Assembly: GCA_948470335.1 (NCBI GenBank)
Contig: CAOKOL010000010.1
Location: forward strand, 1 to 64,000
Direction of reading: 5' to 3'
Source of the DNA: an uncultured Lachnospiraceae bacterium
GTDB lineage: Bacteria > Bacillota > Clostridia > Lachnospirales > Lachnospiraceae
DNA: 64,000 nucleotides
Shown: one piece after another, positions 1 to 64,000 of the stretch
How the letters are laid out: each line of letters opens with the position of its first letter
Numbering within the stretch: position 1 is the stretch's first letter
Translations under genes and position numbers: made by a program
Notes under the pieces: generated by a model
Seen by the model: the letters and a program-made list of their open reading frames with translations, nothing else
Databases searched by the model: none
Told to the model about the DNA's origin: nothing

Positions 1-577
1 TCATTCGGCTGGAAAATTCCATAAGGCTTAGGATAGCGTCAATCTTTTCGGCTATTGTTGTTTCAAGAGAGTAGGTATTTACTGTCGGTGCGGTAAAATC
101 ATCAAGCTGAGTGGGAATTTTCCGCTTTTTCTGCTTCGGCACAATAACATCACCCACGCCTAAATCAATACTGAACGGCGTTTTCGTATTTTTGATTCGT
201 GCCACAAGAGAAACTCCGATACCGGAATACTTCTTTGCAACGGCAATAGGATCAATGCCTTTAATCTCAAAATTCACAAAATCATTACCTGTGGGCGTTG
301 AGATGATTGTCTCTATTACAGTCTGTAGCTGTTCAGTAGTGTTGGGAACTTTCCGAAGAAGAAAATCTATATCTACCGTCACACGACTGTCAAAATCGGT
401 AATGGAATAAATGAACAATCCGCCTTTCAGCACAAGATTTTCCGCATATTGCGATTTTTCCAAACGACGCAAGAATTCCTCCTGACAGAAAAGTTGCAGA
501 CAAAGCTGATAGCTTCGTCCGCTTTCTTTTGCCTTGTTTTTCAATCTTGCAAGTACAGACGCAGCAGTATCAGCCAT
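1..577 (-). CDS. AbiEii/AbiGii-type nucleotidyltransferase toxin, C-terminus cut by window edge
   Basis: Reads from ATG at 577 down to position 2 without a stop (192 codons), so the 3' part lies outside the window. The N-terminal half has the nucleotidyltransferase signature of the AbiEii family: KGGLFIY, then about a dozen residues later R-V-T-V-D-I-D-F-L, with the paired Asp expected to bind metal; later TTIAEKIDAIL matches the conserved E-K segment of the family. AbiEii enzymes are the toxins of type IV toxin-antitoxin systems and add nucleotides to RNA targets; some act in abortive phage infection. Start and the antitoxin stop overlap (ATGGCTGA), so translation is probably coupled. Confidence 0.88.
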   Translation of the reverse strand, partial: MADTAASVLARLKNKAKESGRSYQLCLQLFCQEEFLRRLEKSQYAENLVLKGGLFIYSITDFDSRVTVDIDFLLRKVPNTTEQLQTVIETIISTPTGNDFVNFEIKGIDPIAVAKKYSGIGVSLVARIKNTKTPFSIDLGVGDVIVPKQKKRKIPTQLDDFTAPTVNTYSLETTIAEKIDAILSLMEFSSRM

Positions 578-1196
578 TGAGCAGTACCTCCATTACATTC
601 ATAACTTTCGTATACAGTTTCATTTCTTTTGCATATTTAGACAGGTTTGCAAGGTTCTTCTTTTCATCAGCAGCATAGGCATTGACAGCCTTATTGAAAA
701 TCTCATTATCAAGCTTAGTACGGTACTTAAAGCAATCGCATATGGTTCTCTCCCGGTCATACACCGGCAATGTTACACCATTGAAATTATCCATAGATTT
801 TCCGATTGTAAGAAAATCTTTTTGAATATAGTAAGCTTTCACTGGAAATTCTTCTATATTTTTTACTGCACGGGACGCTGTTCTCGGTACTGCAATCGAC
901 CATTCACGGGGAGAAAAATCGCTGTATTCGTAATGGCACAGGGCGGATTCCACGCAGATAATCCCCTGCGGAAGAAACTCATGTATGAACTGTTCCTCCG
1001 TTATGCCATTGCCTTGCGGAAGTTGATAAAATCCCCTTCTAATCCTTTCGATAACCCCTGCTTTGCAAAAAGCTGCTACCTCGTATTTATTTATCCCCTT
1101 ATCGGCAAAATCTGAAATTTTTGCAATACCACCGTTATTTTCAATTATATTTTGTACGATTTCTTTCTTATTCAAACAGATACCAACTTTCCGCAT
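570..1196 (-). CDS. AbiEi-type antitoxin / transcriptional regulator
   Basis: 208-residue protein directly upstream of the AbiEii toxin with an 8-bp overlap. The N-terminus (about residues 8-55) is a winged-helix segment containing GGIAKISDFADKGI and GVIERIRRGFYQL, the usual start of AbiEi antitoxins; the remainder (CVESALCHYEYSDFSP, then DRERTICDCFKYR) is the conserved AbiEi antitoxin body. In this family the protein represses its own operon and neutralises the nucleotidyltransferase without direct binding. The ATG at 1196 lies just downstream of a good promoter. Identity is firm at family level; the physiological trigger is unknown. Confidence 0.88.
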   Translation of the reverse strand: MRKVGICLNKKEIVQNIIENNGGIAKISDFADKGINKYEVAAFCKAGVIERIRRGFYQLPQGNGITEEQFIHEFLPQGIICVESALCHYEYSDFSPREWSIAVPRTASRAVKNIEEFPVKAYYIQKDFLTIGKSMDNFNGVTLPVYDRERTICDCFKYRTKLDNEIFNKAVNAYAADEKKNLANLSKYAKEMKLYTKVMNVMEVLLNG

Positions 1197-1222
1197 ACAA
1201 AAAATAAATAATGCATGTATTT

Positions 1223-1251
1223 ATTATAACGGATAGCTAGCAGAACTACAA
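1223..1251 (-). promoter_or_regulatory. Promoter of the abiE operon
   Basis: On the minus strand TTGTAG (1251-1246) and TATAAT (1228-1223) are separated by 17 bp, a near-consensus housekeeping promoter 27 bp upstream of the antitoxin start. The rest of 1197-1589 is AT-rich and gene-free; it holds a short direct repeat (AAGTAAATTCTA twice near 1365-1395) and the terminator at 1482-1526. Confidence 0.6.
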
Positions 1252-1481
1252 CAACTAAACGCAGATATTTTTCTAAATTTGCATGTTAAAAGCATATAGG
1301 TTTAATTTTGGATTTCACCAAAATTCAATTATATACCCATTTTCCAAAAAATTGCTTAATTGCAAAAGTAAATTCTAATGCAGAAGTAAATTCTACCGGT
1401 CATATTAGATTTTTATGAAGATTTAAATGCTGTTCTGCCTGACAGCAGATTCTTTGCCTGGGTTTAAGGGTCACAACATAA

Positions 1482-1526
1482 CAAAAGGATACGGTGCAGC
1501 CCCTTTTACAGAGTTGCACCGTACCC
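1482..1526 (-). terminator. Terminator of the peptide-scavenging operon
   Basis: About 60 bp after the stop of the last M19 gene the minus strand forms a 12-bp stem (ACGGTGCA paired with TGCACCGT plus flanking GC pairs) followed by TTTTGTT, an intrinsic terminator. Confidence 0.75.
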
Positions 1527-1589
1527 TACATAAAAACATCCTTATCTGGCAACGGCAAACTATGCCCCGCCTTGATTTTTCATTCTGCT

Positions 1590-2807
1590 CTACGCCCACA
1601 CTTCCCGCAGCACCCGAACCGCATTGCCGCCGATCACCTTTGCAATCTCCTCGTCGGTATACCCGTGCCGGATCAGCCATCTGGGAATGTTCCAACTGGC
1701 CTCCGTGGGATTTTCCAGATATTTCACAAAAGGCACCTCTTTATATTCCGTCTGACTTTTGGAGGTTTCGCCGGTGGACAGTGCCGCCGTAAAGGCATGG
1801 TGCAGGCCCACATGGTCCCCGTACATACAGTCCGCGCCGAAGCCCACATGGTCGATGCCCACCAGATCCTTCACATACTCAAAATGTTCCATAAAACTGT
1901 CGATATCGTGTGTCATACGTGTTTTTGACATGGTGGTATGGGGCGCCGCCTCGATGCCGATCACGCCGCCTTTTTCGGCAATGGCCTTAATCAGCCGGTC
2001 CCCGGCCATCCGCTTGATATCCCATACCCCCTTCGCCCCCACGTGAGAGGCGATCACCGGTTTGGAGGAATACATTACGGCGTCATAAGCCGTCTGCTGG
2101 CCGCAGTGGGACACGTCCAGCAGCATTCCCACTTTGTTCATCCGCTCCACGCATTTCCGGCCGAACCGGGTCAGGCCGCCGTCATGGTCTTCTTTCAGGC
2201 CGCTGCCCAGGGCATTGCTCTCCGAGTAGGTGATGCCCATCTGCCGTATGCCAAGGCCATACAGAATATCAATCCGGTCCACCTCGTTCTCGATGGGCGC
2301 CGCCCCTTCAATGACAAACACGCAGGCGATTTTTCCGGCCCTTTTTGCCTCAAAAATATCCTCCACAGTCTTACAGTGTACCATAAAGTCCTGATGGGCG
2401 ATATCACACAGACGCATACCCAGATCATGAATGATATCAATCCATTTCCACCCTTCGGGACTGGAAATGATGTTGGTGCCGTCCATCATATTGTCAAAAA
2501 TACAGTCGATATCGGACCAGGACAGGGCTTCATAGCCGCAGCGGTCACGGCCCGTACGCATGGCGTCAAACAGCGGCTCACAGCCGGTCATGTCCCGTGT
2601 GGTAAAATCAGGGTGATCGTGAAGGCTGATATAGGGATACCGCTCCAGCAGACGGGCCAGACGGGCCTCCTGCTCCCCGGAAAGGGGAAGCACATGCCGC
2701 CCCGCCCAGTCCCAGTCCGCCCAGTCGATCACCTTAAAATCTTTTCCCGGCTCCAGATACTGATATGCTTCGTAGGGTTTATACCCTTTTTTCTGACAAT
2801 GATTCAT
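1590..2807 (-). CDS. Membrane dipeptidase-like peptidase, family M19 (copy 2)
   Basis: 405-residue zinc dipeptidase of the renal dipeptidase (M19) family, which cleaves dipeptides and tolerates a D-residue at the C-terminal position. Visible metal-site segments: SLHDHPDF near the N-terminus, VIEGAAPIEN (bridging Glu), LLDVSHCG and IASHVGAKG (two His). The first motif reads HDH rather than leaving only the classical H-x-D, so the first metal may be held by H-x-H. No signal peptide, so it probably acts in the cytosol. It is the last gene of the opp operon and is strongly similar over its length to the gene just upstream (2910-4130), a tandem duplication. It likely hydrolyses imported (D-amino-acid-containing) dipeptides. 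Confidence 0.85.
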   Translation of the reverse strand: MNHCQKKGYKPYEAYQYLEPGKDFKVIDWADWDWAGRHVLPLSGEQEARLARLLERYPYISLHDHPDFTTRDMTGCEPLFDAMRTGRDRCGYEALSWSDIDCIFDNMMDGTNIISSPEGWKWIDIIHDLGMRLCDIAHQDFMVHCKTVEDIFEAKRAGKIACVFVIEGAAPIENEVDRIDILYGLGIRQMGITYSESNALGSGLKEDHDGGLTRFGRKCVERMNKVGMLLDVSHCGQQTAYDAVMYSSKPVIASHVGAKGVWDIKRMAGDRLIKAIAEKGGVIGIEAAPHTTMSKTRMTHDIDSFMEHFEYVKDLVGIDHVGFGADCMYGDHVGLHHAFTAALSTGETSKSQTEYKEVPFVKYLENPTEASWNIPRWLIRHGYTDEEIAKVIGGNAVRVLREVWA

Positions 2808-2909
2808 CCTGCCCTCCCGTCCGGAGTCTTCGTCCGAAGCCCTGCCCGAAATTCCTCTCCAGGGTTCTTTCCGAAGCCTCCCCCTTTCCGATCCGTACTG
2901 CCGCCTGTT

Positions 2910-4130
2910 CTAATTCGCCCAGACTTCCCGCAGCACCCGGATTGCGTTTCCGCCGATCACCTTGGCGATCTCTTCTTCTTTATAATCATGCTTAATCAGC
3001 CAGCGCACAATATTCCAACTGGCTTCGGTGGGATTTTCCAGTCCCCATACGAAAGGAACTTCCTCATAGGAATTCTGGCTCTTTGCCGTCTCTCCGGTGG
3101 ACAGCGCCGCCGCAAAGGCATGATGTACCCCCACATGGTCGCCGTACAGACAGTCTACGCCAAAGCCTACGTGATCAATGCCCACCAGATTTTTCACATA
3201 CTCAAAATGTTCCATCACACTGTCCAGATCGTGGGTCATTTTGGTTCCGGACATGGTGGTGTGCGGTGCGGACTCGATGCCCACGACGCCGCCCTGTGCG
3301 CCCACCGCTTTCAGCAGTTCGTCCCCGGCCATCCGCTTGATGTCCCAGACGCCTTTTGCACCCACATGGCTCATAATAATGGGTTTTTTGGAATACATCA
3401 CCGCGTCATACCCCGTCTTCTGACCGCAGTGGGACACATCCAGCAGCATTCCCACCTTATTCATCCGCTCCACGCAGCGCTGGCCGAACTTGGTCAGGCC
3501 GCCGTCGAAATCCTCTTTCATGCCGTTGCCCAGGGCATTGCTCTCCGAGTAGGTCACGCCCAACTGGCGCACGCCCAGGCCGTACAGAATGTCGATCCGG
3601 TCCACCTCGTTCTCAATGCATGCGGCTCCCTCGACGGCCGCCACCCACGCGATCTTTCCCGCTTTCTTGGCCTCGAAGATATCCTCCACCGTTCTGCAGT
3701 GAATCAGAAAATCCTGGTGGGCGATATCGCACAGACGCATACCCAGATCATGAATGATATCGATCCATTTCCATCCGCCGGGGCTGGAAATAATATTCAC
3801 GCCGTCCAGCATATTGTCAAATACACAGTCGATGTTGGAGTAGGCCAGCGCTTCATAGCCGGTCACTGCCCGTCCCTGCCGCATGGAATCATAAATATGG
3901 TCGATGCTGCTCATATCTTTGGGATAAAAAGTGGGATGGTCATGAAGGCTTAAATAGGGATATTTTTCAAAAATCTCCTTTGCCATGGCTTCCTGCTCCC
4001 CGGAGAGCTCCACGATATGATGTCCGGACCAGTCCCAGTCCTCCCACTCAAATTCTTTATAATCTTTTCCGGCTTCCAGATAAGAATAAGATTTGTAACC
4101 TTTGTATGCCGGTTTTTTGGTCAGTTCCAT
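2910..4130 (-). CDS. Membrane dipeptidase-like peptidase, family M19 (copy 1)
   Basis: 406 residues from ATG 4130, which is preceded by AGGAGG; an upstream in-frame ATG at 4169 has no ribosome binding site and would add residues absent from the paralogue. Same motifs as the neighbouring copy: SLHDHPTF, AVEGAACIEN, LLDVSHCG, MSHVGAKG, and the GIDHVGFGVD segment. No secretion signal. The two copies keep all metal ligands but differ around the entry of the active site (for example MSHVG against ASHVG, and the regions after DHPxF), so they may have different dipeptide preferences. Both follow the solute-binding protein gene in one operon. Confidence 0.86.
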   Translation of the reverse strand: MELTKKPAYKGYKSYSYLEAGKDYKEFEWEDWDWSGHHIVELSGEQEAMAKEIFEKYPYLSLHDHPTFYPKDMSSIDHIYDSMRQGRAVTGYEALAYSNIDCVFDNMLDGVNIISSPGGWKWIDIIHDLGMRLCDIAHQDFLIHCRTVEDIFEAKKAGKIAWVAAVEGAACIENEVDRIDILYGLGVRQLGVTYSESNALGNGMKEDFDGGLTKFGQRCVERMNKVGMLLDVSHCGQKTGYDAVMYSKKPIIMSHVGAKGVWDIKRMAGDELLKAVGAQGGVVGIESAPHTTMSGTKMTHDLDSVMEHFEYVKNLVGIDHVGFGVDCLYGDHVGVHHAFAAALSTGETAKSQNSYEEVPFVWGLENPTEASWNIVRWLIKHDYKEEEIAKVIGGNAIRVLREVWAN

Positions 4131-4169
4131 GTTCAGATTTCCTCCTGCTCTTTGTCCATATTTTTTCAT

Positions 4170-4219
4170 AAAACCGGCGCAGCGGACGTCCCGTTTTTAC
4201 CGGGCAGTCCATGCGCCGG
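4170..4219 (-). terminator. Hairpin between the solute-binding protein gene and the M19 genes
   Basis: On the minus strand CCGGCGCA (4219-4212) pairs with TGCGCCGG (4181-4174); GGAC/GTCC and CCCG/CGGG nest inside, and TTTT follows. It sits directly after the solute-binding protein gene and before the M19 gene, so it is likely a partial terminator or mRNA-stabilising hairpin that raises binding-protein expression over the downstream enzymes. Confidence 0.55.
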
Positions 4220-4237
4220 CCCTGTTCAACCGTTCTG

Positions 4238-5929
4238 TTATTTTGCGTACACGTTTACGAAATTAGGGCAGTCCATGTAACCATAATTGCCGGGACAGAT
4301 CGCCCATCCGCCAAACTTCGTGGTGTTTGTCACATATGTATTGTTGGGCACCAGCAGATGACAGGTAGGCAGGTTTTCTACAAACCAGGTCTGCCACTGA
4401 TCCAGCATCTCCACCCGCTTCTCATAATCAGTCTCGCCCTGCATGGCCAGCAGCAGGTCTTCCTGCTCCTGACTGTTAAATTCCATAAAGTTCAGGGTCT
4501 GGCCGATGCCAAAGCAGGTCAGCAGTGTGGTGTCCACGTCGTCAATGGTTCCCCAACTGGAATAGCTGATATCATATTTATGGCCCTGGGTAACATTTGC
4601 GGAGAAAGTTGCGGCGTCCACGGGCTGCAGTACCAGCTCAATGCCTGCTTCCTTCATTCCTGCCTGCAGGATGGACATGACGCCGTCCACGTTCGCCAGC
4701 GTACTCTTGTACATAATGGTAAAGCTCAGCTTCTTTCCGTCGGCGGTTTCACGGATGCCGTCTCCGTCCGTATCCTTGTAGCCGGCTTCTTCCAGAAGCG
4801 TTCCTGCCGCCGCCGTGTCATAGGCAGGCTGGGTAATATTCGATTTGACAAACTCCGTATATACCGGGCTGATCGGCGTTTCCATCGCGGTAGCGGCTCC
4901 TGCAAACGCCACGTTCACCAGGGCGTCCCGGTTCACGCACATAGCGATGGCCTGGCGGATTTTCACCTCTGTCAGCAGATCATTGGTCTGAGAAAAACTG
5001 ATAAAGGCATAACCCAGAGAAGGAACGGACTCAATTAAATATTCGGGATTGTTCTGTAACTGCGTCACGGAAGATGCGCTTAAAAAGTTGGCGCATACAT
5101 CCACCTCGCCGTTTTGCAACGCCAGAATCATGGCATTTTCATCGGTGTATACCCGGAATACAATCTCATCCAGCAATGCGCCCTGGCCGTCATTTTCCAG
5201 CGTAAAATACGGATTGCGGCTTAATACCACATACTCGCCGTCCACCCACTCGCTGACATAATAAGGGCCGTAGCCTGCGCCGCTGTAATCATAGGTGGTG
5301 GGGTCCTCAACGGATTCCCACTCGCTTTTTCTCATAATCGGAATCCAGTAGCCGGCTCCGTTCCAGAAATTCACATTTCCGGAGGTCAGATGGAACTCAA
5401 CGGTACGCTCATCCACCACTTTTGACGCCTCAAAATCCACCAGCGCAAAATAGCTGTCAAAAAATCCGATGTGATGGGAGGTGCCGTATTCGGCAGTAAA
5501 CAGCAGATCGTCGGCGCTTACCGGGGTTCCGTCATTCCAGCAGAGCCCCTCTTTCATGGTAATGGTCCATACGGTACAGTCCTCATTGACCTGAACCGGC
5601 TCATTCAGATAGTCATATTTGACGCCGTTTTCATCCATGGCCACAAAATGAGGACAAACCAGCTCCATAATGGTGGCGGAATTCAAGTCATTCTGGCACC
5701 ATACGTTTTCGCTGATCGGGGCGGAATTTAAGCCCACGTTAATGGTGCCTCCCTTTTTGGGGGTTCCCGCCTCGCCCTGAGACTCCGTGCCATCCTTCGC
5801 TTCCGTCTCACCGCCGGCCGCCGTGCCGCCGGCTGCGCCGGTCTGTGCCGGCTTGTCTTCGCTGCCGCCGCAGGCTGTCAGAGACAGCACAAGCATAAGG
5901 GCAAGCGTCAAAGAAAGTAATTTTTTCAT
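4238..5929 (-). CDS. ABC transporter solute-binding lipoprotein, family 5 (peptide type)
   Basis: 563 residues from ATG 5929, chosen because AGGAG lies 7-12 bases upstream; a longer frame to 5968 runs into a repeat element. The N-terminus is a lipoprotein signal: MKKLLSLTLALMLVLSLTAC with the lipid-modified Cys followed by a Gly/Glu-rich linker. The body has family-5 features such as WTITMKEGLCWNDGTPVSADD and RQAIAMCVNRDALV. It is the extracytoplasmic receptor for the oppBCDF-type permease encoded upstream. Substrate is not readable from sequence; the adjacent D-aminoacylase and M19 dipeptidases suggest acylated or D-amino-acid-containing peptides. Confidence 0.9.
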   Translation of the reverse strand: MKKLLSLTLALMLVLSLTACGGSEDKPAQTGAAGGTAAGGETEAKDGTESQGEAGTPKKGGTINVGLNSAPISENVWCQNDLNSATIMELVCPHFVAMDENGVKYDYLNEPVQVNEDCTVWTITMKEGLCWNDGTPVSADDLLFTAEYGTSHHIGFFDSYFALVDFEASKVVDERTVEFHLTSGNVNFWNGAGYWIPIMRKSEWESVEDPTTYDYSGAGYGPYYVSEWVDGEYVVLSRNPYFTLENDGQGALLDEIVFRVYTDENAMILALQNGEVDVCANFLSASSVTQLQNNPEYLIESVPSLGYAFISFSQTNDLLTEVKIRQAIAMCVNRDALVNVAFAGAATAMETPISPVYTEFVKSNITQPAYDTAAAGTLLEEAGYKDTDGDGIRETADGKKLSFTIMYKSTLANVDGVMSILQAGMKEAGIELVLQPVDAATFSANVTQGHKYDISYSSWGTIDDVDTTLLTCFGIGQTLNFMEFNSQEQEDLLLAMQGETDYEKRVEMLDQWQTWFVENLPTCHLLVPNNTYVTNTTKFGGWAICPGNYGYMDCPNFVNVYAK

Positions 5930-6308
5930 CCTAGTCTCTCCTTTCCAGTTCCGCAGCTCCCCTCCCAAGTCCCCTTAAACTGGGAGAATTTCCAGCCACT
6001 AAAGTGTCTGTAAATCCCTCCCGGGGCTTGCTATGAGCACTTAGCCTCTGTCTTTTAGGGGCTTACGTGCGATGCATACAAAATTGTTAGCGGGTGTCTT
6101 TTAGCCGCTTACTATTTTGTAGTCCGGTCCGCTGCTGTTTTCATGGTTAGATTATGATCGTCCGTTCCGGCAAACCGCATCACCGGTCCATTTTGCCGGA
6201 TGCCGCATCATATGAAAAACAGCGGGCAAAACGGCTCTGCCCCGTCCTGTTATTTCCTGATTCAAACAGATTCTTCATCTTCTGGATTCTTTTTTTGCGT
6301 TTCCCGGA
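5930..6308 (-). repeat. Long palindromic repeat element in the operon spacer
   Basis: This 379-bp spacer holds no gene. From 5947 to about 6030 it matches the 107-bp repeat found three times at 26895-27214 (AGTTCCGC, CCTCCCAAG, CTGGGAG, TTTCCAGCCACTAA, GTGTCTGTAAATC, GGGGCTTG). The repeat's end (CGGTCCG, GCTG, TTTT) reappears only at 6125-6143, so this copy carries about 94 extra bases. The extra part forms further hairpins, including TACAAAAT...ATTTTGTA around AGCGG/CCGCT, and two TCTTTTAG-type direct repeats. The rest (6150-6308) is unremarkable. Confidence 0.7.
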
Positions 6309-7928
6309 TTACCCCTGTTCGTTCTTTTTCAGCGCCCGCCCCGCAAAGGTTTTCAAAAGCTGCCCGTCCTTTAATTCCACCTTTCCGTTGCAGAGCACCA
6401 GGTCGCAGCCCGTAGCGTTCATCTGGGGCGTTTTATAATGCATCTGGTCCATTTCCGGATACCGGTAATTGGGCAGGTCGATCACCGCCACGTCCGCATA
6501 ACAGCCCTCCTGCAGCCGCCCTCTGTGATAAATGCCGAAATGATCCGCCACCATGCTTGTGTTTCGTCTGACAATTTCCTCGTAGGGCACGCCTTTTTTC
6601 AGATACATCTGGGTGAAAATGGCAAACCCGCCCCGGCGCCGGATCTCGTACCAGTCGTAAGGGTCCTCAGGATCGCCCATAATGGTGTCGCTGCCCACGG
6701 ACACATAGGGATTGTTCACAATGGATTCACAGTGGTCAATAAATTTGCTCGGCACCTTTGCCGCAGGCGCATTCAGCCAGAACACATAATTTTTATCGTC
6801 CGCCATCAGATCCAGCATACAGTCATCCTCGTCAATGCCTCTTTCTTTGGCGATATCTCTGACAGAGCGGTTTTCCAGATGAGGGTCCTCGGAATTGACG
6901 ATGTATATTTTATCCTTCGGGCCTTCCATCGTATAGTTGTCTTTCTTAATCATTTCCCGGCCTTCCGGGGTGTGAAGGGCCCGCTTCACGCCTTCGATGC
7001 CCTGGCTGAACAGCTCGTCGCTTAAAGCCATGGTAAACAGCAGCATCCGCTCCTTTCCGGTGCAGTGGCCCACGCTGTCGGGAATCACGTCAATCCGGGC
7101 TCTGACCCCTTCTTCCTCAATGGCCTTTAATGCGATGTCATAGGCTTCCGGCACGGCGGAGGCCAGATGAGAAATCTGAATCTTCGCGCCGGTGCGCCGT
7201 CCCACCTCGCAGAACTCCGCAGTGGATTCCGGAATACCGATCTGGTGGCGCAGATGTGCCGCCGCAACTCCGTCATACCGCTTGATCTGGCGAACCACGT
7301 CGCACAGCTCGTCCATGGAAGCATAGCGGCTGGGCACATAGTCCAGGCCAAAGGATATTCCAAAGGCGCCCTGATCCATGTTATGGCGGATGATCGTTTC
7401 AATCTGGGCCTGTTCCAGCTCATCCGGCTTTCTGTTGTAAGCGCCGTGCATCACATACTGCCGGATGCTGCCGTGGCCCAGCAGGGTGACGAAATTGCAG
7501 TTTGTGCCGGCACCGGCCACCGCTTGGCAGTAACCGGCAAAATCATGCCAGTCCGGCCATTCCTCCAGATAACGCCTGTACTGCTTTAAGCCCACCAGGC
7601 CGTTGCCCAGATAATAATCCAGTATCTCTTTCTTATGGCCCGGCACAATGCTGTGGCTGCAATTGCCGTTGACCAGCGTAGTCACGCCCTGACGGATATA
7701 GGACTCGTAACGCCCGTCGTCAAAACAGTACCATTCTTCATGAACATGAGGGTCGATCAGGCCGGGAATCACATATTTTCCCGCCGCATCATAAACCTCC
7801 TTCGCCTCCCCGGCAAGCTCCGGCCCGATACGGACAACCCGGTCCCCCTTCACGGCCACATCCGCTTTCACGGCCGGCTTCCCGGTTCCGTCGATTACCA
7901 TGCCGTTTCGAATCAAAAAATCATACAT
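6309..7928 (-). CDS. N-acyl-D-amino-acid deacylase family amidohydrolase
   Basis: 539 residues. ATG 7928 is preferred (AAGGAG, 8-base spacing) over an in-frame GTG at 7937 that overlaps this site. The start VIDGTGKPAVKADVAVKGDRV and VIPGLIDPHVHEEW show the amidohydrolase metal H-x-H; LVNGNCSHSI, LLGHGSIRQYVM and ISHLAS are typical of D-aminoacylases, and VGSDTIMGDPE supplies the catalytic Asp. The family hydrolyses N-acyl-D-amino acids to D-amino acids and a carboxylate; related members act on D-hydantoins or D-glutamyl compounds. No signal peptide: acts on imported substrate. Lies between the permease and binding-protein genes of the opp operon. Confidence 0.86.
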   Translation of the reverse strand: MYDFLIRNGMVIDGTGKPAVKADVAVKGDRVVRIGPELAGEAKEVYDAAGKYVIPGLIDPHVHEEWYCFDDGRYESYIRQGVTTLVNGNCSHSIVPGHKKEILDYYLGNGLVGLKQYRRYLEEWPDWHDFAGYCQAVAGAGTNCNFVTLLGHGSIRQYVMHGAYNRKPDELEQAQIETIIRHNMDQGAFGISFGLDYVPSRYASMDELCDVVRQIKRYDGVAAAHLRHQIGIPESTAEFCEVGRRTGAKIQISHLASAVPEAYDIALKAIEEEGVRARIDVIPDSVGHCTGKERMLLFTMALSDELFSQGIEGVKRALHTPEGREMIKKDNYTMEGPKDKIYIVNSEDPHLENRSVRDIAKERGIDEDDCMLDLMADDKNYVFWLNAPAAKVPSKFIDHCESIVNNPYVSVGSDTIMGDPEDPYDWYEIRRRGGFAIFTQMYLKKGVPYEEIVRRNTSMVADHFGIYHRGRLQEGCYADVAVIDLPNYRYPEMDQMHYKTPQMNATGCDLVLCNGKVELKDGQLLKTFAGRALKKNEQG

Positions 7929-7941
7929 ACTTCTCACTCCT

Positions 7942-7961
7942 TATTAGAGTTCCGCAACTCC
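7942..7961 (-). repeat. Short fragment of the palindromic repeat family
   Basis: TATTAGAGTTCCGCAACT at 7942-7959 is identical to 26891-26908, the edge of the 107-bp tandem repeat. As there, it lies just upstream of the ribosome binding site of the following gene. Read on the minus strand, AGTTGCGGAACT is itself a small hairpin. Confidence 0.6.
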
Positions 7962-7969
7962 TTTTTTAT

Positions 7970-8815
7970 TTACTCTCTCCCTTTCGGATTCAGGCAGTCA
8001 TTCAGCGCTGTTCCGAACAGATTAAAGCAGACCACGTATACCACGATGCACAGGCTTGGAATCAGCCACCACCACCAGGGATTGGGGCTGCTGATAACGG
8101 CGTTCTGGCTCCATGCCTGTTTCAAAATGGTTCCCCAGCTCCAGGTGGTAGGGTCCCCCAGGCCCAGAAAGCTTAAGCTGGCTTCCGTCAGAACGGCGGA
8201 GGCCATGACCAGGGTCATGTTTACCAGCACGGGGCCGGAAGCGTTAATCAGCACATGGCGGTACAGAATCCGTCCCGGCGGAATGCCCAGGCAGGTGGCC
8301 GCTTCAATATACTGCATCTCCCGGATTTTCAGCGTGCTGTTTTTCGTCACTCTGGCCAACTGGGGCCAGGAGAACACGCCCAGAATCAGCGCCACGTTCG
8401 TTATGGAAGTTCCCATAATGGCCGCTACGATAATCATCAGCGGCAGCATGGGCAGCGTCATGAAAATGTCAATCATGCCGTCGATGCACTCTCTGACCCA
8501 TCCGTTTGCATAGCCGCACACCAGCCCCAGCGGAATGCCGATCACCCCTGCAATCAGCATGGCCAGAATGGATACGTAAAGGGATGTCTGTGCCCCCCAG
8601 ACCAGCTCCGCAAAAATATCCAGCCCCAGATTATCGGTTCCCAGCCAGTGAAGGGCGCTGGGCGCCATCAGAATATCATTGGTATACCCCTCCGGTTTCG
8701 GAATGACCAGCGTTCCCGCCATCCCGATTACCACGATCAGCAGCACGCCGGCAAACCCGATCATGCCGTTTTTGTTTCGGACAAAATAATAGAGAAATCC
8801 TTTGCGTTTTTTCAT
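7970..8815 (-). CDS. Peptide ABC transporter permease, DppC/OppC type
   Basis: 281 residues with a cytoplasmic N-terminus (MKKRKGFLYYFVRNKNG), a first membrane span at about 18-38, and five further spans. The EAA loop GVFSWPQLARVTKNSTLKIREMQYIEAATCLG is split here as WPQLARVTKN and EAATCLGIPPGRILYRHVL; it contacts the ATPase subunits. The extracytoplasmic loop with LGTDNLGLDIFAELVWG is diagnostic for OppC/DppC. Pairs with the permease encoded just upstream (TAAGCCATG junction, 3-bp spacing). Confidence 0.93.
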   Translation of the reverse strand: MKKRKGFLYYFVRNKNGMIGFAGVLLIVVIGMAGTLVIPKPEGYTNDILMAPSALHWLGTDNLGLDIFAELVWGAQTSLYVSILAMLIAGVIGIPLGLVCGYANGWVRECIDGMIDIFMTLPMLPLMIIVAAIMGTSITNVALILGVFSWPQLARVTKNSTLKIREMQYIEAATCLGIPPGRILYRHVLINASGPVLVNMTLVMASAVLTEASLSFLGLGDPTTWSWGTILKQAWSQNAVISSPNPWWWWLIPSLCIVVYVVCFNLFGTALNDCLNPKGRE

Positions 8816-8818
8816 GGC

Positions 8819-9781
8819 TTATTCCCCCAGTTTAATTCTCGGATCGAGCCAGGCCACCACAATGTCGGTCAGAAAGCTCATCACCACTATCGCAACGGCC
8901 ATCAGCAGGAACGCACCTTGCAGGGAAGGATAATCCAGGGCGTTGACCGAGTCATACACCAGCCGCCCGACGCCGGGCCAGGAAAAAATTGTCTCCGTTA
9001 CCGTGGCGCCGCCTACCATAAATCCGATCTGCATGCCGATTACCGTCACCGTAGGAATCAGCGCATTTTTCAGCGCGTGAACCCTGAGCACCCGCCCCCT
9101 GCTGTTTCCCTTTGAATAGGCAGTGCGGATATAATCCTCCCGCAGCACGTCGATCATGCTGTTTCTTGTATACAGAACCGCATTTGCCAGGTTGGTGATG
9201 GACAGCGTAACCGCCGGCAGCACCAGATGTCTGGCCACATCCAGATAATAGGCCATCCCCTGGGCTTTTGGCGGCGTATAGGCGCCGCCGGTAGGGCTTA
9301 CCCCCAGCCGGAAGGAAAATATAAAGAGCAGCAAAAATGCCATAAACGGTATAAAAACCGAAATTCCCATCGTGACAATCACACTGATCACCCGGTCCGC
9401 CAGTCTGCCCTTATGGGCAGCGGCCAGAAGGCCTGTGGGAATGCCGATCAGTATCACGATCACCATGACCGCAGCCAGCAAAAGCAGCGTCCATGGCAGC
9501 TTCTGGGCCAGATATTCCGTCACCGGAATCCGCTTCGCAAAGCTTGTTCCCAGATTCCCGTGAAGCAGCTCCTTCATATACAATATATACTGGACAGAAA
9601 TCGGCTTGTCCAGCCCGTAAGCCTGAATCAGAGCCTGCTGGGCTTCCTCCGTCATCTGAGGGCTGATCATCAGCGCCACCGGATCGGAGGGCATGGCCCG
9701 GACGATAAAAAACACCAGTGTAACGGATACAAATATGGTAAGAACGCCCCGTCCAAGACGGCGCAGCAGAAAACGTAACAT
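8819..9781 (-). CDS. Peptide ABC transporter permease, DppB/OppB type
   Basis: 320 residues from ATG 9781 (GGAG, 8-base spacing); the longer open frame to 9922 lacks a start signal and encodes an Arg-rich, non-homologous tail. MLRFLLRRLGRGVLTIFVSVTLVFFIVRAMPSDP is the standard OppB start (span about 9-29, then the R-x-x-P-x-D-P motif). The EAA loop DYIRTAYSKGNSRGRVLRVHALKN and the C-terminal VETIFSWPGVG-like motif (here TETIFSWPGVGRLVYD) complete the family match. Forms the translocation pore with the OppC-type subunit. Confidence 0.93.
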   Translation of the reverse strand: MLRFLLRRLGRGVLTIFVSVTLVFFIVRAMPSDPVALMISPQMTEEAQQALIQAYGLDKPISVQYILYMKELLHGNLGTSFAKRIPVTEYLAQKLPWTLLLLAAVMVIVILIGIPTGLLAAAHKGRLADRVISVIVTMGISVFIPFMAFLLLFIFSFRLGVSPTGGAYTPPKAQGMAYYLDVARHLVLPAVTLSITNLANAVLYTRNSMIDVLREDYIRTAYSKGNSRGRVLRVHALKNALIPTVTVIGMQIGFMVGGATVTETIFSWPGVGRLVYDSVNALDYPSLQGAFLLMAVAIVVMSFLTDIVVAWLDPRIKLGE

Positions 9782-9966
9782 CGTATCATCTCCATTTACA
9801 GTGTGACAGCCGTCCTGCCTCCCACGGTTATCAGATTCCGGTCCCCGCCTTTTTCGGGGCACGGACACCGGGCCGTCGGATTTTAGAACGTCCGCCCTTA
9901 TTGTCTTGCAGCAATGCGGCAAAATCCCTGACCGCCCATATCCTTTTCCTGCCGGATATCATGGGC

Positions 9967-10950
9967 TCAGTGCGCCGGCTTCGCAAAATGACAGCGAATC
10001 CAGTGCCGCTCGCCGGTCTTTATCATCTGCGGTTCTTCCTGCCTGCATATCTCCTCAGCCTGGAAGCAGCGGTTACAGAACCTGCACCCTCTGGGCGGAT
10101 TCACAGGGCTTGGAATATCGCCTTCCAGCAGAATCCGCTGGCTTCTCCCCGCCGTGGACGGTTCGGGCACCGCAGATACCAGCGCCTGGGTGTAAGGGTG
10201 GGTATGTTCGCCGAACAATTGGTCATAGGGCGCAATCTCCATAATCTTTCCCAGATACATCACCAGAATCTGATCGCTGATATACCGGATCACAGCCAGA
10301 TCATGGCCGATAAACACATAGGTCAGATGAAACCGCTCCTTCAATTCATTGAACAGATTCAGAATCTGGGCCTGAACAGACACATCCAAGGCCGAAACCG
10401 ATTCGTCGCAGAACAGCAGCTTCGGATTCACCGACAGCGCCCGGACAATACCGATTCTCTGCCGCTGCCCGCCGGAAAACTCATAGGGAAAACGATCATA
10501 CACTTCCGGCCGCAGCCCCACCGTCTCCAGCAGATGACAGGCTTTTTCCCTGGCCTCGGCCCTGGTCTTTGCCTGCCCGTTTATCAGCATGGGCTCCACG
10601 ATGGCCTCGCCGATCTTCATCCGGGGATTCAGGCTGGCGTAGGGGTCCTGAAATACCATCTGCAGCTCGCTTCTCAGACGGCGTTTCCCTGCCGCCCCCA
10701 CCCGGAAGTTGGTAATATCCTCTCCCTGATAGAACACGGAGCCGGACGTCACCGGCGTCAGAGCCAGAATCGCCCTGGCAAGCGTGGATTTGCCGGATCC
10801 CGATTCCCCCACGATGCCCAGCGTCCCGCCCTGATACACCTCAAAGCTGACATCCTCAACCGCGTGGACAAAACGCCTTTCCTCCAATAATTTCTGTTTT
10901 TTAACCGGAAACAGCTTGGTCAAGCCTTCCACCTTTAAAATTGGTTCCAT
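9967..10950 (-). CDS. Peptide ABC transporter ATP-binding protein, OppF/DppF type
   Basis: 327 residues starting after AGGAGG. Walker A GESGSGKSTLAR (about 49-60), signature FSGGQRQRIGIVRAL, Walker B LLFCDESVSALDVSVQAQILNL in two short blocks (LLFCDESVSALD, then VQAQILNL), and the H-loop FIGHDL. The C-terminal region has the oligopeptide-family cysteine cluster RGCRFCNRCFQAEEIC that ligates an Fe-S cluster in some homologues. One of two ATPase subunits powering import. Confidence 0.93.
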   Translation of the reverse strand: MEPILKVEGLTKLFPVKKQKLLEERRFVHAVEDVSFEVYQGGTLGIVGESGSGKSTLARAILALTPVTSGSVFYQGEDITNFRVGAAGKRRLRSELQMVFQDPYASLNPRMKIGEAIVEPMLINGQAKTRAEAREKACHLLETVGLRPEVYDRFPYEFSGGQRQRIGIVRALSVNPKLLFCDESVSALDVSVQAQILNLFNELKERFHLTYVFIGHDLAVIRYISDQILVMYLGKIMEIAPYDQLFGEHTHPYTQALVSAVPEPSTAGRSQRILLEGDIPSPVNPPRGCRFCNRCFQAEEICRQEEPQMIKTGERHWIRCHFAKPAH

Positions 10951-10972
10951 CTTCCTTTCCTCCTTGCCCGGT

Positions 10973-11944
10973 TTACCTGTCGTCTGAACGCCAGCACTGT
11001 ACCAGGTGATCTTCGCCTGCCTGCCTCATGGGCGGAACCTCTTTCATGCATCTTTCCCCGCAGTGTTGGCACCGGTCCGCAAACCGGCATCCGGGTACAA
11101 AGTCATATACGGTGGGAACAGTGCCGGGAATGGTGTACAGCGGCTTTTTCTCGCTGCGGATCGTCGGCACGGAAGCCATCAGCCCCTGGGTGTAGGGATG
11201 AATGGGATTGTCAAAAATCGCTTTCAGCGTGCCCCGCTCAATGGCCTGTCCCGCATACATCACCACCACTTCCTCACAGATTTCCGCCACCACGCCCAGG
11301 TTATGGGTGATTACCATCAGACCGCCGGATGCTTTTTTCAGCCGCCGCATCACGTCCAATATCTGTGCCTGAATGGTCACATCAAGAGCCGTCGTCGGCT
11401 CGTCCGCAATCAGCAGCGCCGGATGATTGATCACGGCCATGGCAATCATAACCCGCTGCCGCATGCCTCCGGAAAATTCATGGGGATACTGGTCGATCCG
11501 GGTTTCCGGATGTGCGATGCCCACTTCCTCCAGCGCTTCCAGAACCCTGCTGCGCACCTCCTGTTTTTTCAGTTCCGGATGATGCAGTGTCAAAATCTCG
11601 CCGATCTGCTGACCGATGGTCAGAACCGGATTTAAAGCGGTCATCGGCTCCTGGAAGATCATGGAAAGCTTATTTCCCCGCAGTGCCTGCATCTCCTGTC
11701 CGGACATATCCAGAATATTTTTTCCTTCCATAAGAATCTCACCGCCCTGAACCACCGCACCGTCAGGCAGCAGACGCATCATGGAAAGACTGGTCATGCT
11801 TTTTCCGCATCCGGACTCTCCCACCACGCCCAGCGCCTTTCCCTCCTCCACACGGAAGCTGATCCGATCCAGCAGGTTATAAACGGTTCCGTCGTCATCC
11901 CGAAACCCCATACTGTAATTTTTAAATTCTACGATTGTCGCCAT
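10973..11944 (-). CDS. Peptide ABC transporter ATP-binding protein, OppD/DppD type
   Basis: 323 residues from ATG 11944 (AGGAG, 7-base spacing); the frame extends to 11974 without a start signal. Walker A GESGCGKSMTSLS, signature FSGGMRQRVMIAMA, Walker B LLIADEPTTALDVTIQAQ, H-loop VITHNLG, and a C-terminal cysteine set PGCRFADRCQHCGERC. First gene of the operon; about 390 bp of shared regulatory DNA separates it from the divergent Crp/Fnr-type gene. Confidence 0.93.
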   Translation of the reverse strand: MATIVEFKNYSMGFRDDDGTVYNLLDRISFRVEEGKALGVVGESGCGKSMTSLSMMRLLPDGAVVQGGEILMEGKNILDMSGQEMQALRGNKLSMIFQEPMTALNPVLTIGQQIGEILTLHHPELKKQEVRSRVLEALEEVGIAHPETRIDQYPHEFSGGMRQRVMIAMAVINHPALLIADEPTTALDVTIQAQILDVMRRLKKASGGLMVITHNLGVVAEICEEVVVMYAGQAIERGTLKAIFDNPIHPYTQGLMASVPTIRSEKKPLYTIPGTVPTVYDFVPGCRFADRCQHCGERCMKEVPPMRQAGEDHLVQCWRSDDR

Positions 11945-12162
11945 ATATTCGCTCCTGTCCCATTTTGTTGTCAATCCCTAAGTCTTTTACGGATTACATT
12001 GTTAAAGCAGTATAGTAAAAGAAAAAGCGTCCTCTATTAATGGTATTAGAACGCATCGTTGCTGTCCATGGGAATTTATGTTATCTTTTGATTTGATATA
12101 GGAAGGTTCTTTTTGCTTCCCTTTCTGATTTTGTATAAATATACATGTATACTGCATTAGTT

Positions 12163-12184
12163 GTAAATGACATAAGTCACATAC
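12163..12184. promoter_or_regulatory. Candidate Crp/Fnr-family operator
   Basis: GTAAATGACATAAGTCACATAC is an imperfect dyad centred on TGAC-ATAA-GTCA, with matching outer GTA/TAC. Half-site form and length fit a Crp/Fnr-superfamily site. Its right edge lies 11 bp before the -35 of the divergent regulator gene. Confidence 0.45.
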
Positions 12185-12195
12185 ATTCAGAAAAC

Positions 12196-12224
12196 TTTAC
12201 ATTTTTTTTAGAATTTGCTATGAT
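12196..12224 (+). promoter_or_regulatory. Promoter of the Crp/Fnr-type regulator gene
   Basis: TTTACA, 17 bp, TATGAT; about 110 bases upstream of the ATG at 12334. Confidence 0.55.
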
Positions 12225-12333
12225 TAAGGGAATCATCCGAAAGATACCCGGAACATAACAGACAGTTACCGGAGAATATCTGACAGATAGCGCCCGCTTA
12301 ACACGGACACAAATCAGAAACAGGAGGTAGATT

Positions 12334-12996
12334 ATGCAACAGTTGAATGACCCGGCTTTGATGCAGCATTACATCGACAAATATCACCTTCAGAATTACT
12401 TTTCCTTTGACCTGCAAAGCGCCGCCGTCCTGGTACGCTATGACGCCAATGAAATTCTGAGTCTGGCGGGCAAAGTGGTCAACACCTTCTCCATTCTGGT
12501 CAGCGGCGAATGCATCGCCTATATGATTACCCGCTCGGATAAATTCCACTGCGAATGCCACTACAAGGACATGCATTTTATGGGAATGGTGGGAACCCTC
12601 TGGAACAAACCGGCCATCAATGACATCAAGGCGCTGACCCCCTGTATCTGCCTGTGTTTCCCTGCGGAAGTTTACCGGCCCATCCTGTTAAATGACGTCA
12701 AATTCCTGCGTTACGCGGCCGAATATATGGCCAGCCACATCCGGCAGAGCGCCGCTCACTTCGAGCCGCTGGAAACCCGGCTGGCAGCCTTTATTCTGGA
12801 AACGGAACAGGACGGCGCATTCCGGTACAATCTGACTCTGTGCGCAGACCTGGTGGAAACCAGCTACCGGCACCTGCTGCGGACGCTCCACGCCTTCTGC
12901 TCCATGGGCATTTTAAAACGGGAGGAAAAATCCAGTTATATCATCGTGGACAGAGGCCAGTTGGAAGAACTGCGGATGGGCCACGGAATTACATGA
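12334..12996 (+). CDS. Crp/Fnr-superfamily transcriptional regulator (YeiL-like)
   Basis: 220 residues after AGGAGG. The N-terminal ~120 residues form a cyclic-nucleotide-binding-fold effector domain (FSILVSGECIAYMI; VGTLWNKPAINDIKALTPCICLCF), followed by a dimerisation helix and a C-terminal winged helix (LTLCADLVETSYRHLLRTLHAF, then GILKREEKSSYIIVD). The effector domain lacks the RSA-type cAMP phosphate site. It has several cysteines, including HCEC and CICLC, so a redox or metal ligand is possible. Divergent orientation makes it the likely regulator of the peptide-scavenging operon. Confidence 0.8.
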   Translation: MQQLNDPALMQHYIDKYHLQNYFSFDLQSAAVLVRYDANEILSLAGKVVNTFSILVSGECIAYMITRSDKFHCECHYKDMHFMGMVGTLWNKPAINDIKALTPCICLCFPAEVYRPILLNDVKFLRYAAEYMASHIRQSAAHFEPLETRLAAFILETEQDGAFRYNLTLCADLVETSYRHLLRTLHAFCSMGILKREEKSSYIIVDRGQLEELRMGHGIT

Positions 12997-13084
12997 TAAA
13001 AAACAGAATCCATTTGTATCAAGCCGGCATACGGAATAATCCGGGAAATCCGGCACATGCACTCACCGAAAAAGGAGGTACGGC

Positions 13085-13474
13085 ATGGGGTATCTGGCGG
13101 CCATGGGTATTGAACTCATACTCAGCCTTATCATTTGTTTTATTTTTATGGTGGTGGGACTTTTTCTCGGCCATATCATCCTCTTTGACAGCATTGTTCT
13201 CGGCATCATCGCAGGGGTGTGCTGCGGTCAGTTTCTCACCCTTCATCCGGCTTTATGCCTGGTGGCCGGGCTGGCGGTATTCGCAGGTATGCTGTTCCTG
13301 CAGAAAACCGGCTTCGGGTTCTGGATCATCGGCGTGCTGCTGTCGGCCGTGTGGGCGTTTATATTTGCGTTTTTTGCCTACGCATTCGCCGGAGAGGATA
13401 TGATCTGGTTTTACGTTGTGATGGGGCTTGCTTTTATCGGAATGCTGTTTTTACATATCAGGGCAAGAGATTAG
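13085..13474 (+). CDS. Small membrane protein, function unknown
   Basis: 129 residues after AAAGGAGG. Four to five hydrophobic spans cover nearly the whole chain (about 7-35, 37-55, 57-78, 81-104, 107-124), ending in a short basic tail HIRARD. Two Gly-rich membrane segments (GIIAGVCCG, GFGFWIIGVLL). I do not recognise the family. Stands alone between the regulator gene and the ABC-F gene, 88 bp after the former. Confidence 0.7.
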   Translation: MGYLAAMGIELILSLIICFIFMVVGLFLGHIILFDSIVLGIIAGVCCGQFLTLHPALCLVAGLAVFAGMLFLQKTGFGFWIIGVLLSAVWAFIFAFFAYAFAGEDMIWFYVVMGLAFIGMLFLHIRARD

Positions 13475-13492
13475 AGTTTCACGCATTTTTCC

Positions 13493-13520
13493 TTGAAATA
13501 TCCTTTGTTTTATGTATAAT
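13493..13520 (+). promoter_or_regulatory. Promoter of the ABC-F gene
   Basis: TTGAAA, 16 bp, TATAAT: a near-consensus promoter about 100 bases upstream of the ATG at 13624, starting 18 bp after the previous stop. Confidence 0.7.
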
Positions 13521-13523
13521 AGA

Positions 13524-13590
13524 AGGCAGTGATTTCACGCATCCCGCAGAAAGCCTTTGCTACGGGGCTTGCACATACGTAACTGCCAAA
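13524..13590 (+). promoter_or_regulatory. Structured 5' leader of the ABC-F gene
   Basis: Between promoter and start codon GGCAGT (13526-13531) can pair with ACTGCC (about 13582-13587), enclosing CCCG/CGGG and a competing AAGCC/GGCTT pairing. No poly-U terminator is visible, so this may act on translation, or only be a stabilising leader. Not matched to a known riboswitch class. Confidence 0.35.
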
Positions 13591-13623
13591 CAATAAATAA
13601 TACGGAAAATAGAGGATTTCATA

Positions 13624-15261
13624 ATGATTAGTGCAAATAACGTAACACTCCGTTTAGGCAAAAAAGCCTTATTCGAAGATGTCAATATTAAATTTACCGA
13701 AGGAAACTGCTACGGCCTGATCGGGGCCAACGGCGCAGGAAAGTCCACCTTTTTGAAGATTCTGTCCGGTCAGTTGGAGCCCAGCAAGGGCGACGTAAGC
13801 ATTACCCCCGGTCAGCGGCTTTCTTTTTTGCAGCAGGACCATTTTAAATACGACGAATATACGGTTCTGGACACCGTGATTATGGGAAACGCCCGGCTCT
13901 ATGAGATTATGAAGGAAAAGGAAGCCATCTATATGAAAGAGGACTTTTCCGACGAAGACGGCATCAAAGCAGCCGATTTAGAGGCGGAGTTCGCCGCCAT
14001 GAACGGCTGGGAGGCGGAATCCGACGCCGCCACACTGTTAAACGGCCTGGGCATCGACACCGGCTTCCATTATATGATGATGAAAGACCTGGGCGGCAAT
14101 GAGAAGGTAAAGGTGCTGCTGGCCCAGGCCCTGTTTGGCAATCCCGATATCCTGCTGCTGGATGAGCCTACCAACCACCTGGATCTGGATGCCATCGCCT
14201 GGCTGGAAGAATTCCTGATTAATTTTGACAATACGGTCATCGTGGTTTCCCATGACCGTTATTTCCTGAACAAAGTCTGCACCCAGATCGCCGACATCGA
14301 CTATGCCAAAATCCAGCTTTATGCCGGCAACTATGATTTCTGGTACGAGTCCAGCCAGCTTATGATTAAGCAGATGAAGGAAGCCAATAAAAAGAAAGAA
14401 GAAAAGATCAAAGAGCTACAGGAATTTATCCAGCGGTTCAGCGCCAACGCCTCCAAATCCAAGCAGGCTACCTCCAGGAAACGGGCGCTGGAAAAAATCC
14501 AGTTGGACGAAATCCGCCCTTCCAGCCGGAAGTATCCTTACATCGACTTCCGCCCGGAGCGGGAAATCGGCAATGAGGTTCTGGTGGTGGAAAACCTGTC
14601 CAAAACCGTGGGCGGGGTCAAGGTGCTGGATAACATTTCCTTCATATTAAATAAAGGAGATAAGGTGGCGTTCATCGGCTCCAATGAACTGGCCAAAACC
14701 ACTCTGTTCCAGATTCTGGCCGGAGAGATTGAACCGGACGAGGGCACTTATAAGTGGGGCATCACGACTTCCCAGGCCTACTTTGCCAAGGATAACACCC
14801 ATATTTTTGATTCCGACGACACTATCGTAGACTGGCTGACCCAGTTCTCCCCCGTGAAGGACGCCACCTATGTGCGGGGCTTCCTGGGCAGGATGCTGTT
14901 CGCCGGAGACGACGGCGTGAAAAAGCTGAGCGTGCTGTCCGGCGGCGAGCGGGTGCGCTGCCAGTTATCCATGATGATGATCCAGGCCGCCAACTGCCTG
15001 ATCTTCGACGAACCAACCAACCACCTGGATATGGAATCCATCACGGCATTGAACAACGGCCTGATTAAATTCCCCGGCGTGGTACTGTTCTCCTGCCATG
15101 ACCATCAGTTTGTGCAGACGACGGCAAACCGAATTATGGAGATTACGGAGACAGGGCTGATTGATAAGATTACCACTTATGACGAGTATCTGGAAAGCGA
15201 TACGGCGGCCAGGAAGCGGCAGCAGATTGTCAGTGTGAACAGGGAAGATGATGAGAATTAA
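13624..15261 (+). CDS. ABC-F family ATPase, YbiT-like
   Basis: 545 residues, two fused ATP-binding domains joined by a charged linker (KQMKEANKKKEEKIKEL, then SANASKSKQATSR), no membrane segments: a ribosome-associated ABC-F translation factor. Domain 1 has Walker A GANGAGKST and Walker B ILLLDEPTNHLDLD. Its signature is LGGNEKVKVLLAQAL, not LSGGQ. Domain 2 has signature LSGGERVRCQL and LIFDEPTNHLDMES, but its Walker A reads GSNELAKTT, with Ala for the last Gly. Closest to the YbiT branch over the whole length (ANASKSKQATSR, RPxSRKYPYIDF). ABC-F proteins rescue or tune stalled ribosomes; an antibiotic-resistance role is not indicated. Confidence 0.9.
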   Translation: MISANNVTLRLGKKALFEDVNIKFTEGNCYGLIGANGAGKSTFLKILSGQLEPSKGDVSITPGQRLSFLQQDHFKYDEYTVLDTVIMGNARLYEIMKEKEAIYMKEDFSDEDGIKAADLEAEFAAMNGWEAESDAATLLNGLGIDTGFHYMMMKDLGGNEKVKVLLAQALFGNPDILLLDEPTNHLDLDAIAWLEEFLINFDNTVIVVSHDRYFLNKVCTQIADIDYAKIQLYAGNYDFWYESSQLMIKQMKEANKKKEEKIKELQEFIQRFSANASKSKQATSRKRALEKIQLDEIRPSSRKYPYIDFRPEREIGNEVLVVENLSKTVGGVKVLDNISFILNKGDKVAFIGSNELAKTTLFQILAGEIEPDEGTYKWGITTSQAYFAKDNTHIFDSDDTIVDWLTQFSPVKDATYVRGFLGRMLFAGDDGVKKLSVLSGGERVRCQLSMMMIQAANCLIFDEPTNHLDMESITALNNGLIKFPGVVLFSCHDHQFVQTTANRIMEITETGLIDKITTYDEYLESDTAARKRQQIVSVNREDDEN

Positions 15262-15300
15262 AAAAATATGGCGGGGACTACATTCCCCGCCTAATTATTT
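15262..15300. terminator. Bidirectional terminator between ABC-F and retron RT genes
   Basis: GGCGGGGA (15270-15277) pairs with TCCCCGCC (15284-15291). T-rich DNA follows on the plus side and an A7 run precedes it (poly-T for the minus strand), so it can end transcription from both convergent genes. The RT stop codon TAG (15293-15291) overlaps the stem. Confidence 0.8.
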
Positions 15301-16337
15301 AACTTATTTTCTTTTTCCTTCTTCATAAGACATTTTATATTCGCCTTGTAATTCTTCAATTCTTTATCATTTGGATTAATAAACAGCGCATAATTGATTA
15401 ATCCATATAAGTGCTCCAGGTACTTACTGCGTTCTTCTTTTATATACTGCAAATGAGACTGTAAACCGTATTTATTAATATAATATAAATCTTTGCGAAT
15501 ATTTTTTCTGATACTTTTGGCCAACTGCGGTTTATCATTCACAACAATTCCTGTTACTTCCTGCTGCTGCCCCTGTTTACGTACTCTAGTTTTTTCTCCG
15601 TTGACCGATAATCTTAACTTCTCTAAACTTGTCTTAACAAATGCAATCACTTCTTTTTCATCAAAATCTCCGGAAAATGTCATGTCGTCTGCATATCTGG
15701 TAAAACGAATTTTAGATTTCTTACAAAACGCTCCTACTTTATAATCAAAATTTTTCAGCAATATATTAGACAATGCCGCACTGGTAGGCGCTCCCTGAGG
15801 TAAACTGCCCTCCAGACAACACAGATTTGTCAGCATCATACTGACCGCTTCATTATATCCAGCCTCAATAAATATCTGATACACCATCCAATCTGTTAAG
15901 TGATTATAAAAATCCTTTATATCCAGAGACAGTACCTTTTTTTGTCTTCTATGAAAACGAACATTGTCCTTGATTGATTTACCTCTTATATACGCTTTCG
16001 CATACGGACTTACCTCAAAACAATATAGTACATTTTCTAAAATCCATCGCTGTATTTCCTTCAGATTCGGAAGCGGTTCGGATATCTCTCTTAATCCTCC
16101 GTTCTTTTTGGGAATATGATAGCAATGATAAAAATTAGACGGCGCATTCGACACCGCATACACATAGACAGGATCATATCCCAGCAGTGCGCATAAATGT
16201 TTTTGACTAAACACAACCGGAAATTTCTGTTTCCACAGATTTTCTGCATATTCCAGCCAATATTCACAGTATTTTCTGCTTTTATTACTCTTCTGTGCAT
16301 TTTCAATAAACTTTGACCGGTATTCTATCCATTCCAT
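15291..16337 (-). CDS. Retron reverse transcriptase
   Basis: 348 residues, the usual retron RT length, with no maturase or endonuclease domain. Motifs: LSLDIKDFYNHL (first catalytic Asp, 139), LPQGAPTSAALSN (179-191), catalytic FTRYADDMTFSG (YADD 215-218), and VTGIVVN (261-267), the retron-type VTG motif used in recognising its own RNA. SNAPSNFYHCYHIPKKNGG (63-81) resembles the NAxxH region X of retrons. The start ATG lies 14 bases after the inverted repeat that closes the retron RNA, the normal arrangement. It should make an RNA-primed, branched msDNA from the adjacent RNA. AT-rich compared with neighbouring housekeeping genes. Confidence 0.93.
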   Translation of the reverse strand: MEWIEYRSKFIENAQKSNKSRKYCEYWLEYAENLWKQKFPVVFSQKHLCALLGYDPVYVYAVSNAPSNFYHCYHIPKKNGGLREISEPLPNLKEIQRWILENVLYCFEVSPYAKAYIRGKSIKDNVRFHRRQKKVLSLDIKDFYNHLTDWMVYQIFIEAGYNEAVSMMLTNLCCLEGSLPQGAPTSAALSNILLKNFDYKVGAFCKKSKIRFTRYADDMTFSGDFDEKEVIAFVKTSLEKLRLSVNGEKTRVRKQGQQQEVTGIVVNDKPQLAKSIRKNIRKDLYYINKYGLQSHLQYIKEERSKYLEHLYGLINYALFINPNDKELKNYKANIKCLMKKEKENKLNN

Positions 16338-16349
16338 ATTATCACCATT

Positions 16350-16578
16350 TAAAAGCCTTTGAAACCCCTACGAATAATATCGGCTATTTCTTTTCAGCAG
16401 AAAAGAAATAGCAGAGTGATTTTGGAACAAAATCACGACCGTAATACTTGTTCAGGATTTTACTCCTGTAAAATCATGGACAAGTATTACCCCGGCTCGA
16501 AATGTCAGTTCCTTAAGGATTAACGACTCGCTAATCCTGCACAAAGGTGCAAAGTCTAGAGAATTTCAAAGGCTATTT
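16350..16578 (-). ncRNA. Retron msr-msd RNA
   Basis: Sense strand is minus. The closing repeats are AGCCTTTGAAA (a1, 16574-16564) and TTTCAAAGGCT (a2, 16364-16354), 11 bp perfect, extendable with one mismatch. After a1 come two msr stem-loops: TGCAC/GTGCA (16551-16538) and GGATTA/TAATCC (16537-16517). The msd part has a long stem GTAATACTTGT/ACAAGTATTAC (16490-16441) with an inner GATTTTAC/GTAAAATC hairpin. Then come a 9-bp hairpin GTGATTTTG/CAAAATCAC (16436-16416) and a 12-bp hairpin CTATTTCTTTTC/GAAAAGAAATAG (16411-16384), then a2. The order 94-residue gene, a1, msr, msd, a2, RT is the canonical retron layout. The priming G and the exact msDNA ends cannot be fixed by eye. Confidence 0.87.
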
Positions 16579-16587
16579 AACATATTA

Positions 16588-16872
16588 TCACGGCAAATAT
16601 ATTTCGTCTACCCTTATAGGAGAAATTTTATAATCATTCAATGGTAAAATAGTAAATCCGCTCTTTTTCTTTTTTATCACTTTCCATCTGCCTAATCCGA
16701 TATCTGTTAATGTCCTCTTTTCCATATTATCAAAACATATTTTTTTTTCTTCTTCCAATTGACGAACCCATTCTATTATTTTCGCATAAGAATACCCTGC
16801 TGAAAACAGAGGCACAAGGGAAGAATGTTTCTTAATGGTATCCAATATCAAAAATTCTGTTGATTCTTTCAT
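16588..16872 (-). CDS. Small retron accessory protein, probable winged helix
   Basis: 94 residues. The predicted helices at about 4-15, 25-42 and the basic beta-wing (KRTLTDIGLGRWKVIKKKKSGFTIL) suggest a small winged-helix nucleic-acid-binding protein; the assignment rests on pattern only. Starts 1 bp after the PRTase-like stop (TAGAATG, with AGGAG inside the end of the upstream gene), so translation is coupled. Ends 10 bp before the retron RNA repeat. In PRTase-containing retrons a small DNA-binding partner commonly accompanies the effector. Confidence 0.7.
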   Translation of the reverse strand: MKESTEFLILDTIKKHSSLVPLFSAGYSYAKIIEWVRQLEEEKKICFDNMEKRTLTDIGLGRWKVIKKKKSGFTILPLNDYKISPIRVDEIYLP

Positions 16873-16873
16873 T

Positions 16874-17743
16874 CTAACTCCTGATTACTTTTACATTTCC
16901 TTTTCTTACAAAAGGTGCATATGTATTATTTTTATGTTCATACCAATATACCGGAAATGTATTATTCGGCGTTTTCATCATTGCGACCAGACTTTCCGTA
17001 TCCGCATATCCCAACTGCATTCCTCTGGGTGCATGCAAATATGTACTGATTTTTTTCATTATATCCATTTTTTGTTTTGCTTCTTCTTCCGGATATACAT
17101 CGGTGATCGCTTTTTTTCTTGTCACTGCAGCAAACACCGGGATTTTTTCTTTATTAATATTCTTAATTCCCTCCTCCTGTGCCACTAATGCAACAATATA
17201 GATTTTCTCATCCATATTACACAAGGCTTTCAAGTAATCCAGACATTCGATCGCTGTCTCACCGCTTCCTATAAAATCATCAATCAAAATCAATCCGCCA
17301 ATTCTATCCTCGTGTGCTTTTAGTATCGCGGGCGACTCGCAAATGCGAATTTGTCCTTCCTTAAATTCCGGGTATGTACGCATTAATATACTTTGACACA
17401 TATATAACATGAATATACTGCTTTTCAATTTTCCGAAATCTCTCTCCGGCAATAATGGACATATGTATATATTTTTACTTTTCTTCCACTTATCACTTTC
17501 AAATAACTTCTTTAATGCTGTCAGCAAATATTCCTCATACATACTGGATGTCACCCATAGAAATCCACCTGTAAGTTCAATCACCAGATCCCGTTCCTCA
17601 TCATTTTCCAATTCTGCCAGCCGACTGCAAAATCTATCAAATACCGAGTAATCACTGTTCTCCTGTAATGTCCATTCTTTGGATTTAAAAATCTCATATA
17701 ATTTTGTTACATAATTATCCGAAAGTACCTTCTTACCTAACAT
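16874..17743 (-). CDS. Retron effector candidate, phosphoribosyltransferase-like protein
   Basis: 289 residues from ATG 17743 (AAAGGG, 8-base spacing); a TTG-initiated extension to 17773 is possible. The PRPP-binding motif of type I phosphoribosyltransferases is clear: LILIDDFIGSGETA (151-164), with the two Asp before the Gly-rich loop. Near the C-terminus TPNNTFPVYWY recurs in PRTase-like proteins of defence loci (from memory). The N-terminal ~90 residues are helical and charged. First gene of the retron operon: PRTase, small protein, msr-msd, RT. By analogy with other tripartite retrons it would be the toxic effector held inactive by RT-msDNA; its nucleotide target is unknown. Confidence 0.82.
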   Translation of the reverse strand: MLGKKVLSDNYVTKLYEIFKSKEWTLQENSDYSVFDRFCSRLAELENDEERDLVIELTGGFLWVTSSMYEEYLLTALKKLFESDKWKKSKNIYICPLLPERDFGKLKSSIFMLYMCQSILMRTYPEFKEGQIRICESPAILKAHEDRIGGLILIDDFIGSGETAIECLDYLKALCNMDEKIYIVALVAQEEGIKNINKEKIPVFAAVTRKKAITDVYPEEEAKQKMDIMKKISTYLHAPRGMQLGYADTESLVAMMKTPNNTFPVYWYEHKNNTYAPFVRKGNVKVIRS

Positions 17744-17881
17744 CAAAACGGCCCTTTTCAGCAAAAATACCAAACACTTTATGTATCATGCCCACATATA
17801 CATATTTTCCCTTTTTTATATATTACCATATAACTGCCTATTATTCCATAGGAAAATTAAATTATTTTCCTTTTTATATAC

Positions 17882-17922
17882 ATCAAGCACATCAATAAGC
17901 CGACGTTTTTGATGTGCTTGAT
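17882..17922. terminator. 13-bp perfect inverted repeat between retron and valS
   Basis: ATCAAGCACATCA (17882-17894) and TGATGTGCTTGAT (17910-17922). It lies 32 bp after the valS stop and 139 bp upstream of the retron operon start. It could be the valS terminator, although the minus-strand flank (GTATATAAAAA) is a poor U-tract, or an operator/boundary feature of the retron. Confidence 0.45.
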
Positions 17923-17953
17923 TTAATAAAAACGACCTGACAGGCAAATCCTC

Positions 17954-20590
17954 CTACCGCAATTGTCCCAGCCGCTCTTTTACCTGTTCCATCATCTGGG
18001 CATATTTCGCCTGTTTTTCTTTTTCCTCTTTAATCTTGGCCTCTGGCGCTTTCGAAATAAACTTCTCATTGTTCAGCATCCCGTTCACCCTGGCCAGTTC
18101 TTTTTCCAGCCGCTGTTCCTCTTTCTCCAGCCGCTCGATTTCCTTGCTGATATCCACCAGCTCCGCAAAGGGCATATAAATCACCGCGTCGCTGATCACC
18201 GCCGAAACTGCGTCGTCAGCGATTCCTTCCCGGTTCTCCTGCACCAGCACCTCGCCGGCATAGCCCAGCGCGCCGAAGAACAGTTTTCCGTCCTCAAAAA
18301 TCTTCCGGATTTCCTGCTTTTCGGAAACCACATATACGGTGGCCTTTTTGCTGGGCGGCACATTCATGGAGCTGCGCACGTTCCGGATGCCCCGCACCGC
18401 TTCCTTTATGGTCTCGATGGCAGTTTCCTCCGCGGCAAAGTCCCACTCCTCTTTATATTCCGGCCAGCGGGAAATCATAATAGATTCTTCCGTTTCCTGC
18501 AGGTTGCAGAAAATTTCCTCGGTGATAAAAGGCATAAAGGGATGCAGAAGTTTCAAAGACTGAATCAGTACGGTCTTTAACGTCCAAAGCGCCGCCGCCT
18601 TCGTCTCATCGGTATCGCTGTACAGACGGGGCTTCACCATCTCAATATACCAGTCGCAGAATTCCTCCCAGATAAAATCATAAACCTTCTGCAGCGCGAT
18701 ACCCAGCTCATACTTGTCCATATTTTCCGTCACGTCTTTTGCCAGACGGTTTCCCTTGGACAGTATCCAGCGATCCGCGTCGATCAGCGCGTCCAAATTG
18801 ACCGGCTCATCTGTGTCATTCATATTCATCATAATAAACCGGGAAGCGTTCCACACCTTATTGGCAAAATTTCTGCTGGCTTCCACCCGCTCCCAGTAAA
18901 AACGCATATCGTTGCCCGGTGCGTTTCCGGTCATCAATGTCATGCGCAGAGCGTCGGCGCCGTATTTGTCGATCACCTCTAAGGGATCAATGCCGTTGCC
19001 CAGAGACTTGCTCATCTTTCTGCCCTGAGAATCTCTCACAAGACCATGAATCAGTACCGTGTGGAACGGCTCCTTCCCGGTCTGCTCAAGCCCGGAGAAT
19101 ACCATTCGGATTACCCAGAAGAAAATAATATCATAGCCTGTCACCAGCACATCCGTAGGATAGAAGTAATCCAGGTCTTCCGTCTGCTCCGGCCAGCCCA
19201 ATGTGGAGAAGGGCCACAGAGCGGAGCTGAACCAGGTATCCAGCGTATCCTCATCCTGGGTCAGATGGGCGCAGCCGCATTTCGGACATTTTTCCGGCAT
19301 TTCCTTTGCCACCACCGTCTCGCCGCACTGATCGCAGTAATAGGCGGGAATCCGGTGCCCCCACCACAACTGCCGGGAAATACACCAGTCCCGGATGCTT
19401 TCCAGCCAGTGGAGATACGTCTTTCCGAAGCTCTCCGGCACAAATTTCAGACGGCCGCTTTTCAAAGCCTCAATGGCGGGCTTTGCCATCTCATCCATGC
19501 GCACGAACCACTGCGGCTTCACCATAGGCTCTACCGTCGTTTTGCACCGGTCATGGGTTCCCACGTTATGGGAATGAGGTTCTACTTTTACCAGCAGGCC
19601 CAGTTCTTCCAGCTTCGCCACAATCTTTTTTCTGGCCTCATACCGGTCCATTCCGGCATATTCGCCGCCGTTTTCATTGATGGTGGCGTCGTCGTTCATC
19701 ACATTGATAATCGGCAGGTCATGGCGTTTTCCCACCTCAAAATCGTTGGGGTCATGGGCGGGGGTGATCTTTACCACGCCGGTGCCGAACTCCATATCCA
19801 CATATTCGTCGGCCACCACCGGAATCTCCCGGCTGACGATGGGCAGGATCACGGTTTTTCCGATCAGATGCTGATACCGTTTATCGTCGGGATGCACGGC
19901 CACGGCGGTATCTCCCAGCATGGTTTCCGGGCGGGTGGTGGCGATCTCCACAAATTCACCGGTTCCGGCAATGGGGTAGTTGATATGCCAGAAATGCCCG
20001 TCCTGCTCCTGGTGCTCCACCTCGGCGTCGGAGATGGACGTCTGGCATACCGGGCACCAGTTGATAATTCTGGAACCTTTATAGATATAGCCTTTCTCAT
20101 ACAGTTTTACAAATACTTCCATAACGGCTTTGGAACAGCCCTCATCCATGGTAAACCGCTCTCTGTCCCAGTCCGCCGAAGATCCCATTTTGTGCAGCTG
20201 GCTGACGATACGGCCGCCGTACTCTTTCCGCCATTCCCAGGCACGTTCCAGAAATTTCTCCCGGCCAAGCTCGGCCTTGTCGATGCCTTCGGCTTTCAGC
20301 TTTTCCGTGATTTTCACCTCAGTGGCAATGCTGGCATGATCGGTTCCCGGCTGCCAGAGCGCCTCATATCCCTGCATCCGCTTGTAACGGATCAGAATAT
20401 CCTGCATCGTATTGTCCAGGGCATGGCCCATGTGAAGCTGGCCGGTGATGTTGGGCGGCGGCATCACGATAGTAAAGGGCTTTTTCTTTTTGTCCGCCTT
20501 CGCGGCGAAATACTTGCGGTTCAGCCATTTTTCATACAGACGGCCTTCGATCTGCTGCGGGTCATAAGTTTTTTCCAATTCTTTTTTCAT
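17954..20590 (-). CDS. valS: Valyl-tRNA synthetase
   Basis: 878 residues from ATG 20590 (AAGGAG, 6-base spacing); the upstream in-frame extension to 20686 is leader sequence. Class I synthetase: HIGH-type motif [23 protein letters not shown] motif [14 protein letters not shown]. An editing domain (CP1) follows with [19 protein letters not shown], a Cys-rich zinc segment ([16 protein letters not shown]), and the C-terminal coiled coil ([19 protein letters not shown]). Charges tRNA-Val and hydrolyses mischarged Thr. Expression is controlled by a T-box leader. Confidence 0.97.
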
Positions 20591-20599
20591 AACAGTCTC

Positions 20600-20773
20600 C
20601 TTTTTTAATTTCGTTCTGCCGCAGTGCGAATAAGAATCCTGCTTTGCAGGATTCTGCGCCGCAAACGTGTCGCTTTCAAGCGACAATCTCCTCTGCGTTT
20701 ACGTGTGCATCCTTGCGGAGCGTTTTGTATCATAGAAAAGTTCATAGAACTTTCCTAATGATACAAAAAACGC
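20600..20773 (-). repeat. Multi-hairpin palindromic repeat in the valS leader
   Basis: Three perfect or near-perfect hairpins sit between the T-box terminator and valS: AGAATCCTGC/GCAGGATTCT (20633-20655), GTCGCTT/AAGCGAC (20669-20684), and a long one whose arms GCGTTTTGTATCAT and ATGATAC...GC (20720-20773) enclose GAAAAGTTC/GAACTTTCC. The long hairpin runs into the poly-T of the T-box terminator. Density and GC are unlike an ordinary leader. It looks like an inserted palindromic element; I recall similar blocks in Lachnospiraceae genomes. Confidence 0.55.
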
Positions 20774-21057
20774 CCTCCGCCGACATCTCCTGTCGGCAAA
20801 GGGCGTGAAACACGCGGTACCACCTTTATTTATCACTTAACGGGTCTTTTCATTCAACCCTGCGCCCGATAACGGGGGCCGGCCGTGGCTGACTACTCTC
20901 CCACCCGCCGTATACCGCCGGAGGATTTCGCAAGTCCGGTTCGAGAGCTACCTTCGGACCGGCGCATCCCGGATTCCCTTTCAGCCTGGGGGATTCCTCT
21001 CTTTTGGCGCGGAACAGTCCTAATCTTCTCTGTCATTACCTTTTTCAATCTGTTTTC
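20765..21057 (-). promoter_or_regulatory. T-box riboswitch of valS
   Basis: Minus-strand leader of about 290 bases. It has a long stem I region (about 20910-21045), the T-box core GGTGGTACCGCG (20824-20813) that pairs with the tRNA acceptor end, and an intrinsic terminator CGCCCTTTGCCGACA/TGTCGGCGGAGGGCG (20805-20771) followed by TTTTTT. A candidate Val specifier GTA lies at 20952-20950, in the 3' strand of stem I. Uncharged tRNA-Val should favour the antiterminator and raise valS expression. Between stem of this leader and the REase gene (21087-21277) only AT-rich spacer is seen. Confidence 0.88.
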
Positions 21058-21086
21058 ATCTTATCCCAGACAGGGTTTTTTGTCAA
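21058..21086 (-). promoter_or_regulatory. Promoter of the valS T-box transcript
   Basis: Minus strand TTGACA (21086-21081), 17 bp, TAAGAT (21063-21058): consensus -35 and good -10 immediately upstream of the T-box. Confidence 0.8.
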
Positions 21087-21277
21087 GATTTTTCATTACA
21101 TTTTCCTTATTTTCACAGGCCTGCGTTTGATTTCCGGCACCTTATCTGCCTGTTTTGCCGCCTCACCAAAATGCGTTACTGCGGCCGCGCATTTTCCAAG
21201 CGCACGGACAAAGCGTGTATAAAATCACATAATTCTAAGGAAAAATTTAATATCCTGTCTCCATTTATTTGTTTCAT

Positions 21278-22024
21278 TTACTCTTTATTTTTTAACTTAT
21301 GATAATATTTTATCATTCTTTTTATTACATTCTGGTATGATATATTATGTATATTCGCTTCCTCTACTATCTCATTAAATAAATCTATATCTTCGCTGCT
21401 GAAAACAAGATCCAGTTTCTTTTCTTTTACCCCCGCAATATGCTGATATTCTTCCGGATACGCATAATAACATGTTCTGCACATATCAATATTTTTCTCA
21501 GTCCAATTGGAACAATGCTCACAGGCCCATGATTTATCTCTATTGGCAGACGGTGATAAAAGCATAAAATAATCGGTATTCAGCATATCTCTTGGATCCC
21601 CGCCTATTTCGTAAGGAACCCGATGATCCGGTTGCAATAATCTTGCCGGATATTCTTCTCCATATAAATGACATTTAGCCCCATACCGGTCAATTAACGC
21701 ATTTTTCAATTTTTCCGTAATCTGAGTTCGCCCCGATACTTTTGACAATTGGTTCCTTTTCTTTGCCGTTTCCCAATCTCCAAATTTATAAGCAGCAATG
21801 GTTTTCCCGCTGCTGTCCTTAATTTTACATGTATCCAATGGGATTCCCAATTCTCTTACATCCCTGGCCGCTCTTGGAGCATGTTCATACCCGCCATTTT
21901 TTAAATCTTCTGTGCTGCAAAATCCCTTATTTAAAATAGTGTCTATTACAAATTTTGCTCTCTTATTGGTCACAGAATCTAAAACTTTTTTAAAATCCTC
22001 AGGTATATCCATCCTTTTCTCCAT
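21278..22024 (-). CDS. HNH endonuclease, probable type II restriction enzyme
   Basis: 248 residues from ATG 22024, which overlaps the methylase stop (TAATG). Residues 10-80 are helical with a helix-turn-helix look (STEDLKNGGYEHAPRAARDVRELG). The nuclease core is LLQPDHRVPYEIGGD (129-143), then LLSPSANRDKSW (155-166) with the Asn/His of an HNH fold. Around it lie two Cys pairs, CEHC (168-171) and CRTC (182-185), expected to hold zinc. Strict coupling to a DNA adenine methylase gene identifies it as the cognate restriction enzyme. Recognition sequence cannot be read. AT-rich relative to neighbours. Confidence 0.8.
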   Translation of the reverse strand: MEKRMDIPEDFKKVLDSVTNKRAKFVIDTILNKGFCSTEDLKNGGYEHAPRAARDVRELGIPLDTCKIKDSSGKTIAAYKFGDWETAKKRNQLSKVSGRTQITEKLKNALIDRYGAKCHLYGEEYPARLLQPDHRVPYEIGGDPRDMLNTDYFMLLSPSANRDKSWACEHCSNWTEKNIDMCRTCYYAYPEEYQHIAGVKEKKLDLVFSSEDIDLFNEIVEEANIHNISYQNVIKRMIKYYHKLKNKE

Positions 22025-22926
22025 TATCCGAAACAAAGCTCCAATTGTACACATTCATCATGTTTACTTCTTAAATTTTCACTTGTATACAAAGACTCGT
22101 ATGTTATTTCTTTTTTTCCATTAAGCGTTGCCTGCGCTGATAATCCGGCATTAATGTATATATGATTCAAATGAAGTTCCTCAGGAAGACTCTTTCCTAT
22201 TATTTTATCCCCTGTCCTGCCATCATAACTTACAATAAAATCTATACCGCGATTATTTAGCTTTACAAGTTCCGCTACAAATTCTTCAAAGTCCACGCCT
22301 TGTATATAACGATTATCTCTTGGATTAACTCTGTTTGAAGTACCCTGATACGGAGGATCCATATAAACCAGATCTCCCGGCTTTGTCAATGCTAAAATCT
22401 CTTTATAATCTTTACTTGTAAAATATGTTTTTCCTCTCAGCAATCTTGATATTTTAAAAGCATTATCGGATATGATTTGAGGTCTTGTTCCATATCTTCT
22501 TTTATCACAGGATTGATTGAACTCGCCGCGGACATTATAACGAACGGCGCCTTTAACCACTCTTGCCAGCAAAAACAGCATTCTGGCAGAATCTTTCATT
22601 CCGCAATTAAATTCTTCTCTGACTTTGTAAAAATAATCTATATGATTCAGATCAGTTTGAAACTGTCCTTCCCATATATCCGAATACCCGCTTGCTAATC
22701 TTTCAGGTGAATTCACACATTCTTCCATCATTTTTATCAGCGGTTCATTTATATCATTAACCCAAAACTTATTACACTTGTTTTCGGCTGCCGCCAAAAT
22801 TGATACAGCGCACGTTCCTGAAAATGGTTCTACTAACCTGTCAATCTTATCCGGAAAGAATTTTATAATCTCAGGAGCAATCACTCTTTTGCTTCCCTGA
22901 TATTGAACCAAATGCGGCACTTTCAT
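22024..22926 (-). CDS. DNA adenine methylase (N6-A, Dam/MboIIA-type), restriction-modification
   Basis: 300 residues. SAM-binding motif VEPFSGTCAVSIL (32-44), catalytic DPPYQG (190-195) and the N-terminal QYQGSKR (8-14) typical of Dam-like class-alpha N6-adenine methyltransferases. The order motif I before DPPY supports that class. It is the first gene of a two-gene operon with the HNH endonuclease, so protection is made before cutting. Preceded by GAGGAG and its own promoter. Confidence 0.88.
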   Translation of the reverse strand: MKVPHLVQYQGSKRVIAPEIIKFFPDKIDRLVEPFSGTCAVSILAAAENKCNKFWVNDINEPLIKMMEECVNSPERLASGYSDIWEGQFQTDLNHIDYFYKVREEFNCGMKDSARMLFLLARVVKGAVRYNVRGEFNQSCDKRRYGTRPQIISDNAFKISRLLRGKTYFTSKDYKEILALTKPGDLVYMDPPYQGTSNRVNPRDNRYIQGVDFEEFVAELVKLNNRGIDFIVSYDGRTGDKIIGKSLPEELHLNHIYINAGLSAQATLNGKKEITYESLYTSENLRSKHDECVQLELCFG

Positions 22927-22971
22927 TATAGTCTCCTCAATTCAAGACAATATTGCTTTTTCTATTACCAT

Positions 22972-23000
22972 AGTATACCTGAAAAGGGATGCTTCTTCAA
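22972..23000 (-). promoter_or_regulatory. Promoter of the restriction-modification operon
   Basis: Minus strand TTGAAG (23000-22995), 17 bp, TATACT (22977-22972). The -35 overlaps the last codons and stop of ptsI, so the R-M operon has its own promoter embedded in the end of the upstream gene. Confidence 0.65.
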
Positions 23001-24634
23001 TCAAAAATTATCGACCGCACCTTTTCCCGCAATTCCAGCACCTTTGAAGGGCTGACCGACAGTTCGTCCACCCCATATTCCAGAAACAGCTCTGTCAGCG
23101 CAGGGTCCCCTGCCAGCTCACCACAGATTCCGCACCGGATGCCTTCCCGGCGCGCGTTTTCTGCCGTTATCCGGATCATTTCCAGCACCGCCGGATGATG
23201 GGGATCAAAAAACCGTCCGAATTCCGGATTCTGGCGGTCCATGGCCAGCGTATACTGGGTCAGGTCATTGGTTCCCACGGAAAAAAACGATACATGCTTT
23301 GCCAGGCTCCGGCTGATCATAACCGCCGCCGGCGTTTCGATCATCACCCCCAGCTCCGCCTGATCCGAAAAAGGAATCCCTTCTTCCCTCAGTTCCTCCC
23401 GTACCGATTTACAGTGTTCCGCCGCCTCCACAAGCTCCCACTCGGAAGCAATCATGGGAAACATAATCCCTATGGGCCCCAGAGCGCCGGCCCTGTACAA
23501 AGCCCGAAGCTGGGTTCGAAACAGCGCCGGACGGGTCAGACAGATCCGAATCGCCCGGATGCCCAAGGCCGGATTTTCTTCCGCCGGAAGCTGAAAATAG
23601 TCCGCCCGTTTATCCGCGCCGATATCCAGCGTCCGAAAGATCACCCGGCGGCCCTGCATACGTTCTACCACGCTCTTATAAATTCGAAACTGGGTTTCCT
23701 CGTCCGGATAATCGGAACTGTCCAGATAAAGAAATTCCGTGCGGAACAGACCGATTCCCTCCGCATCCTGCTCCATGGCAAACTCCGCCTCCTCCGGGCC
23801 GCCAATATTGGCATAAATCCTGACCTCTCTGCCGTCCCGCGTAACGGACGGCAGCCCTTTCAGCCGCTCCAGCCGCTCTTTCCGCGCCCTTTCTTCTTCT
23901 ATTTTTTCACAAAACCGTGCCTGCGTTTCCTGATCCGGAGAAAAACAGACCGTGCCCGTTGTGCCGTCTGCCGCCGCCCGCGTACCGTTTTCCACTTCCA
24001 AAAGCTCCGGTCCCAGCGCCGCCACGGCAGGAATGCCCATGGTACGGGCCAGAATCGCCGTATGTGAATTCGCGGAACCTTTCGCGGTCAGAAATGCCAG
24101 GATCCGGCTTTTGTCCAGCCTGACCGTCTCGCTTGGCGTCAGATCCTCCGCCGCCAGAATCACAGGACAGTCAGACACAGGTGTGAACTCACCCAAATCT
24201 TCCCCATTGCCGCCTGACAGAAACGACAAAAGCTGCCGGGTAATGTCCTCCACATCCGCGGCCCGCGCCCGCATATAATCATCATCCATCTGGCTGAACA
24301 TATCCGCAATCTGTTTTCCCGCCTGATCTACCGCCCATTCCGCGCTCCATTGTTCCAGTCCTTCCTGAACGCAGTCCAGATATTCTTCATCCTCCAGCAT
24401 CATGCGATGAATCTCAAAAACCTGCGCGCTTTCCTCGCCGGCACGGCTGACCGCCATTTCATATAAACCGGACAGCCGCGCCATGGCAAGCTGTCTGGCC
24501 GTCTCAAACCGTCCCCGTTCTTCATCGTAACCGGCGGACTGTTTCCGGCATATCTCATACTGTTTTTTTCGAATCACATAAACCGGGCCTTCCGCAATGC
24601 CGCCGCTGGCCCCAATCCCCTGCAACAATTTCAT
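22997..24634 (-). CDS. ptsI: Phosphoenolpyruvate-protein phosphotransferase (PTS enzyme I)
   Basis: 545 residues from ATG 24634; the in-frame extension to 24670 lacks a start signal. The swivelling His domain has GSANSHTAILARTMGIPAV with the phosphorylated His at 191. The PEP-binding barrel shows GIGLFRTEFLYLD, GIRAIRICLTRP, IMFPMIAS and the catalytic Cys segment RCGICGELAGDP. Transfers phosphate from PEP to HPr, starting all PTS sugar uptake. No ptsH is adjacent. Confidence 0.95.
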   Translation of the reverse strand: MKLLQGIGASGGIAEGPVYVIRKKQYEICRKQSAGYDEERGRFETARQLAMARLSGLYEMAVSRAGEESAQVFEIHRMMLEDEEYLDCVQEGLEQWSAEWAVDQAGKQIADMFSQMDDDYMRARAADVEDITRQLLSFLSGGNGEDLGEFTPVSDCPVILAAEDLTPSETVRLDKSRILAFLTAKGSANSHTAILARTMGIPAVAALGPELLEVENGTRAAADGTTGTVCFSPDQETQARFCEKIEEERARKERLERLKGLPSVTRDGREVRIYANIGGPEEAEFAMEQDAEGIGLFRTEFLYLDSSDYPDEETQFRIYKSVVERMQGRRVIFRTLDIGADKRADYFQLPAEENPALGIRAIRICLTRPALFRTQLRALYRAGALGPIGIMFPMIASEWELVEAAEHCKSVREELREEGIPFSDQAELGVMIETPAAVMISRSLAKHVSFFSVGTNDLTQYTLAMDRQNPEFGRFFDPHHPAVLEMIRITAENARREGIRCGICGELAGDPALTELFLEYGVDELSVSPSKVLELREKVRSIIFD

Positions 24635-24673
24635 ATCCCACTCCCATGCTTTATTCTCACTGCACACCAATTC

Positions 24674-24702
24674 ATTTTATGCACAAAATGGCCGGTTGTA
24701 AA
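24674..24702 (-). promoter_or_regulatory. Promoter of ptsI
   Basis: Minus strand TTTACA (24702-24697), 17 bp, TAAAAT (24679-24674), 40 bases before the start codon. A 9-bp inverted repeat AAAATGGCC/GGCCATTTT (24685-24734) overlaps it and may serve as terminator of the upstream operon. Confidence 0.55.
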
Positions 24703-24752
24703 CATCTTTCCGATATTTAAAACCTGGCCATTTTACCAAAACTTATTCAAAA

Positions 24753-25568
24753 TTACCGCACCATCTCCCGGTATTCCTGCTTCCACTCCGTCAGAATCCG
24801 CTCTGTCTCGTCTTTTTTCTGGTACCGTTCCTTTTTCATGGCGCTGTCGATCCGGCGCACCTGCGGGGAATTGGCCGCCTGTTTGTCATAAACGTCGTAT
24901 TCTTCCCGCCACCGGTACTGCTGCTGTGCCGGAATCAAAAGAGAAATTTCATCCGAAAACACCACGCCCGGTTCCAGCAGCCGAAGATAAAACAGCTCCT
25001 TTAAAATATCCGAGTCCTGTAACAAGCCATAAGCCCGCACCAGACTGTCCGCCGCCTCCTGCATCCAGAACATGCCGATCTGGGCCAGCCCCCGGTTATG
25101 CCACAGCTTGCCCATAATTTCCCTGGGAACCGTCCATTCCTTTTCCTGTTCCAAAATATGGTCGTAAATCTCAATGGCTTTTGGATAATGCTTCTGCCGC
25201 ACCATATAATCCGCCCGGCTTTTCAGAAGGTCATAGGGTCTGGCCTGCTCTTTTTCTTCCAGGCGGGCACGGAATTCTTCCAGTTCCTCCGGGCCGTAAT
25301 AGTCCACCGCCTGCATAATCACCAGCAAAAGCTGAGAAGTGGACATCTTCCCCTTCCATTTGGACAGCTTTCTGGGCAGCTCGTCCATGCCCAGTTCCGT
25401 TTCCAGAAAACGAATCAGCCGGTCATTTACAAAGCCGTCGTCGATCATCATCAGATTATTATAAATATAGTAGCACAACTCCTGCTCCGAATAAATATGG
25501 AGACCAGCCTCCTGTATATAATAAGGTTTTTTTGCCAGCGGCCGGCCGCATACAATAAAACCGCTCAT
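24753..25568 (-). CDS. Helical-repeat protein of the DUF5716/DUF5717 operon, function unknown
   Basis: About 271 residues from ATG 25568 (AAAGG, 9-base spacing); ATG 25577 is an alternative. Begins MSGFIVCGRPLAKKPYYI. The middle part (about residues 115-190: LLKSRADYMVRQKHYPKAIEIYDHIL, then LWHNRGLAQIGMFWMQEAADSLVRAY, each quoted in part) looks like two TPR-type helical pairs. C-terminus is charged and Gln-rich. No signal peptide or membrane span. Last gene of the operon; the TPR-like repeats suggest a protein-binding partner for the two large proteins. Confidence 0.75.
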   Translation of the reverse strand: MSGFIVCGRPLAKKPYYIQEAGLHIYSEQELCYYIYNNLMMIDDGFVNDRLIRFLETELGMDELPRKLSKWKGKMSTSQLLLVIMQAVDYYGPEELEEFRARLEEKEQARPYDLLKSRADYMVRQKHYPKAIEIYDHILEQEKEWTVPREIMGKLWHNRGLAQIGMFWMQEAADSLVRAYGLLQDSDILKELFYLRLLEPGVVFSDEISLLIPAQQQYRWREEYDVYDKQAANSPQVRRIDSAMKKERYQKKDETERILTEWKQEYREMVR

Positions 25569-25619
25569 CCTTCGCATCCTTTCTATACCAAAAATCAATT
25601 CTGCCGTTTACAACGAAAT

Positions 25620-26879
25620 TTACAACGCAAAAAACTGTTTAATCTCCTGTCCGCAGGAAGGAAACAACTCTCCGAATCCTTTGTCAATCACCCGCACCAT
25701 CATGGAATTTTCCTCCACAAAGGCAAAAATCAGTTCCAGTCTTGTAGTTCTGGGCGGCCTTTTGGGAAACAGATCCAGGGAAAGGGTCCAGATCTTCTCC
25801 TCCGGTGAACCGATGGTCTGGACCTGAAAATGAATCTGGTCCTCCTGGTCCACAATCAGCTCCGCATCGGCCCTGGCCTCATACCAGTTGCTGCCTGCTG
25901 CGGCCACCACCAACTGGCAGCTTTTTCCCCGGTGCAGCACTTCCATGGTGATCGTGGAGGAAATCCGTCCCTCGCACAGACAGATATAGGGATAAGCCGT
26001 CTCCGGCCTGGTGTGGTCCCAAGCGATATAGGCCGCCCCCTGGGCAAACAGGTTCTGGCCGGCAAACACCCGCCGTCCCATACACAGCAGCTTTAAGGAT
26101 TCCGGCGCCCAGTCCGTCTGCTGAAAGCCCTTTCCGGTGAGATAAACAGAATGAACAACCTTTTTTCCCAGCATTCTCTGGGCGCAGGCACAGACAATGG
26201 AATCCGCCAGCTTCATCCCTGATTCATGCTCCAGAATATCCAGGCTGAAACTTTCTTCCAGTTCCTCGTGAATACCCTCAATAATCTGGGGCGTTCTCCC
26301 CCGTACCACGCGCATCTCATAATAGTGAAAACCGGATTCCGTCAGATCAAACAGACAACTGGTATGCTGCGGCGCACTGCCGCCGCGTCCCATTACATAA
26401 TAAAGATATGCCTCCGTATGGCTGACAATATGGATGGCATCCCTGGGAATCTCCAGACGGTCTCCGATCTTTACCAACAGATCCATCAGAACCGGTTCCA
26501 GCTTCTGTACCGTGAACACAAGCTGCATAATTCTGGAATCCTTATCATTTAAAATCAGCTCCAGCAGCTTGCCGATAAAACATTCCAGCAGCTCTGCCGC
26601 CGTATATTTCCGTTCCTCCATTGTGGCCGTCCCGGACTTCACCGCCAGACTGACCAGCCGGTCAACAATGATCCCATCTCCCAAAAGGGCCTGATGGTAT
26701 GCCTCCTGACCGATAAACCACTGGTCACTTCCCTTCTTTTTGCACAGGATCGTCGGGACGAGACAGAGCTGCTCATCCTGATTTGCCGAAAAAGCCTCCG
26801 CACCGGAAGTTTTTCGATTGTAATAACTTAACTGGCTGTAATCGTCACACAGATCAATGCCAAGACACCAGTTTTTCAT
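25620..26879 (-). CDS. DUF5716-like protein with Hsp70/actin-type ATPase fold
   Basis: 419 residues from ATG 26879 (AGGAG, 7-base spacing); an upstream extension only reads into the repeat. The start WCLGIDLCDDYSQLSYYN matches the phosphate-1 loop of the Hsp70/actin superfamily. LFDLTESGFHYYEMRV fits the phosphate-2 strand and VYLTGKGFQ resembles the adenosine motif. The C-terminal third is a beta-rich domain. No membrane span. I assign DUF5716 from memory of Lachnospiraceae proteins of this size; ATP binding is inferred. Lies 354 bp downstream of the DUF5717-like gene, with tandem repeats in between. Confidence 0.72.
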   Translation of the reverse strand: MKNWCLGIDLCDDYSQLSYYNRKTSGAEAFSANQDEQLCLVPTILCKKKGSDQWFIGQEAYHQALLGDGIIVDRLVSLAVKSGTATMEERKYTAAELLECFIGKLLELILNDKDSRIMQLVFTVQKLEPVLMDLLVKIGDRLEIPRDAIHIVSHTEAYLYYVMGRGGSAPQHTSCLFDLTESGFHYYEMRVVRGRTPQIIEGIHEELEESFSLDILEHESGMKLADSIVCACAQRMLGKKVVHSVYLTGKGFQQTDWAPESLKLLCMGRRVFAGQNLFAQGAAYIAWDHTRPETAYPYICLCEGRISSTITMEVLHRGKSCQLVVAAAGSNWYEARADAELIVDQEDQIHFQVQTIGSPEEKIWTLSLDLFPKRPPRTTRLELIFAFVEENSMMVRVIDKGFGELFPSCGQEIKQFFAL

Positions 26880-26894
26880 CCATGCTCTCCTATT

Positions 26895-27228
26895 AGAGTT
26901 CCGCAACTTCCCTCCCAAGCCCCCCCTGATCTGGGAGTATTTCCAGCCACTAATGTGTCTGTAAATCCTCCCGGGGGCTTGTACGGTCCGTTGCTGGTTT
27001 TAGAGTTCCGCAACTTCCCTCCCAAGCCCCCCCTGATCTGGGAGTATTTCCAGCCACTAATGTGTCTGTAAATCCTCCCGGGGGCTTGTACGGTCCGTTG
27101 CTGGTTTTAGAGTTCCGCAACTTCCCTCCCAAGCCCCCCTGATCTGGGAGTATTTCCAGCCACTGACGTGTCTGGAAATTCTCCCGGGGCTTGTACGGTC
27201 CGTTGCTGGTTTTCAGAGTTTCGCAGCA
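26895..27228 (-). repeat. Three tandem copies of a 107-bp palindromic repeat
   Basis: Units start at 26895, 27002 and 27109 with periods 107, 107 and 106, then a 14-bp start of a fourth at 27215. Units 1 and 2 are identical by eye; unit 3 has one C fewer and a few changes. Each unit can fold: CAAGCCCCC/GGGGGCTTG outside, GGGAGTATTT/AAATCCTCCC and CAG/CTG inside. The array fills the spacer between the DUF5717-like stop and the ribosome binding site of the DUF5716-like gene. Related copies: 5947-6143 and a fragment at 7942-7961. A 60-codon open frame inside is a by-product of the repeat. Confidence 0.93.
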
Positions 27229-27233
27229 AAAAT

Positions 27234-30200
27234 TTATAACAGCCGAAACAGCCGGCCTGACAGCTCCAGTCTCTTTCCGTACTCCAGCATTTGGCGTTCC
27301 AGCTCCGCGTCCTGCGCCTCTGCTGCGGCCAGCAGCCGGTTAATGGCCTGATACCTGGTCATGACGCCGCCTCCCGCATCCGCCTTTTCGGCGTTTCGCT
27401 CTGTCAATGCCGCTGTATCGGAAATATCAACCGTCAGTGTGCCCGATGCCGCCGCCTGCTTCTGCTCTTTGTCCCTGTAAATCTCATATTCCGCCTGCTC
27501 CCCGTAAAACAGCGTCACCTCATAAGTAAAGATCCCCTGAAAGACATGAACCATCTTTCCCTGAATCGGCGGGGCCGCCGCCGGCAGAATCTGTATCCGG
27601 ATATTCAGCCGCTCCCCCTCCTCTGCCTGATACTCTGCCAGATACCGGTTTTCCATCCATGTCAGGCATCCTGCTTTCGCCGATAAGCCGGGAAAATGAG
27701 CAAATATCATTCCTTTTTCCGTAAACCGTTCCATATACAGCCGGCACAATTCCTTCTGTCGTTCATTTAATTCCGGCAGGCTGTCATAATAACGAGTCAT
27801 GGCAAGAGACTCGATCAGACTGGGCCTGCGGGGCTCCCCTCTGTCTCCTGCCTTCTGCTCCATATACCAGGCCGTTTCCTGCGGCAGCTCCCACATCCTT
27901 CTGACATATCCCCAGGACTTCAATACAAAATAGGCATCCCGCAGCGCAGAATCCACAGTCCCCTGCTTCATATAGATAAAAAACACCTGATCCACCCACT
28001 GCCCGTTTCTGACAAAAATCAGTTGGGCCAGCAGCCGTTCCGGCAGATCCCACAGGTTGACATGACTGTTCTTTGACACCTCCAGAATGCTGTACATCCG
28101 CTCGCTGCTGCCGTTATAATACTGGCAGAGATATTCCAGAATCACATTGTCCAGCTTATCTTCAATAAACAGATGATGGGTCAGACGGATCAGATAATCA
28201 TTAAATCCGCCGTACCGCTCGATAATATAATGACACAGCTTTAACAGTCTGCCGGGCCGGATATCCCGATAGCCATAATTTTCCACGATCTGATAAGCTT
28301 CTTCATAATACCCTTTTGTCACCAAAAGTTCAAGCAAAAGTTTCCTGGCATCCCCGTCTAATATTGCGGGATCGGCCACAGCCGCAAAATTGTCGCACTT
28401 TTCCTGAGAAGGAAGACTCAGATAATACTGAATACCGATCAGCGTCAGCTTTCTGCGAAACAGATCCCGCAGTTTCTTCTCCGACACCCCCCGTTCCAGA
28501 ATCCATACGTCCTCCCGGCTCACCTGGCCGCTGTCATAGATGGCCCGCAGCCGGTTGTAAAAATATTCCGGCTGGCTCTGATCCACCTGGAAACAGGCCT
28601 GCAGAAGATCGTCACAGTCTTCCATCAGCGGTTCCAGCCTGCATGGAATCTGACCGTAACGGTTCCCGTACCCGTCCTGGAAAATCATGCGGAAATGATC
28701 GCCGTACACCGGCACGCAGGCTTTCTGCTCCCGCAGGGCAAACCGCATCTCATCCCTTCTGTCCTCATAGCAGAAAATCACATGGGTGATCTCCGGATTC
28801 TCGCAGGAAAATTCCCTGGCGCAGAGCATGGCCGGAAAGATTTTTCCCGCCCGCTCATCCAGCATTTCCGGATAGATCAGTTCCCGGTAAATCCGCGACA
28901 GCTCCCTGCTGATCCTGCCTTTCAGCATCTGGTCCACCGCAAAGACTTCCATTTCTTTGGCATAGGACTGATAAATATCCTGCATCCTTCCCTTATTCTG
29001 TATAATATTCAGATACAGCCGGGTCCTGGCCTCATGGTCGGCAGGCTGCTGATACGAAAAATACAAAAGAAGGGGCCTGGGCAGAGGACCCTCAAACGCG
29101 GAAGGCATCGTATACAGGTAATAATCGTAAAGCCGGGTCAGTTTAAGCTCCTGTCTGACCCCTTCCTGATAATAATCAAAACATTCCGGCTCTCTCTGGT
29201 CTGATTTTATCATCAGGCTTAACACACCGGACAGCAGTTCCTTCGTTTTATATTTCCGATACAGGCTTTTCAGCAGTTCCAGCTCCCGGAAACCGGCATT
29301 CTTCTTTTTCATGGCCAGCGCGGCCGTACCGTCTGCCAGCCGTTTGGTCATCAGCCCCTGGCGGATGCCAAACCAGAGCGCCGCCATCGTAAGCTCGTCC
29401 AGGAAACGCAGCAGCCGTTCATCCTCCCGCAGCGTGAAATATGCCGCCAGATAAAGCCAGGGACTTCGGCATCCCCTTTCATAATAAGTGCGGATCTTTT
29501 CCCAGCGCATGGCCGGATGGTCCGACTGACTGCGGTCGTTCAGAATCAGCAGAAGCAAAACCGCCGGGTCCGACAGCCCGTCGCCGTCATACTTTTTCAG
29601 AATAACATTCAGCGTCGTTCCGCTTTCTTCTCCCTCTCCCAGCAGCTTTTTCCCGTACAGATAAAGACAATAATTTCCCGGCTCCTCAATCCGCCACATC
29701 AGCACGTCGTCAGTCACGGAATCCAGAAGCCGCCGCCCTTCCTCCGGCTCCCACTGGGAAGCCGCAATGCACTGAAACAGGGTAATCCGTATATCCGGCG
29801 TTTCTTCTCCGTAATCGCCGGTTAAACGCCCGTAAGCCATTTTCAGTTTCTGATAGGCTGCCTCCGTGACCAGCCGTTCCCGGTGACTCTGATAGCGCAG
29901 ACCGGCCTCCGCAAGAAAGATGCGAAGATAGGCAAGCCGCAGCTTCTCTTTTCCTGCTTCGCTGATTTTCCGTTCGCCCTTATAGACCGTAATCGGAATC
30001 TGAAACCGGTACAGCAGAGAGCTGATCGTGATACGGCCCGTATTTTTCCCCGTATAAAGCTTCCGGCCCAGTATGCGGTAAGAGATTCTGGTCTGCTTTC
30101 CGGTGAAATCGTCGTCCGTTATGGTGTTTTTTTCCAGACTGATAAATTCGCCTTCCGCTTTGATCTGCAGTTTCAGATATCCCCGCCCGCTGCGCTCAAT

Positions 30201-30848
30201 CAGAATGCCGTCTTCCGTTTCCTCATCGCTCTTTAAGCGGCAGACCCGTTCTTCCTCATCCACGGTCAGCGATACCCGCTCCTTGCCCCCTGACGCCACC
30301 AGAAATTCTTCCATGCCTGCCTGTCTGTCATTCTGAAACCGCAGCCCGTCGTACAGGCTGCACAATCCCAGATCCTGCATAAAAGGCAGCGCCGGAAACC
30401 TGCCGGAATCAAAAATACGCAGCGCCTCGTCGCGGGAACCGGAAGCAAAGGAAGCAAACTGCTCCAGCAGATCAAAGGACTCCCCCAGAGCCATGGTCTG
30501 GGAAAAGGTAAACTGATAGGGCAGATCATACTCCCCGCCCGTACACACAATATGAAAACGTCCTTTGATCACGGCGGCCTGGTGGGTATACTCCTCTCTG
30601 ATCTGATAATCCAGAACAGCCCCTGTCCCGGCAAACTGACTGTTCTTCAATTCCACCCGATAGTCAGAAGAATACACCAGCCCTTTCACCGGCTCCTGTT
30701 CTTCGCAGAGCAGATGAACGGTACCCGTCACCCCCTTGCCGCAGGGACGGACTTCTTCAATCGTTTCGGGATGAAACCCCAGCCTGTACCCCTGCTGCGA
30801 AATCTCTCCCTTGGCTATTTTTTTTATATACTCTCTCAAAAATATCAC
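27234..30848 (-). CDS. DUF5717-like large protein, function unknown
   Basis: 1204 residues from GTG 30848; no strong ribosome binding site is visible, and TTG 30839 is an alternative. No signal peptide or membrane segment. The N-terminal ~330 residues are beta-rich (several immunoglobulin-like stretches, such as VKGLVYSSDYRVELKN and GRFHIVCTGGEYDLPYQF). The middle ~600 residues are helical and repeat-like, rich in Tyr, Leu and Arg, and the C-terminus ends in a short helical tail. Matches in size and context the DUF5717 proteins that accompany DUF5716. First gene of the operon; function unknown, but a scaffold or surface-adhesion role at the cytosolic face would be compatible with the architecture. 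Confidence 0.75.
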   Translation of the reverse strand: MIFLREYIKKIAKGEISQQGYRLGFHPETIEEVRPCGKGVTGTVHLLCEEQEPVKGLVYSSDYRVELKNSQFAGTGAVLDYQIREEYTHQAAVIKGRFHIVCTGGEYDLPYQFTFSQTMALGESFDLLEQFASFASGSRDEALRIFDSGRFPALPFMQDLGLCSLYDGLRFQNDRQAGMEEFLVASGGKERVSLTVDEEERVCRLKSDEETEDGILIERSGRGYLKLQIKAEGEFISLEKNTITDDDFTGKQTRISYRILGRKLYTGKNTGRITISSLLYRFQIPITVYKGERKISEAGKEKLRLAYLRIFLAEAGLRYQSHRERLVTEAAYQKLKMAYGRLTGDYGEETPDIRITLFQCIAASQWEPEEGRRLLDSVTDDVLMWRIEEPGNYCLYLYGKKLLGEGEESGTTLNVILKKYDGDGLSDPAVLLLLILNDRSQSDHPAMRWEKIRTYYERGCRSPWLYLAAYFTLREDERLLRFLDELTMAALWFGIRQGLMTKRLADGTAALAMKKKNAGFRELELLKSLYRKYKTKELLSGVLSLMIKSDQREPECFDYYQEGVRQELKLTRLYDYYLYTMPSAFEGPLPRPLLLYFSYQQPADHEARTRLYLNIIQNKGRMQDIYQSYAKEMEVFAVDQMLKGRISRELSRIYRELIYPEMLDERAGKIFPAMLCAREFSCENPEITHVIFCYEDRRDEMRFALREQKACVPVYGDHFRMIFQDGYGNRYGQIPCRLEPLMEDCDDLLQACFQVDQSQPEYFYNRLRAIYDSGQVSREDVWILERGVSEKKLRDLFRRKLTLIGIQYYLSLPSQEKCDNFAAVADPAILDGDARKLLLELLVTKGYYEEAYQIVENYGYRDIRPGRLLKLCHYIIERYGGFNDYLIRLTHHLFIEDKLDNVILEYLCQYYNGSSERMYSILEVSKNSHVNLWDLPERLLAQLIFVRNGQWVDQVFFIYMKQGTVDSALRDAYFVLKSWGYVRRMWELPQETAWYMEQKAGDRGEPRRPSLIESLAMTRYYDSLPELNERQKELCRLYMERFTEKGMIFAHFPGLSAKAGCLTWMENRYLAEYQAEEGERLNIRIQILPAAAPPIQGKMVHVFQGIFTYEVTLFYGEQAEYEIYRDKEQKQAAASGTLTVDISDTAALTERNAEKADAGGGVMTRYQAINRLLAAAEAQDAELERQMLEYGKRLELSGRLFRLL

Positions 30849-30881
30849 CAGACTTTCATCGACGGTTGATCTCTGCCTTTA

Positions 30882-30910
30882 ATCATACTATACTTTCCGC
30901 AAAATTTCGA
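30882..30910 (-). promoter_or_regulatory. Promoter of the DUF5717/DUF5716 operon
   Basis: Minus strand TCGAAA (30910-30905), 17 bp, TATGAT (30887-30882), 34 bases before the GTG. On the plus strand of the same spacer TATGAT near 30986 may serve rarA, with a weak -35. Confidence 0.5.
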
Positions 30911-31026
30911 CGGGAAATCCGCAATTTATCAAATAAATTTTAAAAACCGTCACAAAATCCTCTGGTAAAAACGGGACGGGTGCTGTATGATTAATAACAT
31001 AAATTACAGAAAGAATCAGGTTCAAT

Positions 31027-32364
31027 ATGGATTTATTTGACTATATGCGAGAAATGAAACAGGAAAACGAAGCGCCGCTTGCCTCCCGCCTCCGCCCCAG
31101 AACGCTGGATGAAGTGGTGGGCCAGCAGCATATTATCGGAAAAAACACCCTGCTGTACCGGGCCATTGCCGCGGACCAGCTCAGTTCCATTATCCTCTAC
31201 GGGCCGCCGGGAACCGGAAAGACCACCCTGGCCAAAGTGATTGCCAACACCACAAAAGGAAATTTTACCCAGATCAACGCCACAGGTGCAGGCAAAAAAG
31301 ATATGGAGGCCGTGGTCAGCCAGGCGAAAGACGCGCTGGGCATGTACGGCACAAAAACCATTCTGTTTATTGATGAAATCCACCGGTTTAACAAAGGCCA
31401 GCAGGACTACCTGCTGCCATTTGTGGAAGACGGAACACTGGTGCTGATCGGCGCCACCACCGAGAACCCCTACTTTGAAGTGAACGGCGCGCTGCTCTCC
31501 CGCTCCGTTATTTTTGAGCTGAAACCTTTAAGCAGAGAAGATATCCGGGAACTGCTGCGCCGGGCCGCCGCCGATCCCACACGGGGCATGGGCAGTTATC
31601 ATCCGGTTCTTCATGAGGATGCCGCCGACTTTCTGGCCGATGTCAGCGGCGGAGACGCCAGATCAGCTTTAAATGCTCTGGAGCTGGCAGTTCTGACTAC
31701 GCCGAAAAATGCTGACGGACAGGTTCACATTACCCTGGACGTGGCCCAGGAATGCATCCAGCGGCGGGCAGTCCGTTATGACCGGCAGGGAGACAACCAT
31801 TATGACACGATTTCTGCTTTTATCAAAAGCATGCGCGGCTCCGACCCGGATGCCGCCGTCTATTACCTGGCCCGGATGCTGTACGCCGGCGAAGATGTCA
31901 AATTCATTGCCCGCCGGATCATGATCTGTGCCTCCGAGGACGTGGGAAATGCCGATCCCCAGGCTTTGCAGGTGGCCGTCAGCGCCTCCCTGGCCGTGGA
32001 ACGGGTAGGCATGCCGGAAGCCCAGATTATTCTGGCTCAGGCCGTCTCCTATGTGGCCTGCGCGCCCAAAAGCAATTCGGCGGTTATGGCCATCAGCAAA
32101 GCCATGCATTCCGTAAAAACCCAGAAGATCAGCACCGTCCCGCCTCATCTTCAGGACGCCCACTACAAAGGCTCCTCCGATCTGGGACGGGGAACCGGGT
32201 ATCTCTACGCCCATTCCTTCCCGAACCATTATGTAAAGCAGCAGTATCTGCCGGACGAGGTGGCAGGAGAGCGGTTTTATGAGCCCTCCGAAATGGGGTA
32301 TGAGAAAGAGATCCGGGCGCATCTGGAAAAGATAAGGAGGGAAGCGGATATCAATCCAGAATAA
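31027..32364 (+). CDS. rarA: Replication-associated recombination protein A (RarA/MgsA ATPase)
   Basis: 445 residues. LASRLRPRTLDEVVGQQHIIG (split: RPRTLDEVVGQ, HIIG) is the family start; Walker A GPPGTGKTT (59-67), Walker B LFIDEIHRFNKGQQD, sensor ATTENPYFEVNGALLSRS. The C-terminal tetramerisation domain includes SEDVGNADPQAL and YLYAHSFPNHYVKQQYLPD. A clamp-loader-like AAA+ ATPase acting at stalled forks. Convergent with the deacetylase gene; the coding ends overlap by 14 bp. Confidence 0.96.
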   Translation: MDLFDYMREMKQENEAPLASRLRPRTLDEVVGQQHIIGKNTLLYRAIAADQLSSIILYGPPGTGKTTLAKVIANTTKGNFTQINATGAGKKDMEAVVSQAKDALGMYGTKTILFIDEIHRFNKGQQDYLLPFVEDGTLVLIGATTENPYFEVNGALLSRSVIFELKPLSREDIRELLRRAAADPTRGMGSYHPVLHEDAADFLADVSGGDARSALNALELAVLTTPKNADGQVHITLDVAQECIQRRAVRYDRQGDNHYDTISAFIKSMRGSDPDAAVYYLARMLYAGEDVKFIARRIMICASEDVGNADPQALQVAVSASLAVERVGMPEAQIILAQAVSYVACAPKSNSAVMAISKAMHSVKTQKISTVPPHLQDAHYKGSSDLGRGTGYLYAHSFPNHYVKQQYLPDEVAGERFYEPSEMGYEKEIRAHLEKIRREADINPE

Positions 32365-33025
32365 TCTCATCCACCGTCACAAACTCATACCCTTCCGCCT
32401 GCATCTGATCCACGATCTCCAGCGCCGCGTCTACGGAAGTGCCGTATACGTCATGCAGGAGGATAATGTCGCCGTCCCGTGCATTTTTAAGGATTCTTTT
32501 GACTACGGTTTCCGTATTTTTCACCTTCCAGTCCACCGGGTCCACGTCCCATAAAACGGCGGTCATATCCACTTCCTCCTGCAGCTCTTTGCTCCATTCG
32601 CCAAAAGGCGGGCGGATATACACCGGCGTCTGCCCCGTGATCTGGCTGATTATCTGGTTGCTTTGGCGGATCTGTTCCAATGCCTTATCATAGGTCTGGT
32701 GGTTTAACTGTACATGATCCATCGTATGGTTGCCGATCAGATGCCCTTCATCGGCCATTCGTTTTACCAGATCAGGGTATTTGTCGGCGCTTTTTCCTAT
32801 CAAAAAAAAGGTTGCTTTCACATTCCGCTCTTTCAGACCGTCCAGCAGCCGTTCCGTATAAACGGGATGAGGACCGTCGTCAAATGTGAGGGCAACCATT
32901 TTCCGGTCGGCATAATCCTCCGGGGAGGACACAGACAGACTGCGGGCTCCTCCCTGAAAGCCCCACAGAATGAGGCAGGCAGAAACCAGCAGCGTAATTC
33001 CAAATAAATATTTCCGGACAGACAT
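32351..33025 (-). CDS. Polysaccharide deacetylase (NodB domain, membrane-anchored)
   Basis: 224 residues. An N-terminal signal anchor (about 5-22) is followed by a NodB domain: VALTFDDGPHP (metal and catalytic Asp), GNHTMDHVQL (H-x3-H metal ligands), RPPFGEW, and LLHDVYG near the end. De-N-acetylates cell-wall or capsule polysaccharide outside the membrane. Compact size places it near the PdaA/PdaB-like sporulation or peptidoglycan deacetylases; the exact substrate is not determinable. Confidence 0.92.
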   Translation of the reverse strand: MSVRKYLFGITLLVSACLILWGFQGGARSLSVSSPEDYADRKMVALTFDDGPHPVYTERLLDGLKERNVKATFFLIGKSADKYPDLVKRMADEGHLIGNHTMDHVQLNHQTYDKALEQIRQSNQIISQITGQTPVYIRPPFGEWSKELQEEVDMTAVLWDVDPVDWKVKNTETVVKRILKNARDGDIILLHDVYGTSVDAALEIVDQMQAEGYEFVTVDEIILD

Positions 33026-33321
33026 CGCGCACCTGCACAGATTGCTTTGCTGTTATTATATGCAGGGGGTGGGGCGGATATGAAAAAGCAATGATCCCCT
33101 ATACAACAAACTGTCTTATTATCTTTTATCTAAGTTTATAGCTGATGAGCAAAAAATGTTTTCTTTGTCCCAGTGTCTGTAAACTTATTCGTTTTTAATA
33201 CTCTGCACTTGGAAATCCCTTAAAAAAAGAAGCAAATTATCGTTTCGGACAATTCACTTCTTTCAAATCTGATTTTCGCTGCATATAGTAGTATCTATAT
33301 TCGGAAACTTCCTGTCCGACA

Positions 33322-33558
33322 TTATTCAAACAATTGTTCATACGTGATACCCAGCACCTTTTTGATGGCCTTCAACTGTTTTACCTGTACATGCTGGATC
33401 CCCCGCTCTATTTTCACGAGACTTTCCCTGGTAATCGGAACGCCTTGAAGATCCAGCAGACGAACAAGTTCCGTCTGCCCTATCCCCATCGCCAACCGCG
33501 CCTCTCTGATATTTCTTCCAAGATTTCCTTTTTCGTCCTGTTTAATCTTCTGTTCCAA
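33322..33558 (-). CDS. XRE-family DNA-binding protein
   Basis: 78 residues; the Cro/C1-type helix-turn-helix spans about residues 13-70 (LGRNIREARLAMGIGQTEL, then ITRESLVKIERGIQHV, and a final helix to ITYEQLFE). No effector domain. Stands between the deacetylase gene and the AT-rich cassette, same strand as both. A 16-bp perfect palindrome lies just upstream. Confidence 0.85.
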   Translation of the reverse strand: MEQKIKQDEKGNLGRNIREARLAMGIGQTELVRLLDLQGVPITRESLVKIERGIQHVQVKQLKAIKKVLGITYEQLFE

Positions 33559-33979
33559 TTTTCATCCCTCTTCGAACCATTCAGAGTTCATCTATCATTT
33601 TATTAATAAAATAAAAAAATATGGAACTATTTCTGGTCCTTTTTACAAATTTCTTCAAAATGTTACCATAAATTTGGATTTTCGCGCTTATATAATAACG
33701 TTTGAGAGAAGGAAATATTTCAAAAAAGAGGAAAAAAGTTGGAAAAATACTTTAATGATGCCTAAAAAAGATAGTCTATACAGGTATTATTAGCAATATT
33801 TTTATATTTATGCAAATTTTGATAGTCAACATCAATAGTAAAGCAACAATTGCCAAACACTGTCGATCTTTCTTACCAAAAGCCACTTAATAGATAAATA
33901 CTACCTATCATAAACACCCCATCCAAAAGAGTCCAACCACTTGATATTATTAGTAGTCTTTTTATTCAACATACAGATA
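33559..33979. other. AT-rich intergenic stretch with a 16-bp palindrome
   Basis: No gene. ATTTTATTAATAAAAT at 33597-33612 is a perfect palindrome 38 bp upstream of the XRE start and could be its operator. The remainder is strongly AT-rich with no terminator or RNA structure I can support. Confidence 0.45.
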
Positions 33980-36208
33980 CTAGTGCTCAATCATATAAAC
34001 TGCTGATACTCTAGTTCCTTTTTCGTTTAAAGCTACAACCGCTAGTTTTGATTTAATCCTTTTATTAGCAAGTTGTTTTGCTGGAATAGTCTGGTTTTCA
34101 CCTTTATCTGGATTATAACTATGAACTGGAACATATTCATTAATACTAGCTATAAAATGCAATTGATCTTTTTGATTTAAAATGAGTCCTCCTTCATTAA
34201 AAATCAACTGACAATCCACATAAATGCCATCTACTGGCCCGCCTGGTTGATTATCAAAAAGAATCTCTTGTTCGCTTCCCGAAATTAAATTTCCCTTTGT
34301 CGGTACTATTTTATCCTGAATATAAATTCCCTGTACATAGGAATCTACATCTTGAACTGGCCATTGATACAATAAACCATTATTAAAAACTTTATAATAA
34401 TATATTCCATCTCTATTTTCATAATCCCCTGTCAGCACCATATATTGATTCATCGTTTTCAGTATACTCCATTCCGTTTGGCTGTTTTCACTCACCTCAG
34501 AAGGCAGAACAATATTATCCGTTGGAGTAATATTACTCTTTTTCCGTTGCGGGTTTCCTTCAATAACGATTCCAAATACAAAACCTGACAAATCAAACGA
34601 TATTGCAAGAAACAAAGCAAATACAGATAATCCCCAATAAGGGCTTTGCAGGTAAATAAGTCCTTGATATATTGGGCTATGATTTGATATATAGCGGCGT
34701 ATCATATCGTCCAGCTCTCGACTGGATTTATTGCGATTATAACTATTTAAAATATTTATTTGAAATTCTGACAATAGACTATTTTCTGTATCCTTTACCA
34801 CATCAGACTCACTATATACAGGTACAGAACCAATCTGTGCTTTCAAAATTTCTAGTCTTTCTCTCCATTCTCTCTTCCACTGCTCATTATTATTTACTAT
34901 GCCCGTTGAATCTGATACGTCAACCAAATTTATTTCACGCAATTCAGCTACTAAATTATCCAAATTTAATTCAATATCTTTTATCTCTGAATAATCCATC
35001 AGATTTTGTATTAACCGATTCATTTGCATCAACAAACTTGTGTAAGAATTTTTTTTTCCATCCGACAACATTCCTTCACCATCATCAGAAGCCAAACGCG
35101 ATGCACTCCGCAAATTATCAAATATTTCTGTTGCAATTTCCAATAGTTTTTTCTCATCCGGATCTTGCTGAAAAAATTCTGTTTGCATTTGCATCAGCTC
35201 ACTTCTAATGGAAATGGCACTGGTAGAACTAGTCAGCCCCAATAGACTTTCATAAAACGAAAGCCGTAACAGCGCATTATCCAACTGAGCATCCTCTTCC
35301 TGCAAAACCGTTTGTCGCCGTGTTGCATCATTAATAAGCCTCGTATAATTATTGATCGACGCAGTCAATTCATCGGTGTCCGTGCCACTCTGGGCACTAT
35401 TAATACGATTTGTGAACTCCTCAATCTGAATATTATAATTTGTAATATTAGCATTGATAGTATTTAAATTCTGCTGAATTGTCTCCCGCCTGTTTGATAT
35501 ATTATTTTTTGCATCTGCAACCGCTGTTACAGCAAGATCTCGATCCTCCTGTGAAGAATTTTCTTTTAAAGCGCCTTCTATTGCATCTATTACATTAGCC
35601 ATATAAGCTGCAGCCGTTGTTTCACCCGACAAATAATTGATACGTTCTGCATTCCAATCCATTTCAAAATCTATATTAGAATCAGAAAGTTTTCCAGCCT
35701 GCTCATCAAGAAGTAAAATCTTTTCCCCTACACTTTCCTCTAAATAAATACGATATGAACTTATATAATCTTGCACATCATATAATTCTGAGCGATAAGT
35801 TTGCTGCACTAGCAATTCGCTCTCCGCTGCCCAGGATTCTTTATGTATAACATCGACAATATAAACATAACTAAACCACGAGGAGCAAAAAATTATCACT
35901 GCTGTCAAAAAAAGCGCCAAAAAACACAATAGCAATTTAAAAAAAAGGCTCCAGGTTCTTTTCCAAATGCCTCTCAAATAACCCGGCAGATTCATACTTA
36001 AAGCCAATAAAATACCTTGTATTGCAGCAGAAGCCGCATAAGCAATCACACTATCCTCTGTAAATATATAATTCCCCATACCATTGGCTGTCGTAAAAAA
36101 AGACACAAAAGCCAAAAATATAACCCCAACTCGCAGAAGGTTTATGTTTCCATTTATCACATCTGTTTTTATTGTTTTCTGGAATGAATGATCCCTGTTT
36201 GACATCAT
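33980..36208 (-). CDS. Large membrane protein with long coiled-coil ectodomain, function unknown
   Basis: 742 residues from ATG 36208 (AGGAG, 8-base spacing); the preceding in-frame ATG at 36226 would include the ribosome binding site. Membrane spans at about 24-42, 53-72, 88-110 and 523-548. The ~410 residues between spans 3 and 4 are almost wholly helical, rich in Asn, Gln, Glu and Ser, with heptad-like stretches (for example 240-275 and 395-425). They are likely extracytoplasmic. The C-terminal ~190 residues form a soluble, beta-rich domain (TGDYENRDGIYYYKVFNNG). No enzyme motif. Last gene of a three-gene AT-rich operon; no family recognised. Confidence 0.8.
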   Translation of the reverse strand: MMSNRDHSFQKTIKTDVINGNINLLRVGVIFLAFVSFFTTANGMGNYIFTEDSVIAYAASAAIQGILLALSMNLPGYLRGIWKRTWSLFFKLLLCFLALFLTAVIIFCSSWFSYVYIVDVIHKESWAAESELLVQQTYRSELYDVQDYISSYRIYLEESVGEKILLLDEQAGKLSDSNIDFEMDWNAERINYLSGETTAAAYMANVIDAIEGALKENSSQEDRDLAVTAVADAKNNISNRRETIQQNLNTINANITNYNIQIEEFTNRINSAQSGTDTDELTASINNYTRLINDATRRQTVLQEEDAQLDNALLRLSFYESLLGLTSSTSAISIRSELMQMQTEFFQQDPDEKKLLEIATEIFDNLRSASRLASDDGEGMLSDGKKNSYTSLLMQMNRLIQNLMDYSEIKDIELNLDNLVAELREINLVDVSDSTGIVNNNEQWKREWRERLEILKAQIGSVPVYSESDVVKDTENSLLSEFQINILNSYNRNKSSRELDDMIRRYISNHSPIYQGLIYLQSPYWGLSVFALFLAISFDLSGFVFGIVIEGNPQRKKSNITPTDNIVLPSEVSENSQTEWSILKTMNQYMVLTGDYENRDGIYYYKVFNNGLLYQWPVQDVDSYVQGIYIQDKIVPTKGNLISGSEQEILFDNQPGGPVDGIYVDCQLIFNEGGLILNQKDQLHFIASINEYVPVHSYNPDKGENQTIPAKQLANKRIKSKLAVVALNEKGTRVSAVYMIEH

Positions 36209-36222
36209 GATGGTTTCTCCTT

Positions 36223-37428
36223 TCATTTTTTTGTTATTTTCTCATCAAAACCCCAAAAAACAGTTTCATATTCTTTTTTATCATTTATTTGCTTTTTTAT
36301 TACATGTATCATTTCATTTCTTATTTGATCATGGATTTTTCCTAACATATCATCATTTGCATTTCCAATTACATTATTCAATGCTCCATAAATAGAATTC
36401 AGCATTTCCAGTAACACTATTGAAGCCTTCCCTACTAAAGAAACAAACAATAATTTCGCCTCTTGACGGATAATCTTCTCTCTCATATCCATTAATAAAC
36501 GAATGATTTCCAAAGTTAAAATAGCCAATGCAACTATAAAAATAACAGCAGCAAATGATTTTAAGAGTGCCGTTATTGTTCCTAATGGATCTCCCCACAA
36601 ATCCGAATCTTCTTTTGTAATAGTCCATAACAGAGACACCCCAACGGCCAAAAGTCCTATTGGAGCAGAATATTCATCTAAAAGCTCCTTCTCTCCTTTC
36701 TCTGCAAAAGTTCTATTAACGATTGAGTAAAGAATTTTAATAGTCGCAAATCCAACTCCCAGTACAATAATAAATATCAACACATATGATGATAATTGTT
36801 TATAGAAACTTTCTCCTGCATTAGACGAATTAAAATACATTGAAATTTCATTTACACCAGTTTTCCAAACTTGAGTCACTCTCGAACTTGATTTATCCCC
36901 CATAAGAAGCGGCAAAATAATAAATATTGCTACAATTCCCCATGTTATAACCATCATAAAAATAGGAGTTTTCATAATATTAACAAGTTCTTCACTCTTA
37001 TTTTTTATCGCATCTGCTATCTGGGTGTAACCACTACCGCTCTTTTTAGCACGAATAATTGCTTTAAAGCCGTAAGATATAAAAAGAACAACTACAAAAA
37101 GAAGCATTGCAGAAGACGCAACAATGATTCCTAACATTAGTAATTTTATTGTAATTTTCGAAACATTTATAAAAAAAAGAGTTGTATTCTCGTTTCCATA
37201 CTTATTAACAAACGGCTTTAGTAAAACCGTCTGATTACGGATTACAAATATGACACATAATATAATAAAAGCAATAATAGAAACAAAATTAAGCCTTTTT
37301 TGTCTTTTATCCACTGGAGCCAACCAACGTAAAACGCCAGACACAACCAATATACAACATAAAATCAGTGCCCCCAGCCAAATACAAAACATCAGAACAT
37401 TTATAATTTCTTCCATATTATATCCCAT
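36223..37428 (-). CDS. Multi-pass membrane protein, function unknown
   Basis: 401 residues (ATG 37428; ATG 37416 also possible, neither with a strong ribosome binding site). About eight hydrophobic spans, the first at 10-30, others near 48-65, 90-125, 155-175, 210-235, 260-275 and 285-310. C-terminus is a soluble helical tail (~60 residues: NDDMLGKIHDQIRNEMIHVI...). The stop (TGA 36225) lies within the ribosome binding site region of the downstream gene, so the pair is tightly linked. Family not recognised. Confidence 0.78.
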   Translation of the reverse strand: MGYNMEEIINVLMFCIWLGALILCCILVVSGVLRWLAPVDKRQKRLNFVSIIAFIILCVIFVIRNQTVLLKPFVNKYGNENTTLFFINVSKITIKLLMLGIIVASSAMLLFVVVLFISYGFKAIIRAKKSGSGYTQIADAIKNKSEELVNIMKTPIFMMVITWGIVAIFIILPLLMGDKSSSRVTQVWKTGVNEISMYFNSSNAGESFYKQLSSYVLIFIIVLGVGFATIKILYSIVNRTFAEKGEKELLDEYSAPIGLLAVGVSLLWTITKEDSDLWGDPLGTITALLKSFAAVIFIVALAILTLEIIRLLMDMREKIIRQEAKLLFVSLVGKASIVLLEMLNSIYGALNNVIGNANDDMLGKIHDQIRNEMIHVIKKQINDKKEYETVFWGFDEKITKK

Positions 37429-37454
37429 CCATTTTTATATTTATGATTGTAATT

Positions 37455-38555
37455 TCATAGTGTGAACAATTGCAACATGCTATTGGTAACTTCCAAGGCA
37501 ACTCCAAGAAGATTCAACCAGGTAGTATAATCAGCAACATCCTGTGAATTAATGATATGGTTTCCCTCAGGAGAAAAAAATGTCACAATACAGATTAACA
37601 TTAAAGGTACTACAATAAAAGCAATCAATGTAATAGACAAATCCAGTAAATTTATTGTATTTTTTGCTGTCATATTATTTTGATGTACCCTACTGTTGCT
37701 CTTTGTAATAGATCTTTTTACAATGTACCACAACAAACCTACTAAAACTATCAACATTATCATAATGATGCCTATTATACCTAATAGGATTAAAAGCGCA
37801 TAAGATAGTGATCCCAAAATAGCAGCAGCTAACATAGCAAGCAATATTTTTTTTTCATCTATATTTTTAATAGCCTCTTTACCCTTTTTACAAATTAAAG
37901 GAAAAAGATATAACAAAAAGCCAATAATAATACAAACAGTCCACAGCCTCACACTTCCCCATAAAATATCCGCACTGAAAATAACTGCAAATGTGCCTTT
38001 ATTAAAGATCTGATAAATAAGATAGACTACCCAAAAACCAAATCCCCCCATAAAAACAAGGATTAGACCTTTATCACAATTTCCTATTTCCGCAGTAAAT
38101 CCAGATAATCCATTTCCCAATGGCTTAATTGTTTTTCCTCCCCACATCAGAAAACCCTGAACTACTGTCAACAACTGTTCCGCAAGCCTTGTCAAAAATA
38201 ATATTTGTACTATAGCACAAAAAGTCCAGCCAACATGCCACCCCTTTAGATCAGTCCAAATCATTTCTAATTGAATCGTATGTTCAAACACATTTATATT
38301 CATGAAGAAAGCAATTACCGAAATTGCCACATTTCCGAGAACACTACCCAAATTTCTGCTATGGTCCCTTTTGGAAGGAAAACCCAACCAGAAAAAACAT
38401 ATCATGGCAACCATCAGCATTACAGTATTACTAATATTTTCGAAATTCTTCCATTGTTCGAAAGGCACATTTCCGAAAATATTTATTCCTTCAACTGTCA
38501 AAAACACCAGCATCGATAGAAGCGCTGGTATACCATTTTTCTTTTTTTGTTTCAT
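37455..38555 (-). CDS. Multi-pass membrane protein, function unknown
   Basis: 366 residues from ATG 38555 (AGGAAG, about 10-base spacing). Begins with Lys-rich MKQKKKNG and then spans near 9-28, 45-62, 75-92, 115-135, 175-195, 210-235, 250-285 and 310-335; a short soluble loop follows span 7 (KSNSRVHQNNMTAKN). First gene of the AT-rich operon. No enzymatic or transporter motif seen. Confidence 0.78.
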   Translation of the reverse strand: MKQKKKNGIPALLSMLVFLTVEGINIFGNVPFEQWKNFENISNTVMLMVAMICFFWLGFPSKRDHSRNLGSVLGNVAISVIAFFMNINVFEHTIQLEMIWTDLKGWHVGWTFCAIVQILFLTRLAEQLLTVVQGFLMWGGKTIKPLGNGLSGFTAEIGNCDKGLILVFMGGFGFWVVYLIYQIFNKGTFAVIFSADILWGSVRLWTVCIIIGFLLYLFPLICKKGKEAIKNIDEKKILLAMLAAAILGSLSYALLILLGIIGIIMIMLIVLVGLLWYIVKRSITKSNSRVHQNNMTAKNTINLLDLSITLIAFIVVPLMLICIVTFFSPEGNHIINSQDVADYTTWLNLLGVALEVTNSMLQLFTL

Positions 38556-39470
38556 AATATATTCTCTTCCTATAATATCACTATACATAAAAACAAAAAT
38601 CTCCAAAAATATATATACTTTTCAATTTACTCAATCCAATAATTTAAGATCAACCCAAATCATTTAGTTAGTTCGTTTTCTTAATTAAATGCTCACCTTC
38701 TTAATATATTTTTCCTGACCGTAAATTCTCTCTTTTTTCTATATTTTTTATTTTATCAATAACTTAGAATATAATGGGACCCCTATGGGTCCTTCGACAA
38801 CAAAATAATCCTATATTCTACAAATCAAAAAATTTTCTGCATTTTAGCAATTATAATAACGTTATCTTAAGCAAAAAGCAAATTTCATTTTAAAACCAGT
38901 ATGTAAACACTATAAATCATAGTATAATAATCAAAAAATTTTTGTATTATCAATAAATTTGAGCTATAACTCATCCTAATAATAGGCATAATAAACTTAT
39001 TTAAAATACATTTATACAAGATAAATATAGACGATAATCTATAATCTTCTATTTGACAAGAAAGAAAACCAGATGTTAAATAAATTAACGGATTGTTTTT
39101 GGCATTGACATTATCCAAACTAGTTATTATAGATTTTCTGGTTCAAAATATGCCTGTTAAAATAGACATCAGATATATCATCAATACTGTGCTTTGAATT
39201 AGATTTCATATACTAAAAGCAATATTAATTAAATCAAAAAATGATAAAAAATGACATAGATTATTTGAGAAATCACGGAACAGAATCATATAAAATATAT
39301 ACAATCTACAATACATAAAAAATGAAATGTAAAATTTTAAAATATACAGAATATCAGCTTCACATAATATTCACATATCAATTATAACAGAAAAAGTAGT
39401 TAAAAAAATCAGATTATCGCTCACTGTTTAACCAATACCCTACTCGCTTATTCAAATATAGACCATTTAT
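38556..39470. other. AT-rich intergenic region (about 0.9 kb) upstream of the membrane cassette
   Basis: No convincing gene. It must contain the promoter of the three-gene operon, but no -35/-10 pair stands out. At 38770-38792 TATAAT is followed directly by the hairpin GGACCC/GGGTCC, which could be the start of a small plus-strand transcript. A 77-codon frame at 38885-39118 (minus) has no ribosome binding site and low-complexity composition and is not called. Confidence 0.5.
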
Positions 39471-39522
39471 AAAAAAACATCGGACACCCCTGCTCTCACT
39501 TCACCTGCAGGAATGTCCGACA
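39471..39522 (-). terminator. Terminator of flagellin gene 1
   Basis: Minus strand: ATCGGACA-type outer arms (GTCGGACA/TGTCCGAT) with inner CCTGC/GCAGG, followed by GTTTTTTT. Strong intrinsic terminator about 95 bp after the flagellin stop. Confidence 0.8.
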
Positions 39523-39617
39523 TCATTCACTTATATCCATATATCAACACTTTAACTCTAACACTCCAAAAGCCAACCCGCAATTTCAGTGTCGTCCACT
39601 CTCCCATTCCCCGCATC

Positions 39618-40913
39618 TTACTGCAGCAGCCGCAGCGTTACTTCGGGAAGGGCGTTTGCCTGGGCGAGCATGGACTGAGCGGCCTGGAGAACGATATTGT
39701 TCTTCGTGTAATTGGTAATCTCACTGGCCATATCGGTGTCTCTGATCCGGCTTTCGGCCGCAATCAGGTTTTCTTTATTGATATTTACGCTGTTGATCGC
39801 GTGCTCCAGTGCATTTTCCGCTGCGCCGTACGCGCCGCGGATCTGGGAAACGCGGTTAATCATTCTGTCTATTTTATCAATCGACTCGCTGGCACCATCC
39901 TGATTGGAAATATCAAGTTTATCCAGTCCCAGTGCCTTTTTAGAAAGATAAAACTTGGGGATACTCATCGTATCCGAAGAGTTCGGGCCTATCTGAAACA
40001 CAATCGGACCGTTACCGGGGGAAAGAGCAGCTTTCGATACAGAAGCAGCAGCGCCCATCGCGCCTGCTACTGCCGCAGGATCTGCCGCGCCCGCTGCGGT
40101 ACCAGTCATACCCGCCGCCGGAGCTGCCGCGGCACGAATCGCTGCTGCTGCCGCATCAGCCGGAGTTGCAGTCCCATCAGCAGCACCGCCTGCCGCGGAA
40201 CCGGCAGCCGCCATTATAAATTCCGCTTTTGCCTCCGCGGCTTTCTCGCCTGCACCGGGAAGCTGAGGGGTGTCTACGATCTTCTCCTCCTTACCCTTCC
40301 CGCTGCCAAAACCGGCAGCCACGGTCTGAAATTCTTTTTTTGCATCCACCACCTGTCCCGTACTCGTATAAGTGACATCCCGCGGAGCAGCCTTTGTACT
40401 TGTCTGGGTACCGGGCAGATTGGCAGAAGTCGTCGTCGCCGCAGTCTTTGTACCCGGAGTTGCATTTATTATGATAGCGCCGTCTTCCGGTCCTTCGTCT
40501 TGAAACAGCCCCACATAATTAAACCTGGTCGCTTTGGAAATACGATCAATTTCCTCGCTGATCCGGTCCGCTTCCTCCTGCATAAGCTCCCTGTGCTCCT
40601 CATCCGTATAAACGCCGTTGGCCGACTGTATCGCCAGCCCGTTCAACTGAATCAGCATCGCATGGATCTCCTGCATGGCGCCCTCGCCAGTTCTCAGCAG
40701 ACCAACGCCGTCCCTGGCATTCAACTCTGCCTGATCCATACGGGCAATTGCGGAGCGCATCTGCTCGGAGATCGCAAGACCTGCCGCATCGTCGCCGGAC
40801 CGGTTAATCCGGAAACCAGATGCAAGCTTCTCCAGGTTCTTCGCCATCTTCGATTCATTTATACTCAATGCCACCTGAGCATTCAGCGCCGAAATATTAC
40901 TTTTAATCCGCAC
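39618..40913 (-). CDS. Flagellin with Ala-rich variable region
   Basis: 431 residues. GTG 40913 is chosen as start: GGAGG lies 8 bases upstream and translation then begins (V/M)RIKSNISALNAQ, as in typical flagellins; the in-frame ATG at 40928 overlaps that GGAGG. N-domain (SKMAKNLEKLASGFRINRSGDDAAGLAISEQMR) and C-domain (ESRIRDTDMASEITNYTKNN, LQAAQSMLAQAN) are conserved and quoted in short. The centre (about 150-330) is variable, with a stretch of some 80 residues rich in Ala and Gly. Secreted by the flagellar export system and built into the filament. Preceded by a sigma-28-type promoter. Confidence 0.93.
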   Translation of the reverse strand: MRIKSNISALNAQVALSINESKMAKNLEKLASGFRINRSGDDAAGLAISEQMRSAIARMDQAELNARDGVGLLRTGEGAMQEIHAMLIQLNGLAIQSANGVYTDEEHRELMQEEADRISEEIDRISKATRFNYVGLFQDEGPEDGAIIINATPGTKTAATTTSANLPGTQTSTKAAPRDVTYTSTGQVVDAKKEFQTVAAGFGSGKGKEEKIVDTPQLPGAGEKAAEAKAEFIMAAAGSAAGGAADGTATPADAAAAAIRAAAAPAAGMTGTAAGAADPAAVAGAMGAAASVSKAALSPGNGPIVFQIGPNSSDTMSIPKFYLSKKALGLDKLDISNQDGASESIDKIDRMINRVSQIRGAYGAAENALEHAINSVNINKENLIAAESRIRDTDMASEITNYTKNNIVLQAAQSMLAQANALPEVTLRLLQ

Positions 40914-41018
40914 AATAAAATCCTCCATTTATCCGCGCCGCGGCCTGCCCCGCGGTGCCAGGAACATGGATATACATCGCGTCATTCCTGTCTCTGTTCA
41001 TTTATGCCTCTATATAAT

Positions 41019-41045
41019 ATATCGTCACTTTTTACAAATAAATTA
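41019..41045 (-). promoter_or_regulatory. Sigma-28-type promoter of flagellin gene 1
   Basis: Minus strand TAAT (41045-41042), 15 bp, GACGATAT (41026-41019); one mismatch from the -10 consensus GCCGATAT. Leader about 100 bases. Confidence 0.7.
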
Positions 41046-41121
41046 CCGTGACGCTGTAAAAAGCCGGCAGAAACAGGATATTCTGAAATTTGCGGACCGT
41101 TTTCACTTTTCCCTATCGCCC

Positions 41122-42444
41122 TTATACATCTTCTGGGTTCAACACGGCAAGCTCCTCCTCCGTACAATACTGCCGCAGTGCTTTTAGAACACCCTTGCCA
41201 TCTAATTTGGCATACACGGCTCCGCGCAGAAGCAGGATCCGGTCGCTGATATCATTCAGATTATACAGTTTTCCAAGGAAGCCCACCACAGCCTGTGGGT
41301 CCTCATTTTTAAAACAGCGGATCAGCAATTCCAAAGTGCCGATATGGGTCTTATCCACTTTCAGCAGTCCCACACAGCAGTTAACGCATTTCTCCATCTT
41401 ATTATTTTGATAATAACAGAGTGCCAGCGACCTCCAGGTTTCCGGAAGGTCTCTGGTCAGCAGTAAATTAAAGGTTTTTGTCCCATACTGCTCCATCATG
41501 TTAATGGCTCGTTCCAAATGAAATTCACCTTTGGGAAAATCTTCTTTTTGTGCATAGAATCGCCCAATCAGATACTCCAGATCATAGAAACCGGTGAAAT
41601 ACTGGGCAGACTGCGCATAAATGTCCATGAATTCCCGTTCGGCTTCCGCATTCGTAAGCGCTTTCATGTACAGCATCACCATCAGCATGGCGATCGTATA
41701 GATATCCCGTTCCGCCCGATGGCCTGACCGGAAAATATAAGGCAGAGCCTTCCGGTACCATACTTCTGCCTCAGCGGTCCCTTCATCAGTTCCCAGCGCT
41801 CGATAAGAATCCCCAAGATATCCCATCACATCCGGATCCTCAGGCCTTGCTTCTGACTCCTTTAATAAGATCCCTATATTACGCCTGGCTTTCTTATCAC
41901 CCACGCTGCTCATATAGCCGGTATGGTAGATCGAAAGATCGGAAGCATCCAGTACATGCCTGTCGATAGCCGCTCCATTATAAGCCAATTGTTCATGGAT
42001 CGGCTTAATATAGCGGATCGCCGGGTTATTTTTAAAGATCCGGTACTGCACGGCCGCCATGTCCATCTTCATATCGTCTTCCAACTGAATCCAAAGGGTA
42101 CGGAGAATCTCAAGGCCTAACTTTCCCGCCTTTTTAATCGCTTTAGGAAGCTTTTCCACATCCTCCGGCAGCATATACTCATCGGCATCCAGAAAAGCAA
42201 TCCAGTTCCCCGATGCCTGCCGGATCGCAAAATTTTTTGCGGCGGCAAAATCATCAATCCAGTCAAAATGGTAGATCTTCGCCCCCATCCGCTCCGCGAT
42301 CTCTACGGTCCGGTCCGTACTGCCCGTATCCACCACGATCTGCTCCCACATAATCTCTTTCCCCCAGGAAAGGGCCTGTTCAATATTTTTCTCCTCGTTT
42401 TTTACGATCATACACTGCGACAGCCTGATCTTTCCTGCTCCCAT
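41122..42444 (-). CDS. Family 2 glycosyltransferase with TPR-like C-terminus
   Basis: 440 residues. GT-A domain at the N-terminus: LSQCMIVKNEEKNIEQAL (8-25), IVVDTGSTDRTVEIAERMG (36-54), and the metal-binding D-x-D in FLDADEYML (84-92). From about 210 onward the chain is helical with TPR-like repeats (GTDEGTAEAEVWYRKAL, KGEFHLERAINMM). No membrane span. Sandwiched between the two flagellin genes on the same strand, it is a good candidate for cytoplasmic O-glycosylation of flagellin before export; this function is inferred from position. Confidence 0.85.
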   Translation of the reverse strand: MGAGKIRLSQCMIVKNEEKNIEQALSWGKEIMWEQIVVDTGSTDRTVEIAERMGAKIYHFDWIDDFAAAKNFAIRQASGNWIAFLDADEYMLPEDVEKLPKAIKKAGKLGLEILRTLWIQLEDDMKMDMAAVQYRIFKNNPAIRYIKPIHEQLAYNGAAIDRHVLDASDLSIYHTGYMSSVGDKKARRNIGILLKESEARPEDPDVMGYLGDSYRALGTDEGTAEAEVWYRKALPYIFRSGHRAERDIYTIAMLMVMLYMKALTNAEAEREFMDIYAQSAQYFTGFYDLEYLIGRFYAQKEDFPKGEFHLERAINMMEQYGTKTFNLLLTRDLPETWRSLALCYYQNNKMEKCVNCCVGLLKVDKTHIGTLELLIRCFKNEDPQAVVGFLGKLYNLNDISDRILLLRGAVYAKLDGKGVLKALRQYCTEEELAVLNPEDV

Positions 42445-42470
42445 CCCATCTCTCCTCTCTGATAACCGGG

Positions 42471-42510
42471 AAAGGCCATTTTGCGGCTGTTACCCCTCAA
42501 AATGGCCTTT
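42471..42510 (-). terminator. Hairpin after flagellin gene 2
   Basis: 13-bp perfect stem AAAGGCCATTTTG/CAAAATGGCCTTT, 58 bp after the flagellin stop and 26 bp before the glycosyltransferase start. No clean U-tract, so it may act as a partial terminator that lowers glycosyltransferase expression relative to flagellin. Confidence 0.6.
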
Positions 42511-42567
42511 ACTTATCCTATATAGGAATATACAAATTTAATAGCGATTTAAACTTCACCTGATTGA

Positions 42568-43491
42568 TTACTGCAGCATACTCAGAACGCCCTGCGGAGT
42601 TGCATTAGCCTGACTCAGCATGGACTGAGCAGCCTGGAGCAGGATGTTGTTCTTCGTGTACTTGGTAATCTCATCAGCCATATCGGTATCACGGATACGG
42701 GACTCGGCAGCAGTGATGTTCTCAGAGCTTACCTGCAAGCTGGCAATGGTATGCTCCAGACGGTTCTGAGCGGCACCGAGCTGAGCACGGTAGCTGGATA
42801 CCATATTGATTGCACAGTTAACAACGTCAATTGCGTCATTTGCTGATGCAACAGACATTACAGCCTTGTCTTTAACAATATCTGCAATAGATGTAGTCGG
42901 CGTACTACCAACCGAAGGAGTCTTGTAAGGATTTCCGCCGGTAACACCGCTTGGTCCGCCAGCACCCAGCATACTAGAGGTCATAGCGCCACAATTAACG
43001 GAAATCGTTTCTGCTGATGACGGTCCAATCTGGAATGTCATTGTTTTTCCGCTCATAGCCTTACTCAGTGGCTTGATACCATTGAAATCAGTCTGATTAC
43101 CGATACGGTCGATCTCCTCTTTCAGTCTCTCAAGCTCTACCTGGATATTCTCTCTGGCGGTAGTAGAACCGTTAGCCGATGTTGCGTAAGTTCCGTTAGC
43201 AGCCTGAGTATACAGGGTAACCATACGGTTCAGCATGGAGTGAGTCTCAGCCAGCGCACCTTCTGCTGTCTGGATCATACCGATAGCATCTTTTGCGTTG
43301 GTCACGGCCTGGTTAATACCAGCGATCTGGGAACGCATCTGCTCGGAAATAGCAAGACCGGCAGCGTTATCGCCTGCACGGTTGATCTTATAACCGGAAG
43401 ACAGTTTCTCAAGGTTTTTGCTTAACGCGTCGTTGTTGATGCCTAAGTTTCTGTAAGAGTTAATCGCTGATATGTTATGTTGAATAATCAT
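42568..43491 (-). CDS. Flagellin, compact form
   Basis: 307 residues after GGAGGG. N-domain MIIQHNISAINSYRNLG, LEKLSSGYKINRAGDNAAG and C-domain ESRIRDTDMADEITKYTKNN, LLQAAQSMLSQAN are typical; the central region is short (about 140-215), so only a small outer domain is present. Two cysteines, in SVNCGAM and VVNCAIN, are unusual for an exported filament protein. Likely the main filament subunit, since its export core is closest to consensus and its own sigma-28-type promoter precedes it; dominance over the other flagellin is not provable here. Confidence 0.95.
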   Translation of the reverse strand: MIIQHNISAINSYRNLGINNDALSKNLEKLSSGYKINRAGDNAAGLAISEQMRSQIAGINQAVTNAKDAIGMIQTAEGALAETHSMLNRMVTLYTQAANGTYATSANGSTTARENIQVELERLKEEIDRIGNQTDFNGIKPLSKAMSGKTMTFQIGPSSAETISVNCGAMTSSMLGAGGPSGVTGGNPYKTPSVGSTPTTSIADIVKDKAVMSVASANDAIDVVNCAINMVSSYRAQLGAAQNRLEHTIASLQVSSENITAAESRIRDTDMADEITKYTKNNILLQAAQSMLSQANATPQGVLSMLQ

Positions 43492-43612
43492 AAGGTTTCC
43501 CTCCTGTTTTGAAATTCTATAAGGAACTTCCCTGTTCCTATTTCCTTATCTGCCGGGCCCTGGCAAATAAGTTTTAAACTCTGCAGAACAGATTGATTGC
43601 TCTACACTTATT

Positions 43613-43639
43613 ATATCGTCATTTTTTCGGGGATGTTAA
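43613..43639 (-). promoter_or_regulatory. Sigma-28-type promoter of flagellin gene 2
   Basis: Minus strand TTAA (43639-43636), 15 bp, GACGATAT (43620-43613). The -10 is the same as at flagellin gene 1; the leader is about 120 bases. Confidence 0.65.
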
Positions 43640-43720
43640 CATTAATTTTAAAATTTTTATTTTTTATTTCCGGAATGTTCTATGCGGTTCGCGTCATCGT
43701 CTTTGTTTTTAAAACATTTG

Positions 43721-43747
43721 TAATCTTTTCAGGAAAAACGCCGATAA
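43721..43747 (+). promoter_or_regulatory. Sigma-28-type promoter of the flgM-csrA operon
   Basis: TAAT (43721-43724), 15 bp, GCCGATAA (43740-43747), about 150 bases upstream of flgM. Confidence 0.7.
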
Positions 43748-43899
43748 TATAATATAGAGATATGATTTCCTGCGAGTGGTATTTTATACCCTGGTTTATT
43801 TCTTATATTTAATAAGGAAGCTTCTCAGATCACTCCTATGGAGTTAACGCCCTGCGGGGCGGAGATGCAGGATTTTATTAAATAGTAAAGGAGGGTGTC

Positions 43900-44178
43900 A
43901 TGAACGTTAAATTATATACCGTGAATACGGAGTATCCTGATTGCCGTTCGATTACGCCGGCGACGGGACGGACGGACATTTCGGACACTGCCATTATGAA
44001 GGGAAAGCCTGCGGACTATGATAAGCTTACGATTCGGGGCTCCATGGATCAGATTACGGAGACCGTACCGTCGGAACGGGTGATGGCACTGCGTCAGCAG
44101 GTGATGAACGGAACTTACCGGACGGATGCAAGACAGATCGCAGAAAGCCTGCTTGCCTACGGTTTGCGGGCACAGTAA
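43900..44178 (+). CDS. flgM: Anti-sigma-28 factor FlgM
   Basis: 92 residues after AAAGGAGG. The C-terminal half SERVMALRQQVMNGTYRTDARQIAESLL is the sigma-28-binding region of FlgM (quoted here only in outline: R-x-x-A-L-R-x-x-V, then G-x-Y-x-x-D, I-A-E-S-L-L). Holds FliA inactive until the hook is complete and FlgM is exported. First gene of a six- to seven-gene late operon under a sigma-28-type promoter, which gives negative feedback. Confidence 0.9.
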   Translation: MNVKLYTVNTEYPDCRSITPATGRTDISDTAIMKGKPADYDKLTIRGSMDQITETVPSERVMALRQQVMNGTYRTDARQIAESLLAYGLRAQ

Positions 44179-44226
44179 GCGTCAGAACACAGAACACACT
44201 ATTATAATAAGGAAAGGACGGGACAG

Positions 44227-44667
44227 ATGACAGCTTTGGAGGAATTCTGCAGGACGCTTCGCCAGCTATCTGACGTAGTGAAACAGTTGTCCCTGATAGA
44301 AGACGAAAAAGCCACAATTGCGGCGGAAAAGCAGCATGGTGCGCTGGATCCGCTGATGCGGAAAGAACAGCCTTTGATCCTATCGCTGAGAGGGCTGGAA
44401 AAGCAGCGGATGGAACAGGCGGCGGCGTTGGGATGGGAAGGACTGACCTTCCGGCAGATTATGGATGCTGCTGACCCGGAACAGGAAGCTGCTCTTTCTC
44501 CGTTGTTCACGGAACTTCAGGAAGGGACTGATCGCCTGAAAAAGAACCGGGAAACTTCCGATCGGATGATTCGTGTCCGACTCAGAGAACTGGAGCTTAT
44601 GACTGCCGAGATGGCCAGAAGGCCCAACGGCAGAGCCCCCGCTACTTTTCATGACAGATATGTGTAA
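44227..44667 (+). CDS. flgN: FlgN-type flagellar export chaperone
   Basis: 146 residues, wholly helical and charged. The position between flgM and flgK is the conserved place of flgN (yvyG). Start ALEEFCRTLRQLSDVVKQL and the central KKEQPLILSLRGLEKQR-like segment (KEQPLILSLRGLEKQR) fit the FlgN family. Binds hook-filament junction proteins FlgK and FlgL and delivers them to the export gate. Starts after AAAGGACGG, 48 bp after flgM. Confidence 0.82.
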   Translation: MTALEEFCRTLRQLSDVVKQLSLIEDEKATIAAEKQHGALDPLMRKEQPLILSLRGLEKQRMEQAAALGWEGLTFRQIMDAADPEQEAALSPLFTELQEGTDRLKKNRETSDRMIRVRLRELELMTAEMARRPNGRAPATFHDRYV

Positions 44668-44685
44668 TTTGGAGGATAAATTATT

Positions 44686-46311
44686 ATGGTAAGAGCCACA
44701 TTTGCCGGCATCACAACCGCCTTTTCTTCCCTGCAGGCCAACCAGAAGCGGCTGGACATCGTAGGGCAGAACCTGGCGAATATGAATACACCGGGATATA
44801 CCCGTCAGCAACTGGACGTGTCCAGTTTAAACCACCTGCACCCCGTTTCCCACTATGCCAATGGTTCTGAGATTACCGTCGGCTTCGGTGTTAAGATGGA
44901 CGGTGTTTCCCGGATCAGGGATCCTTATCTGGATGTGCAGTATCGGGATCAGATTGTAAAATCCAGTTATTTTGATGCAAAACAGACTTCTCTTGATACA
45001 TTGGCGAATTTTCTTGACGAACATACGATTTCCGGTATCCGCCAGGCATTCGACGATGTTCAGTCCGTTCTGACCAACGAGCAGGATCCGCCGAAAGTAA
45101 CCGATCCTATCTTTGACAGCGAACTGCGGGCACGTATGCAGGCTCTGACAAACGCGTTAAACGAGGCGGCACGCCTGATTGAAAAGGCGGAAAAACAGGA
45201 ATATGAAGTATTAAACGGAGAAGGCACCAGCGAAAACGGCGCCGTACAGACCGTAAATGATCTTTTAAAACGGATCGGCGATCTGAACGTCCAGATTAAG
45301 CGGAACCAGATCGTTGATCAGCCGAGCCTGGAGCTGATGGATGAGCGGGATATGCTGCTGGATGAACTGGCCAGCTATATTCCGATTGAGGTGACTTATT
45401 ATAAAGATTCCACCAGAGAAGACTGGCCTTATGATCTGAAAGTGGATATGGTTTATACGGATGCTACCGGAGCACAGCAGCATCTGACTTTGGTAAACGG
45501 CTCCGAAGGCGGCCGGGGGAAGAATTACGGCAGCGTGGATATCTCAGATACCGCTGATGATCCGGCAAAAACAGAGCTTACCTTTAAAGCGGCTGCGAGC
45601 GTAACCGATGCCGCCGGTAATCCGGTTGCCGATGTAAAGATAGGCGCAGGCGCAGATACCAGCAAGGCAAACAACTTCGCTACCGGCTCTATTCAGTCCA
45701 GTCTGGATATGCTTGGAAAAACGGCAAGCGGCCAGGGCAACGATACGATCCGCGGCTACCAGTATTATATGGAGGAACTGGATAAACTTGCCAAAACCTT
45801 TGCTGATAAAATTAATAAAATTAATAATAGTGCGGTAGAATATGCACCACCGAATAATACCGCCGGATCAGGCGATTTGCTCAAAGGCACCTCTGCCAAA
45901 GATATCGCCATCTCCGACAACTGGCTCGCCGGAAAGGTACACCTGGGAACCGGTATCGACGACGGCCAGGGCGGTCCGATCAGCACCAATGACACTGTTC
46001 TTGAGATGCTGAAAGCTTTTGAGAACACTCATGATGATTTAGATAAAAACTCTTTCTCATCCTTTATGAACCATATTTCCACGATCCTGGCCACGGATTC
46101 CTTTTCGAACCAGATATCGCTGAAAACCAACGTCATGGTTCTCAACGGAATCCAGGACAGCAGAGACGAGATTTCGGCCGTCAGCCTGGATGAGGAAGCT
46201 TCCAATATGATGGCGTATCTGAACGCCTATAATGCGGCCTCCCGTCTGATGACGGCTCTGGATGAGGCGCTGAACACTTTGATCAACAGTACCGGCCTTG
46301 TAGGCAGATAA
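44686..46311 (+). CDS. flgK: Flagellar hook-associated protein 1 FlgK
   Basis: 541 residues. N-terminal ANQKRLDIVGQNLANMNTPGYTRQ and C-terminal VSLDEEASNMMAYLNAYNAASRLM are the signature ends of FlgK (rod/hook-type helices); both are quoted in shortened form: LDIVGQNLANMNTPGYTRQ and SLDEEASNMMAYLNAYNAA. The central variable domain (about 240-400) is Ala/Gly/Asp-rich. Forms the hook-filament junction. Has GGAGG 13 bases upstream; ORF lies 18 bp after flgN. Confidence 0.95.
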   Translation: MVRATFAGITTAFSSLQANQKRLDIVGQNLANMNTPGYTRQQLDVSSLNHLHPVSHYANGSEITVGFGVKMDGVSRIRDPYLDVQYRDQIVKSSYFDAKQTSLDTLANFLDEHTISGIRQAFDDVQSVLTNEQDPPKVTDPIFDSELRARMQALTNALNEAARLIEKAEKQEYEVLNGEGTSENGAVQTVNDLLKRIGDLNVQIKRNQIVDQPSLELMDERDMLLDELASYIPIEVTYYKDSTREDWPYDLKVDMVYTDATGAQQHLTLVNGSEGGRGKNYGSVDISDTADDPAKTELTFKAAASVTDAAGNPVADVKIGAGADTSKANNFATGSIQSSLDMLGKTASGQGNDTIRGYQYYMEELDKLAKTFADKINKINNSAVEYAPPNNTAGSGDLLKGTSAKDIAISDNWLAGKVHLGTGIDDGQGGPISTNDTVLEMLKAFENTHDDLDKNSFSSFMNHISTILATDSFSNQISLKTNVMVLNGIQDSRDEISAVSLDEEASNMMAYLNAYNAASRLMTALDEALNTLINSTGLVGR

Positions 46312-46336
46312 TCATAATCTGACAGGAGGATATCAT

Positions 46337-47497
46337 ATGCGTGTTACCAATGCACCGATGTACCGCAAGTACAGCTCGTCAGTTAACGACGTACACAGCA
46401 AACTAAACAAAGCGATGAACAAAATTTCCAGCGGCGCTGCCTATGAGGCAGCGGCTGACAATCCTCTGGCCTACTATCAGGGTAAGAAGATGGACCATCA
46501 GTATCAGGATGTGGAATCCAAACTCCAGCTCATGTCAGACGTTCAGAATCGGATCTACCAGCAGGAATTGGGCGCACGTTCTATTCAGTCACTGCTGAGC
46601 AAAGCGAAAAACACTGACCTTGAGTATATCCTGAGCGGAACCAATAACGTGGATATGACCACCGTAGGCACAATCCATTCCAGCCTGCTCCAGAAACAGC
46701 AGAGTATTGTCAACACCCTGAACGCCCAGTATGAGAATTTTTATATCTACGGCGGCAACGATCTCTCCACCGCTCCTTTTACGATGAGCGGAGACGGAAA
46801 GACATTAACTTTCAGTCACCAGTTTCCGGGCGATAATCAAGCCACCAAGGTTGTTCTGAATATGAAGCCGAATGCCGCCGGCGACGGTTATGGTTTTGAG
46901 GTTGATCTGGGTGCTTCCGTGAACGGGAAAAACAATACGGCTTTTACGAACGAAGCTGATGCTTTAAAAGCGATCCAGACAGCCATGACCGAGCGCGGTT
47001 ACGTGGATCTGGGCTACGGCACCATCGACGACAAAACGACCCTGTTGGATACTTTCACCGGCGGTTTCAATGTACTGACAGGACTCAATGCGGATAAAGC
47101 TGCAGCACTTACTCCAACCCAGCTTCTGGATGCCTTAAACAACAGCGCCGTAGGCCTGATGGGCCAGGCAATCGCCGCTACGGAAACATACCTTGATGAC
47201 GGCGATCTGAAAAAATACAGCGGTTACCTGGGCGGGGTCATGGATGAGATGACGCTTACCGAAGACAAAATCAGCAATGTCTACAGCGACCTGGGTACCA
47301 AGTATTCTCTGATTGATACTACGGAGGACAGACTGAAAGACATCAAAAACGGTCTGATCGAGCAGTACAAAGATAAGCTGGGCGCGGATCCCTATGAATC
47401 CATTATGGAGATGTTCTCTTTCCAGCAGTCTTACAATGCCTCCCTGCAGTTAAGCTCCAAGCTGATGGAATCCTCCCTGTTTAACTTCATCAGCTAA
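46337..47497 (+). CDS. flgL: Flagellar hook-associated protein 3 FlgL
   Basis: 386 residues. The flagellin-like N-terminus (MRVTNAPMYRKYSSSVNDV, LNKAMNKISSGAAYEAAAD) and C-terminal SFQQSYNASLQLSSKLM identify FlgL, the junction protein between FlgK and the filament. The centre includes a FYIYGGNDLSTAPF segment. Good AGGAGG 8 bases upstream. A short AT-only spacer follows before the next gene. Confidence 0.93.
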   Translation: MRVTNAPMYRKYSSSVNDVHSKLNKAMNKISSGAAYEAAADNPLAYYQGKKMDHQYQDVESKLQLMSDVQNRIYQQELGARSIQSLLSKAKNTDLEYILSGTNNVDMTTVGTIHSSLLQKQQSIVNTLNAQYENFYIYGGNDLSTAPFTMSGDGKTLTFSHQFPGDNQATKVVLNMKPNAAGDGYGFEVDLGASVNGKNNTAFTNEADALKAIQTAMTERGYVDLGYGTIDDKTTLLDTFTGGFNVLTGLNADKAAALTPTQLLDALNNSAVGLMGQAIAATETYLDDGDLKKYSGYLGGVMDEMTLTEDKISNVYSDLGTKYSLIDTTEDRLKDIKNGLIEQYKDKLGADPYESIMEMFSFQQSYNASLQLSSKLMESSLFNFIS

Positions 47498-47562
47498 CGG
47501 ATTTTGATATATAATTTATATTATATATAATATTGTCATATTTTAAGAAAGGAGGGGAGATT

Positions 47563-48147
47563 ATGAGTCAATTGATTAAAGCAGCCATTACTCCATTTGA
47601 AGCAGTTCATTTCAGGCAGAACGCAAGGCTGGTATCCAGCGGTAATATAGATGCCGAACGCCGTCGGGTTATGGCGATGCAGGCTCGCTTTCAGCTACGC
47701 TACTCTGGCAACGGCAGTGTTAATACCCGTGATACCAGCCAGATCAGACGCGCGTTTGCGAAAGGCCAGCCGCAGCAGCTTTCCAAAGATGCTCCTAAAG
47801 CCGAGCCCGTCACAACCACACCCACCGAGGTTCAGCCGAAAGTCTCTGTACCCGAGACTGAGAATCTGACGCTGTCTGCCCCTACGGCTGTCTCTGACTA
47901 TTCTGCGGCTTCCGGTTCTTCTTTCAGCGCAGAAAACGCTTATGTGGAACAGGCACAGGCAACCTACGACATGCAGAAGACTTCGTTCGACTTACGGGTT
48001 GCAAGCGGCGATCTCTCTTATGTGCCGGCCGTCGATATGACGATTGTTCTCCAGAGACCCGGCGTGTCGTTCGAGTATATGGGAGGATTCAATTATGTAC
48101 CGCCCAGTTGGTCGCCTGTAGGTGAAAATGTAGATATGGTATTATAG
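47563..48147 (+). CDS. YviE-like flagellar operon protein (DUF6470)
   Basis: 194 residues from ATG 47563, preceded by AAAGGAGG; a TTG-started extension to 47533 would contain that site. Position between flgL and fliW is the place of yviE in Bacillus and Clostridia. N-terminal ARLVSSGNIDAERRRVMAMQ and the C-terminal tail VPAVDMTIVLQRPGVSFEYMGG (split at 20: VDMTIVLQRP, VSFEYMGGFNYVPPSW) are family-like; the middle is Pro/Thr-rich and probably disordered. Function is unknown; association with flagellar assembly is by context. Confidence 0.75.
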   Translation: MSQLIKAAITPFEAVHFRQNARLVSSGNIDAERRRVMAMQARFQLRYSGNGSVNTRDTSQIRRAFAKGQPQQLSKDAPKAEPVTTTPTEVQPKVSVPETENLTLSAPTAVSDYSAASGSSFSAENAYVEQAQATYDMQKTSFDLRVASGDLSYVPAVDMTIVLQRPGVSFEYMGGFNYVPPSWSPVGENVDMVL

Positions 48148-48161
48148 GAGAAGTACGGATT

Positions 48162-48656
48162 ATGAATTTGATTACCACAGATTATGGTGATATTCAATAT
48201 AGCAATGAAGATCTGATTCTATTTACCGACGGGATATTCGGGTTTCCGGACCTGACCCAGTATCTGTTGATCTGTCTTGATGAACAGGACAGCTCACTGC
48301 TGGTTTTACAGTCTGTCCAGAAACCTGAGATATCCTTTGCCGTGCTGAACCCCCTGCTTTTGTATCCGGATTACTCACCTGCGCTCACTCCGGAAGAACT
48401 TGTATCTCTGGAAGTGAGCGATGTGGGTGATCTGTCCTATTATGTGATTTGCGTGATCAAACAGGATTTTAAAGAGAGCACGGTTAATCTCAAAGCGCCT
48501 TTGGCTATTAATCCGCAGACATTACGGGGAATGCAGGTGATTCTGGAAGGTTCCCAGTATGGTTTCCGTCAGAAAATGGATGATTTTCTTCCGGATTCAG
48601 ACAATTCAGAAAACAGGAGTGACGCAGATGCTGATACTGAGACGGAAAAAAGATGA
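48162..48656 (+). CDS. fliW: Flagellar assembly factor FliW
   Basis: 164 residues. DIQYSNEDLILFTDGIFGFPDL and the later ICVIKQDFKESTVNLKAPL (INPQTLRGMQVIL after it) are FliW family motifs. Binds flagellin in the cytosol and otherwise blocks CsrA, so it couples flagellin mRNA translation to export. Overlaps csrA by 29 bp, as is common. Confidence 0.94.
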   Translation: MNLITTDYGDIQYSNEDLILFTDGIFGFPDLTQYLLICLDEQDSSLLVLQSVQKPEISFAVLNPLLLYPDYSPALTPEELVSLEVSDVGDLSYYVICVIKQDFKESTVNLKAPLAINPQTLRGMQVILEGSQYGFRQKMDDFLPDSDNSENRSDADADTETEKR

Positions 48657-48885
48657 AAGTATCCTGATTGGGGATAATATCCGAATCACAATCGTGGAAT
48701 GCGGTTCTGAGGGTGTGCGGATTGCCATTGATGCGCCGAAACAGATTTCTATCCTGCGGGAAGAACTGTCAAAAGCAGAAGTGGTAAATAAGGATGCGCT
48801 GGCTCCCCAAAGCGAATATCTCCATACAATGCGGTCGTTCCTGAGCCAGCGCCTGCATCAGAACGAAGGAAACGAGCAAAAATAA
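48628..48885 (+). CDS. csrA: Carbon storage regulator CsrA
   Basis: 85 residues from ATG 48628 (AGGAG, 8-base spacing), chosen over an upstream frame because it starts MLILRRKKDESILIGDNI, the canonical CsrA N-terminus; VRIAIDAPKQISILREEL completes the fold. The C-terminal extension (about 60-85) is longer than in Proteobacteria, as in other Firmicutes, where it contacts FliW. Binds GGA motifs in the flagellin mRNA leader and represses translation. Confidence 0.94.
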   Translation: MLILRRKKDESILIGDNIRITIVECGSEGVRIAIDAPKQISILREELSKAEVVNKDALAPQSEYLHTMRSFLSQRLHQNEGNEQK

Positions 48886-48944
48886 CAGCCACAGGATAAA
48901 CGAATCATTATTGCGGATTGATTCGTTTATTTTTTGTGGCTGTT
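48884..48944 (+). terminator. Terminator of the flgM-csrA operon
   Basis: 12-bp stem ATAAACGAATCA/TGATTCGTTTAT (48896-48930) followed by TTTTT. A second outer repeat AACAGCCACA/TGTGGCTGTT (48884-48893 and 48935-48944) can extend it on either strand and, read on the minus strand, could end the converging fliD operon. Confidence 0.8.
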
Positions 48945-48975
48945 CTCGTATATTCTATCATCTTTTTCAATTCAT

Positions 48976-50163
48976 TTATTTTCGAATCAAAGAGAACCGA
49001 AGCAGACGCATGATCCAGCAAAAGGGTAAAAACAGCGGCATCTTTTCCAGAATCGGATACATCGTACACATATAGCGGTATTCCGGGAAAGCCCAGCGTA
49101 TCTTGCGGAAAAATTCCTGCCTGCGCTCCGCATTCCGCTGTCTGCGTCGTTCCGCCCGCTCACTTCGTCTTTCTTTATTCTCGCTTTTTTCAATCATTTC
49201 CCGCAGGATCACCGCCTGCTGATCTGTCTCACGGTCGCTGCCGCCGAGAATTCCTCTGCTTAAAATCCGCTCTTCCAGCACATCATACTCTTCCGGCTCG
49301 AAGCGCTGGCCTTCCTCCAGATTCAACTCCTCCATGGAGCCAAACCACATATAAGCCAGATGCAGAAGCTTTCCGGCCAACTGTTCCACACGAAAATCAG
49401 ACAGGACCTTTCTCACATGATCCAGATTAATCTGCTCCTGCCAGGTTCTATGATAGAGATACAGATCCATCAGCTCCCGAATTACCAGTTCATCCTGCGC
49501 ATAACGGTATGCACAGCTTGCCATGTAAAAAATAAACCGATCTTCTAAATTCAATGTCCGGACGGTATGGTAAGGCTCCTTCACAAACGCGCGCCGAAGG
49601 AGAAACTGCATCTGTTTCTCATATGCAGGGGTCTGAAAAGGCGGCTTCCGGTAAATCTCCACGCGGATACCGGACACCCGTTTCATACGTTCGCCAAAAC
49701 CGGTGTAAAACCGGTCTGTCTCATAGCCCAGATCAATCAGAAAACCTTTTGCAAGCGTATAGCTCTCCTCGTCCATCAAAAGACGAAGCGGCACGTTGGA
49801 AGCCGCTTCGGGCACCTGATACAGATTACGGAACTCACAGGATTCCAGAATCGCACAGGAAATCTCCCGCATATCCAGCAGCATCAGGATCTCCTGTTCG
49901 GCTTCTTTACATACTTCCCCATACTGCAAACCCTGCCAGTAGCGTTCCGCAAAGGCATCCTGCCATTTGGGCGAAATCTTTTTCCCGGTGCCCAGTGTAG
50001 ACAGATAAACCATATTGGTAATCTTATGGTAATCCGCCACACGGTAGATTCGTTCCCAGTCCAACTGGCCGCGGATCGGCCTCTGATCGTCCTGCCGGAT
50101 AAAGGCTCCGGCCATATTCACAAGAAAACGTCCTTCAACTATCACTCGGTTATTCATAGTCAT
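48976..50163 (-). CDS. Nucleotidyltransferase-fold protein (NTP_transf_5-like)
   Basis: 395 residues. ITNMVYLSTLGTG and RLLMDEESYTLAKGFLIDLGYE, KRVSGIRVEIYRKPPF and LEDRFIFYMASCAYRYAQDELVIRELMDLYLY (the last in outline) fit the uncharacterised nucleotidyltransferase family typified by NTP_transf_5, often found near polysaccharide or lantibiotic genes. The C-terminal 80 residues are very Arg/Glu-rich (ERRSERAERRRQR). It closes the fliD-fliS operon; a role in modifying flagellar components is possible but not demonstrable. Confidence 0.6.
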   Translation of the reverse strand: MTMNNRVIVEGRFLVNMAGAFIRQDDQRPIRGQLDWERIYRVADYHKITNMVYLSTLGTGKKISPKWQDAFAERYWQGLQYGEVCKEAEQEILMLLDMREISCAILESCEFRNLYQVPEAASNVPLRLLMDEESYTLAKGFLIDLGYETDRFYTGFGERMKRVSGIRVEIYRKPPFQTPAYEKQMQFLLRRAFVKEPYHTVRTLNLEDRFIFYMASCAYRYAQDELVIRELMDLYLYHRTWQEQINLDHVRKVLSDFRVEQLAGKLLHLAYMWFGSMEELNLEEGQRFEPEEYDVLEERILSRGILGGSDRETDQQAVILREMIEKSENKERRSERAERRRQRNAERRQEFFRKIRWAFPEYRYMCTMYPILEKMPLFLPFCWIMRLLRFSLIRK

Positions 50164-50202
50164 CTACTTTCATCCCAAAATTGCCCCGCTGTACTCTTTG
50201 TC

Positions 50203-50592
50203 TCAGCGAGGCTGGCCGGCATTAAGCCGGAGACCCAACTGCTCATTCAGCCGCTGGACCTCCGGGATTAAATCCACTGTTTTTTTTCGTATCTGATATG
50301 CCAGCTTTTCTTCCGGTTCCGCCGCAGCAAGACCTTCTTCCGGATCTGTATTCATAATCCGTCTTACTGCTTCGGATTCCTGGGGACCTCTCGCTGCTTT
50401 CTTCCAGATTTCTTCCTGGCAAAGCTCATACTTCTCAATCTCCTCCGACCGCATATCCAACATCAGAGACAGAGAAACCTCGTCTCCCCTGGAGACCGTA
50501 TCCAACATCTCCTGAGTCAAACGTTTAATCTCCCGAAGACAGTTAAACCGCCGCTGTAATAAAATTTCTATTTCTGCCATATCCAGTGCCAT
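50203..50592 (-). CDS. FliT-like flagellar chaperone
   Basis: 129 residues, helical. ATG 50592 has AGGAGG 8 bases upstream. Contains FNCLREIKRLTQEMLD and EEIEKYELCQEEIWKKAA-type charged helices. It lies 29 bp after fliS, where fliT sits in many species. Assignment rests on position and composition; likely binds FliD for export. Confidence 0.6.
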   Translation of the reverse strand: MALDMAEIEILLQRRFNCLREIKRLTQEMLDTVSRGDEVSLSLMLDMRSEEIEKYELCQEEIWKKAARGPQESEAVRRIMNTDPEEGLAAAEPEEKLAYQIRKKTVDLIPEVQRLNEQLGLRLNAGQPR

Positions 50593-50621
50593 ATCGACTG
50601 CCTCCTGATTTTCGCTCTTTC

Positions 50622-51038
50622 CTATCCACGGATCCCTCTTTCCTGCGCCTGTCTGCCAAGGGACTGCACATCGGAAACTTTCCTGCTGGCCTCGTCAAAG
50701 GCGCCGCCCAGCTCCGAAAGGATATTACGGATACGGGGAATTTCTTCTTTCTGATGCTCACGCCCCGCCTTGACTTTACTCAGGTCAAGAATCAGATAAT
50801 TGTAAATCCGCCGCAGATCCCGGCTGACGGGCTGCTGCATATCCAGGATATCGTCCAGATAACGGACGATCCTGGATACCCGAAACAGACAGTCATCAAA
50901 CAGATCATAGGCCTGATCTTCCAGGGCAATCTCTGCTTTTGTCAGACGACTGACAGCCTCCTCGTACAGCATCTTTAACAGCTCTGCGCCGCTCATGGAA
51001 TAGATGCTTGCCTCTTTATACTTCTGGAATTCATTCAT
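50622..51038 (-). CDS. fliS: Flagellar secretion chaperone FliS
   Basis: 138 residues. EFQKYKEASIYSMSGAELLKMLYEEAV matches the FliS start (shown in part: YSMSGAELLKMLYEEAV), then ALEDQAYDLFDDCLFRVSRI and the conserved Tyr/Asp-rich segment YNYLILDLSKVKA. Binds the C-terminus of flagellin and keeps it unpolymerised. 25 bp after fliD. Confidence 0.92.
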   Translation of the reverse strand: MNEFQKYKEASIYSMSGAELLKMLYEEAVSRLTKAEIALEDQAYDLFDDCLFRVSRIVRYLDDILDMQQPVSRDLRRIYNYLILDLSKVKAGREHQKEEIPRIRNILSELGGAFDEASRKVSDVQSLGRQAQERGIRG

Positions 51039-51063
51039 GTCGTTTCATCCCCAGTCTGGTTTT

Positions 51064-53586
51064 TTACCCCTGAAGCTGAGACAGATAACCGGCCTGTGAG
51101 TTAAACTGATTGATCATCGTTTCCATCATCGTAAACTGCTTAATATACTGATCCTGCTCTGTCTTCAGCCGGGACTTTAATGTATTGATCGTTTTTTCCA
51201 TTTCCTGCAGTTGCTTATAAATCAAGTTATTGGATATACTCGTCGGAATCTTCTCAGAACCGGCTTCTTCAACCAAACGTCCGTAGGAACCTTTGGAGTT
51301 CGCGTTCAGCTTGTTATCACTGCTGTATCTGGTGGCATAAGGCGTCAGCGTATCCTCAATTACATAAGCAAGCCCTTTCGTCACGTCGCCGCCGCCGGTA
51401 AAGATATTTGAAACCAGCTCAGGATTATTTTCCATGGCCGACTTAAATTTGTTCTCATCAAAAAGAATTCTGCCGCCGTCCTTTTCATTATCCGACATCT
51501 CGATTCCGATTTCTTTCAGATCCGAGTAGGAAATACCGCTGTTCATCAGGTTTACCATAACCCTCTGAAGCGCAACGCTGAAATCGTTCATAGAGCTGTC
51601 GCCGAAAAGAACACCCTGCTTGGCCTTGGTCTCCCAGTTCTCAATGGATTTTTCATCCATTTCTTCTTTCTGCGCATCTGTCAGAGGACCAAAAGCGCTG
51701 TCCGGACGGGTGGTTATATGGCCGTTTACTTCTTCTATCATGGCATTATATGCCTCAAAGAATTTTTTAACTGATTCGGTCGCTTTCTCTACGTCGGCTT
51801 TTGCACTGAAAGATACGGTCTGAGAAGTATCAAGAATCTTATTGCCTTCCGCATCCAGCTTGAAATCTCCGTCTTCGTTTTTCTTGTAGCCGAATTCTCC
51901 GGAAACCGTCACCTTCATCCCTTCCAGGTTAAAGGTATTTGTCGAACTGGTAAGTGTCTGAGAAACGCCGTTACCATAGCTGACAAGGATTTTAGCATCC
52001 TCGCCGTCTTCAATATTGCCCGTTCCAAAGATTTTAGCGGCCATTCCTCCGTCGCCGGATACCGTCCCATCAGCGTTAACGGTTTCATTTCCAAAAGTTA
52101 TCTGCCTTCCTGAACCGGTTTCCGTGGCTACCAGCAGAAGCTGATTGCTTCCGCTCATGTAAGAAGCTTTTACACCCACATCTTTATTGGAATTAATCAG
52201 ATTCATTAATTGGTTTACCGTAGTTTCGGCGGTGATGCCTTCGATCTTGGTTCCGTTGATGGTGAAATTTTTCAGGTCCTCCTGGAATTTTGCCTTACCC
52301 TCATCAGTATCAGCATAAGTACCAAACCCAAGTTTATCGCGATTGCTCCAAAGGCTGGCATCCACACTCAGCTTATTAGAAGCACCCTTCTCGATCCCGA
52401 TGATTTTCCGCAGTTCCGCATTATCAGAGTTGATGGTCAAGGTCTGGGTTTTGCCGTCAGCATCAGCCGCTGCGTTAAAGGACAGCCCCTTTGCTGCATC
52501 CAGTGAAACATTTACCTTGCCTCTGCCGAACGCCTTGTCCAGACGTGTCTGAATAAGAGCTTTCAGGTCGTCCATATCTTTGACTTCATCACCCGATTTT
52601 AACAGATCAATGGTCTTTGTCTGACCGCCATAAGAGACAGTCAGCTTCTGGTCTGTCAGGTATTCTTTCATCGTCACGGTTTTTGTATAAGTATCTTTCA
52701 GAGAATTCTTAACCGCATCAAGAGCAATGCCGCCGTTTTTCTCTTCGTCACTCAGGCCATCCACATCAAATCCCAGCGCTTTCAGCGCGGAAGAACGGCT
52801 GGCAATCTTGTAAGCCGGATCTGTTATCTCATTATTGTTTTTATCCAGTACCTTAATCTGAATCGTTCCTGCCGTCTCATCATAGCCAAAGCTCAGATGA
52901 CCGTTATCGCCTATTTTAAAATTTTCGGCCGCCTTATTCAGCTCCTCTGCTAACTTTCCAAGATCATCTGTGGTATAATCGATCTCCTTGGTGATTTTCT
53001 GTCCGTTCACAGTTTCCGTATAGCTAGTGGGAAACGTAAAGGTAGCCGTACTGTTAAAGGTTAATTCACTGTCTTTATAGCCGGTTGTACCGAATATTAG
53101 CTGGCGCCCGGAAAGGTTCGATACTTTAACCTCCTGATCCAGACTCGTTATATTTGTCTGAATAGGCGTTAAATCCATGGAATCCGACCTTCTGGTCGCC
53201 GCCGTTGCCAGATTCTCCACTGCCTGGATGGACAGATTATCCACCCATGAAGAGATACCGCTGGCATTGACAAACTTTGTAATATCACTGTCGCCGATCA
53301 CATCTATAATGCTCTTCGCGAACAGGTCATAAGACTTTAAATTGGTTCCTGAAGTATAAGATAAATACGTATCTTCAATATCGATAATTTTGTCAATAAC
53401 GCTGCGGTAAGCCTCCTGCTTCCACCGCATCGTAGTCATACTGTTTTTCTGTGAATCAATCTTAGACTGCGTTCCCGATGTCATAGCTTCGATCAGTTCA
53501 TCTCTGTCGATACCGGACGCCAGGCCGCCAAATCCTCTTAAACTGGTATTTCCCAGGCTGCTTGTTGCTCCTGATACGCTTGCCAT
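51064..53586 (-). CDS. fliD: Flagellar cap protein FliD (HAP2)
   Basis: 840 residues, longer than the usual 450-700. N-terminus ASGIDRDELIEAMTSGTQSKID and C-terminal MEKTINTLKSRLKTEQDQYI, MNQFNSQAGYLSQLQG are FliD-type. The centre has several beta-sandwich-like repeats with Asp/Lys-rich loops that account for the extra length (about 140-600). Caps the filament and inserts flagellin. AAAGGAG 9 bases upstream of the ATG. Confidence 0.93.
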   Translation of the reverse strand: MASVSGATSSLGNTSLRGFGGLASGIDRDELIEAMTSGTQSKIDSQKNSMTTMRWKQEAYRSVIDKIIDIEDTYLSYTSGTNLKSYDLFAKSIIDVIGDSDITKFVNASGISSWVDNLSIQAVENLATAATRRSDSMDLTPIQTNITSLDQEVKVSNLSGRQLIFGTTGYKDSELTFNSTATFTFPTSYTETVNGQKITKEIDYTTDDLGKLAEELNKAAENFKIGDNGHLSFGYDETAGTIQIKVLDKNNNEITDPAYKIASRSSALKALGFDVDGLSDEEKNGGIALDAVKNSLKDTYTKTVTMKEYLTDQKLTVSYGGQTKTIDLLKSGDEVKDMDDLKALIQTRLDKAFGRGKVNVSLDAAKGLSFNAAADADGKTQTLTINSDNAELRKIIGIEKGASNKLSVDASLWSNRDKLGFGTYADTDEGKAKFQEDLKNFTINGTKIEGITAETTVNQLMNLINSNKDVGVKASYMSGSNQLLLVATETGSGRQITFGNETVNADGTVSGDGGMAAKIFGTGNIEDGEDAKILVSYGNGVSQTLTSSTNTFNLEGMKVTVSGEFGYKKNEDGDFKLDAEGNKILDTSQTVSFSAKADVEKATESVKKFFEAYNAMIEEVNGHITTRPDSAFGPLTDAQKEEMDEKSIENWETKAKQGVLFGDSSMNDFSVALQRVMVNLMNSGISYSDLKEIGIEMSDNEKDGGRILFDENKFKSAMENNPELVSNIFTGGGDVTKGLAYVIEDTLTPYATRYSSDNKLNANSKGSYGRLVEEAGSEKIPTSISNNLIYKQLQEMEKTINTLKSRLKTEQDQYIKQFTMMETMINQFNSQAGYLSQLQG

Positions 53587-53888
53587 ATAATATCCGCTCC
53601 TTTCCTCAGATGGAGCGTTTCCTATCTCATAAAAACCCGGCCCCTGCCATCATCCTGCGCGCGCCGTGCTTTTTGTCAGGAAACACGTCTGAAAACTCGT
53701 TCCTTCATTCTTTCAAACATACTCCGATTTATCCTATGTTTATATATCGGCATTTTTAAACGGATCGTGAACTTTTGTTGCGATCCGGCGGCAAATACAC
53801 CGAATTTTCACAAATCCGGCAGAATGCGTCATCGGCGCATTCTGCCGGATCATAAAACCATACCGTTATTTTCCAAACCGTTTATTTT
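53587..53888 (-). promoter_or_regulatory. fliD control region with sigma-28 -10 element and upstream terminator
   Basis: Minus strand GCCGATAT at 53751-53744 is a perfect sigma-28 -10; 15 bp upstream the -35 is weak (TCAC). Upstream of it, ATCCGGCAGAATGCG/CGCATTCTGCCGGAT (53814-53850) is a 15-bp perfect hairpin 40 bp after the ComFB-gene stop and likely ends the preceding operon. Nothing else is seen. Confidence 0.6.
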
Positions 53889-54818
53889 CTACCGCCCGGT
53901 TTCCTCATCATGTCTGGGATGTTCTTTTACTTCCAGGCAGGCCTTTAATGTGGCAGTGAAAATATCTGTTTTTCTTCTGCTTTCGTAAAAATTCAGCATA
54001 AGGCTGATAGCGTTTTCGTCCATAACCACATATTTTGACGGAAGAGACGTCAAAATCAGCGCATGCACGTCGGCACGGCATCTGGGGCAGGGACATACGC
54101 CGTATTCTTTGATATATTTATCCAGATCCACACGGGCCACCAGCGTCTCCATCACGTTCACCATCCGGTAGCCGGGCTGAGAAGGCATAGTAGGCTGTGT
54201 AGTTGTATTCGAACTCTCTGTCTGTGCGGCCGGCTTTGCTTCCGTGTCCACACTCTCCGCCGCGGCAGTCGTATCTGCTGCCGTATCCATATTCTCTGTC
54301 GCTGCAGTCATATCCGCTGCCATTTCCATATTCTCTGTCTCCGGGACTGTATTCATCTCTGTATCCATCATTGGCTCCACAATCTCTGTCTCCGTTACTG
54401 CTGTATCTGCAGGAGCTGTAAGTCCGGGTTCTGCCGCCGCACTTATGGTCTCCATCGGTTCCTGTTCTGCTGTTTCTGTCTCCTGGGAAGGCTGGGCCGT
54501 CTCGGCCTGCTCTTTCAGCTCTGCCTCCAGCTCTGATTCCAACTGGCCTCGGATCTCCTCGGAAAGCCGTTCGCTCTCCTGATCTTCATCGACCACAACC
54601 ACCTTTTTGATCTCCGATTCGGTCGGTGCGGATGTCTGGGCCGCTGCCACGTTCGGAGACGCTGCCTGAACGCCCTGTGCATTCGGCCCGTCCTGAGGGG
54701 CCTGCGCGCTTTCCCCGTTCTCCGGAACCTGACCGTTTTGGGCTTCCTGTCCCTGTTCTTCCTCTCCGTTGGTGATCAGATTCATAACATATGACGTTTT
54801 ATTTGACTTTCTGGGCAT
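53889..54818 (-). CDS. ComFB-domain protein with long acidic N-terminal region
   Basis: 309 residues. The N-terminus (about 1-215) is Glu/Ala/Thr/Pro-rich with imperfect repeats of the M-D-T-A-A-D-T-T-A-A type and is probably disordered. The C-terminal ~90 residues are a ComFB domain: MVNVMETLVARVDLDKYI, then VCPCPRCRADVHALILTSLP with the C-x-C-x2-C set, then DENAISLMLNFYESRRK. ComFB-family proteins have been reported as cyclic-dinucleotide binders (recollection). Directly downstream of the ParA gene in a chemotaxis/flagellar series, so a link to positioning or motility control is plausible. Confidence 0.8.
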   Translation of the reverse strand: MPRKSNKTSYVMNLITNGEEEQGQEAQNGQVPENGESAQAPQDGPNAQGVQAASPNVAAAQTSAPTESEIKKVVVVDEDQESERLSEEIRGQLESELEAELKEQAETAQPSQETETAEQEPMETISAAAEPGLTAPADTAVTETEIVEPMMDTEMNTVPETENMEMAADMTAATENMDTAADTTAAAESVDTEAKPAAQTESSNTTTQPTMPSQPGYRMVNVMETLVARVDLDKYIKEYGVCPCPRCRADVHALILTSLPSKYVVMDENAISLMLNFYESRRKTDIFTATLKACLEVKEHPRHDEETGR

Positions 54819-54819
54819 T

Positions 54820-55590
54820 TTACCTTACCTCCCCAAGATGGATTTTCCCGGCGATCTCGCTGAGGAAATCCTGATAATCCTGAACGGCCTTTGAACGGGG
54901 ATCATATTCGAAAATACTTTCCCCATGGGCGGGCGCCTCCGCAATGGCGACACCGTTTCGGATTTTCGTATCAAAAACCGTGGAATCAATCTGACCGGCC
55001 AGTTGTTCCGCCATCTCCAGCACATCCCTGGAAAGAATGGTCCGGGGATTATAACGGGTCAGCAGAATACCCAGCACTTGCAGCCGGGGATTCAGACTGC
55101 CTTTTACGCTGTCTATGGTTTCCTTTAGCTGGGATAGTCCCACCAGGCTCAGAATGTCGCTGCCCATTGGGATAATCAGAAAATCAGACACCGTATAGGC
55201 ATTGATCGTCAGCAGATTCAGTGCCGGCGGCGTATCAATTACGATATATTCATACTGGTTTAAAACCGGGGCAATCGTATCCCGCAGGATGCATTCCCGC
55301 TTTCCGGATACATTCAGGCCGTTGCTCAGCGTAATATCGGAGGGCAGGATATCGCCGTAATTCGTGGGCTGAATCGCCTCCCTGATCGGCACGATGCCTT
55401 TCAGGGCATCCAGCACCGTATAGCCGGCGCCGTTTTCCATCCCCAAACAAAATCCCAGATTTCCCTGAGGATCCAGGTCTATTCCCAGCACACTCTTCCC
55501 TGCCAGATACAGACCCGTTGCCAAAGCGGCCGACGTCGTCGTTTTTCCGACCCCGCCTTTCTGATTTGATACCGTAATAATCGTCGCCAA
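54820..55590 (-). CDS. ParA/Soj-family ATPase
   Basis: 256 residues from TTG 55590, which has GGAGG 7 bases upstream and begins ATIITVSNQKGGVGKTTTSAAL; the longer frame to 55617 includes the ribosome binding site. Deviant Walker A KGGVGKTT (about 11-18), ID-LDPQGN switch, YIVIDTPPALNLLTI. Soj-like rather than classical FlhG. No parB adjacent. In a motility series it may position chemoreceptor or flagellar complexes, with the ComFB-domain protein (next gene, 1-bp gap) as partner. Confidence 0.88.
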   Translation of the reverse strand: MATIITVSNQKGGVGKTTTSAALATGLYLAGKSVLGIDLDPQGNLGFCLGMENGAGYTVLDALKGIVPIREAIQPTNYGDILPSDITLSNGLNVSGKRECILRDTIAPVLNQYEYIVIDTPPALNLLTINAYTVSDFLIIPMGSDILSLVGLSQLKETIDSVKGSLNPRLQVLGILLTRYNPRTILSRDVLEMAEQLAGQIDSTVFDTKIRNGVAIAEAPAHGESIFEYDPRSKAVQDYQDFLSEIAGKIHLGEVR

Positions 55591-55628
55591 AGCGCTCCCT
55601 CCTAAACCTCTGTCCACACAGATCCCCC

Positions 55629-55668
55629 TGACAGACAGCCCTGCCCGCAGCGGTGCGGCTGTCTGTCA
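55629..55668. terminator. 12-bp hairpin between cheV and the ParA gene
   Basis: TGACAGACAGCC/GGCTGTCTGTCA around a 16-base loop; no U-tract. It lies 38 bp upstream of the ParA start in the 183-bp spacer and may be a transcription attenuator or mRNA-processing site. Confidence 0.4.
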
Positions 55669-55773
55669 TTTATACGAAATACAATGCGGAACCCTTACAC
55701 ACCGCCCATATGTACTGTCGACTTTCTGCGCGTTGCTCTCCCCCATAGCCCTGATCAATTCCGTCAGTCCTTT

Positions 55774-56718
55774 TTATACCTCCTGGCCCCGTTCCTCGTT
55801 AAACTTGGAAATCAGTTTATCCATCACCTCAACCAGATGACCGATTTCAGGCTTTGACAACTGCTCGCTGGCTCCTAACTCTCTGCCCTTGATATACATC
55901 TGTTCATTAATCAGCGAGGAGAAAATAACGACCGGAATCTTTTTCAGACGGGGATCGTCCTTAATCAGCTTCGTCAAACGATGCCCGTCCATCTCCGGCA
56001 TCTCAATATCTGTAATAACAATATTTACTTTGTCATATAAATCCGGATCGTCCCGCAGACTGCGCAGATAATTCCATGCCTCCTGTCCGTTGTTAAAATT
56101 GGTCACATTCATAAATCCGGCCCGTTCCAGAGAATCATCGATCATTTTCTGCAGCAAAATGGAATCCTCCGCAATCACCACAGGACAGTCACACAACTGC
56201 CGGTCTCCCATCTCGTCAATCTCAGAAATCTGAATCGTCGTCTCCGGCGCAATCTCCGCTACGATCTTCTCAAAATCCAGAATCGTCACCAACTGGTCGT
56301 CACACTGGGCGATACCGGTTGCCACACCCTCGTCTCCGTTGTTCAGTGTTTTGTCAGGCTTCTGAATCTCTTTCCAGGAAATCCGGCTGATTCCCTCAAT
56401 GCTCTGCACCCGGAATGCCACCGTCATTTTATTGAAATTGGTCACGATAAACAGATCTCTGGGCGCATTCTCCACACTCTGCCCGGTCAGGTAGAAAGGC
56501 AGATTAATGACTGTAATCAAGGTTTCTCTGGGCTTGAAAATACCTTCCACCGCAGGATGAGAATGGGGCATGGGCTTTACTTTATCGCTCATAATAATTT
56601 CCTGCACCTTGGCCACATTGATGCCGTAAAATTCACCCAGCACCTTGAATTTCATAACCTCGATCTCATTGGTTCCCGATTCCAGCAATATTCCTTTATT
56701 ATCTTTGTTATGTGTCAT
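55774..56718 (-). CDS. cheV: Chemotaxis coupling protein CheV (CheW-REC)
   Basis: 314 residues. The N-terminal CheW-like domain (about 10-165: FYGINVAKVQEIIM, ISWKEIQKPDKTLN, VTILDFEKIV) joins a C-terminal receiver domain (about 175-305: VVIAEDSILLQKMI, phospho-acceptor in VITDIEMPEMDG, VIFSSLI with the switch Ser, and Lys in LSKPEIG). Couples receptors to CheA and serves adaptation. Ahead of the ParA gene. Confidence 0.93.
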   Translation of the reverse strand: MTHNKDNKGILLESGTNEIEVMKFKVLGEFYGINVAKVQEIIMSDKVKPMPHSHPAVEGIFKPRETLITVINLPFYLTGQSVENAPRDLFIVTNFNKMTVAFRVQSIEGISRISWKEIQKPDKTLNNGDEGVATGIAQCDDQLVTILDFEKIVAEIAPETTIQISEIDEMGDRQLCDCPVVIAEDSILLQKMIDDSLERAGFMNVTNFNNGQEAWNYLRSLRDDPDLYDKVNIVITDIEMPEMDGHRLTKLIKDDPRLKKIPVVIFSSLINEQMYIKGRELGASEQLSKPEIGHLVEVMDKLISKFNEERGQEV

Positions 56719-56737
56719 CGTTTTCCAGCCCCTTTCT

Positions 56738-57229
56738 CTACAAATACCTCTCTGGTTTCCCCACAGCTCTGATCATAACACTGCCGGTGCCTACGTCTAA
56801 AAACATGGTTCTGGCACAAACTCCGCCCGTATCCTCTGCCGCGATCCGCAGACCTTCTTCCCTTAAGACCTGCTTTACCACCATAATGTTGCGCTGTCCG
56901 ATATTTCCGAAATCTGCTTTTCCGCTGATCTCGAACATTTTAGCTCCGCCGGCGATCTTCACTACGGTCCTCGACTTCATCATACCGAAAACCGTCAGCT
57001 TCCGCAGCGTCTCGCGGATACCCGCGTCCGCATATTTAAATGGATTCTGGTCTCCGCCGGCGCCTTTGTTCGGCAGCATGACATGAAGCAACGCGCCCAG
57101 ACGAATCATCGGATCATAGAATGTAACGCCGATACATGACCCCAGCGCATATGTGACGACCCGACCTTCGTTTCTGGCAAATTTCATATCACCAATTCCA
57201 ACTTTAAGATCCTTATCAAACATCGTCAT
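56738..57229 (-). CDS. cheD: Chemoreceptor glutamine deamidase CheD
   Basis: 163 residues. TYALGSCIGVTFYD carries the catalytic Cys and GALLHVMLPN the catalytic His; GGAKMFEI and NAIGQRN-like IGQRNIMVVKQVL follow. Deamidates receptor Gln and is the partner of CheC. Start overlaps the cheC stop by 4 bp (ATGA). Confidence 0.94.
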   Translation of the reverse strand: MTMFDKDLKVGIGDMKFARNEGRVVTYALGSCIGVTFYDPMIRLGALLHVMLPNKGAGGDQNPFKYADAGIRETLRKLTVFGMMKSRTVVKIAGGAKMFEISGKADFGNIGQRNIMVVKQVLREEGLRIAAEDTGGVCARTMFLDVGTGSVMIRAVGKPERYL

Positions 57230-57846
57230 GAAACCCCTAATTTACTTAAAATTCGATTTAGAGACGCAATATCCGCCAGCATCAGCAGCCAGTCGTTCAT
57301 CTTTTCCCCTTCAATGAGGAAATCTGCGTCAAAATACATCAACTGATCCGTATCGTTTCCGCATTCCGTCATGGGAACCGTCAGAATACCGCCCAGCATA
57401 TTGATGGTAAAGCTGGGTACGGAGAGCTGAATATTCATCCCCGCCAACTGTGAAAAAGCATTGATATAGGAGCAGATAATGATATTTCCCACTTCTGTCA
57501 GCGCCGATGCGCCCAGCTCATCCATAAACTCCAAACCCTCAAAGGTTTTTCCCATAAATTTCTCCAGGATACGGTTGGCAAAGCGCAGGTTAAAGAGGAA
57601 CAGCATCAGGCCGTCCACGTCACCGTCCATTTTTACCAGTGTGGCAGCCACGATTTCCTCCGGATCTCCGGTCTGATCCAGCGCCGTCTGGTAATTCAGG
57701 ACACTGACCCGCGGAATGGTAATGCGGACCTCTTTTTGAAGCATTTTGGAAAGAGAGGTGGCCGCATGGCTGGTGCCTATGCTGCCGATCTCTTTCATAA
57801 TATCCAGTTCCTGAAGATTCATATCACTGTATTTTTCAATCGCCAC
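57226..57846 (-). CDS. cheC: Chemotaxis phosphatase CheC
   Basis: 206 residues, CheC/FliY-type fold without a FliN domain. First phosphatase motif reads DIMKEIGSIGTSHAATSL, with Ser where the essential Asn of E-x2-N is expected. The second, ALTEVGNIIICSYINAFS, keeps E-x2-N. So one of two active sites looks degenerate. Dephosphorylates CheY-P and is activated by CheD. Coupled to cheD. 158-bp spacer upstream contains no clear promoter. Confidence 0.9.
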   Translation of the reverse strand: MAIEKYSDMNLQELDIMKEIGSIGTSHAATSLSKMLQKEVRITIPRVSVLNYQTALDQTGDPEEIVAATLVKMDGDVDGLMLFLFNLRFANRILEKFMGKTFEGLEFMDELGASALTEVGNIIICSYINAFSQLAGMNIQLSVPSFTINMLGGILTVPMTECGNDTDQLMYFDADFLIEGEKMNDWLLMLADIASLNRILSKLGVS

Positions 57847-58004
57847 CTATGCTGTCCCTCCTAATTCAGTTCTGCCGCACCCCTGCCAGGATACCTGGTT
57901 CCGGACAGATTTCCGGGCATCCTCCATGTCCCTATGTCCATCCGTGTACTGTCCGGGGCCGCGCTGATTATAATACTGCTGTTCTAACTTCTGTTACCTC
58001 AGGG

Positions 58005-58760
58005 CTATCCTCTCAGTGAATTAATTGTCTGTACGGTATCATCCGAGGTCTGCACCATTTTCAAAGCATAGGTGAACGCCCGCTGTGCCTCGATCATTTT
58101 CACATATTCGCCTGCCACGTCCACACCGGAGGACTCCACATAGCCTGTTTCCAGATAAGGGCTTTCCACCGGGATCGGCTCCACGCCCTCATCGGAAGGA
58201 ACATACTCATTATCACCGATGCTCAACAGGCGGCTGGGCAGGTCAAACGTAACGATACCTGGCTGAGCCTGCACCCGCTCTTCCGCTTCCTCAATAATCT
58301 CCCCGTTTTCGTCGGTCTGGGGCATCAGAAGCTCCACCGGCTGCTGGTTCTCGTCCAGCACCAGTTTTCCGTTCTGAGTCGTTAAATAGAATACGCCGTC
58401 AATTTCTCCCCGGTGAAAATTGCCGTCTCTGGTATAGGAAATTGCACCGGTAGCCACATCCTGCACCATAAAGAACGTATTTCGTTCACCCAGCGCGTAG
58501 TTGAGCTGGTTTCCGGTCTGATGGAATGCGGACACCTCAAAAGGGGTATAGGTGCGCTGCACCCGCATTCCGGCGCCTGCCTGCAGCTCTGTTACCGCCT
58601 CAATATCATCGTTCAGGTTATAATTGATCAGCTCGGAAAATACCGCTGTTTTCGGCTTATAGCCATTGTTGTTTACATTCGCCAGGTTATTGGAAACCAC
58701 GCTCAGTTTATTCAGGCAATTATCGGCTCCGATCGCGCCGACATAAAATGACATTTCCAT
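58005..58760 (-). CDS. Flagellar hook-basal body protein, FlgG/FlhP type
   Basis: 251 residues. N-terminal LSVVSNNLANVNNNGYKP (rod-type helix) and C-terminal GEYVKMIEAQRAFTYALKMV are the FlgG/FlgF/FlgE signatures. ALGERNTFFMVQD and SYTRDGNFHRG are present. Second of two such genes in tandem, like flhO-flhP. Forms part of the distal rod/hook junction. Confidence 0.9.
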   Translation of the reverse strand: MEMSFYVGAIGADNCLNKLSVVSNNLANVNNNGYKPKTAVFSELINYNLNDDIEAVTELQAGAGMRVQRTYTPFEVSAFHQTGNQLNYALGERNTFFMVQDVATGAISYTRDGNFHRGEIDGVFYLTTQNGKLVLDENQQPVELLMPQTDENGEIIEEAEERVQAQPGIVTFDLPSRLLSIGDNEYVPSDEGVEPIPVESPYLETGYVESSGVDVAGEYVKMIEAQRAFTYALKMVQTSDDTVQTINSLRG

Positions 58761-58806
58761 ATTACTACCTCCGATTTACGATTCCGCTTCGCCAAAAAGA
58801 TTATTT

Positions 58807-59571
58807 TTACAGCCGTCCAATATCCGTAGACGCTTTTGACAACAACTGATCATACATTTTCAATACCTGAGCGGCGCTTTGCAGGGCCCTCTGAGATGAC
58901 ATCATCGCGGTCATTTCATCCACCATATTGACGTTCGACTTTTCCACCGCTTTCCAGAGGATACCTGTCTCTCCGCCGCCGATTTCATCCATAGCCTGGA
59001 TCTGTGCCTGGTTCGTGGAAAACAGTCCGTTATCTTCTTTGTGCAACTGATCGTAATCAGCGAAATCCACTACTTTCAGGGTTGCAAAAGTCTCACCGTC
59101 TAACCGGAAATCTCCGCCGTCAGCGTTAAACTCTTCGCTGGTAATCTGAATCGGCTGATTGTCCTCGGAAAGCACCTGCCCCAGCTCGTTCAAAATCAGA
59201 TATCCGTTCTCATCCACGGAAAAAGAACCGTTTCTGGTGTACCGCTCTCCCTCAGGGGTGCGGATACAGAAAAATCCGTTTCCGTTTAAAGCAAAATCAT
59301 AGATACTGTCCGTCTCCCGCAGAGTCCCCTGGGTGTAATCCACATAGGTGCGCTGAGCAGACACAATTTTAGAACTGGTAGCCAGCTCCGTGGGATTCCC
59401 TTTGCTTACCGTACCCGTACGAATCAACATTTCCTCGTCAAAAGTCCGGGCCAGCATCGTATCGGACTTATAGCCGGATGTCTGAATGTTTACCATATTA
59501 TTACTGATGGTATTCAGATCCCTGTTCTGGGTCAGCATACCGGAGACCAGATTGTAAAAACCCTGATACAT
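58807..59571 (-). CDS. Flagellar hook-basal body protein, FlgF/FlhO type
   Basis: 254 residues. DLNTISNNMVNIQTSGYKSD near the N-terminus, LNGNGFFCIRTPEGERYTRN and SFSVDENGYLILNELGQVL in the centre (quoted in short), and SNVNMVDEMTAMMSSQRALQ at the C-terminus are the rod-protein motifs. Lies between fliA and the FlgG-like gene. Confidence 0.91.
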   Translation of the reverse strand: MYQGFYNLVSGMLTQNRDLNTISNNMVNIQTSGYKSDTMLARTFDEEMLIRTGTVSKGNPTELATSSKIVSAQRTYVDYTQGTLRETDSIYDFALNGNGFFCIRTPEGERYTRNGSFSVDENGYLILNELGQVLSEDNQPIQITSEEFNADGGDFRLDGETFATLKVVDFADYDQLHKEDNGLFSTNQAQIQAMDEIGGGETGILWKAVEKSNVNMVDEMTAMMSSQRALQSAAQVLKMYDQLLSKASTDIGRL

Positions 59572-59624
59572 ACCTTTATTACCTCCTGTTAGTAGTTCCG
59601 CTGTCTTTTAGTTCCGTCTTATTC

Positions 59625-60398
59625 TTAATCCAACTGATCCTTCACTGATTTTCTCAGCTTCTGAATGGCTGTTTTGTGCATCTGTGACACTCTGGAATCA
59701 CTCACCTGAAGGACCTGAGATATCTGATGCATGGTGAGACCCTCCACATAATAGAGAGAGATCACTGTCCGCAGATTCTCTCCCAACTGGTTCACCGCTT
59801 CCTCCAAAATCTCAACGACTTCATTCTGTATATAGCTTTCTTCCGGCTGCGTACTGGAATCCTCGCTGGCAATCTGCAAAACCAGATCCTCTTTGCCGTC
59901 CTCCACAGGACTGTCCAGAGAAACTGCCTCGTACATCTTCACCCGCTGCAACAGCGTCTTGCACCGTTTCAGGTTCATCTGCATGAACTCTGCCAATTCT
60001 TCATCCGTGGGCGGCCTCCCGCGCTCCTTCGTCAAGTGGCGTATCGCCTCGTCCATAGTTTTTTTACGCTTGTGATAGGTTCGGGGCATCATGTCCTTTT
60101 CCCTTACCAGATCAAATATCATTCCCCTGATCCGACGGGAGATAAATGTGGAAAACTTAATTCCCTTATCCGGGTCAAACCGGTCGATGCCTTTCATAAT
60201 CGCAATCGCACCTTCGTTCACCACATCATCCACCTGCATAAAGTGGGAATACAGCTTATTCATTTCTATGGCAATAGATTTGGCCAGATACAGATAGCGG
60301 AGAGTCAGCTCCTGTTTTATTTCCAGTTGCTTCTCCTTCTGATATGCTGCAAAAAGCTCCTCGTCCGTCAACTCCTTTAACTTATCGCGTAGCTCCAT
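59625..60398 (-). CDS. fliA: Flagellar RNA polymerase sigma-28 factor FliA (SigD)
   Basis: 257 residues. Region 2: MKGIDRFDPDKGIKFSTF then ISRRIRGMIFDLVRE; region 3: KERGRPPTDEELAEFMQM; region 4: TVISLYYVEGLTMHQISQVL, VSDSRVSQMHKTAIQKLR. Controls the late genes whose promoters in this window carry GCCGATAT-type -10 elements. FlgM (43900) is its partner. 32 bp after flhA. Confidence 0.96.
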   Translation of the reverse strand: MELRDKLKELTDEELFAAYQKEKQLEIKQELTLRYLYLAKSIAIEMNKLYSHFMQVDDVVNEGAIAIMKGIDRFDPDKGIKFSTFISRRIRGMIFDLVREKDMMPRTYHKRKKTMDEAIRHLTKERGRPPTDEELAEFMQMNLKRCKTLLQRVKMYEAVSLDSPVEDGKEDLVLQIASEDSSTQPEESYIQNEVVEILEEAVNQLGENLRTVISLYYVEGLTMHQISQVLQVSDSRVSQMHKTAIQKLRKSVKDQLD

Positions 60399-60430
60399 GC
60401 CGTCTCATCCTTTACTCCTGTTTGCACCTG

Positions 60431-62560
60431 CTATTTATGGCCCTTCTTCGTTTCCAACACCAGACTTCCTATTGATTGTATCTGCACATTGTTGGCAATC
60501 TCATTAAACGAGAGTACCCGCACATTTGGATAAAACTGCTCGATCAGACGGTAAAAATGCACCCGCATCACCTGTGATGTCAGAATCACCGGTGTCTGGG
60601 ACATCCCGCCGAATTTTTTCAGTTGTTCCGCCAACTGACGCACCAGACTCTGGAGAATATCCGGACTTAAAGAAAGATAAAAGCCGTTCTCTCCTCTTGT
60701 CAGTGCCCCTACCATCGTCCGCTCTAACTCGGAATCCATTGTCACCACCCGCATACTGCCGTCTTCGCAGTAAATTCGGGTAATCGTCCGCCTGAGGGCG
60801 GTTCGGATCCGCTCCACCAGACCATCAATTTCCTTGGTCGGAACGCCGTTTTCGGTAATATATTCTATGGTAGTTTCCAATATTGTTTCCAGATCCTTGA
60901 TCGGGATACCTTCTTTTAATAAATTGGTCAGAATCCGCTGCAGAAGCGCATAGGACACCAGGTTAGGGAATGCCTCATCCACCAGCTCAGGAGCCGTATT
61001 CTTCACATTCTCCACCAGATGCACTACCTCCTGCCGGCTGATCAGCTCATAGGCATGCTGTTTGATTACCTCGGATAAGTGGGTCACCATAACGGACAGC
61101 GGATCGATAACCGTATAGCCATACAGCTCGGCCCTCTCTCTGTCCTCAGGTCTGATCCACCGGCTGGGGATACCATAGGCCGGTTCCACCGTTTCGATAC
61201 CGTCCACCTCATGTTCCAGGTTCGCCGGCTCCAGAGCCAGGTAGTAATCCACAAGGATCTCACCTTTGGCCACTTCCTCTCCCTTTACTTTGATACAGTA
61301 CTGATTGATACTCAGCCCCGAACTGTCACGCAGACGAATGGAGGGGATTACAAAGCCCATATCCTGCGCGTACTGCCGTCTGAAAATTACGATTCGGCTG
61401 ATCAGACGTCCGCCCACCGACTCATCCACCAAAGGAATCAGACTGTAGCCAAATTCCATCTCGATAGGCTCCACGGTCAGCAATGTATAAATGTTATTAA
61501 CATCCTTGAAATAATCTTCCTCTGACTGAGGCGGAGGCGCCGCTTCCTCCTGAAGAGGCATCGGTTCCTGTCCGGCCATCGCCGCTCCGAACGCCGCCGC
61601 ATTCCGAAGAGTCGGCTCCTGGGACACTTTGGCCGACAGATAGTAACCCGCCGCAACCAGTGTGACTGCCACAATCCACAACTGGATTCTCGGCATACCG
61701 GGAATCACGGACATCACGCCGATTACGACACCGCTTATCATAATGGCGCGGGGCTGGGCCAGAAACTGCTTTGACACATCGTCGTTCAGACTGCCTTCGG
61801 ATACGGCACGGGTAACGATCATGCCCGTCGCAGTAGAAATCAGCAGCGCCGGTATCTGGGATACCAGACCGTCGCCGATGGTAGCGATCGAGTAGGTATT
61901 CATCACCTCTCCTATGGTCTGTCCGCCCTGGACCAAACCAATAATCACACCGCCGATCATATTCACGCCGGTGGTAATCAGAGACATGGTGGCATCGCCT
62001 TTTACGATCTTTGTGGCACCGTCCATAGCACCGTAGAAATCGGCTTCTCTCTGAATCTTCTCCCGCCGCCCTTTCGCTTCCTGCTCATCGATGAGACCGG
62101 AGCTTAAGTCGGCGTCGATCGCCATCTGTTTACCGGGCATAGCGTCCAGGGTAAATCTTGCGGCAACCTCGGCCACACGCTCGGCGCCTTTGGTAATTAC
62201 GATAAACTGCATCAGCAGGATAATCAGGAAGATTACCACGCCCACTACCACATTGCCCTGGAGAATGAAATCACCGAATGCGGCGATAATCTGGCCGGAG
62301 GAACCTCCGTTGGTCAGAATATTCCGGGTTGTGGAAACATTGATTCCAAGACGGAATAATGTGGTAACCAGCAAAAGCGACGGAAAAATCGAGAATTCCA
62401 GCGCGTCCCTGATGGTCATGGTAATTACCAGGATCATCAGAGACAGGGACATATTTAATATAATTGCAAGATCCACGACGCCTGCCGGAAGCGGTATAAT
62501 CAAAAGCAGGATGATGACCAGTACAAACATCACCACCGAATAGCTGGCTAATCTTTTCAT
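60431..62560 (-). CDS. flhA: Flagellar export gate protein FlhA
   Basis: 709 residues. About eight membrane spans in the first 330 residues (FILVIILLLIIPLPAGVVDLA-like start), the FHIPEP signature variant DAMPGKQMAIDADLSSG (proton-channel FHIPEP family), then a C-terminal cytoplasmic ring domain with YTVIDPLSVMVTHLSEVI. Overlaps flhB by 4 bp (ATGA). Core of the type III export apparatus; energised by proton motive force. Confidence 0.97.
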   Translation of the reverse strand: MKRLASYSVVMFVLVIILLLIIPLPAGVVDLAIILNMSLSLMILVITMTIRDALEFSIFPSLLLVTTLFRLGINVSTTRNILTNGGSSGQIIAAFGDFILQGNVVVGVVIFLIILLMQFIVITKGAERVAEVAARFTLDAMPGKQMAIDADLSSGLIDEQEAKGRREKIQREADFYGAMDGATKIVKGDATMSLITTGVNMIGGVIIGLVQGGQTIGEVMNTYSIATIGDGLVSQIPALLISTATGMIVTRAVSEGSLNDDVSKQFLAQPRAIMISGVVIGVMSVIPGMPRIQLWIVAVTLVAAGYYLSAKVSQEPTLRNAAAFGAAMAGQEPMPLQEEAAPPPQSEEDYFKDVNNIYTLLTVEPIEMEFGYSLIPLVDESVGGRLISRIVIFRRQYAQDMGFVIPSIRLRDSSGLSINQYCIKVKGEEVAKGEILVDYYLALEPANLEHEVDGIETVEPAYGIPSRWIRPEDRERAELYGYTVIDPLSVMVTHLSEVIKQHAYELISRQEVVHLVENVKNTAPELVDEAFPNLVSYALLQRILTNLLKEGIPIKDLETILETTIEYITENGVPTKEIDGLVERIRTALRRTITRIYCEDGSMRVVTMDSELERTMVGALTRGENGFYLSLSPDILQSLVRQLAEQLKKFGGMSQTPVILTSQVMRVHFYRLIEQFYPNVRVLSFNEIANNVQIQSIGSLVLETKKGHK

Positions 62561-63633
62561 CGGAACATCTCCTCCCGGTGATTCTGTTTATAAATATAAA
62601 CGAGAATCTCGGCTACCGCGCCGTAATATTCCGCAGGAATCTCCCGGTCTAAATCACAGGCGGCATAAAGGGCCCTGGCCAGCGGCCTGTTTTCTATAAT
62701 TGACACGCCATGCTCCTCCCCTGTATGAATAATACGCAGCGCCAGCTTATCCTGACCTTTGGCCAAAACAATGGGCGCTCCGTGTTTTTTCGGTTCATAT
62801 TTCAGCGCGACTGCAAAATGCGTAGGATTTCGGATGATTACATCGGCCTGAGGCACCTTCTGCATCATACGGCTCTGGGCCATCTGACGCTGAATCCGTC
62901 GGATCCTTCCTTTAATCTCAGGATTTCCCTCGGTCTGTTTATACTCATCCTTTACTTCCTGTTTGGTCATCTTTAAATTCTTTTCATAATCCCAGCGCTG
63001 ATAAAGGAAATCAAAAAACGCGACGACCGTAAAAGCAATACACACTTTCATTACCAGATTGAAAGCGGTATCCAACATGCTGACCGCCGAACTCATGGGC
63101 GTCATGTCAATCATTCTGGACATAGCGATCATCTGATCCTTCAACATATTATAGAGAAGGAAAATCAAAAGTACAAGCTTCACCAGATTTTTCAGAAGCT
63201 CCACGACTTTTTTCAGCGAGAACAGCTTTTTCAGGCCCGATATGGGATTCAGCTTGCTGAACTTCGGCCTGATCACCTTAAAGCTGATATTAAAGCGGGT
63301 CTGCAAACCGTGGGACAAAATCCCCAGCAGCATCGAAACCAGCAGCAGGGGCACCGCACATTTGACAAATACCCACAAAAATCTATAAAGAATCTGAACG
63401 GACAGCATCAGGCTGTCGTCCAGGCTTATTCTGTCTAAAGTTTCTTTTAGAAAGCCTGTGATCTCACGGTGCATAGTGGGAATCCAAAGGCGCAGCATCC
63501 AGAAAACGCCGAACAGCATGACCACCGTAGCGACATCCTTACTCTGAAATACATTTCCTTCTCTTCTGGCGTCTCTTCGGTGTTTACTGGTTGGTTGTTC
63601 TGTTTTTTCCTGACCATTGCTGCCTTCAGCCAC
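62557..63633 (-). CDS. flhB: Flagellar export switch protein FlhB
   Basis: 358 residues. Four membrane spans (about 30-50, 85-110, 145-165, 185-205) and a cytoplasmic domain with the autocleavage motif in IIRNPTHFAVALKYEP (Asn-Pro bond). N-terminal Lys/Glu-rich GQEKTEQPTSKHRRDARREG is family-typical. Selects hook versus filament substrates. Confidence 0.97.
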   Translation of the reverse strand: MAEGSNGQEKTEQPTSKHRRDARREGNVFQSKDVATVVMLFGVFWMLRLWIPTMHREITGFLKETLDRISLDDSLMLSVQILYRFLWVFVKCAVPLLLVSMLLGILSHGLQTRFNISFKVIRPKFSKLNPISGLKKLFSLKKVVELLKNLVKLVLLIFLLYNMLKDQMIAMSRMIDMTPMSSAVSMLDTAFNLVMKVCIAFTVVAFFDFLYQRWDYEKNLKMTKQEVKDEYKQTEGNPEIKGRIRRIQRQMAQSRMMQKVPQADVIIRNPTHFAVALKYEPKKHGAPIVLAKGQDKLALRIIHTGEEHGVSIIENRPLARALYAACDLDREIPAEYYGAVAEILVYIYKQNHREEMFR

Positions 63634-63698
63634 TACCTCACATCCTTCCTTATCGACGGCACATCAGGTTGCATTATTTTTCCATGCCGGACTGCCGG

Positions 63699-64000
63699 TC
63701 ACGGCGCCAGCAACAGGAGCGCATCCTCCATAAAAGCCAGCATATTGTCAAAAATCTGATAGATTCTATCTGACATCGGACTGAATAAAATCAATAAGGT
63801 AAGCAGTCCCACGATAATCTTAATCTGAAAATTTACGGAAAACACATTGATCTGAGGAATCATCCGCATCAGGATGCCCACCGCCGCCTCTGTCACCAGC
63901 TCAATAGCAATCAGCGGAAAAGCGTACTGCAGCCCCATCGCGATATTCTCCCGAAAGACAACGAGAATCGCCTGAGGCAGCTCCGTATTCAGTGTCACCA
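63699..64000 (-). CDS. fliR: Flagellar export protein FliR, 5' part beyond the window
   Basis: The last ~100 residues of FliR: AIELVTEAAVGILMRMIPQI, VFSVNFQIKIIVGLLTLLIL, ending in a short helix before the stop at 63699. The first readable codon at 63998 is GTG for an internal Val, not a start, so the gene runs past the window end. Two membrane spans are visible. 65 bp upstream of flhB. Confidence 0.9.
   Translation of the reverse strand, partial: VTLNTELPQAILVVFRENIAMGLQYAFPLIAIELVTEAAVGILMRMIPQINVFSVNFQIKIIVGLLTLLILFSPMSDRIYQIFDNMLAFMEDALLLLAP

What the first reader, a model, noticed from the sequence alone, without database searches (positions are those of the whole stretch)
26895..27228. 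Tandem array of a 107-bp foldable repeat inside an operon
Three units with periods 107, 107, 106 plus a fourth stub lie exactly between a stop codon and the next ribosome binding site. Each can fold into a long imperfect hairpin with GC-rich outer arms. Near-identity of units 1 and 2 implies recent amplification. Position suggests effects on mRNA stability or translation of the DUF5716-like gene, with copy number as a possible phase-variable dial.
Basis: seen in the sequence. Interest (0 to 1): 0.55.

Follow-up and report, generated by a model that had tools for sequence, protein, structure and literature searches.

The report
Hairpin repeats capping ribosome-binding sites
A gut bacterium carries well over a hundred copies of a folded RNA repeat, nearly every one parked in the same direction just in front of the site where ribosomes start on a gene; a few scattered relatives carry it too and most lack it, so it looks like a spreading element tied to the start of translation.

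Summary
The array is real: three direct units (107, 107, 106 nt; the first two identical) on the minus (gene) strand between a DUF5717 gene and a DUF5716 gene. It is one site of a dispersed family. A covariance model finds at least 144 units in 113 arrays in this genome; the window holds two more units and short remnants. In 101 of 107 evaluable arrays a Shine-Dalgarno (SD) plus start codon follows on the same strand, median 17 nt downstream; the opposite-strand control gives 1. Another genus gives 86 of 90, named genomes 71 of 74. The fold shows strong covariation. Distribution is patchy: 8 of 397 family genomes, 1 (own) of 391 class genomes. Two congeners lack it at this locus and at 15 other loci checked, with their own SD in place. 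Host genes are diverse and barely shared between genera. Best reading: a mobile-like, RNA-structured 5'-UTR element that caps ribosome-binding sites without hiding them. Its mode of spread and its effect on expression are untested. It is not a terminator, REP, classical MITE or Rfam family on the features tested.

The parts
26894..27000 (-). Unit 1, SD-proximal (107 nt)
   Evidence: R2 match 26898-26996, 91.9 bits; identical to unit 2
27001..27107 (-). Unit 2 (107 nt), identical to unit 1
27108..27213 (-). Unit 3 (106 nt), distal, diverged
   Evidence: R2 match 27112-27208, 94.8 bits, E 1.9e-20
27214..27230 (-). Stub: 3'-end remnant of an older unit (GCTGCGAAACTCTG) after the upstream stop codon
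   Evidence: sequence
26883..26893 (-). SD region (ATAGGAGAGC) directly 3' of the array, before the DUF5716 start
   Evidence: sequence
25620..26879 (-). Downstream gene, DUF5716_C (PF18980), 419 aa
27234..30848 (-). Upstream gene, DUF5717 (PF18984, PF18983)
5945..6142 (-). Second site: one unit carrying a ~90-nt foldable insert between P1 and P2, 5' of the SD of a 563-aa gene
57869..57966 (-). Third site: a diverged unit between a flagellar rod/hook-like gene (58005-58760) and a CheC-like gene (57226-57846), 5' of its SD
   Evidence: R2 match E 1.6e-8; these gene names are recalled from the sequence, no family search was run on them
7937..7961 (-). Remnant 3' end (GGAGTTGCGGAACT) 5' of the SD of a 539-aa gene
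59583..59604 (-). Remnant (ACAGCGGAACT) 5' of the SD of a 254-aa gene

Best explanation
The array belongs to a high-copy, mobile-like family of RNA-structured 5'-UTR elements of some Lachnospiraceae. SHOWN: one unit is a ~100-nt imperfect hairpin (10-bp outer stem P1, a 3x3 purine loop, P2, an 8-10 nt 3' bulge, P3 with spaced A.G mismatches) that ends in a conserved GCGGAACU tail directly 5' of a gene's SD, in sense almost without exception, in one to three direct copies. INFERRED: it spread into these sites after the species split, then acts on the mRNA as a cap: it folds on itself, leaves the SD open, and separates the cistron from upstream sequence, upstream ribosomes and decay. More units give more of the same, so tandem gain and loss can tune the cistron. 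How copies are made and why they land at SDs is not known.
For: Place: SD plus start 5-40 nt 3' of the array on the same strand in 101 of 107 evaluable arrays of G000 (113 less 6 at contig ends; median 17 nt, 5-95% 14-22), 86 of 90 in G015, 71 of 74 in named genomes; opposite strand 1, 3 and 1. Structure: 22 of 33 pairs with double changes, 141 such cells against 41.5 +/- 5.8 in shuffles and at most 32 when slid. Strand: G.U 143 against A.C 64 cells over 172 units; well-aligned pairs 56 against 31. Gain: 8 of 397 family genomes, own genome only of 391 in the class; congeners empty at the window locus and at all 15 of 20 queried loci for which an orthologous start was shown, native SD type kept in G000, such as AAAGAAAGG at metK. 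No regulon: 106 against 90 downstream proteins give 9 reciprocal best hits, 2 at 70% identity or more. Cap: mean SD openness 0.552 with the unit, 0.561 without (not different), 0.475 with it reversed (P 4e-4), 0.524 with it shuffled (P 0.02), 93 loci.
Against: No transcript or expression data. The openness effects are small and cannot alone explain an almost complete orientation bias. G.U cells are few in absolute terms, related copies are not independent, and a first set of 34 units showed no difference (26 against 26). Hairpin arms can also be made to match by template switching: in L359 one unit has become an almost perfect palindrome, so part of the covariation may be mutational. Absence from most relatives shows that the element is dispensable. 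No mobility enzyme was found.
Confidence: 0.55

Rival explanations
1. A selfish DNA repeat whose insertion machinery prefers the purine-rich SD on one strand; the hairpin matters for DNA transposition, and the place in mRNA is only where copies are tolerated.
For: Patchy, high-copy, no regulon. Defined 5' terminus GG(T/C)AGTGTCAA, with G at -3 in 22 and at -2 in 23 of 26 copies and a purine-rich flank. Internal-deletion derivatives keep both ends at all 12 such loci inspected. Composite copies with an insert at the same point amplified as a subfamily (14 of 113 arrays).
Against: No inverted termini are visible. The search for a target-site duplication in 26 copies was inconclusive (best 3-nt match 5 against 1.2 expected, many offsets tried). 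No Y1 transposase of family PF01797 in G000 or G015. G.U exceeds A.C on the sense strand.
Confidence: 0.25
2. A conventional cis-regulatory RNA (ligand- or protein-binding leader) controlling a regulon.
For: Conserved unpaired bases, covariation, 5'-UTR place, optional extra domain.
Against: Downstream genes are of many kinds; hardly any are shared between two genera; absent from congeners.
Confidence: 0.1
3. An mRNA processing site: cleavage inside the element cuts polycistronic mRNA into cistrons, each with a protective 5' hairpin.
For: A same-strand gene ends within 100 nt 5' of 58 of 98 (G000) and 69 of 89 (G015) evaluable arrays; a long duplex next to an SD.
Against: No cleavage data; the remaining arrays have no such gene close by.
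Confidence: 0.08
4. Intrinsic terminator or attenuator.
For: Stable GC-rich hairpin between genes.
Against: No T run follows; no terminator-like site was found in the array; it sits just before an SD in sense.
Confidence: 0.02

Closest known systems
BOX elements of Streptococcus pneumoniae (PMC3049150, passages read)
   Same: Interspersed, RNA-foldable, modular with variable size, proliferated in few species; 125 BOX in one genome
   Different: BOX is reported with inverted termini and target duplications; here no inverted termini are visible and the place is fixed: sense, 5' of the SD
bcr1-bcr18 repeats of the Bacillus cereus group (PMC3446304, passages read)
   Same: Dispersed repeats of a Gram-positive, some with conserved RNA structure and found in 5' UTRs
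   Different: Only 84 of 165 and 62 of 155 copies were found in mRNA there; no fixed abutment to SDs is stated in the passages read
REP/BIME with RAYT (Y1) transposase (recalled)
   Same: Palindromic extragenic repeats in clusters, often inside operons
   Different: Much longer unit, direct rather than inverted clusters, no Y1 transposase, SD rather than stop as the landmark
Synthetic 5'-UTR insulators such as RiboJ (recalled)
   Same: A hairpin set directly 5' of the SD that leaves it open
   Different: Engineered, self-cleaving ribozyme; nothing here shows cleavage

Membership tests
REP/RAYT system | Y1 transposase of family PF01797 in the genome | tested here: not met
   0 matches in G000 and G015, 1 in G001; G000 and G015 are 93-94% complete
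REP/RAYT system | Short palindrome (20-40 bp by the abstract of PMC3733652) | tested here: not met
   ~100-nt unit with 33 pairs in three helices; the GTAG/CGTC tag was not tested
MITE | Terminal inverted repeats | tested here: not met
   5' end GG(T/C)AGTGTCAAG and 3' end GCGGAACTAAATT are not inverted copies of each other (read by eye)
MITE | Target-site duplication | tested here: inconclusive
   26 leader copies, best 3-nt excess 5 against 1.2 expected over many offsets
MITE | High copy, non-coding, occupied and empty sites between relatives | tested here: met
Known Rfam RNA family (riboswitch, intron, other) | Match to an Rfam covariance model at its gathering score | tested here: not met
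   No gathering match in the window. With relaxed limits: best E 0.24 near the array; in three related loci two sub-threshold matches, E 0.06 and 0.10, one of which (group-II-D1D4-3, 27.8 of 32 bits needed) overlaps an Acetatifactor muris unit
Intrinsic terminator | Hairpin followed by a U run | tested here: not met
BOX element | boxA-boxB(n)-boxC sequence modules | not tested
   No BOX model was run against the unit

The most novel reading that the evidence does not exclude
A new class of mobile element whose insertion site is the translation initiation region itself: an RNA-structured unit that enters 5' of SDs on the sense strand only, by a route that reads the mRNA or the SD, spreads between genera of gut Lachnospiraceae, and once in place insulates and tunes cistrons by tandem copy number.
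Probability: 0.3. Interest if true: 0.88.

Novelty: new variant of a known kind. Interest (0 to 1): 0.72.

Why it matters
Interspersed bacterial repeats are common, but a family whose copies sit almost without exception in one direction at a fixed distance 5' of the SD, with hardly any shared target genes between two genera, is not described in the sources read. If the cap reading holds, these species carry a natural, movable part that separates cistrons in operons. If the targeting reading holds, it is a mobile element that recognises ribosome-binding sites. Both are testable in a culturable carrier: Acetatifactor muris DSM 23669 has units in front of two genes in the one 8-kb stretch seen.

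Tried and rejected
Terminator, REP/RAYT, known Rfam RNA, and phage- or plasmid-borne element were tested and not supported. A shared regulon was tested by comparing downstream proteins of G000 and G015 and not supported; my chance expectation of about one shared ortholog is a rough estimate, not a computed null. Promoter inside the unit: two weak consensus matches in the array (TTTACA-18-AATACT); the first hexamer is not kept in many G015 units, so I set it aside. Whether G.U exceeds A.C was first tried on 34 units and gave 26 against 26; on all 172 units 143 against 64. I report both; the first set was chosen for divergence and has misaligned columns. The search for a target-site duplication led nowhere. 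Literature: ten searches listed no paper describing this family; of the papers, passages of PMC3049150, PMC3446304 and PMC2267715 were seen, and a term search of the MITE review PMC10969869 gave no passage for SD, Clostridi or orientation.

Rows dropped: two G015 hits on the strand opposite to a stronger hit were removed before counting (109 to 107). Arrays at contig ends were left out of the place counts (6 of 113, 0 of 90, 2 of 76). Three of the named loci (L368, L385, L397) are the genome G015 itself (100% protein identity), so those two sets overlap slightly. Of the 20 loci used for empty sites, 15 gave an orthologous start in the script; one G002 row (L258) was assigned to the wrong locus by my script and is not counted. 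Unit counts are lower bounds because only 150 candidates per genome were scored in the single-genome searches, and only 10 per genome in the 397- and 391-genome searches. In one search the named loci were those found by one exact pattern, so they favour units close to it.

Full report
WHAT IS THERE. The array at 26893-27225 is real: on the minus strand, the strand of both neighbouring genes, three direct units of 107, 107 and 106 nt, the two nearest the downstream gene identical. The upstream gene is DUF5717, the downstream one DUF5716_C. The units fold well beyond shuffled sequence. The stub at the far end is the 3' tail of an older unit.

A GENOME-WIDE FAMILY. BLAST with the array gave 60 matches in the window's own genome, G000. 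A covariance model from 47 units gave 144 units in 113 arrays: 89 single, 17 double, 7 triple. This is a lower bound, since only 150 of 2356 candidates were scored. The exact tail GCGGAACT followed 2-10 nt later by GGAG occurs 122 times against 3 for the pattern read backwards. The window itself holds the array, a unit with an insert at 5945-6142, a diverged unit at 57869-57966 and short remnants at 7937 and 59583. All lie on the strand of the following gene.

THE FIXED PLACE. I fetched the neighbourhood of every listed array of G000 and of G015, a species of another genus. A start codon with an SD-like motif, opening a frame of at least 50 codons (or running off the stretch), lies 5-40 nt 3' of the array on the same strand in 101 of 107 evaluable arrays of G000 and 86 of 90 of G015. 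The same test on the other strand gives 1 and 3. Median distance is 17 and 16 nt. Most of the exceptions also seem to face a gene, with a weaker SD or a start just after the unit (sequences). In a third set, 65 stretches from 14 named genomes, 71 of 74 evaluable arrays pass, and 1 on the other strand. Units seen in G210, G298, G199, G272, G396 and G001 show the same layout where the gene is in view; several of the 30 rows are inner units followed by another unit, and 4 have no start by the test.

THE FOLD. An alignment of 34 diverse units from G000 and G015 with a 33-pair structure gives 88.7% of cells paired, 22 pairs with double changes, and 141 double-change cells against 41.5 +/- 5.8 in shuffles and at most 32 in slid structures. 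The elements: CAGC; P1 of 10 bp, in G000 split by a 3x3 purine loop; a second loop G(G/T)A x GGA in most units; P2; an 8-10 nt 3' bulge; P3 with AUUU/AAAU and A.G mismatches; tail GCGGAACU. Over 172 units, sense G.U cells outnumber A.C cells 143 to 64, or 56 to 31 on well-aligned pairs, which points to selection on the sense strand, most simply the RNA. The smaller set had shown no difference (26 and 26). One unit (L359) has turned almost perfectly palindromic, which warns that template switching can mimic compensation.

VARIANTS. Fourteen of 113 arrays carry the same ~90-nt foldable insert between P1 and P2. Many single copies begin with a leader GG(T/C)AGTGTCAARYRRTNTATGA: 68 matches of its core with up to 2 mismatches against 1 for the control. 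At the 12 leader loci without an intact unit that I inspected, an internally deleted unit with its ends kept sits before a gene start. The leader follows a purine-rich flank, with G at -3 in 22 and at -2 in 23 of 26 copies.

SPREAD AND EMPTY SITES. With a second model, 8 of 397 genomes of the family (7 of 334 genera, own included) have the element, and only the own genome of 391 in the class. Copy numbers in other carriers: G210 65, G298 38, G199 8, G272 2, G396 2, G001 1. Named carriers are all titled Clostridia, Lachnospiraceae or close, or uncultured; several titles point to mouse-gut collections, and one is Acetatifactor muris DSM 23669 (that the collections are rodent-gut is recalled). 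No match in phage, plasmid or viral collections. In the congeners G001 and G002 the window locus is empty: in G002 the stop TAA runs into the SD, TAAGGAGGCATCCATG. Of 20 other G000 loci, 15 gave an orthologous gene start in G001 or G002, none with a unit; the native SD type is kept in G000, for example AAAGAAAGG at metK and GAAGGAGGA at pyrG. So copies were most likely gained in this lineage, directly 5' of existing SDs. Loss in both congeners is less likely but not excluded.

NO REGULON. Downstream genes include atpE, purE, metK, pyrG, nrdR, iscU, aspS and transport genes (names recalled from the sequences). Comparing 106 with 90 downstream proteins of G000 and G015 gives 9 reciprocal best hits, of which only two reach 70% identity (an aspartyl-tRNA synthetase-like protein and a dehydrogenase); I judge this near chance.

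COPY NUMBER. Two close species (CAJTAK and JAETRR records) share three comparable sites; at two of them one has two units and the other one. So the number changes over short times.

HOW IT MAY WORK. Folding of 93 G000 leaders gives mean SD openness of 0.552 with the unit, 0.561 without, 0.475 with the unit reversed, 0.524 with it shuffled. The sense unit is thus neutral for the SD while the reversed one is slightly harmful. This fits a cap that shields but does not hide the start. The effect is far too small to explain the whole orientation bias, so targeted insertion or selection for function must add to it. Which of the two cannot be settled here. In 58 of 98 (G000) and 69 of 89 (G015) evaluable arrays a same-strand gene ends within 100 nt 5' of the array, so many sites are inside operons, where separation of cistrons would matter.

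AGAINST KNOWN KINDS. Not REP/RAYT (no PF01797 in G000 or G015), not a terminator, no Rfam family at its gathering score (one sub-threshold group II intron match overlaps a unit of A. muris, which I take as chance), no inverted termini of a classical MITE. BOX elements (PMC3049150, passages) and bcr repeats (PMC3446304, passages) are the nearest in kind; neither is described in those passages as bound to SDs. Ten literature searches listed no description of this family, within an open-access library only.

Noticed in passing
window 5945-6142 and 13 other G000 arrays: A ~90-nt foldable insert (several hairpins) sits at the same point inside the unit in 14 of 113 arrays, like an optional RNA domain or a nested element that amplified as a composite.
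   Followed up: partly
G000, 68 places: The leader AGTGTCAARYRRTNTATGA marks the 5' end of many single copies, also of internally deleted ones; a similar leader is seen in G210 and G396.
   Followed up: partly
L359 7635-7735: One unit whose 3x3 loop has become paired, an apparent template-switch correction of the hairpin.
   Followed up: no
L354 5247-5426: A sub-threshold Rfam match to group-II-D1D4-3 (27.8 bits, 32 needed, E 0.06) overlaps an Acetatifactor muris unit.
   Followed up: no
records: Carriers in the named collection seem tied to rodent-gut Lachnospiraceae, suggesting exchange within that community.
   Followed up: no
window 54238-54339: A 39-bp tandem repeat, 2.6 copies.
   Followed up: no
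window 25620-30848: DUF5717 and DUF5716_C genes side by side, a pair of unknown function; relatives of the DUF5716 protein were found in 37 of 61 genomes searched.
   Followed up: no

Follow-up and report, generated by a model that had tools for sequence, protein, structure and literature searches.

What is encoded by three consecutive AT-rich membrane-protein genes, without recognised relatives, in the genome of an uncultured, gut-type Lachnospiraceae bacterium, and what might they do for the cell? The genes, here called A, B and C, occupy 4.6 kb (38555-33980, minus strand) of the window, the 64,000-nucleotide stretch of DNA that was analysed (G000:C10:1-64000). The initial annotation described the locus as an uncharacterised membrane-gene cassette. 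This description holds up well: the proteins belong to no described family, the operon is conserved, its distribution is rare and patchy, its composition is foreign, and it is missing from the matching flank of a sister genome. A-B-C is a real, conserved, rare and patchily distributed membrane-gene unit of undescribed families. We tentatively propose, with a probability of about 0.4, that it was acquired horizontally as an accessory operon and that its products form one envelope complex defending against phages or other mobile DNA.

Gene organisation, composition and acquisition

The features of the cassette and its immediate flanks are as follows.

38606-39500, no strand: gene-free AT-rich region upstream of A, about 0.9 kb, presumed to hold the operon promoter
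37455-38555, minus strand: gene A, polytopic membrane protein of 366 residues with 8-9 predicted spans
36223-37428, minus strand: gene B, polytopic membrane protein of at most 401 residues with 8-9 predicted spans
33980-36208, minus strand: gene C, 742 residues, with three N-terminal spans, a helical ectodomain, one further span and a β-rich C-terminus predicted to be cytosolic
34481-35887, minus strand: C ectodomain, fourth span and inner linker, approximately residues 114-582 of the 748-residue open reading frame (ORF); long antiparallel helices, span at 531-556
33983-34480, minus strand: β-rich C-terminal domain of C, the last 166 residues; low-confidence models; missing in the relative from genome G667
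33322-33558, minus strand: XRE-type HTH gene with an HTH_3 match, approximately 420 bp downstream of the cassette, GC 46%

All three genes are intact and consecutive on the minus strand, and none carries a disabling mutation. The ORFs reproduce the three-gene operon read from the sequence at first, and hydropathy assigns 8-9 spans to each of A and B, for which about eight had been claimed, and 3 + 1 spans to C. The longest ORF of gene A opens with a TTG at 38606 (383 residues); the likely start is the ATG at 38555, which is preceded by GGAAGAG and corresponds to the residue at which the orthologue at locus L006, described below, begins. For gene B, starts at 37428 and 37416 are both possible, and the protein has a conserved DEY loop and a conserved E-x-I-R-L motif. 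Gene C likely begins at the ATG at 36208, with AAAGGAG upstream, which yields the 742 residues originally reported, whereas the longer ORF from 36226 encodes 748. Four spans and an external region of about 410 residues had also been proposed for C; approximately 415 residues of net negative charge lie between spans 3 and 4. Because orthologous A-B-C and B-C operons exist elsewhere, A, B and C cannot be chance ORFs.

The cassette differs sharply in composition from its surroundings, as the initial annotation stated. The GC contents of A, B and C are 33%, 31% and 35%, with GC3 values of 24-31%, compared with 51-56% GC and 56-65% GC3 for rarA, the deacetylase gene and the adjacent flagellin 1 gene, and a backbone of about 52% GC. 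The gene-free AT-rich stretches said to bracket the cassette are seen on both sides, the downstream one being the approximately 420 bp between C and the XRE gene that hold no convincing gene. Promoter and terminator matches around the cassette are no more frequent than in shuffled sequence, and its ends show no tRNA, Rfam family or element-scale flanking repeat. The XRE gene exists where it was placed (33558-33322, HTH_3), but it does not belong to the conserved core: its GC content of 46% and the lack of a homologue beside either the L006 or the L005 locus mark it as a neighbour.

The same-genus sister genome G001 keeps the rarA/deacetylase/DUF5716-5717 block and valS, and has different genes on the other side of the deacetylase gene, which constitutes a synteny break. 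The cassette is missing from the corresponding stretches of G001, as are the restriction-modification (RM) pair and the retron described below. The adjacent flagellin has no match in either same-genus genome, both of which are incomplete assemblies. Presence in relatives at normal composition, named at the outset as an argument against a distinct cassette, was not found: the corresponding flank of G001 lacks it, and after removal of a false positive C occurs in 2 of 397 same-family genomes. Its AT-rich composition, rarity and the synteny break at which the G001 comparison ends together support horizontal acquisition, and the cassette is probably mobile as well as horizontally acquired.

Relatives and predicted architecture

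A search of 84,980 genomes identified a second complete A-B-C operon, with the genes in the same order, in another uncultured Lachnospiraceae genome (L006). Identities are 35% for A (P0009, L006:6629-7723), 37% for B (P0008) and 54% for C (P0007). In a third genome, a Clostridium-labelled MAG, the search identified a B-C pair (L007, corresponding to locus L005 of genome G021), composed of a C orthologue with 31% identity (P0006) and a distant B (P0005; 20% identity, hhalign E 3.8e-5). The first span of the G021 copy of C is out of frame with the rest of the protein (L005:8631-8969 versus 8713-10731, split near 8790), reflecting either a frameshift or an assembly error. Retention of the A-B-C order in L006 and of B-C in L005 indicates that the genes work as a unit, and the conserved operon makes it likely that the three proteins form one physical complex.

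The wider order contributes one further genome with a distant form of C. In this genome, G667, the C protein has 22% identity (P0010) and is without the β-rich domain. The locus (L014, G667:C402, 1460-4702) is a three-gene membrane arrangement in which two other membrane genes precede the C-like gene; the middle gene has no detectable similarity to A or B. No other genome in the class and phylum samples has a convincing match to C, and the plasmid, phage and viral-contig collections contain no C homologue at the sensitivity used. Because the contig scan relied on short peptide patterns, distant members will have escaped it. Several apparent matches to C were discarded. The third of the listed same-family hits, in G104, is a TadC-like ORF, the match in G578 lies antisense to a histidine-kinase-like ORF, and that in G1001 contains five stops; the remaining order-level matches (E ~1e-4) cover the coiled coil alone.

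That no family could be recognised for these proteins was the initial impression, and it agrees with the database searches. Comparison of A, B and C with Pfam, NCBIfam, PADLOC, PHROGs and PDB sequences gave nothing convincing, only low-scoring coiled-coil or chance matches. Homology to a described transporter or secretion family, which had been expected to tell against a novel cassette, was not found. In PADLOC-DB 2.0.0 no defence model is matched beyond coiled-coil noise, the best matches of C (E ~1e-3 to 1e-2) being limited to the coiled coil. Swi5, DNA gyrase B, a phage scaffold, PbeC, DndD, PtuB, CT398 and keratins were rejected as homologues of C; their sub-cut-off matches involve only the ectodomain coiled coil and are inconsistent among orthologues. 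All three cassette proteins represent orphan families, and deeper profiles could yet reveal a known one.

The AlphaFold2 model of C was built from four sequences and has a moderate mean pLDDT of 65 with a clear outline. It consists of three helices (residues 15-127), long helices (131-513), the fourth span (531-556) and a series of strands (595-747). Confidence is mostly 73-93 across approximately residues 200-330. The C-terminal domain folded alone is modelled poorly (pLDDT 51), and the matches of this isolated domain were dropped (E >= 0.13). The inter-span charges fit an N-in topology, which would place the helical part outside the cell and the β-rich part inside. Identity between the two closest C proteins is highest in the N-terminal spans (71%), compared with 42-59% in the ectodomain and 56% in the β domain, so the membrane part of C is the most tightly constrained.

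Genomic neighbourhoods and candidate functions

The neighbourhood of L006 provides the most direct association with defence. Here C ends at 11541 and a D12 methyltransferase gene begins at 11619, 77 bp on and on the same strand, followed by a ParB-like gene. According to PADLOC, this pair (L006:11619-14016) matches PD-Lambda-5_B (3.5e-114) and PD-Lambda-5_A (2.6e-91). PD-Lambda-5 is a two-gene anti-phage system established by experiment, and its description includes no genes like A-B-C (PMC9519451), so the association in L006 may reflect shared insertion hotspots only. The cassette and the pair are on the same strand, directly adjacent and equally rare in this bacterial family, but PD-Lambda-5 is not homologous to any of the three cassette proteins and is described without membrane components; only the neighbouring L006 genes match its A and B models, and A, B and C match neither. 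PD-Lambda-5_A is itself rare, occurring in 1 of 290 same-family genomes, and the genome that contains the window gave no match to it at the threshold applied. Since both units are rare, chance pairing of widespread genes is an improbable explanation for their adjacency, of which there is a single case. In the one other sampled genome with PD-Lambda-5_A, G122 (L039), the pair has no A-B-C beside it. Integrase- and primase-like genes lie upstream of the G122 pair and an AAA-type ATPase gene directly follows it, which suggests that PD-Lambda-5-like pairs in Lachnospiraceae have a variable third component. Among the genes tested in the L005 neighbourhood there is no PADLOC match.

Defence genes are also found elsewhere in the window.

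15291-16337, minus strand: type III-A retron reverse transcriptase (RT; PADLOC RT_III-A, 5.4e-149)
16874-17773, minus strand: type III-A retron phosphoribosyltransferase (PRTase_III-A, 2.2e-87)
21278-22054, minus strand: type II RM REase_II-like protein (6.4e-45)
22024-22926, minus strand: type II RM methyltransferase, D12 adenine, part of the RM pair

The retron, called from its RT and PRTase genes, adjoins valS. The RM genes overlap by approximately 30 bp and lie between valS and the gene for a PEP-utilising enzyme. Both modules have a GC content of 35-36%, which makes the cassette the third AT-rich accessory module within approximately 25 kb. The retron and the RM pair extend the picture given by the initial annotation, which was framed around the cassette.

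A surface function can be read from the same loci. Both relatives with a readable neighbourhood are housed in surface-polysaccharide clusters: L006 is surrounded by genes for a bacterial sugar transferase, glycosyltransferases and an ABC-2 exporter, and L005 by those for a Wzy_C O-antigen-ligase-like protein, an SLH protein and NTP-transferases. The window copy adjoins two flagellin genes and a GT2 protein. The two flagellin genes lie on either side of the GT2/TPR protein (39618-43491, minus strand). On this basis, A and B might move or assemble a glycan or protein as part of a surface polymer or envelope complex, with C as the organiser, as polysaccharide co-polymerases do. C resembles the co-polymerases of Wzx-Wzy systems in its long-helix ectodomain between spans, and the neighbourhoods of the two relatives are in keeping with such a role, but C differs in having three N-terminal spans and a β-rich C-terminal domain, and Pfam finds no Wzx, Wzy, Wzz/PCP or exporter domain in A, B or C. 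Moreover, the copy in the window lies outside any polysaccharide cluster, and its composition is far from that of the neighbouring flagellar genes. Polysaccharide clusters are variable, gather foreign genes and serve as general insertion hotspots, L006 having taken in PD-Lambda-5 at the same place; at so few loci a surface role is therefore inseparable from hotspot sharing. We consider this explanation, the main rival to a defence role, somewhat unlikely.

Alternatively, C could be a sensor whose ectodomain binds a ligand and whose β domain signals to A and B, which would transport or gate. The ectodomain is modelled as a long antiparallel helical bundle, and its VIA-align matches include McpS, other chemoreceptor ligand domains and TTYH ectodomains (Z 8.8 to 11.8), but unrelated helical proteins reach the same scores. 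TTYH ectodomains rank first, with Z values up to 11.8 that fall inside the tool's stated helical-bundle background. The superpositions on TTYH/prominin-like proteins (Z 11.8, 7.0 Å over 196 residues; Z 11.2, 3.1 Å over 147 residues) come from the C model with its mean pLDDT of 65 and involve a eukaryotic family with about 10-12% identity and another span arrangement. Foldseek returns nothing for the C model at E <= 0.001 in the PDB; its viral matches to C, which are coiled-coil proteins with TM-scores near 0.1, were rejected. According to Pfam, the three proteins carry neither a HAMP domain nor a kinase or signalling domain, and they match no transporter family. A sensor or transporter appears quite improbable to us. 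Of the roles offered by the initial annotation, defence and cell-surface interaction each retain some support from gene neighbourhoods, whereas signalling is left with a weak, non-specific fold resemblance. Least probable is a module for interbacterial competition or antimicrobial resistance, acting in export or immunity. The combination of small polytopic proteins and an external domain in a rare, foreign cassette would suit such a role, but no gene for a toxin, bacteriocin, protease or ABC ATPase was recognised in the cassette or adjoining it at the loci examined.

A candidate envelope defence complex

Conserved linkage, rarity, foreign composition and the defence genes nearby in both the window and L006 make defence the most likely role of the cassette. 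Set against this, only a single locus places the cassette directly next to a defence system, and the polysaccharide clusters of L005 and L006 and the flagellins of the window fit a surface role equally well. Zorya (ZorAB) and Kiwa (KwaA) include polytopic membrane proteins with long helical parts, for which action at the envelope has been proposed. The cassette proteins share these general features, but A, B and C have no PADLOC match to the Zorya or Kiwa models, and the tail of ZorA is cytosolic whereas the helical part of C is predicted to be external.

Architecture and analogy suggest how C might report a trigger to its partners. A and B would constitute a membrane core, which C would join through its three N-terminal spans, the most conserved part of the protein. 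The helical ectodomain of C may extend into the cell wall or beyond it, and the β-rich cytosolic domain may monitor conditions inside the cell. When a phage perturbs either side, the A/B core would switch, and infection would be halted by a pore that depolarises the membrane or by a block on DNA entry. A more far-reaching version, which we regard as rather doubtful, is that the cassette encodes an immune complex of a new kind, acting at the membrane, complete in itself and sharing no component with described defence systems, in which the external helical antenna and cytosolic β domain of one protein gate a two-protein core. Accessory defence cassettes are known as a broad kind; here every component is an orphan.

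Should the cassette act in defence, current catalogues of defence genes would gain an envelope-acting system made of parts they do not yet list, from bacteria in which defence against phages has received less study. Should it be a surface complex instead, the three proteins would represent an envelope machine that has gone unrecognised and that travels from species to species.
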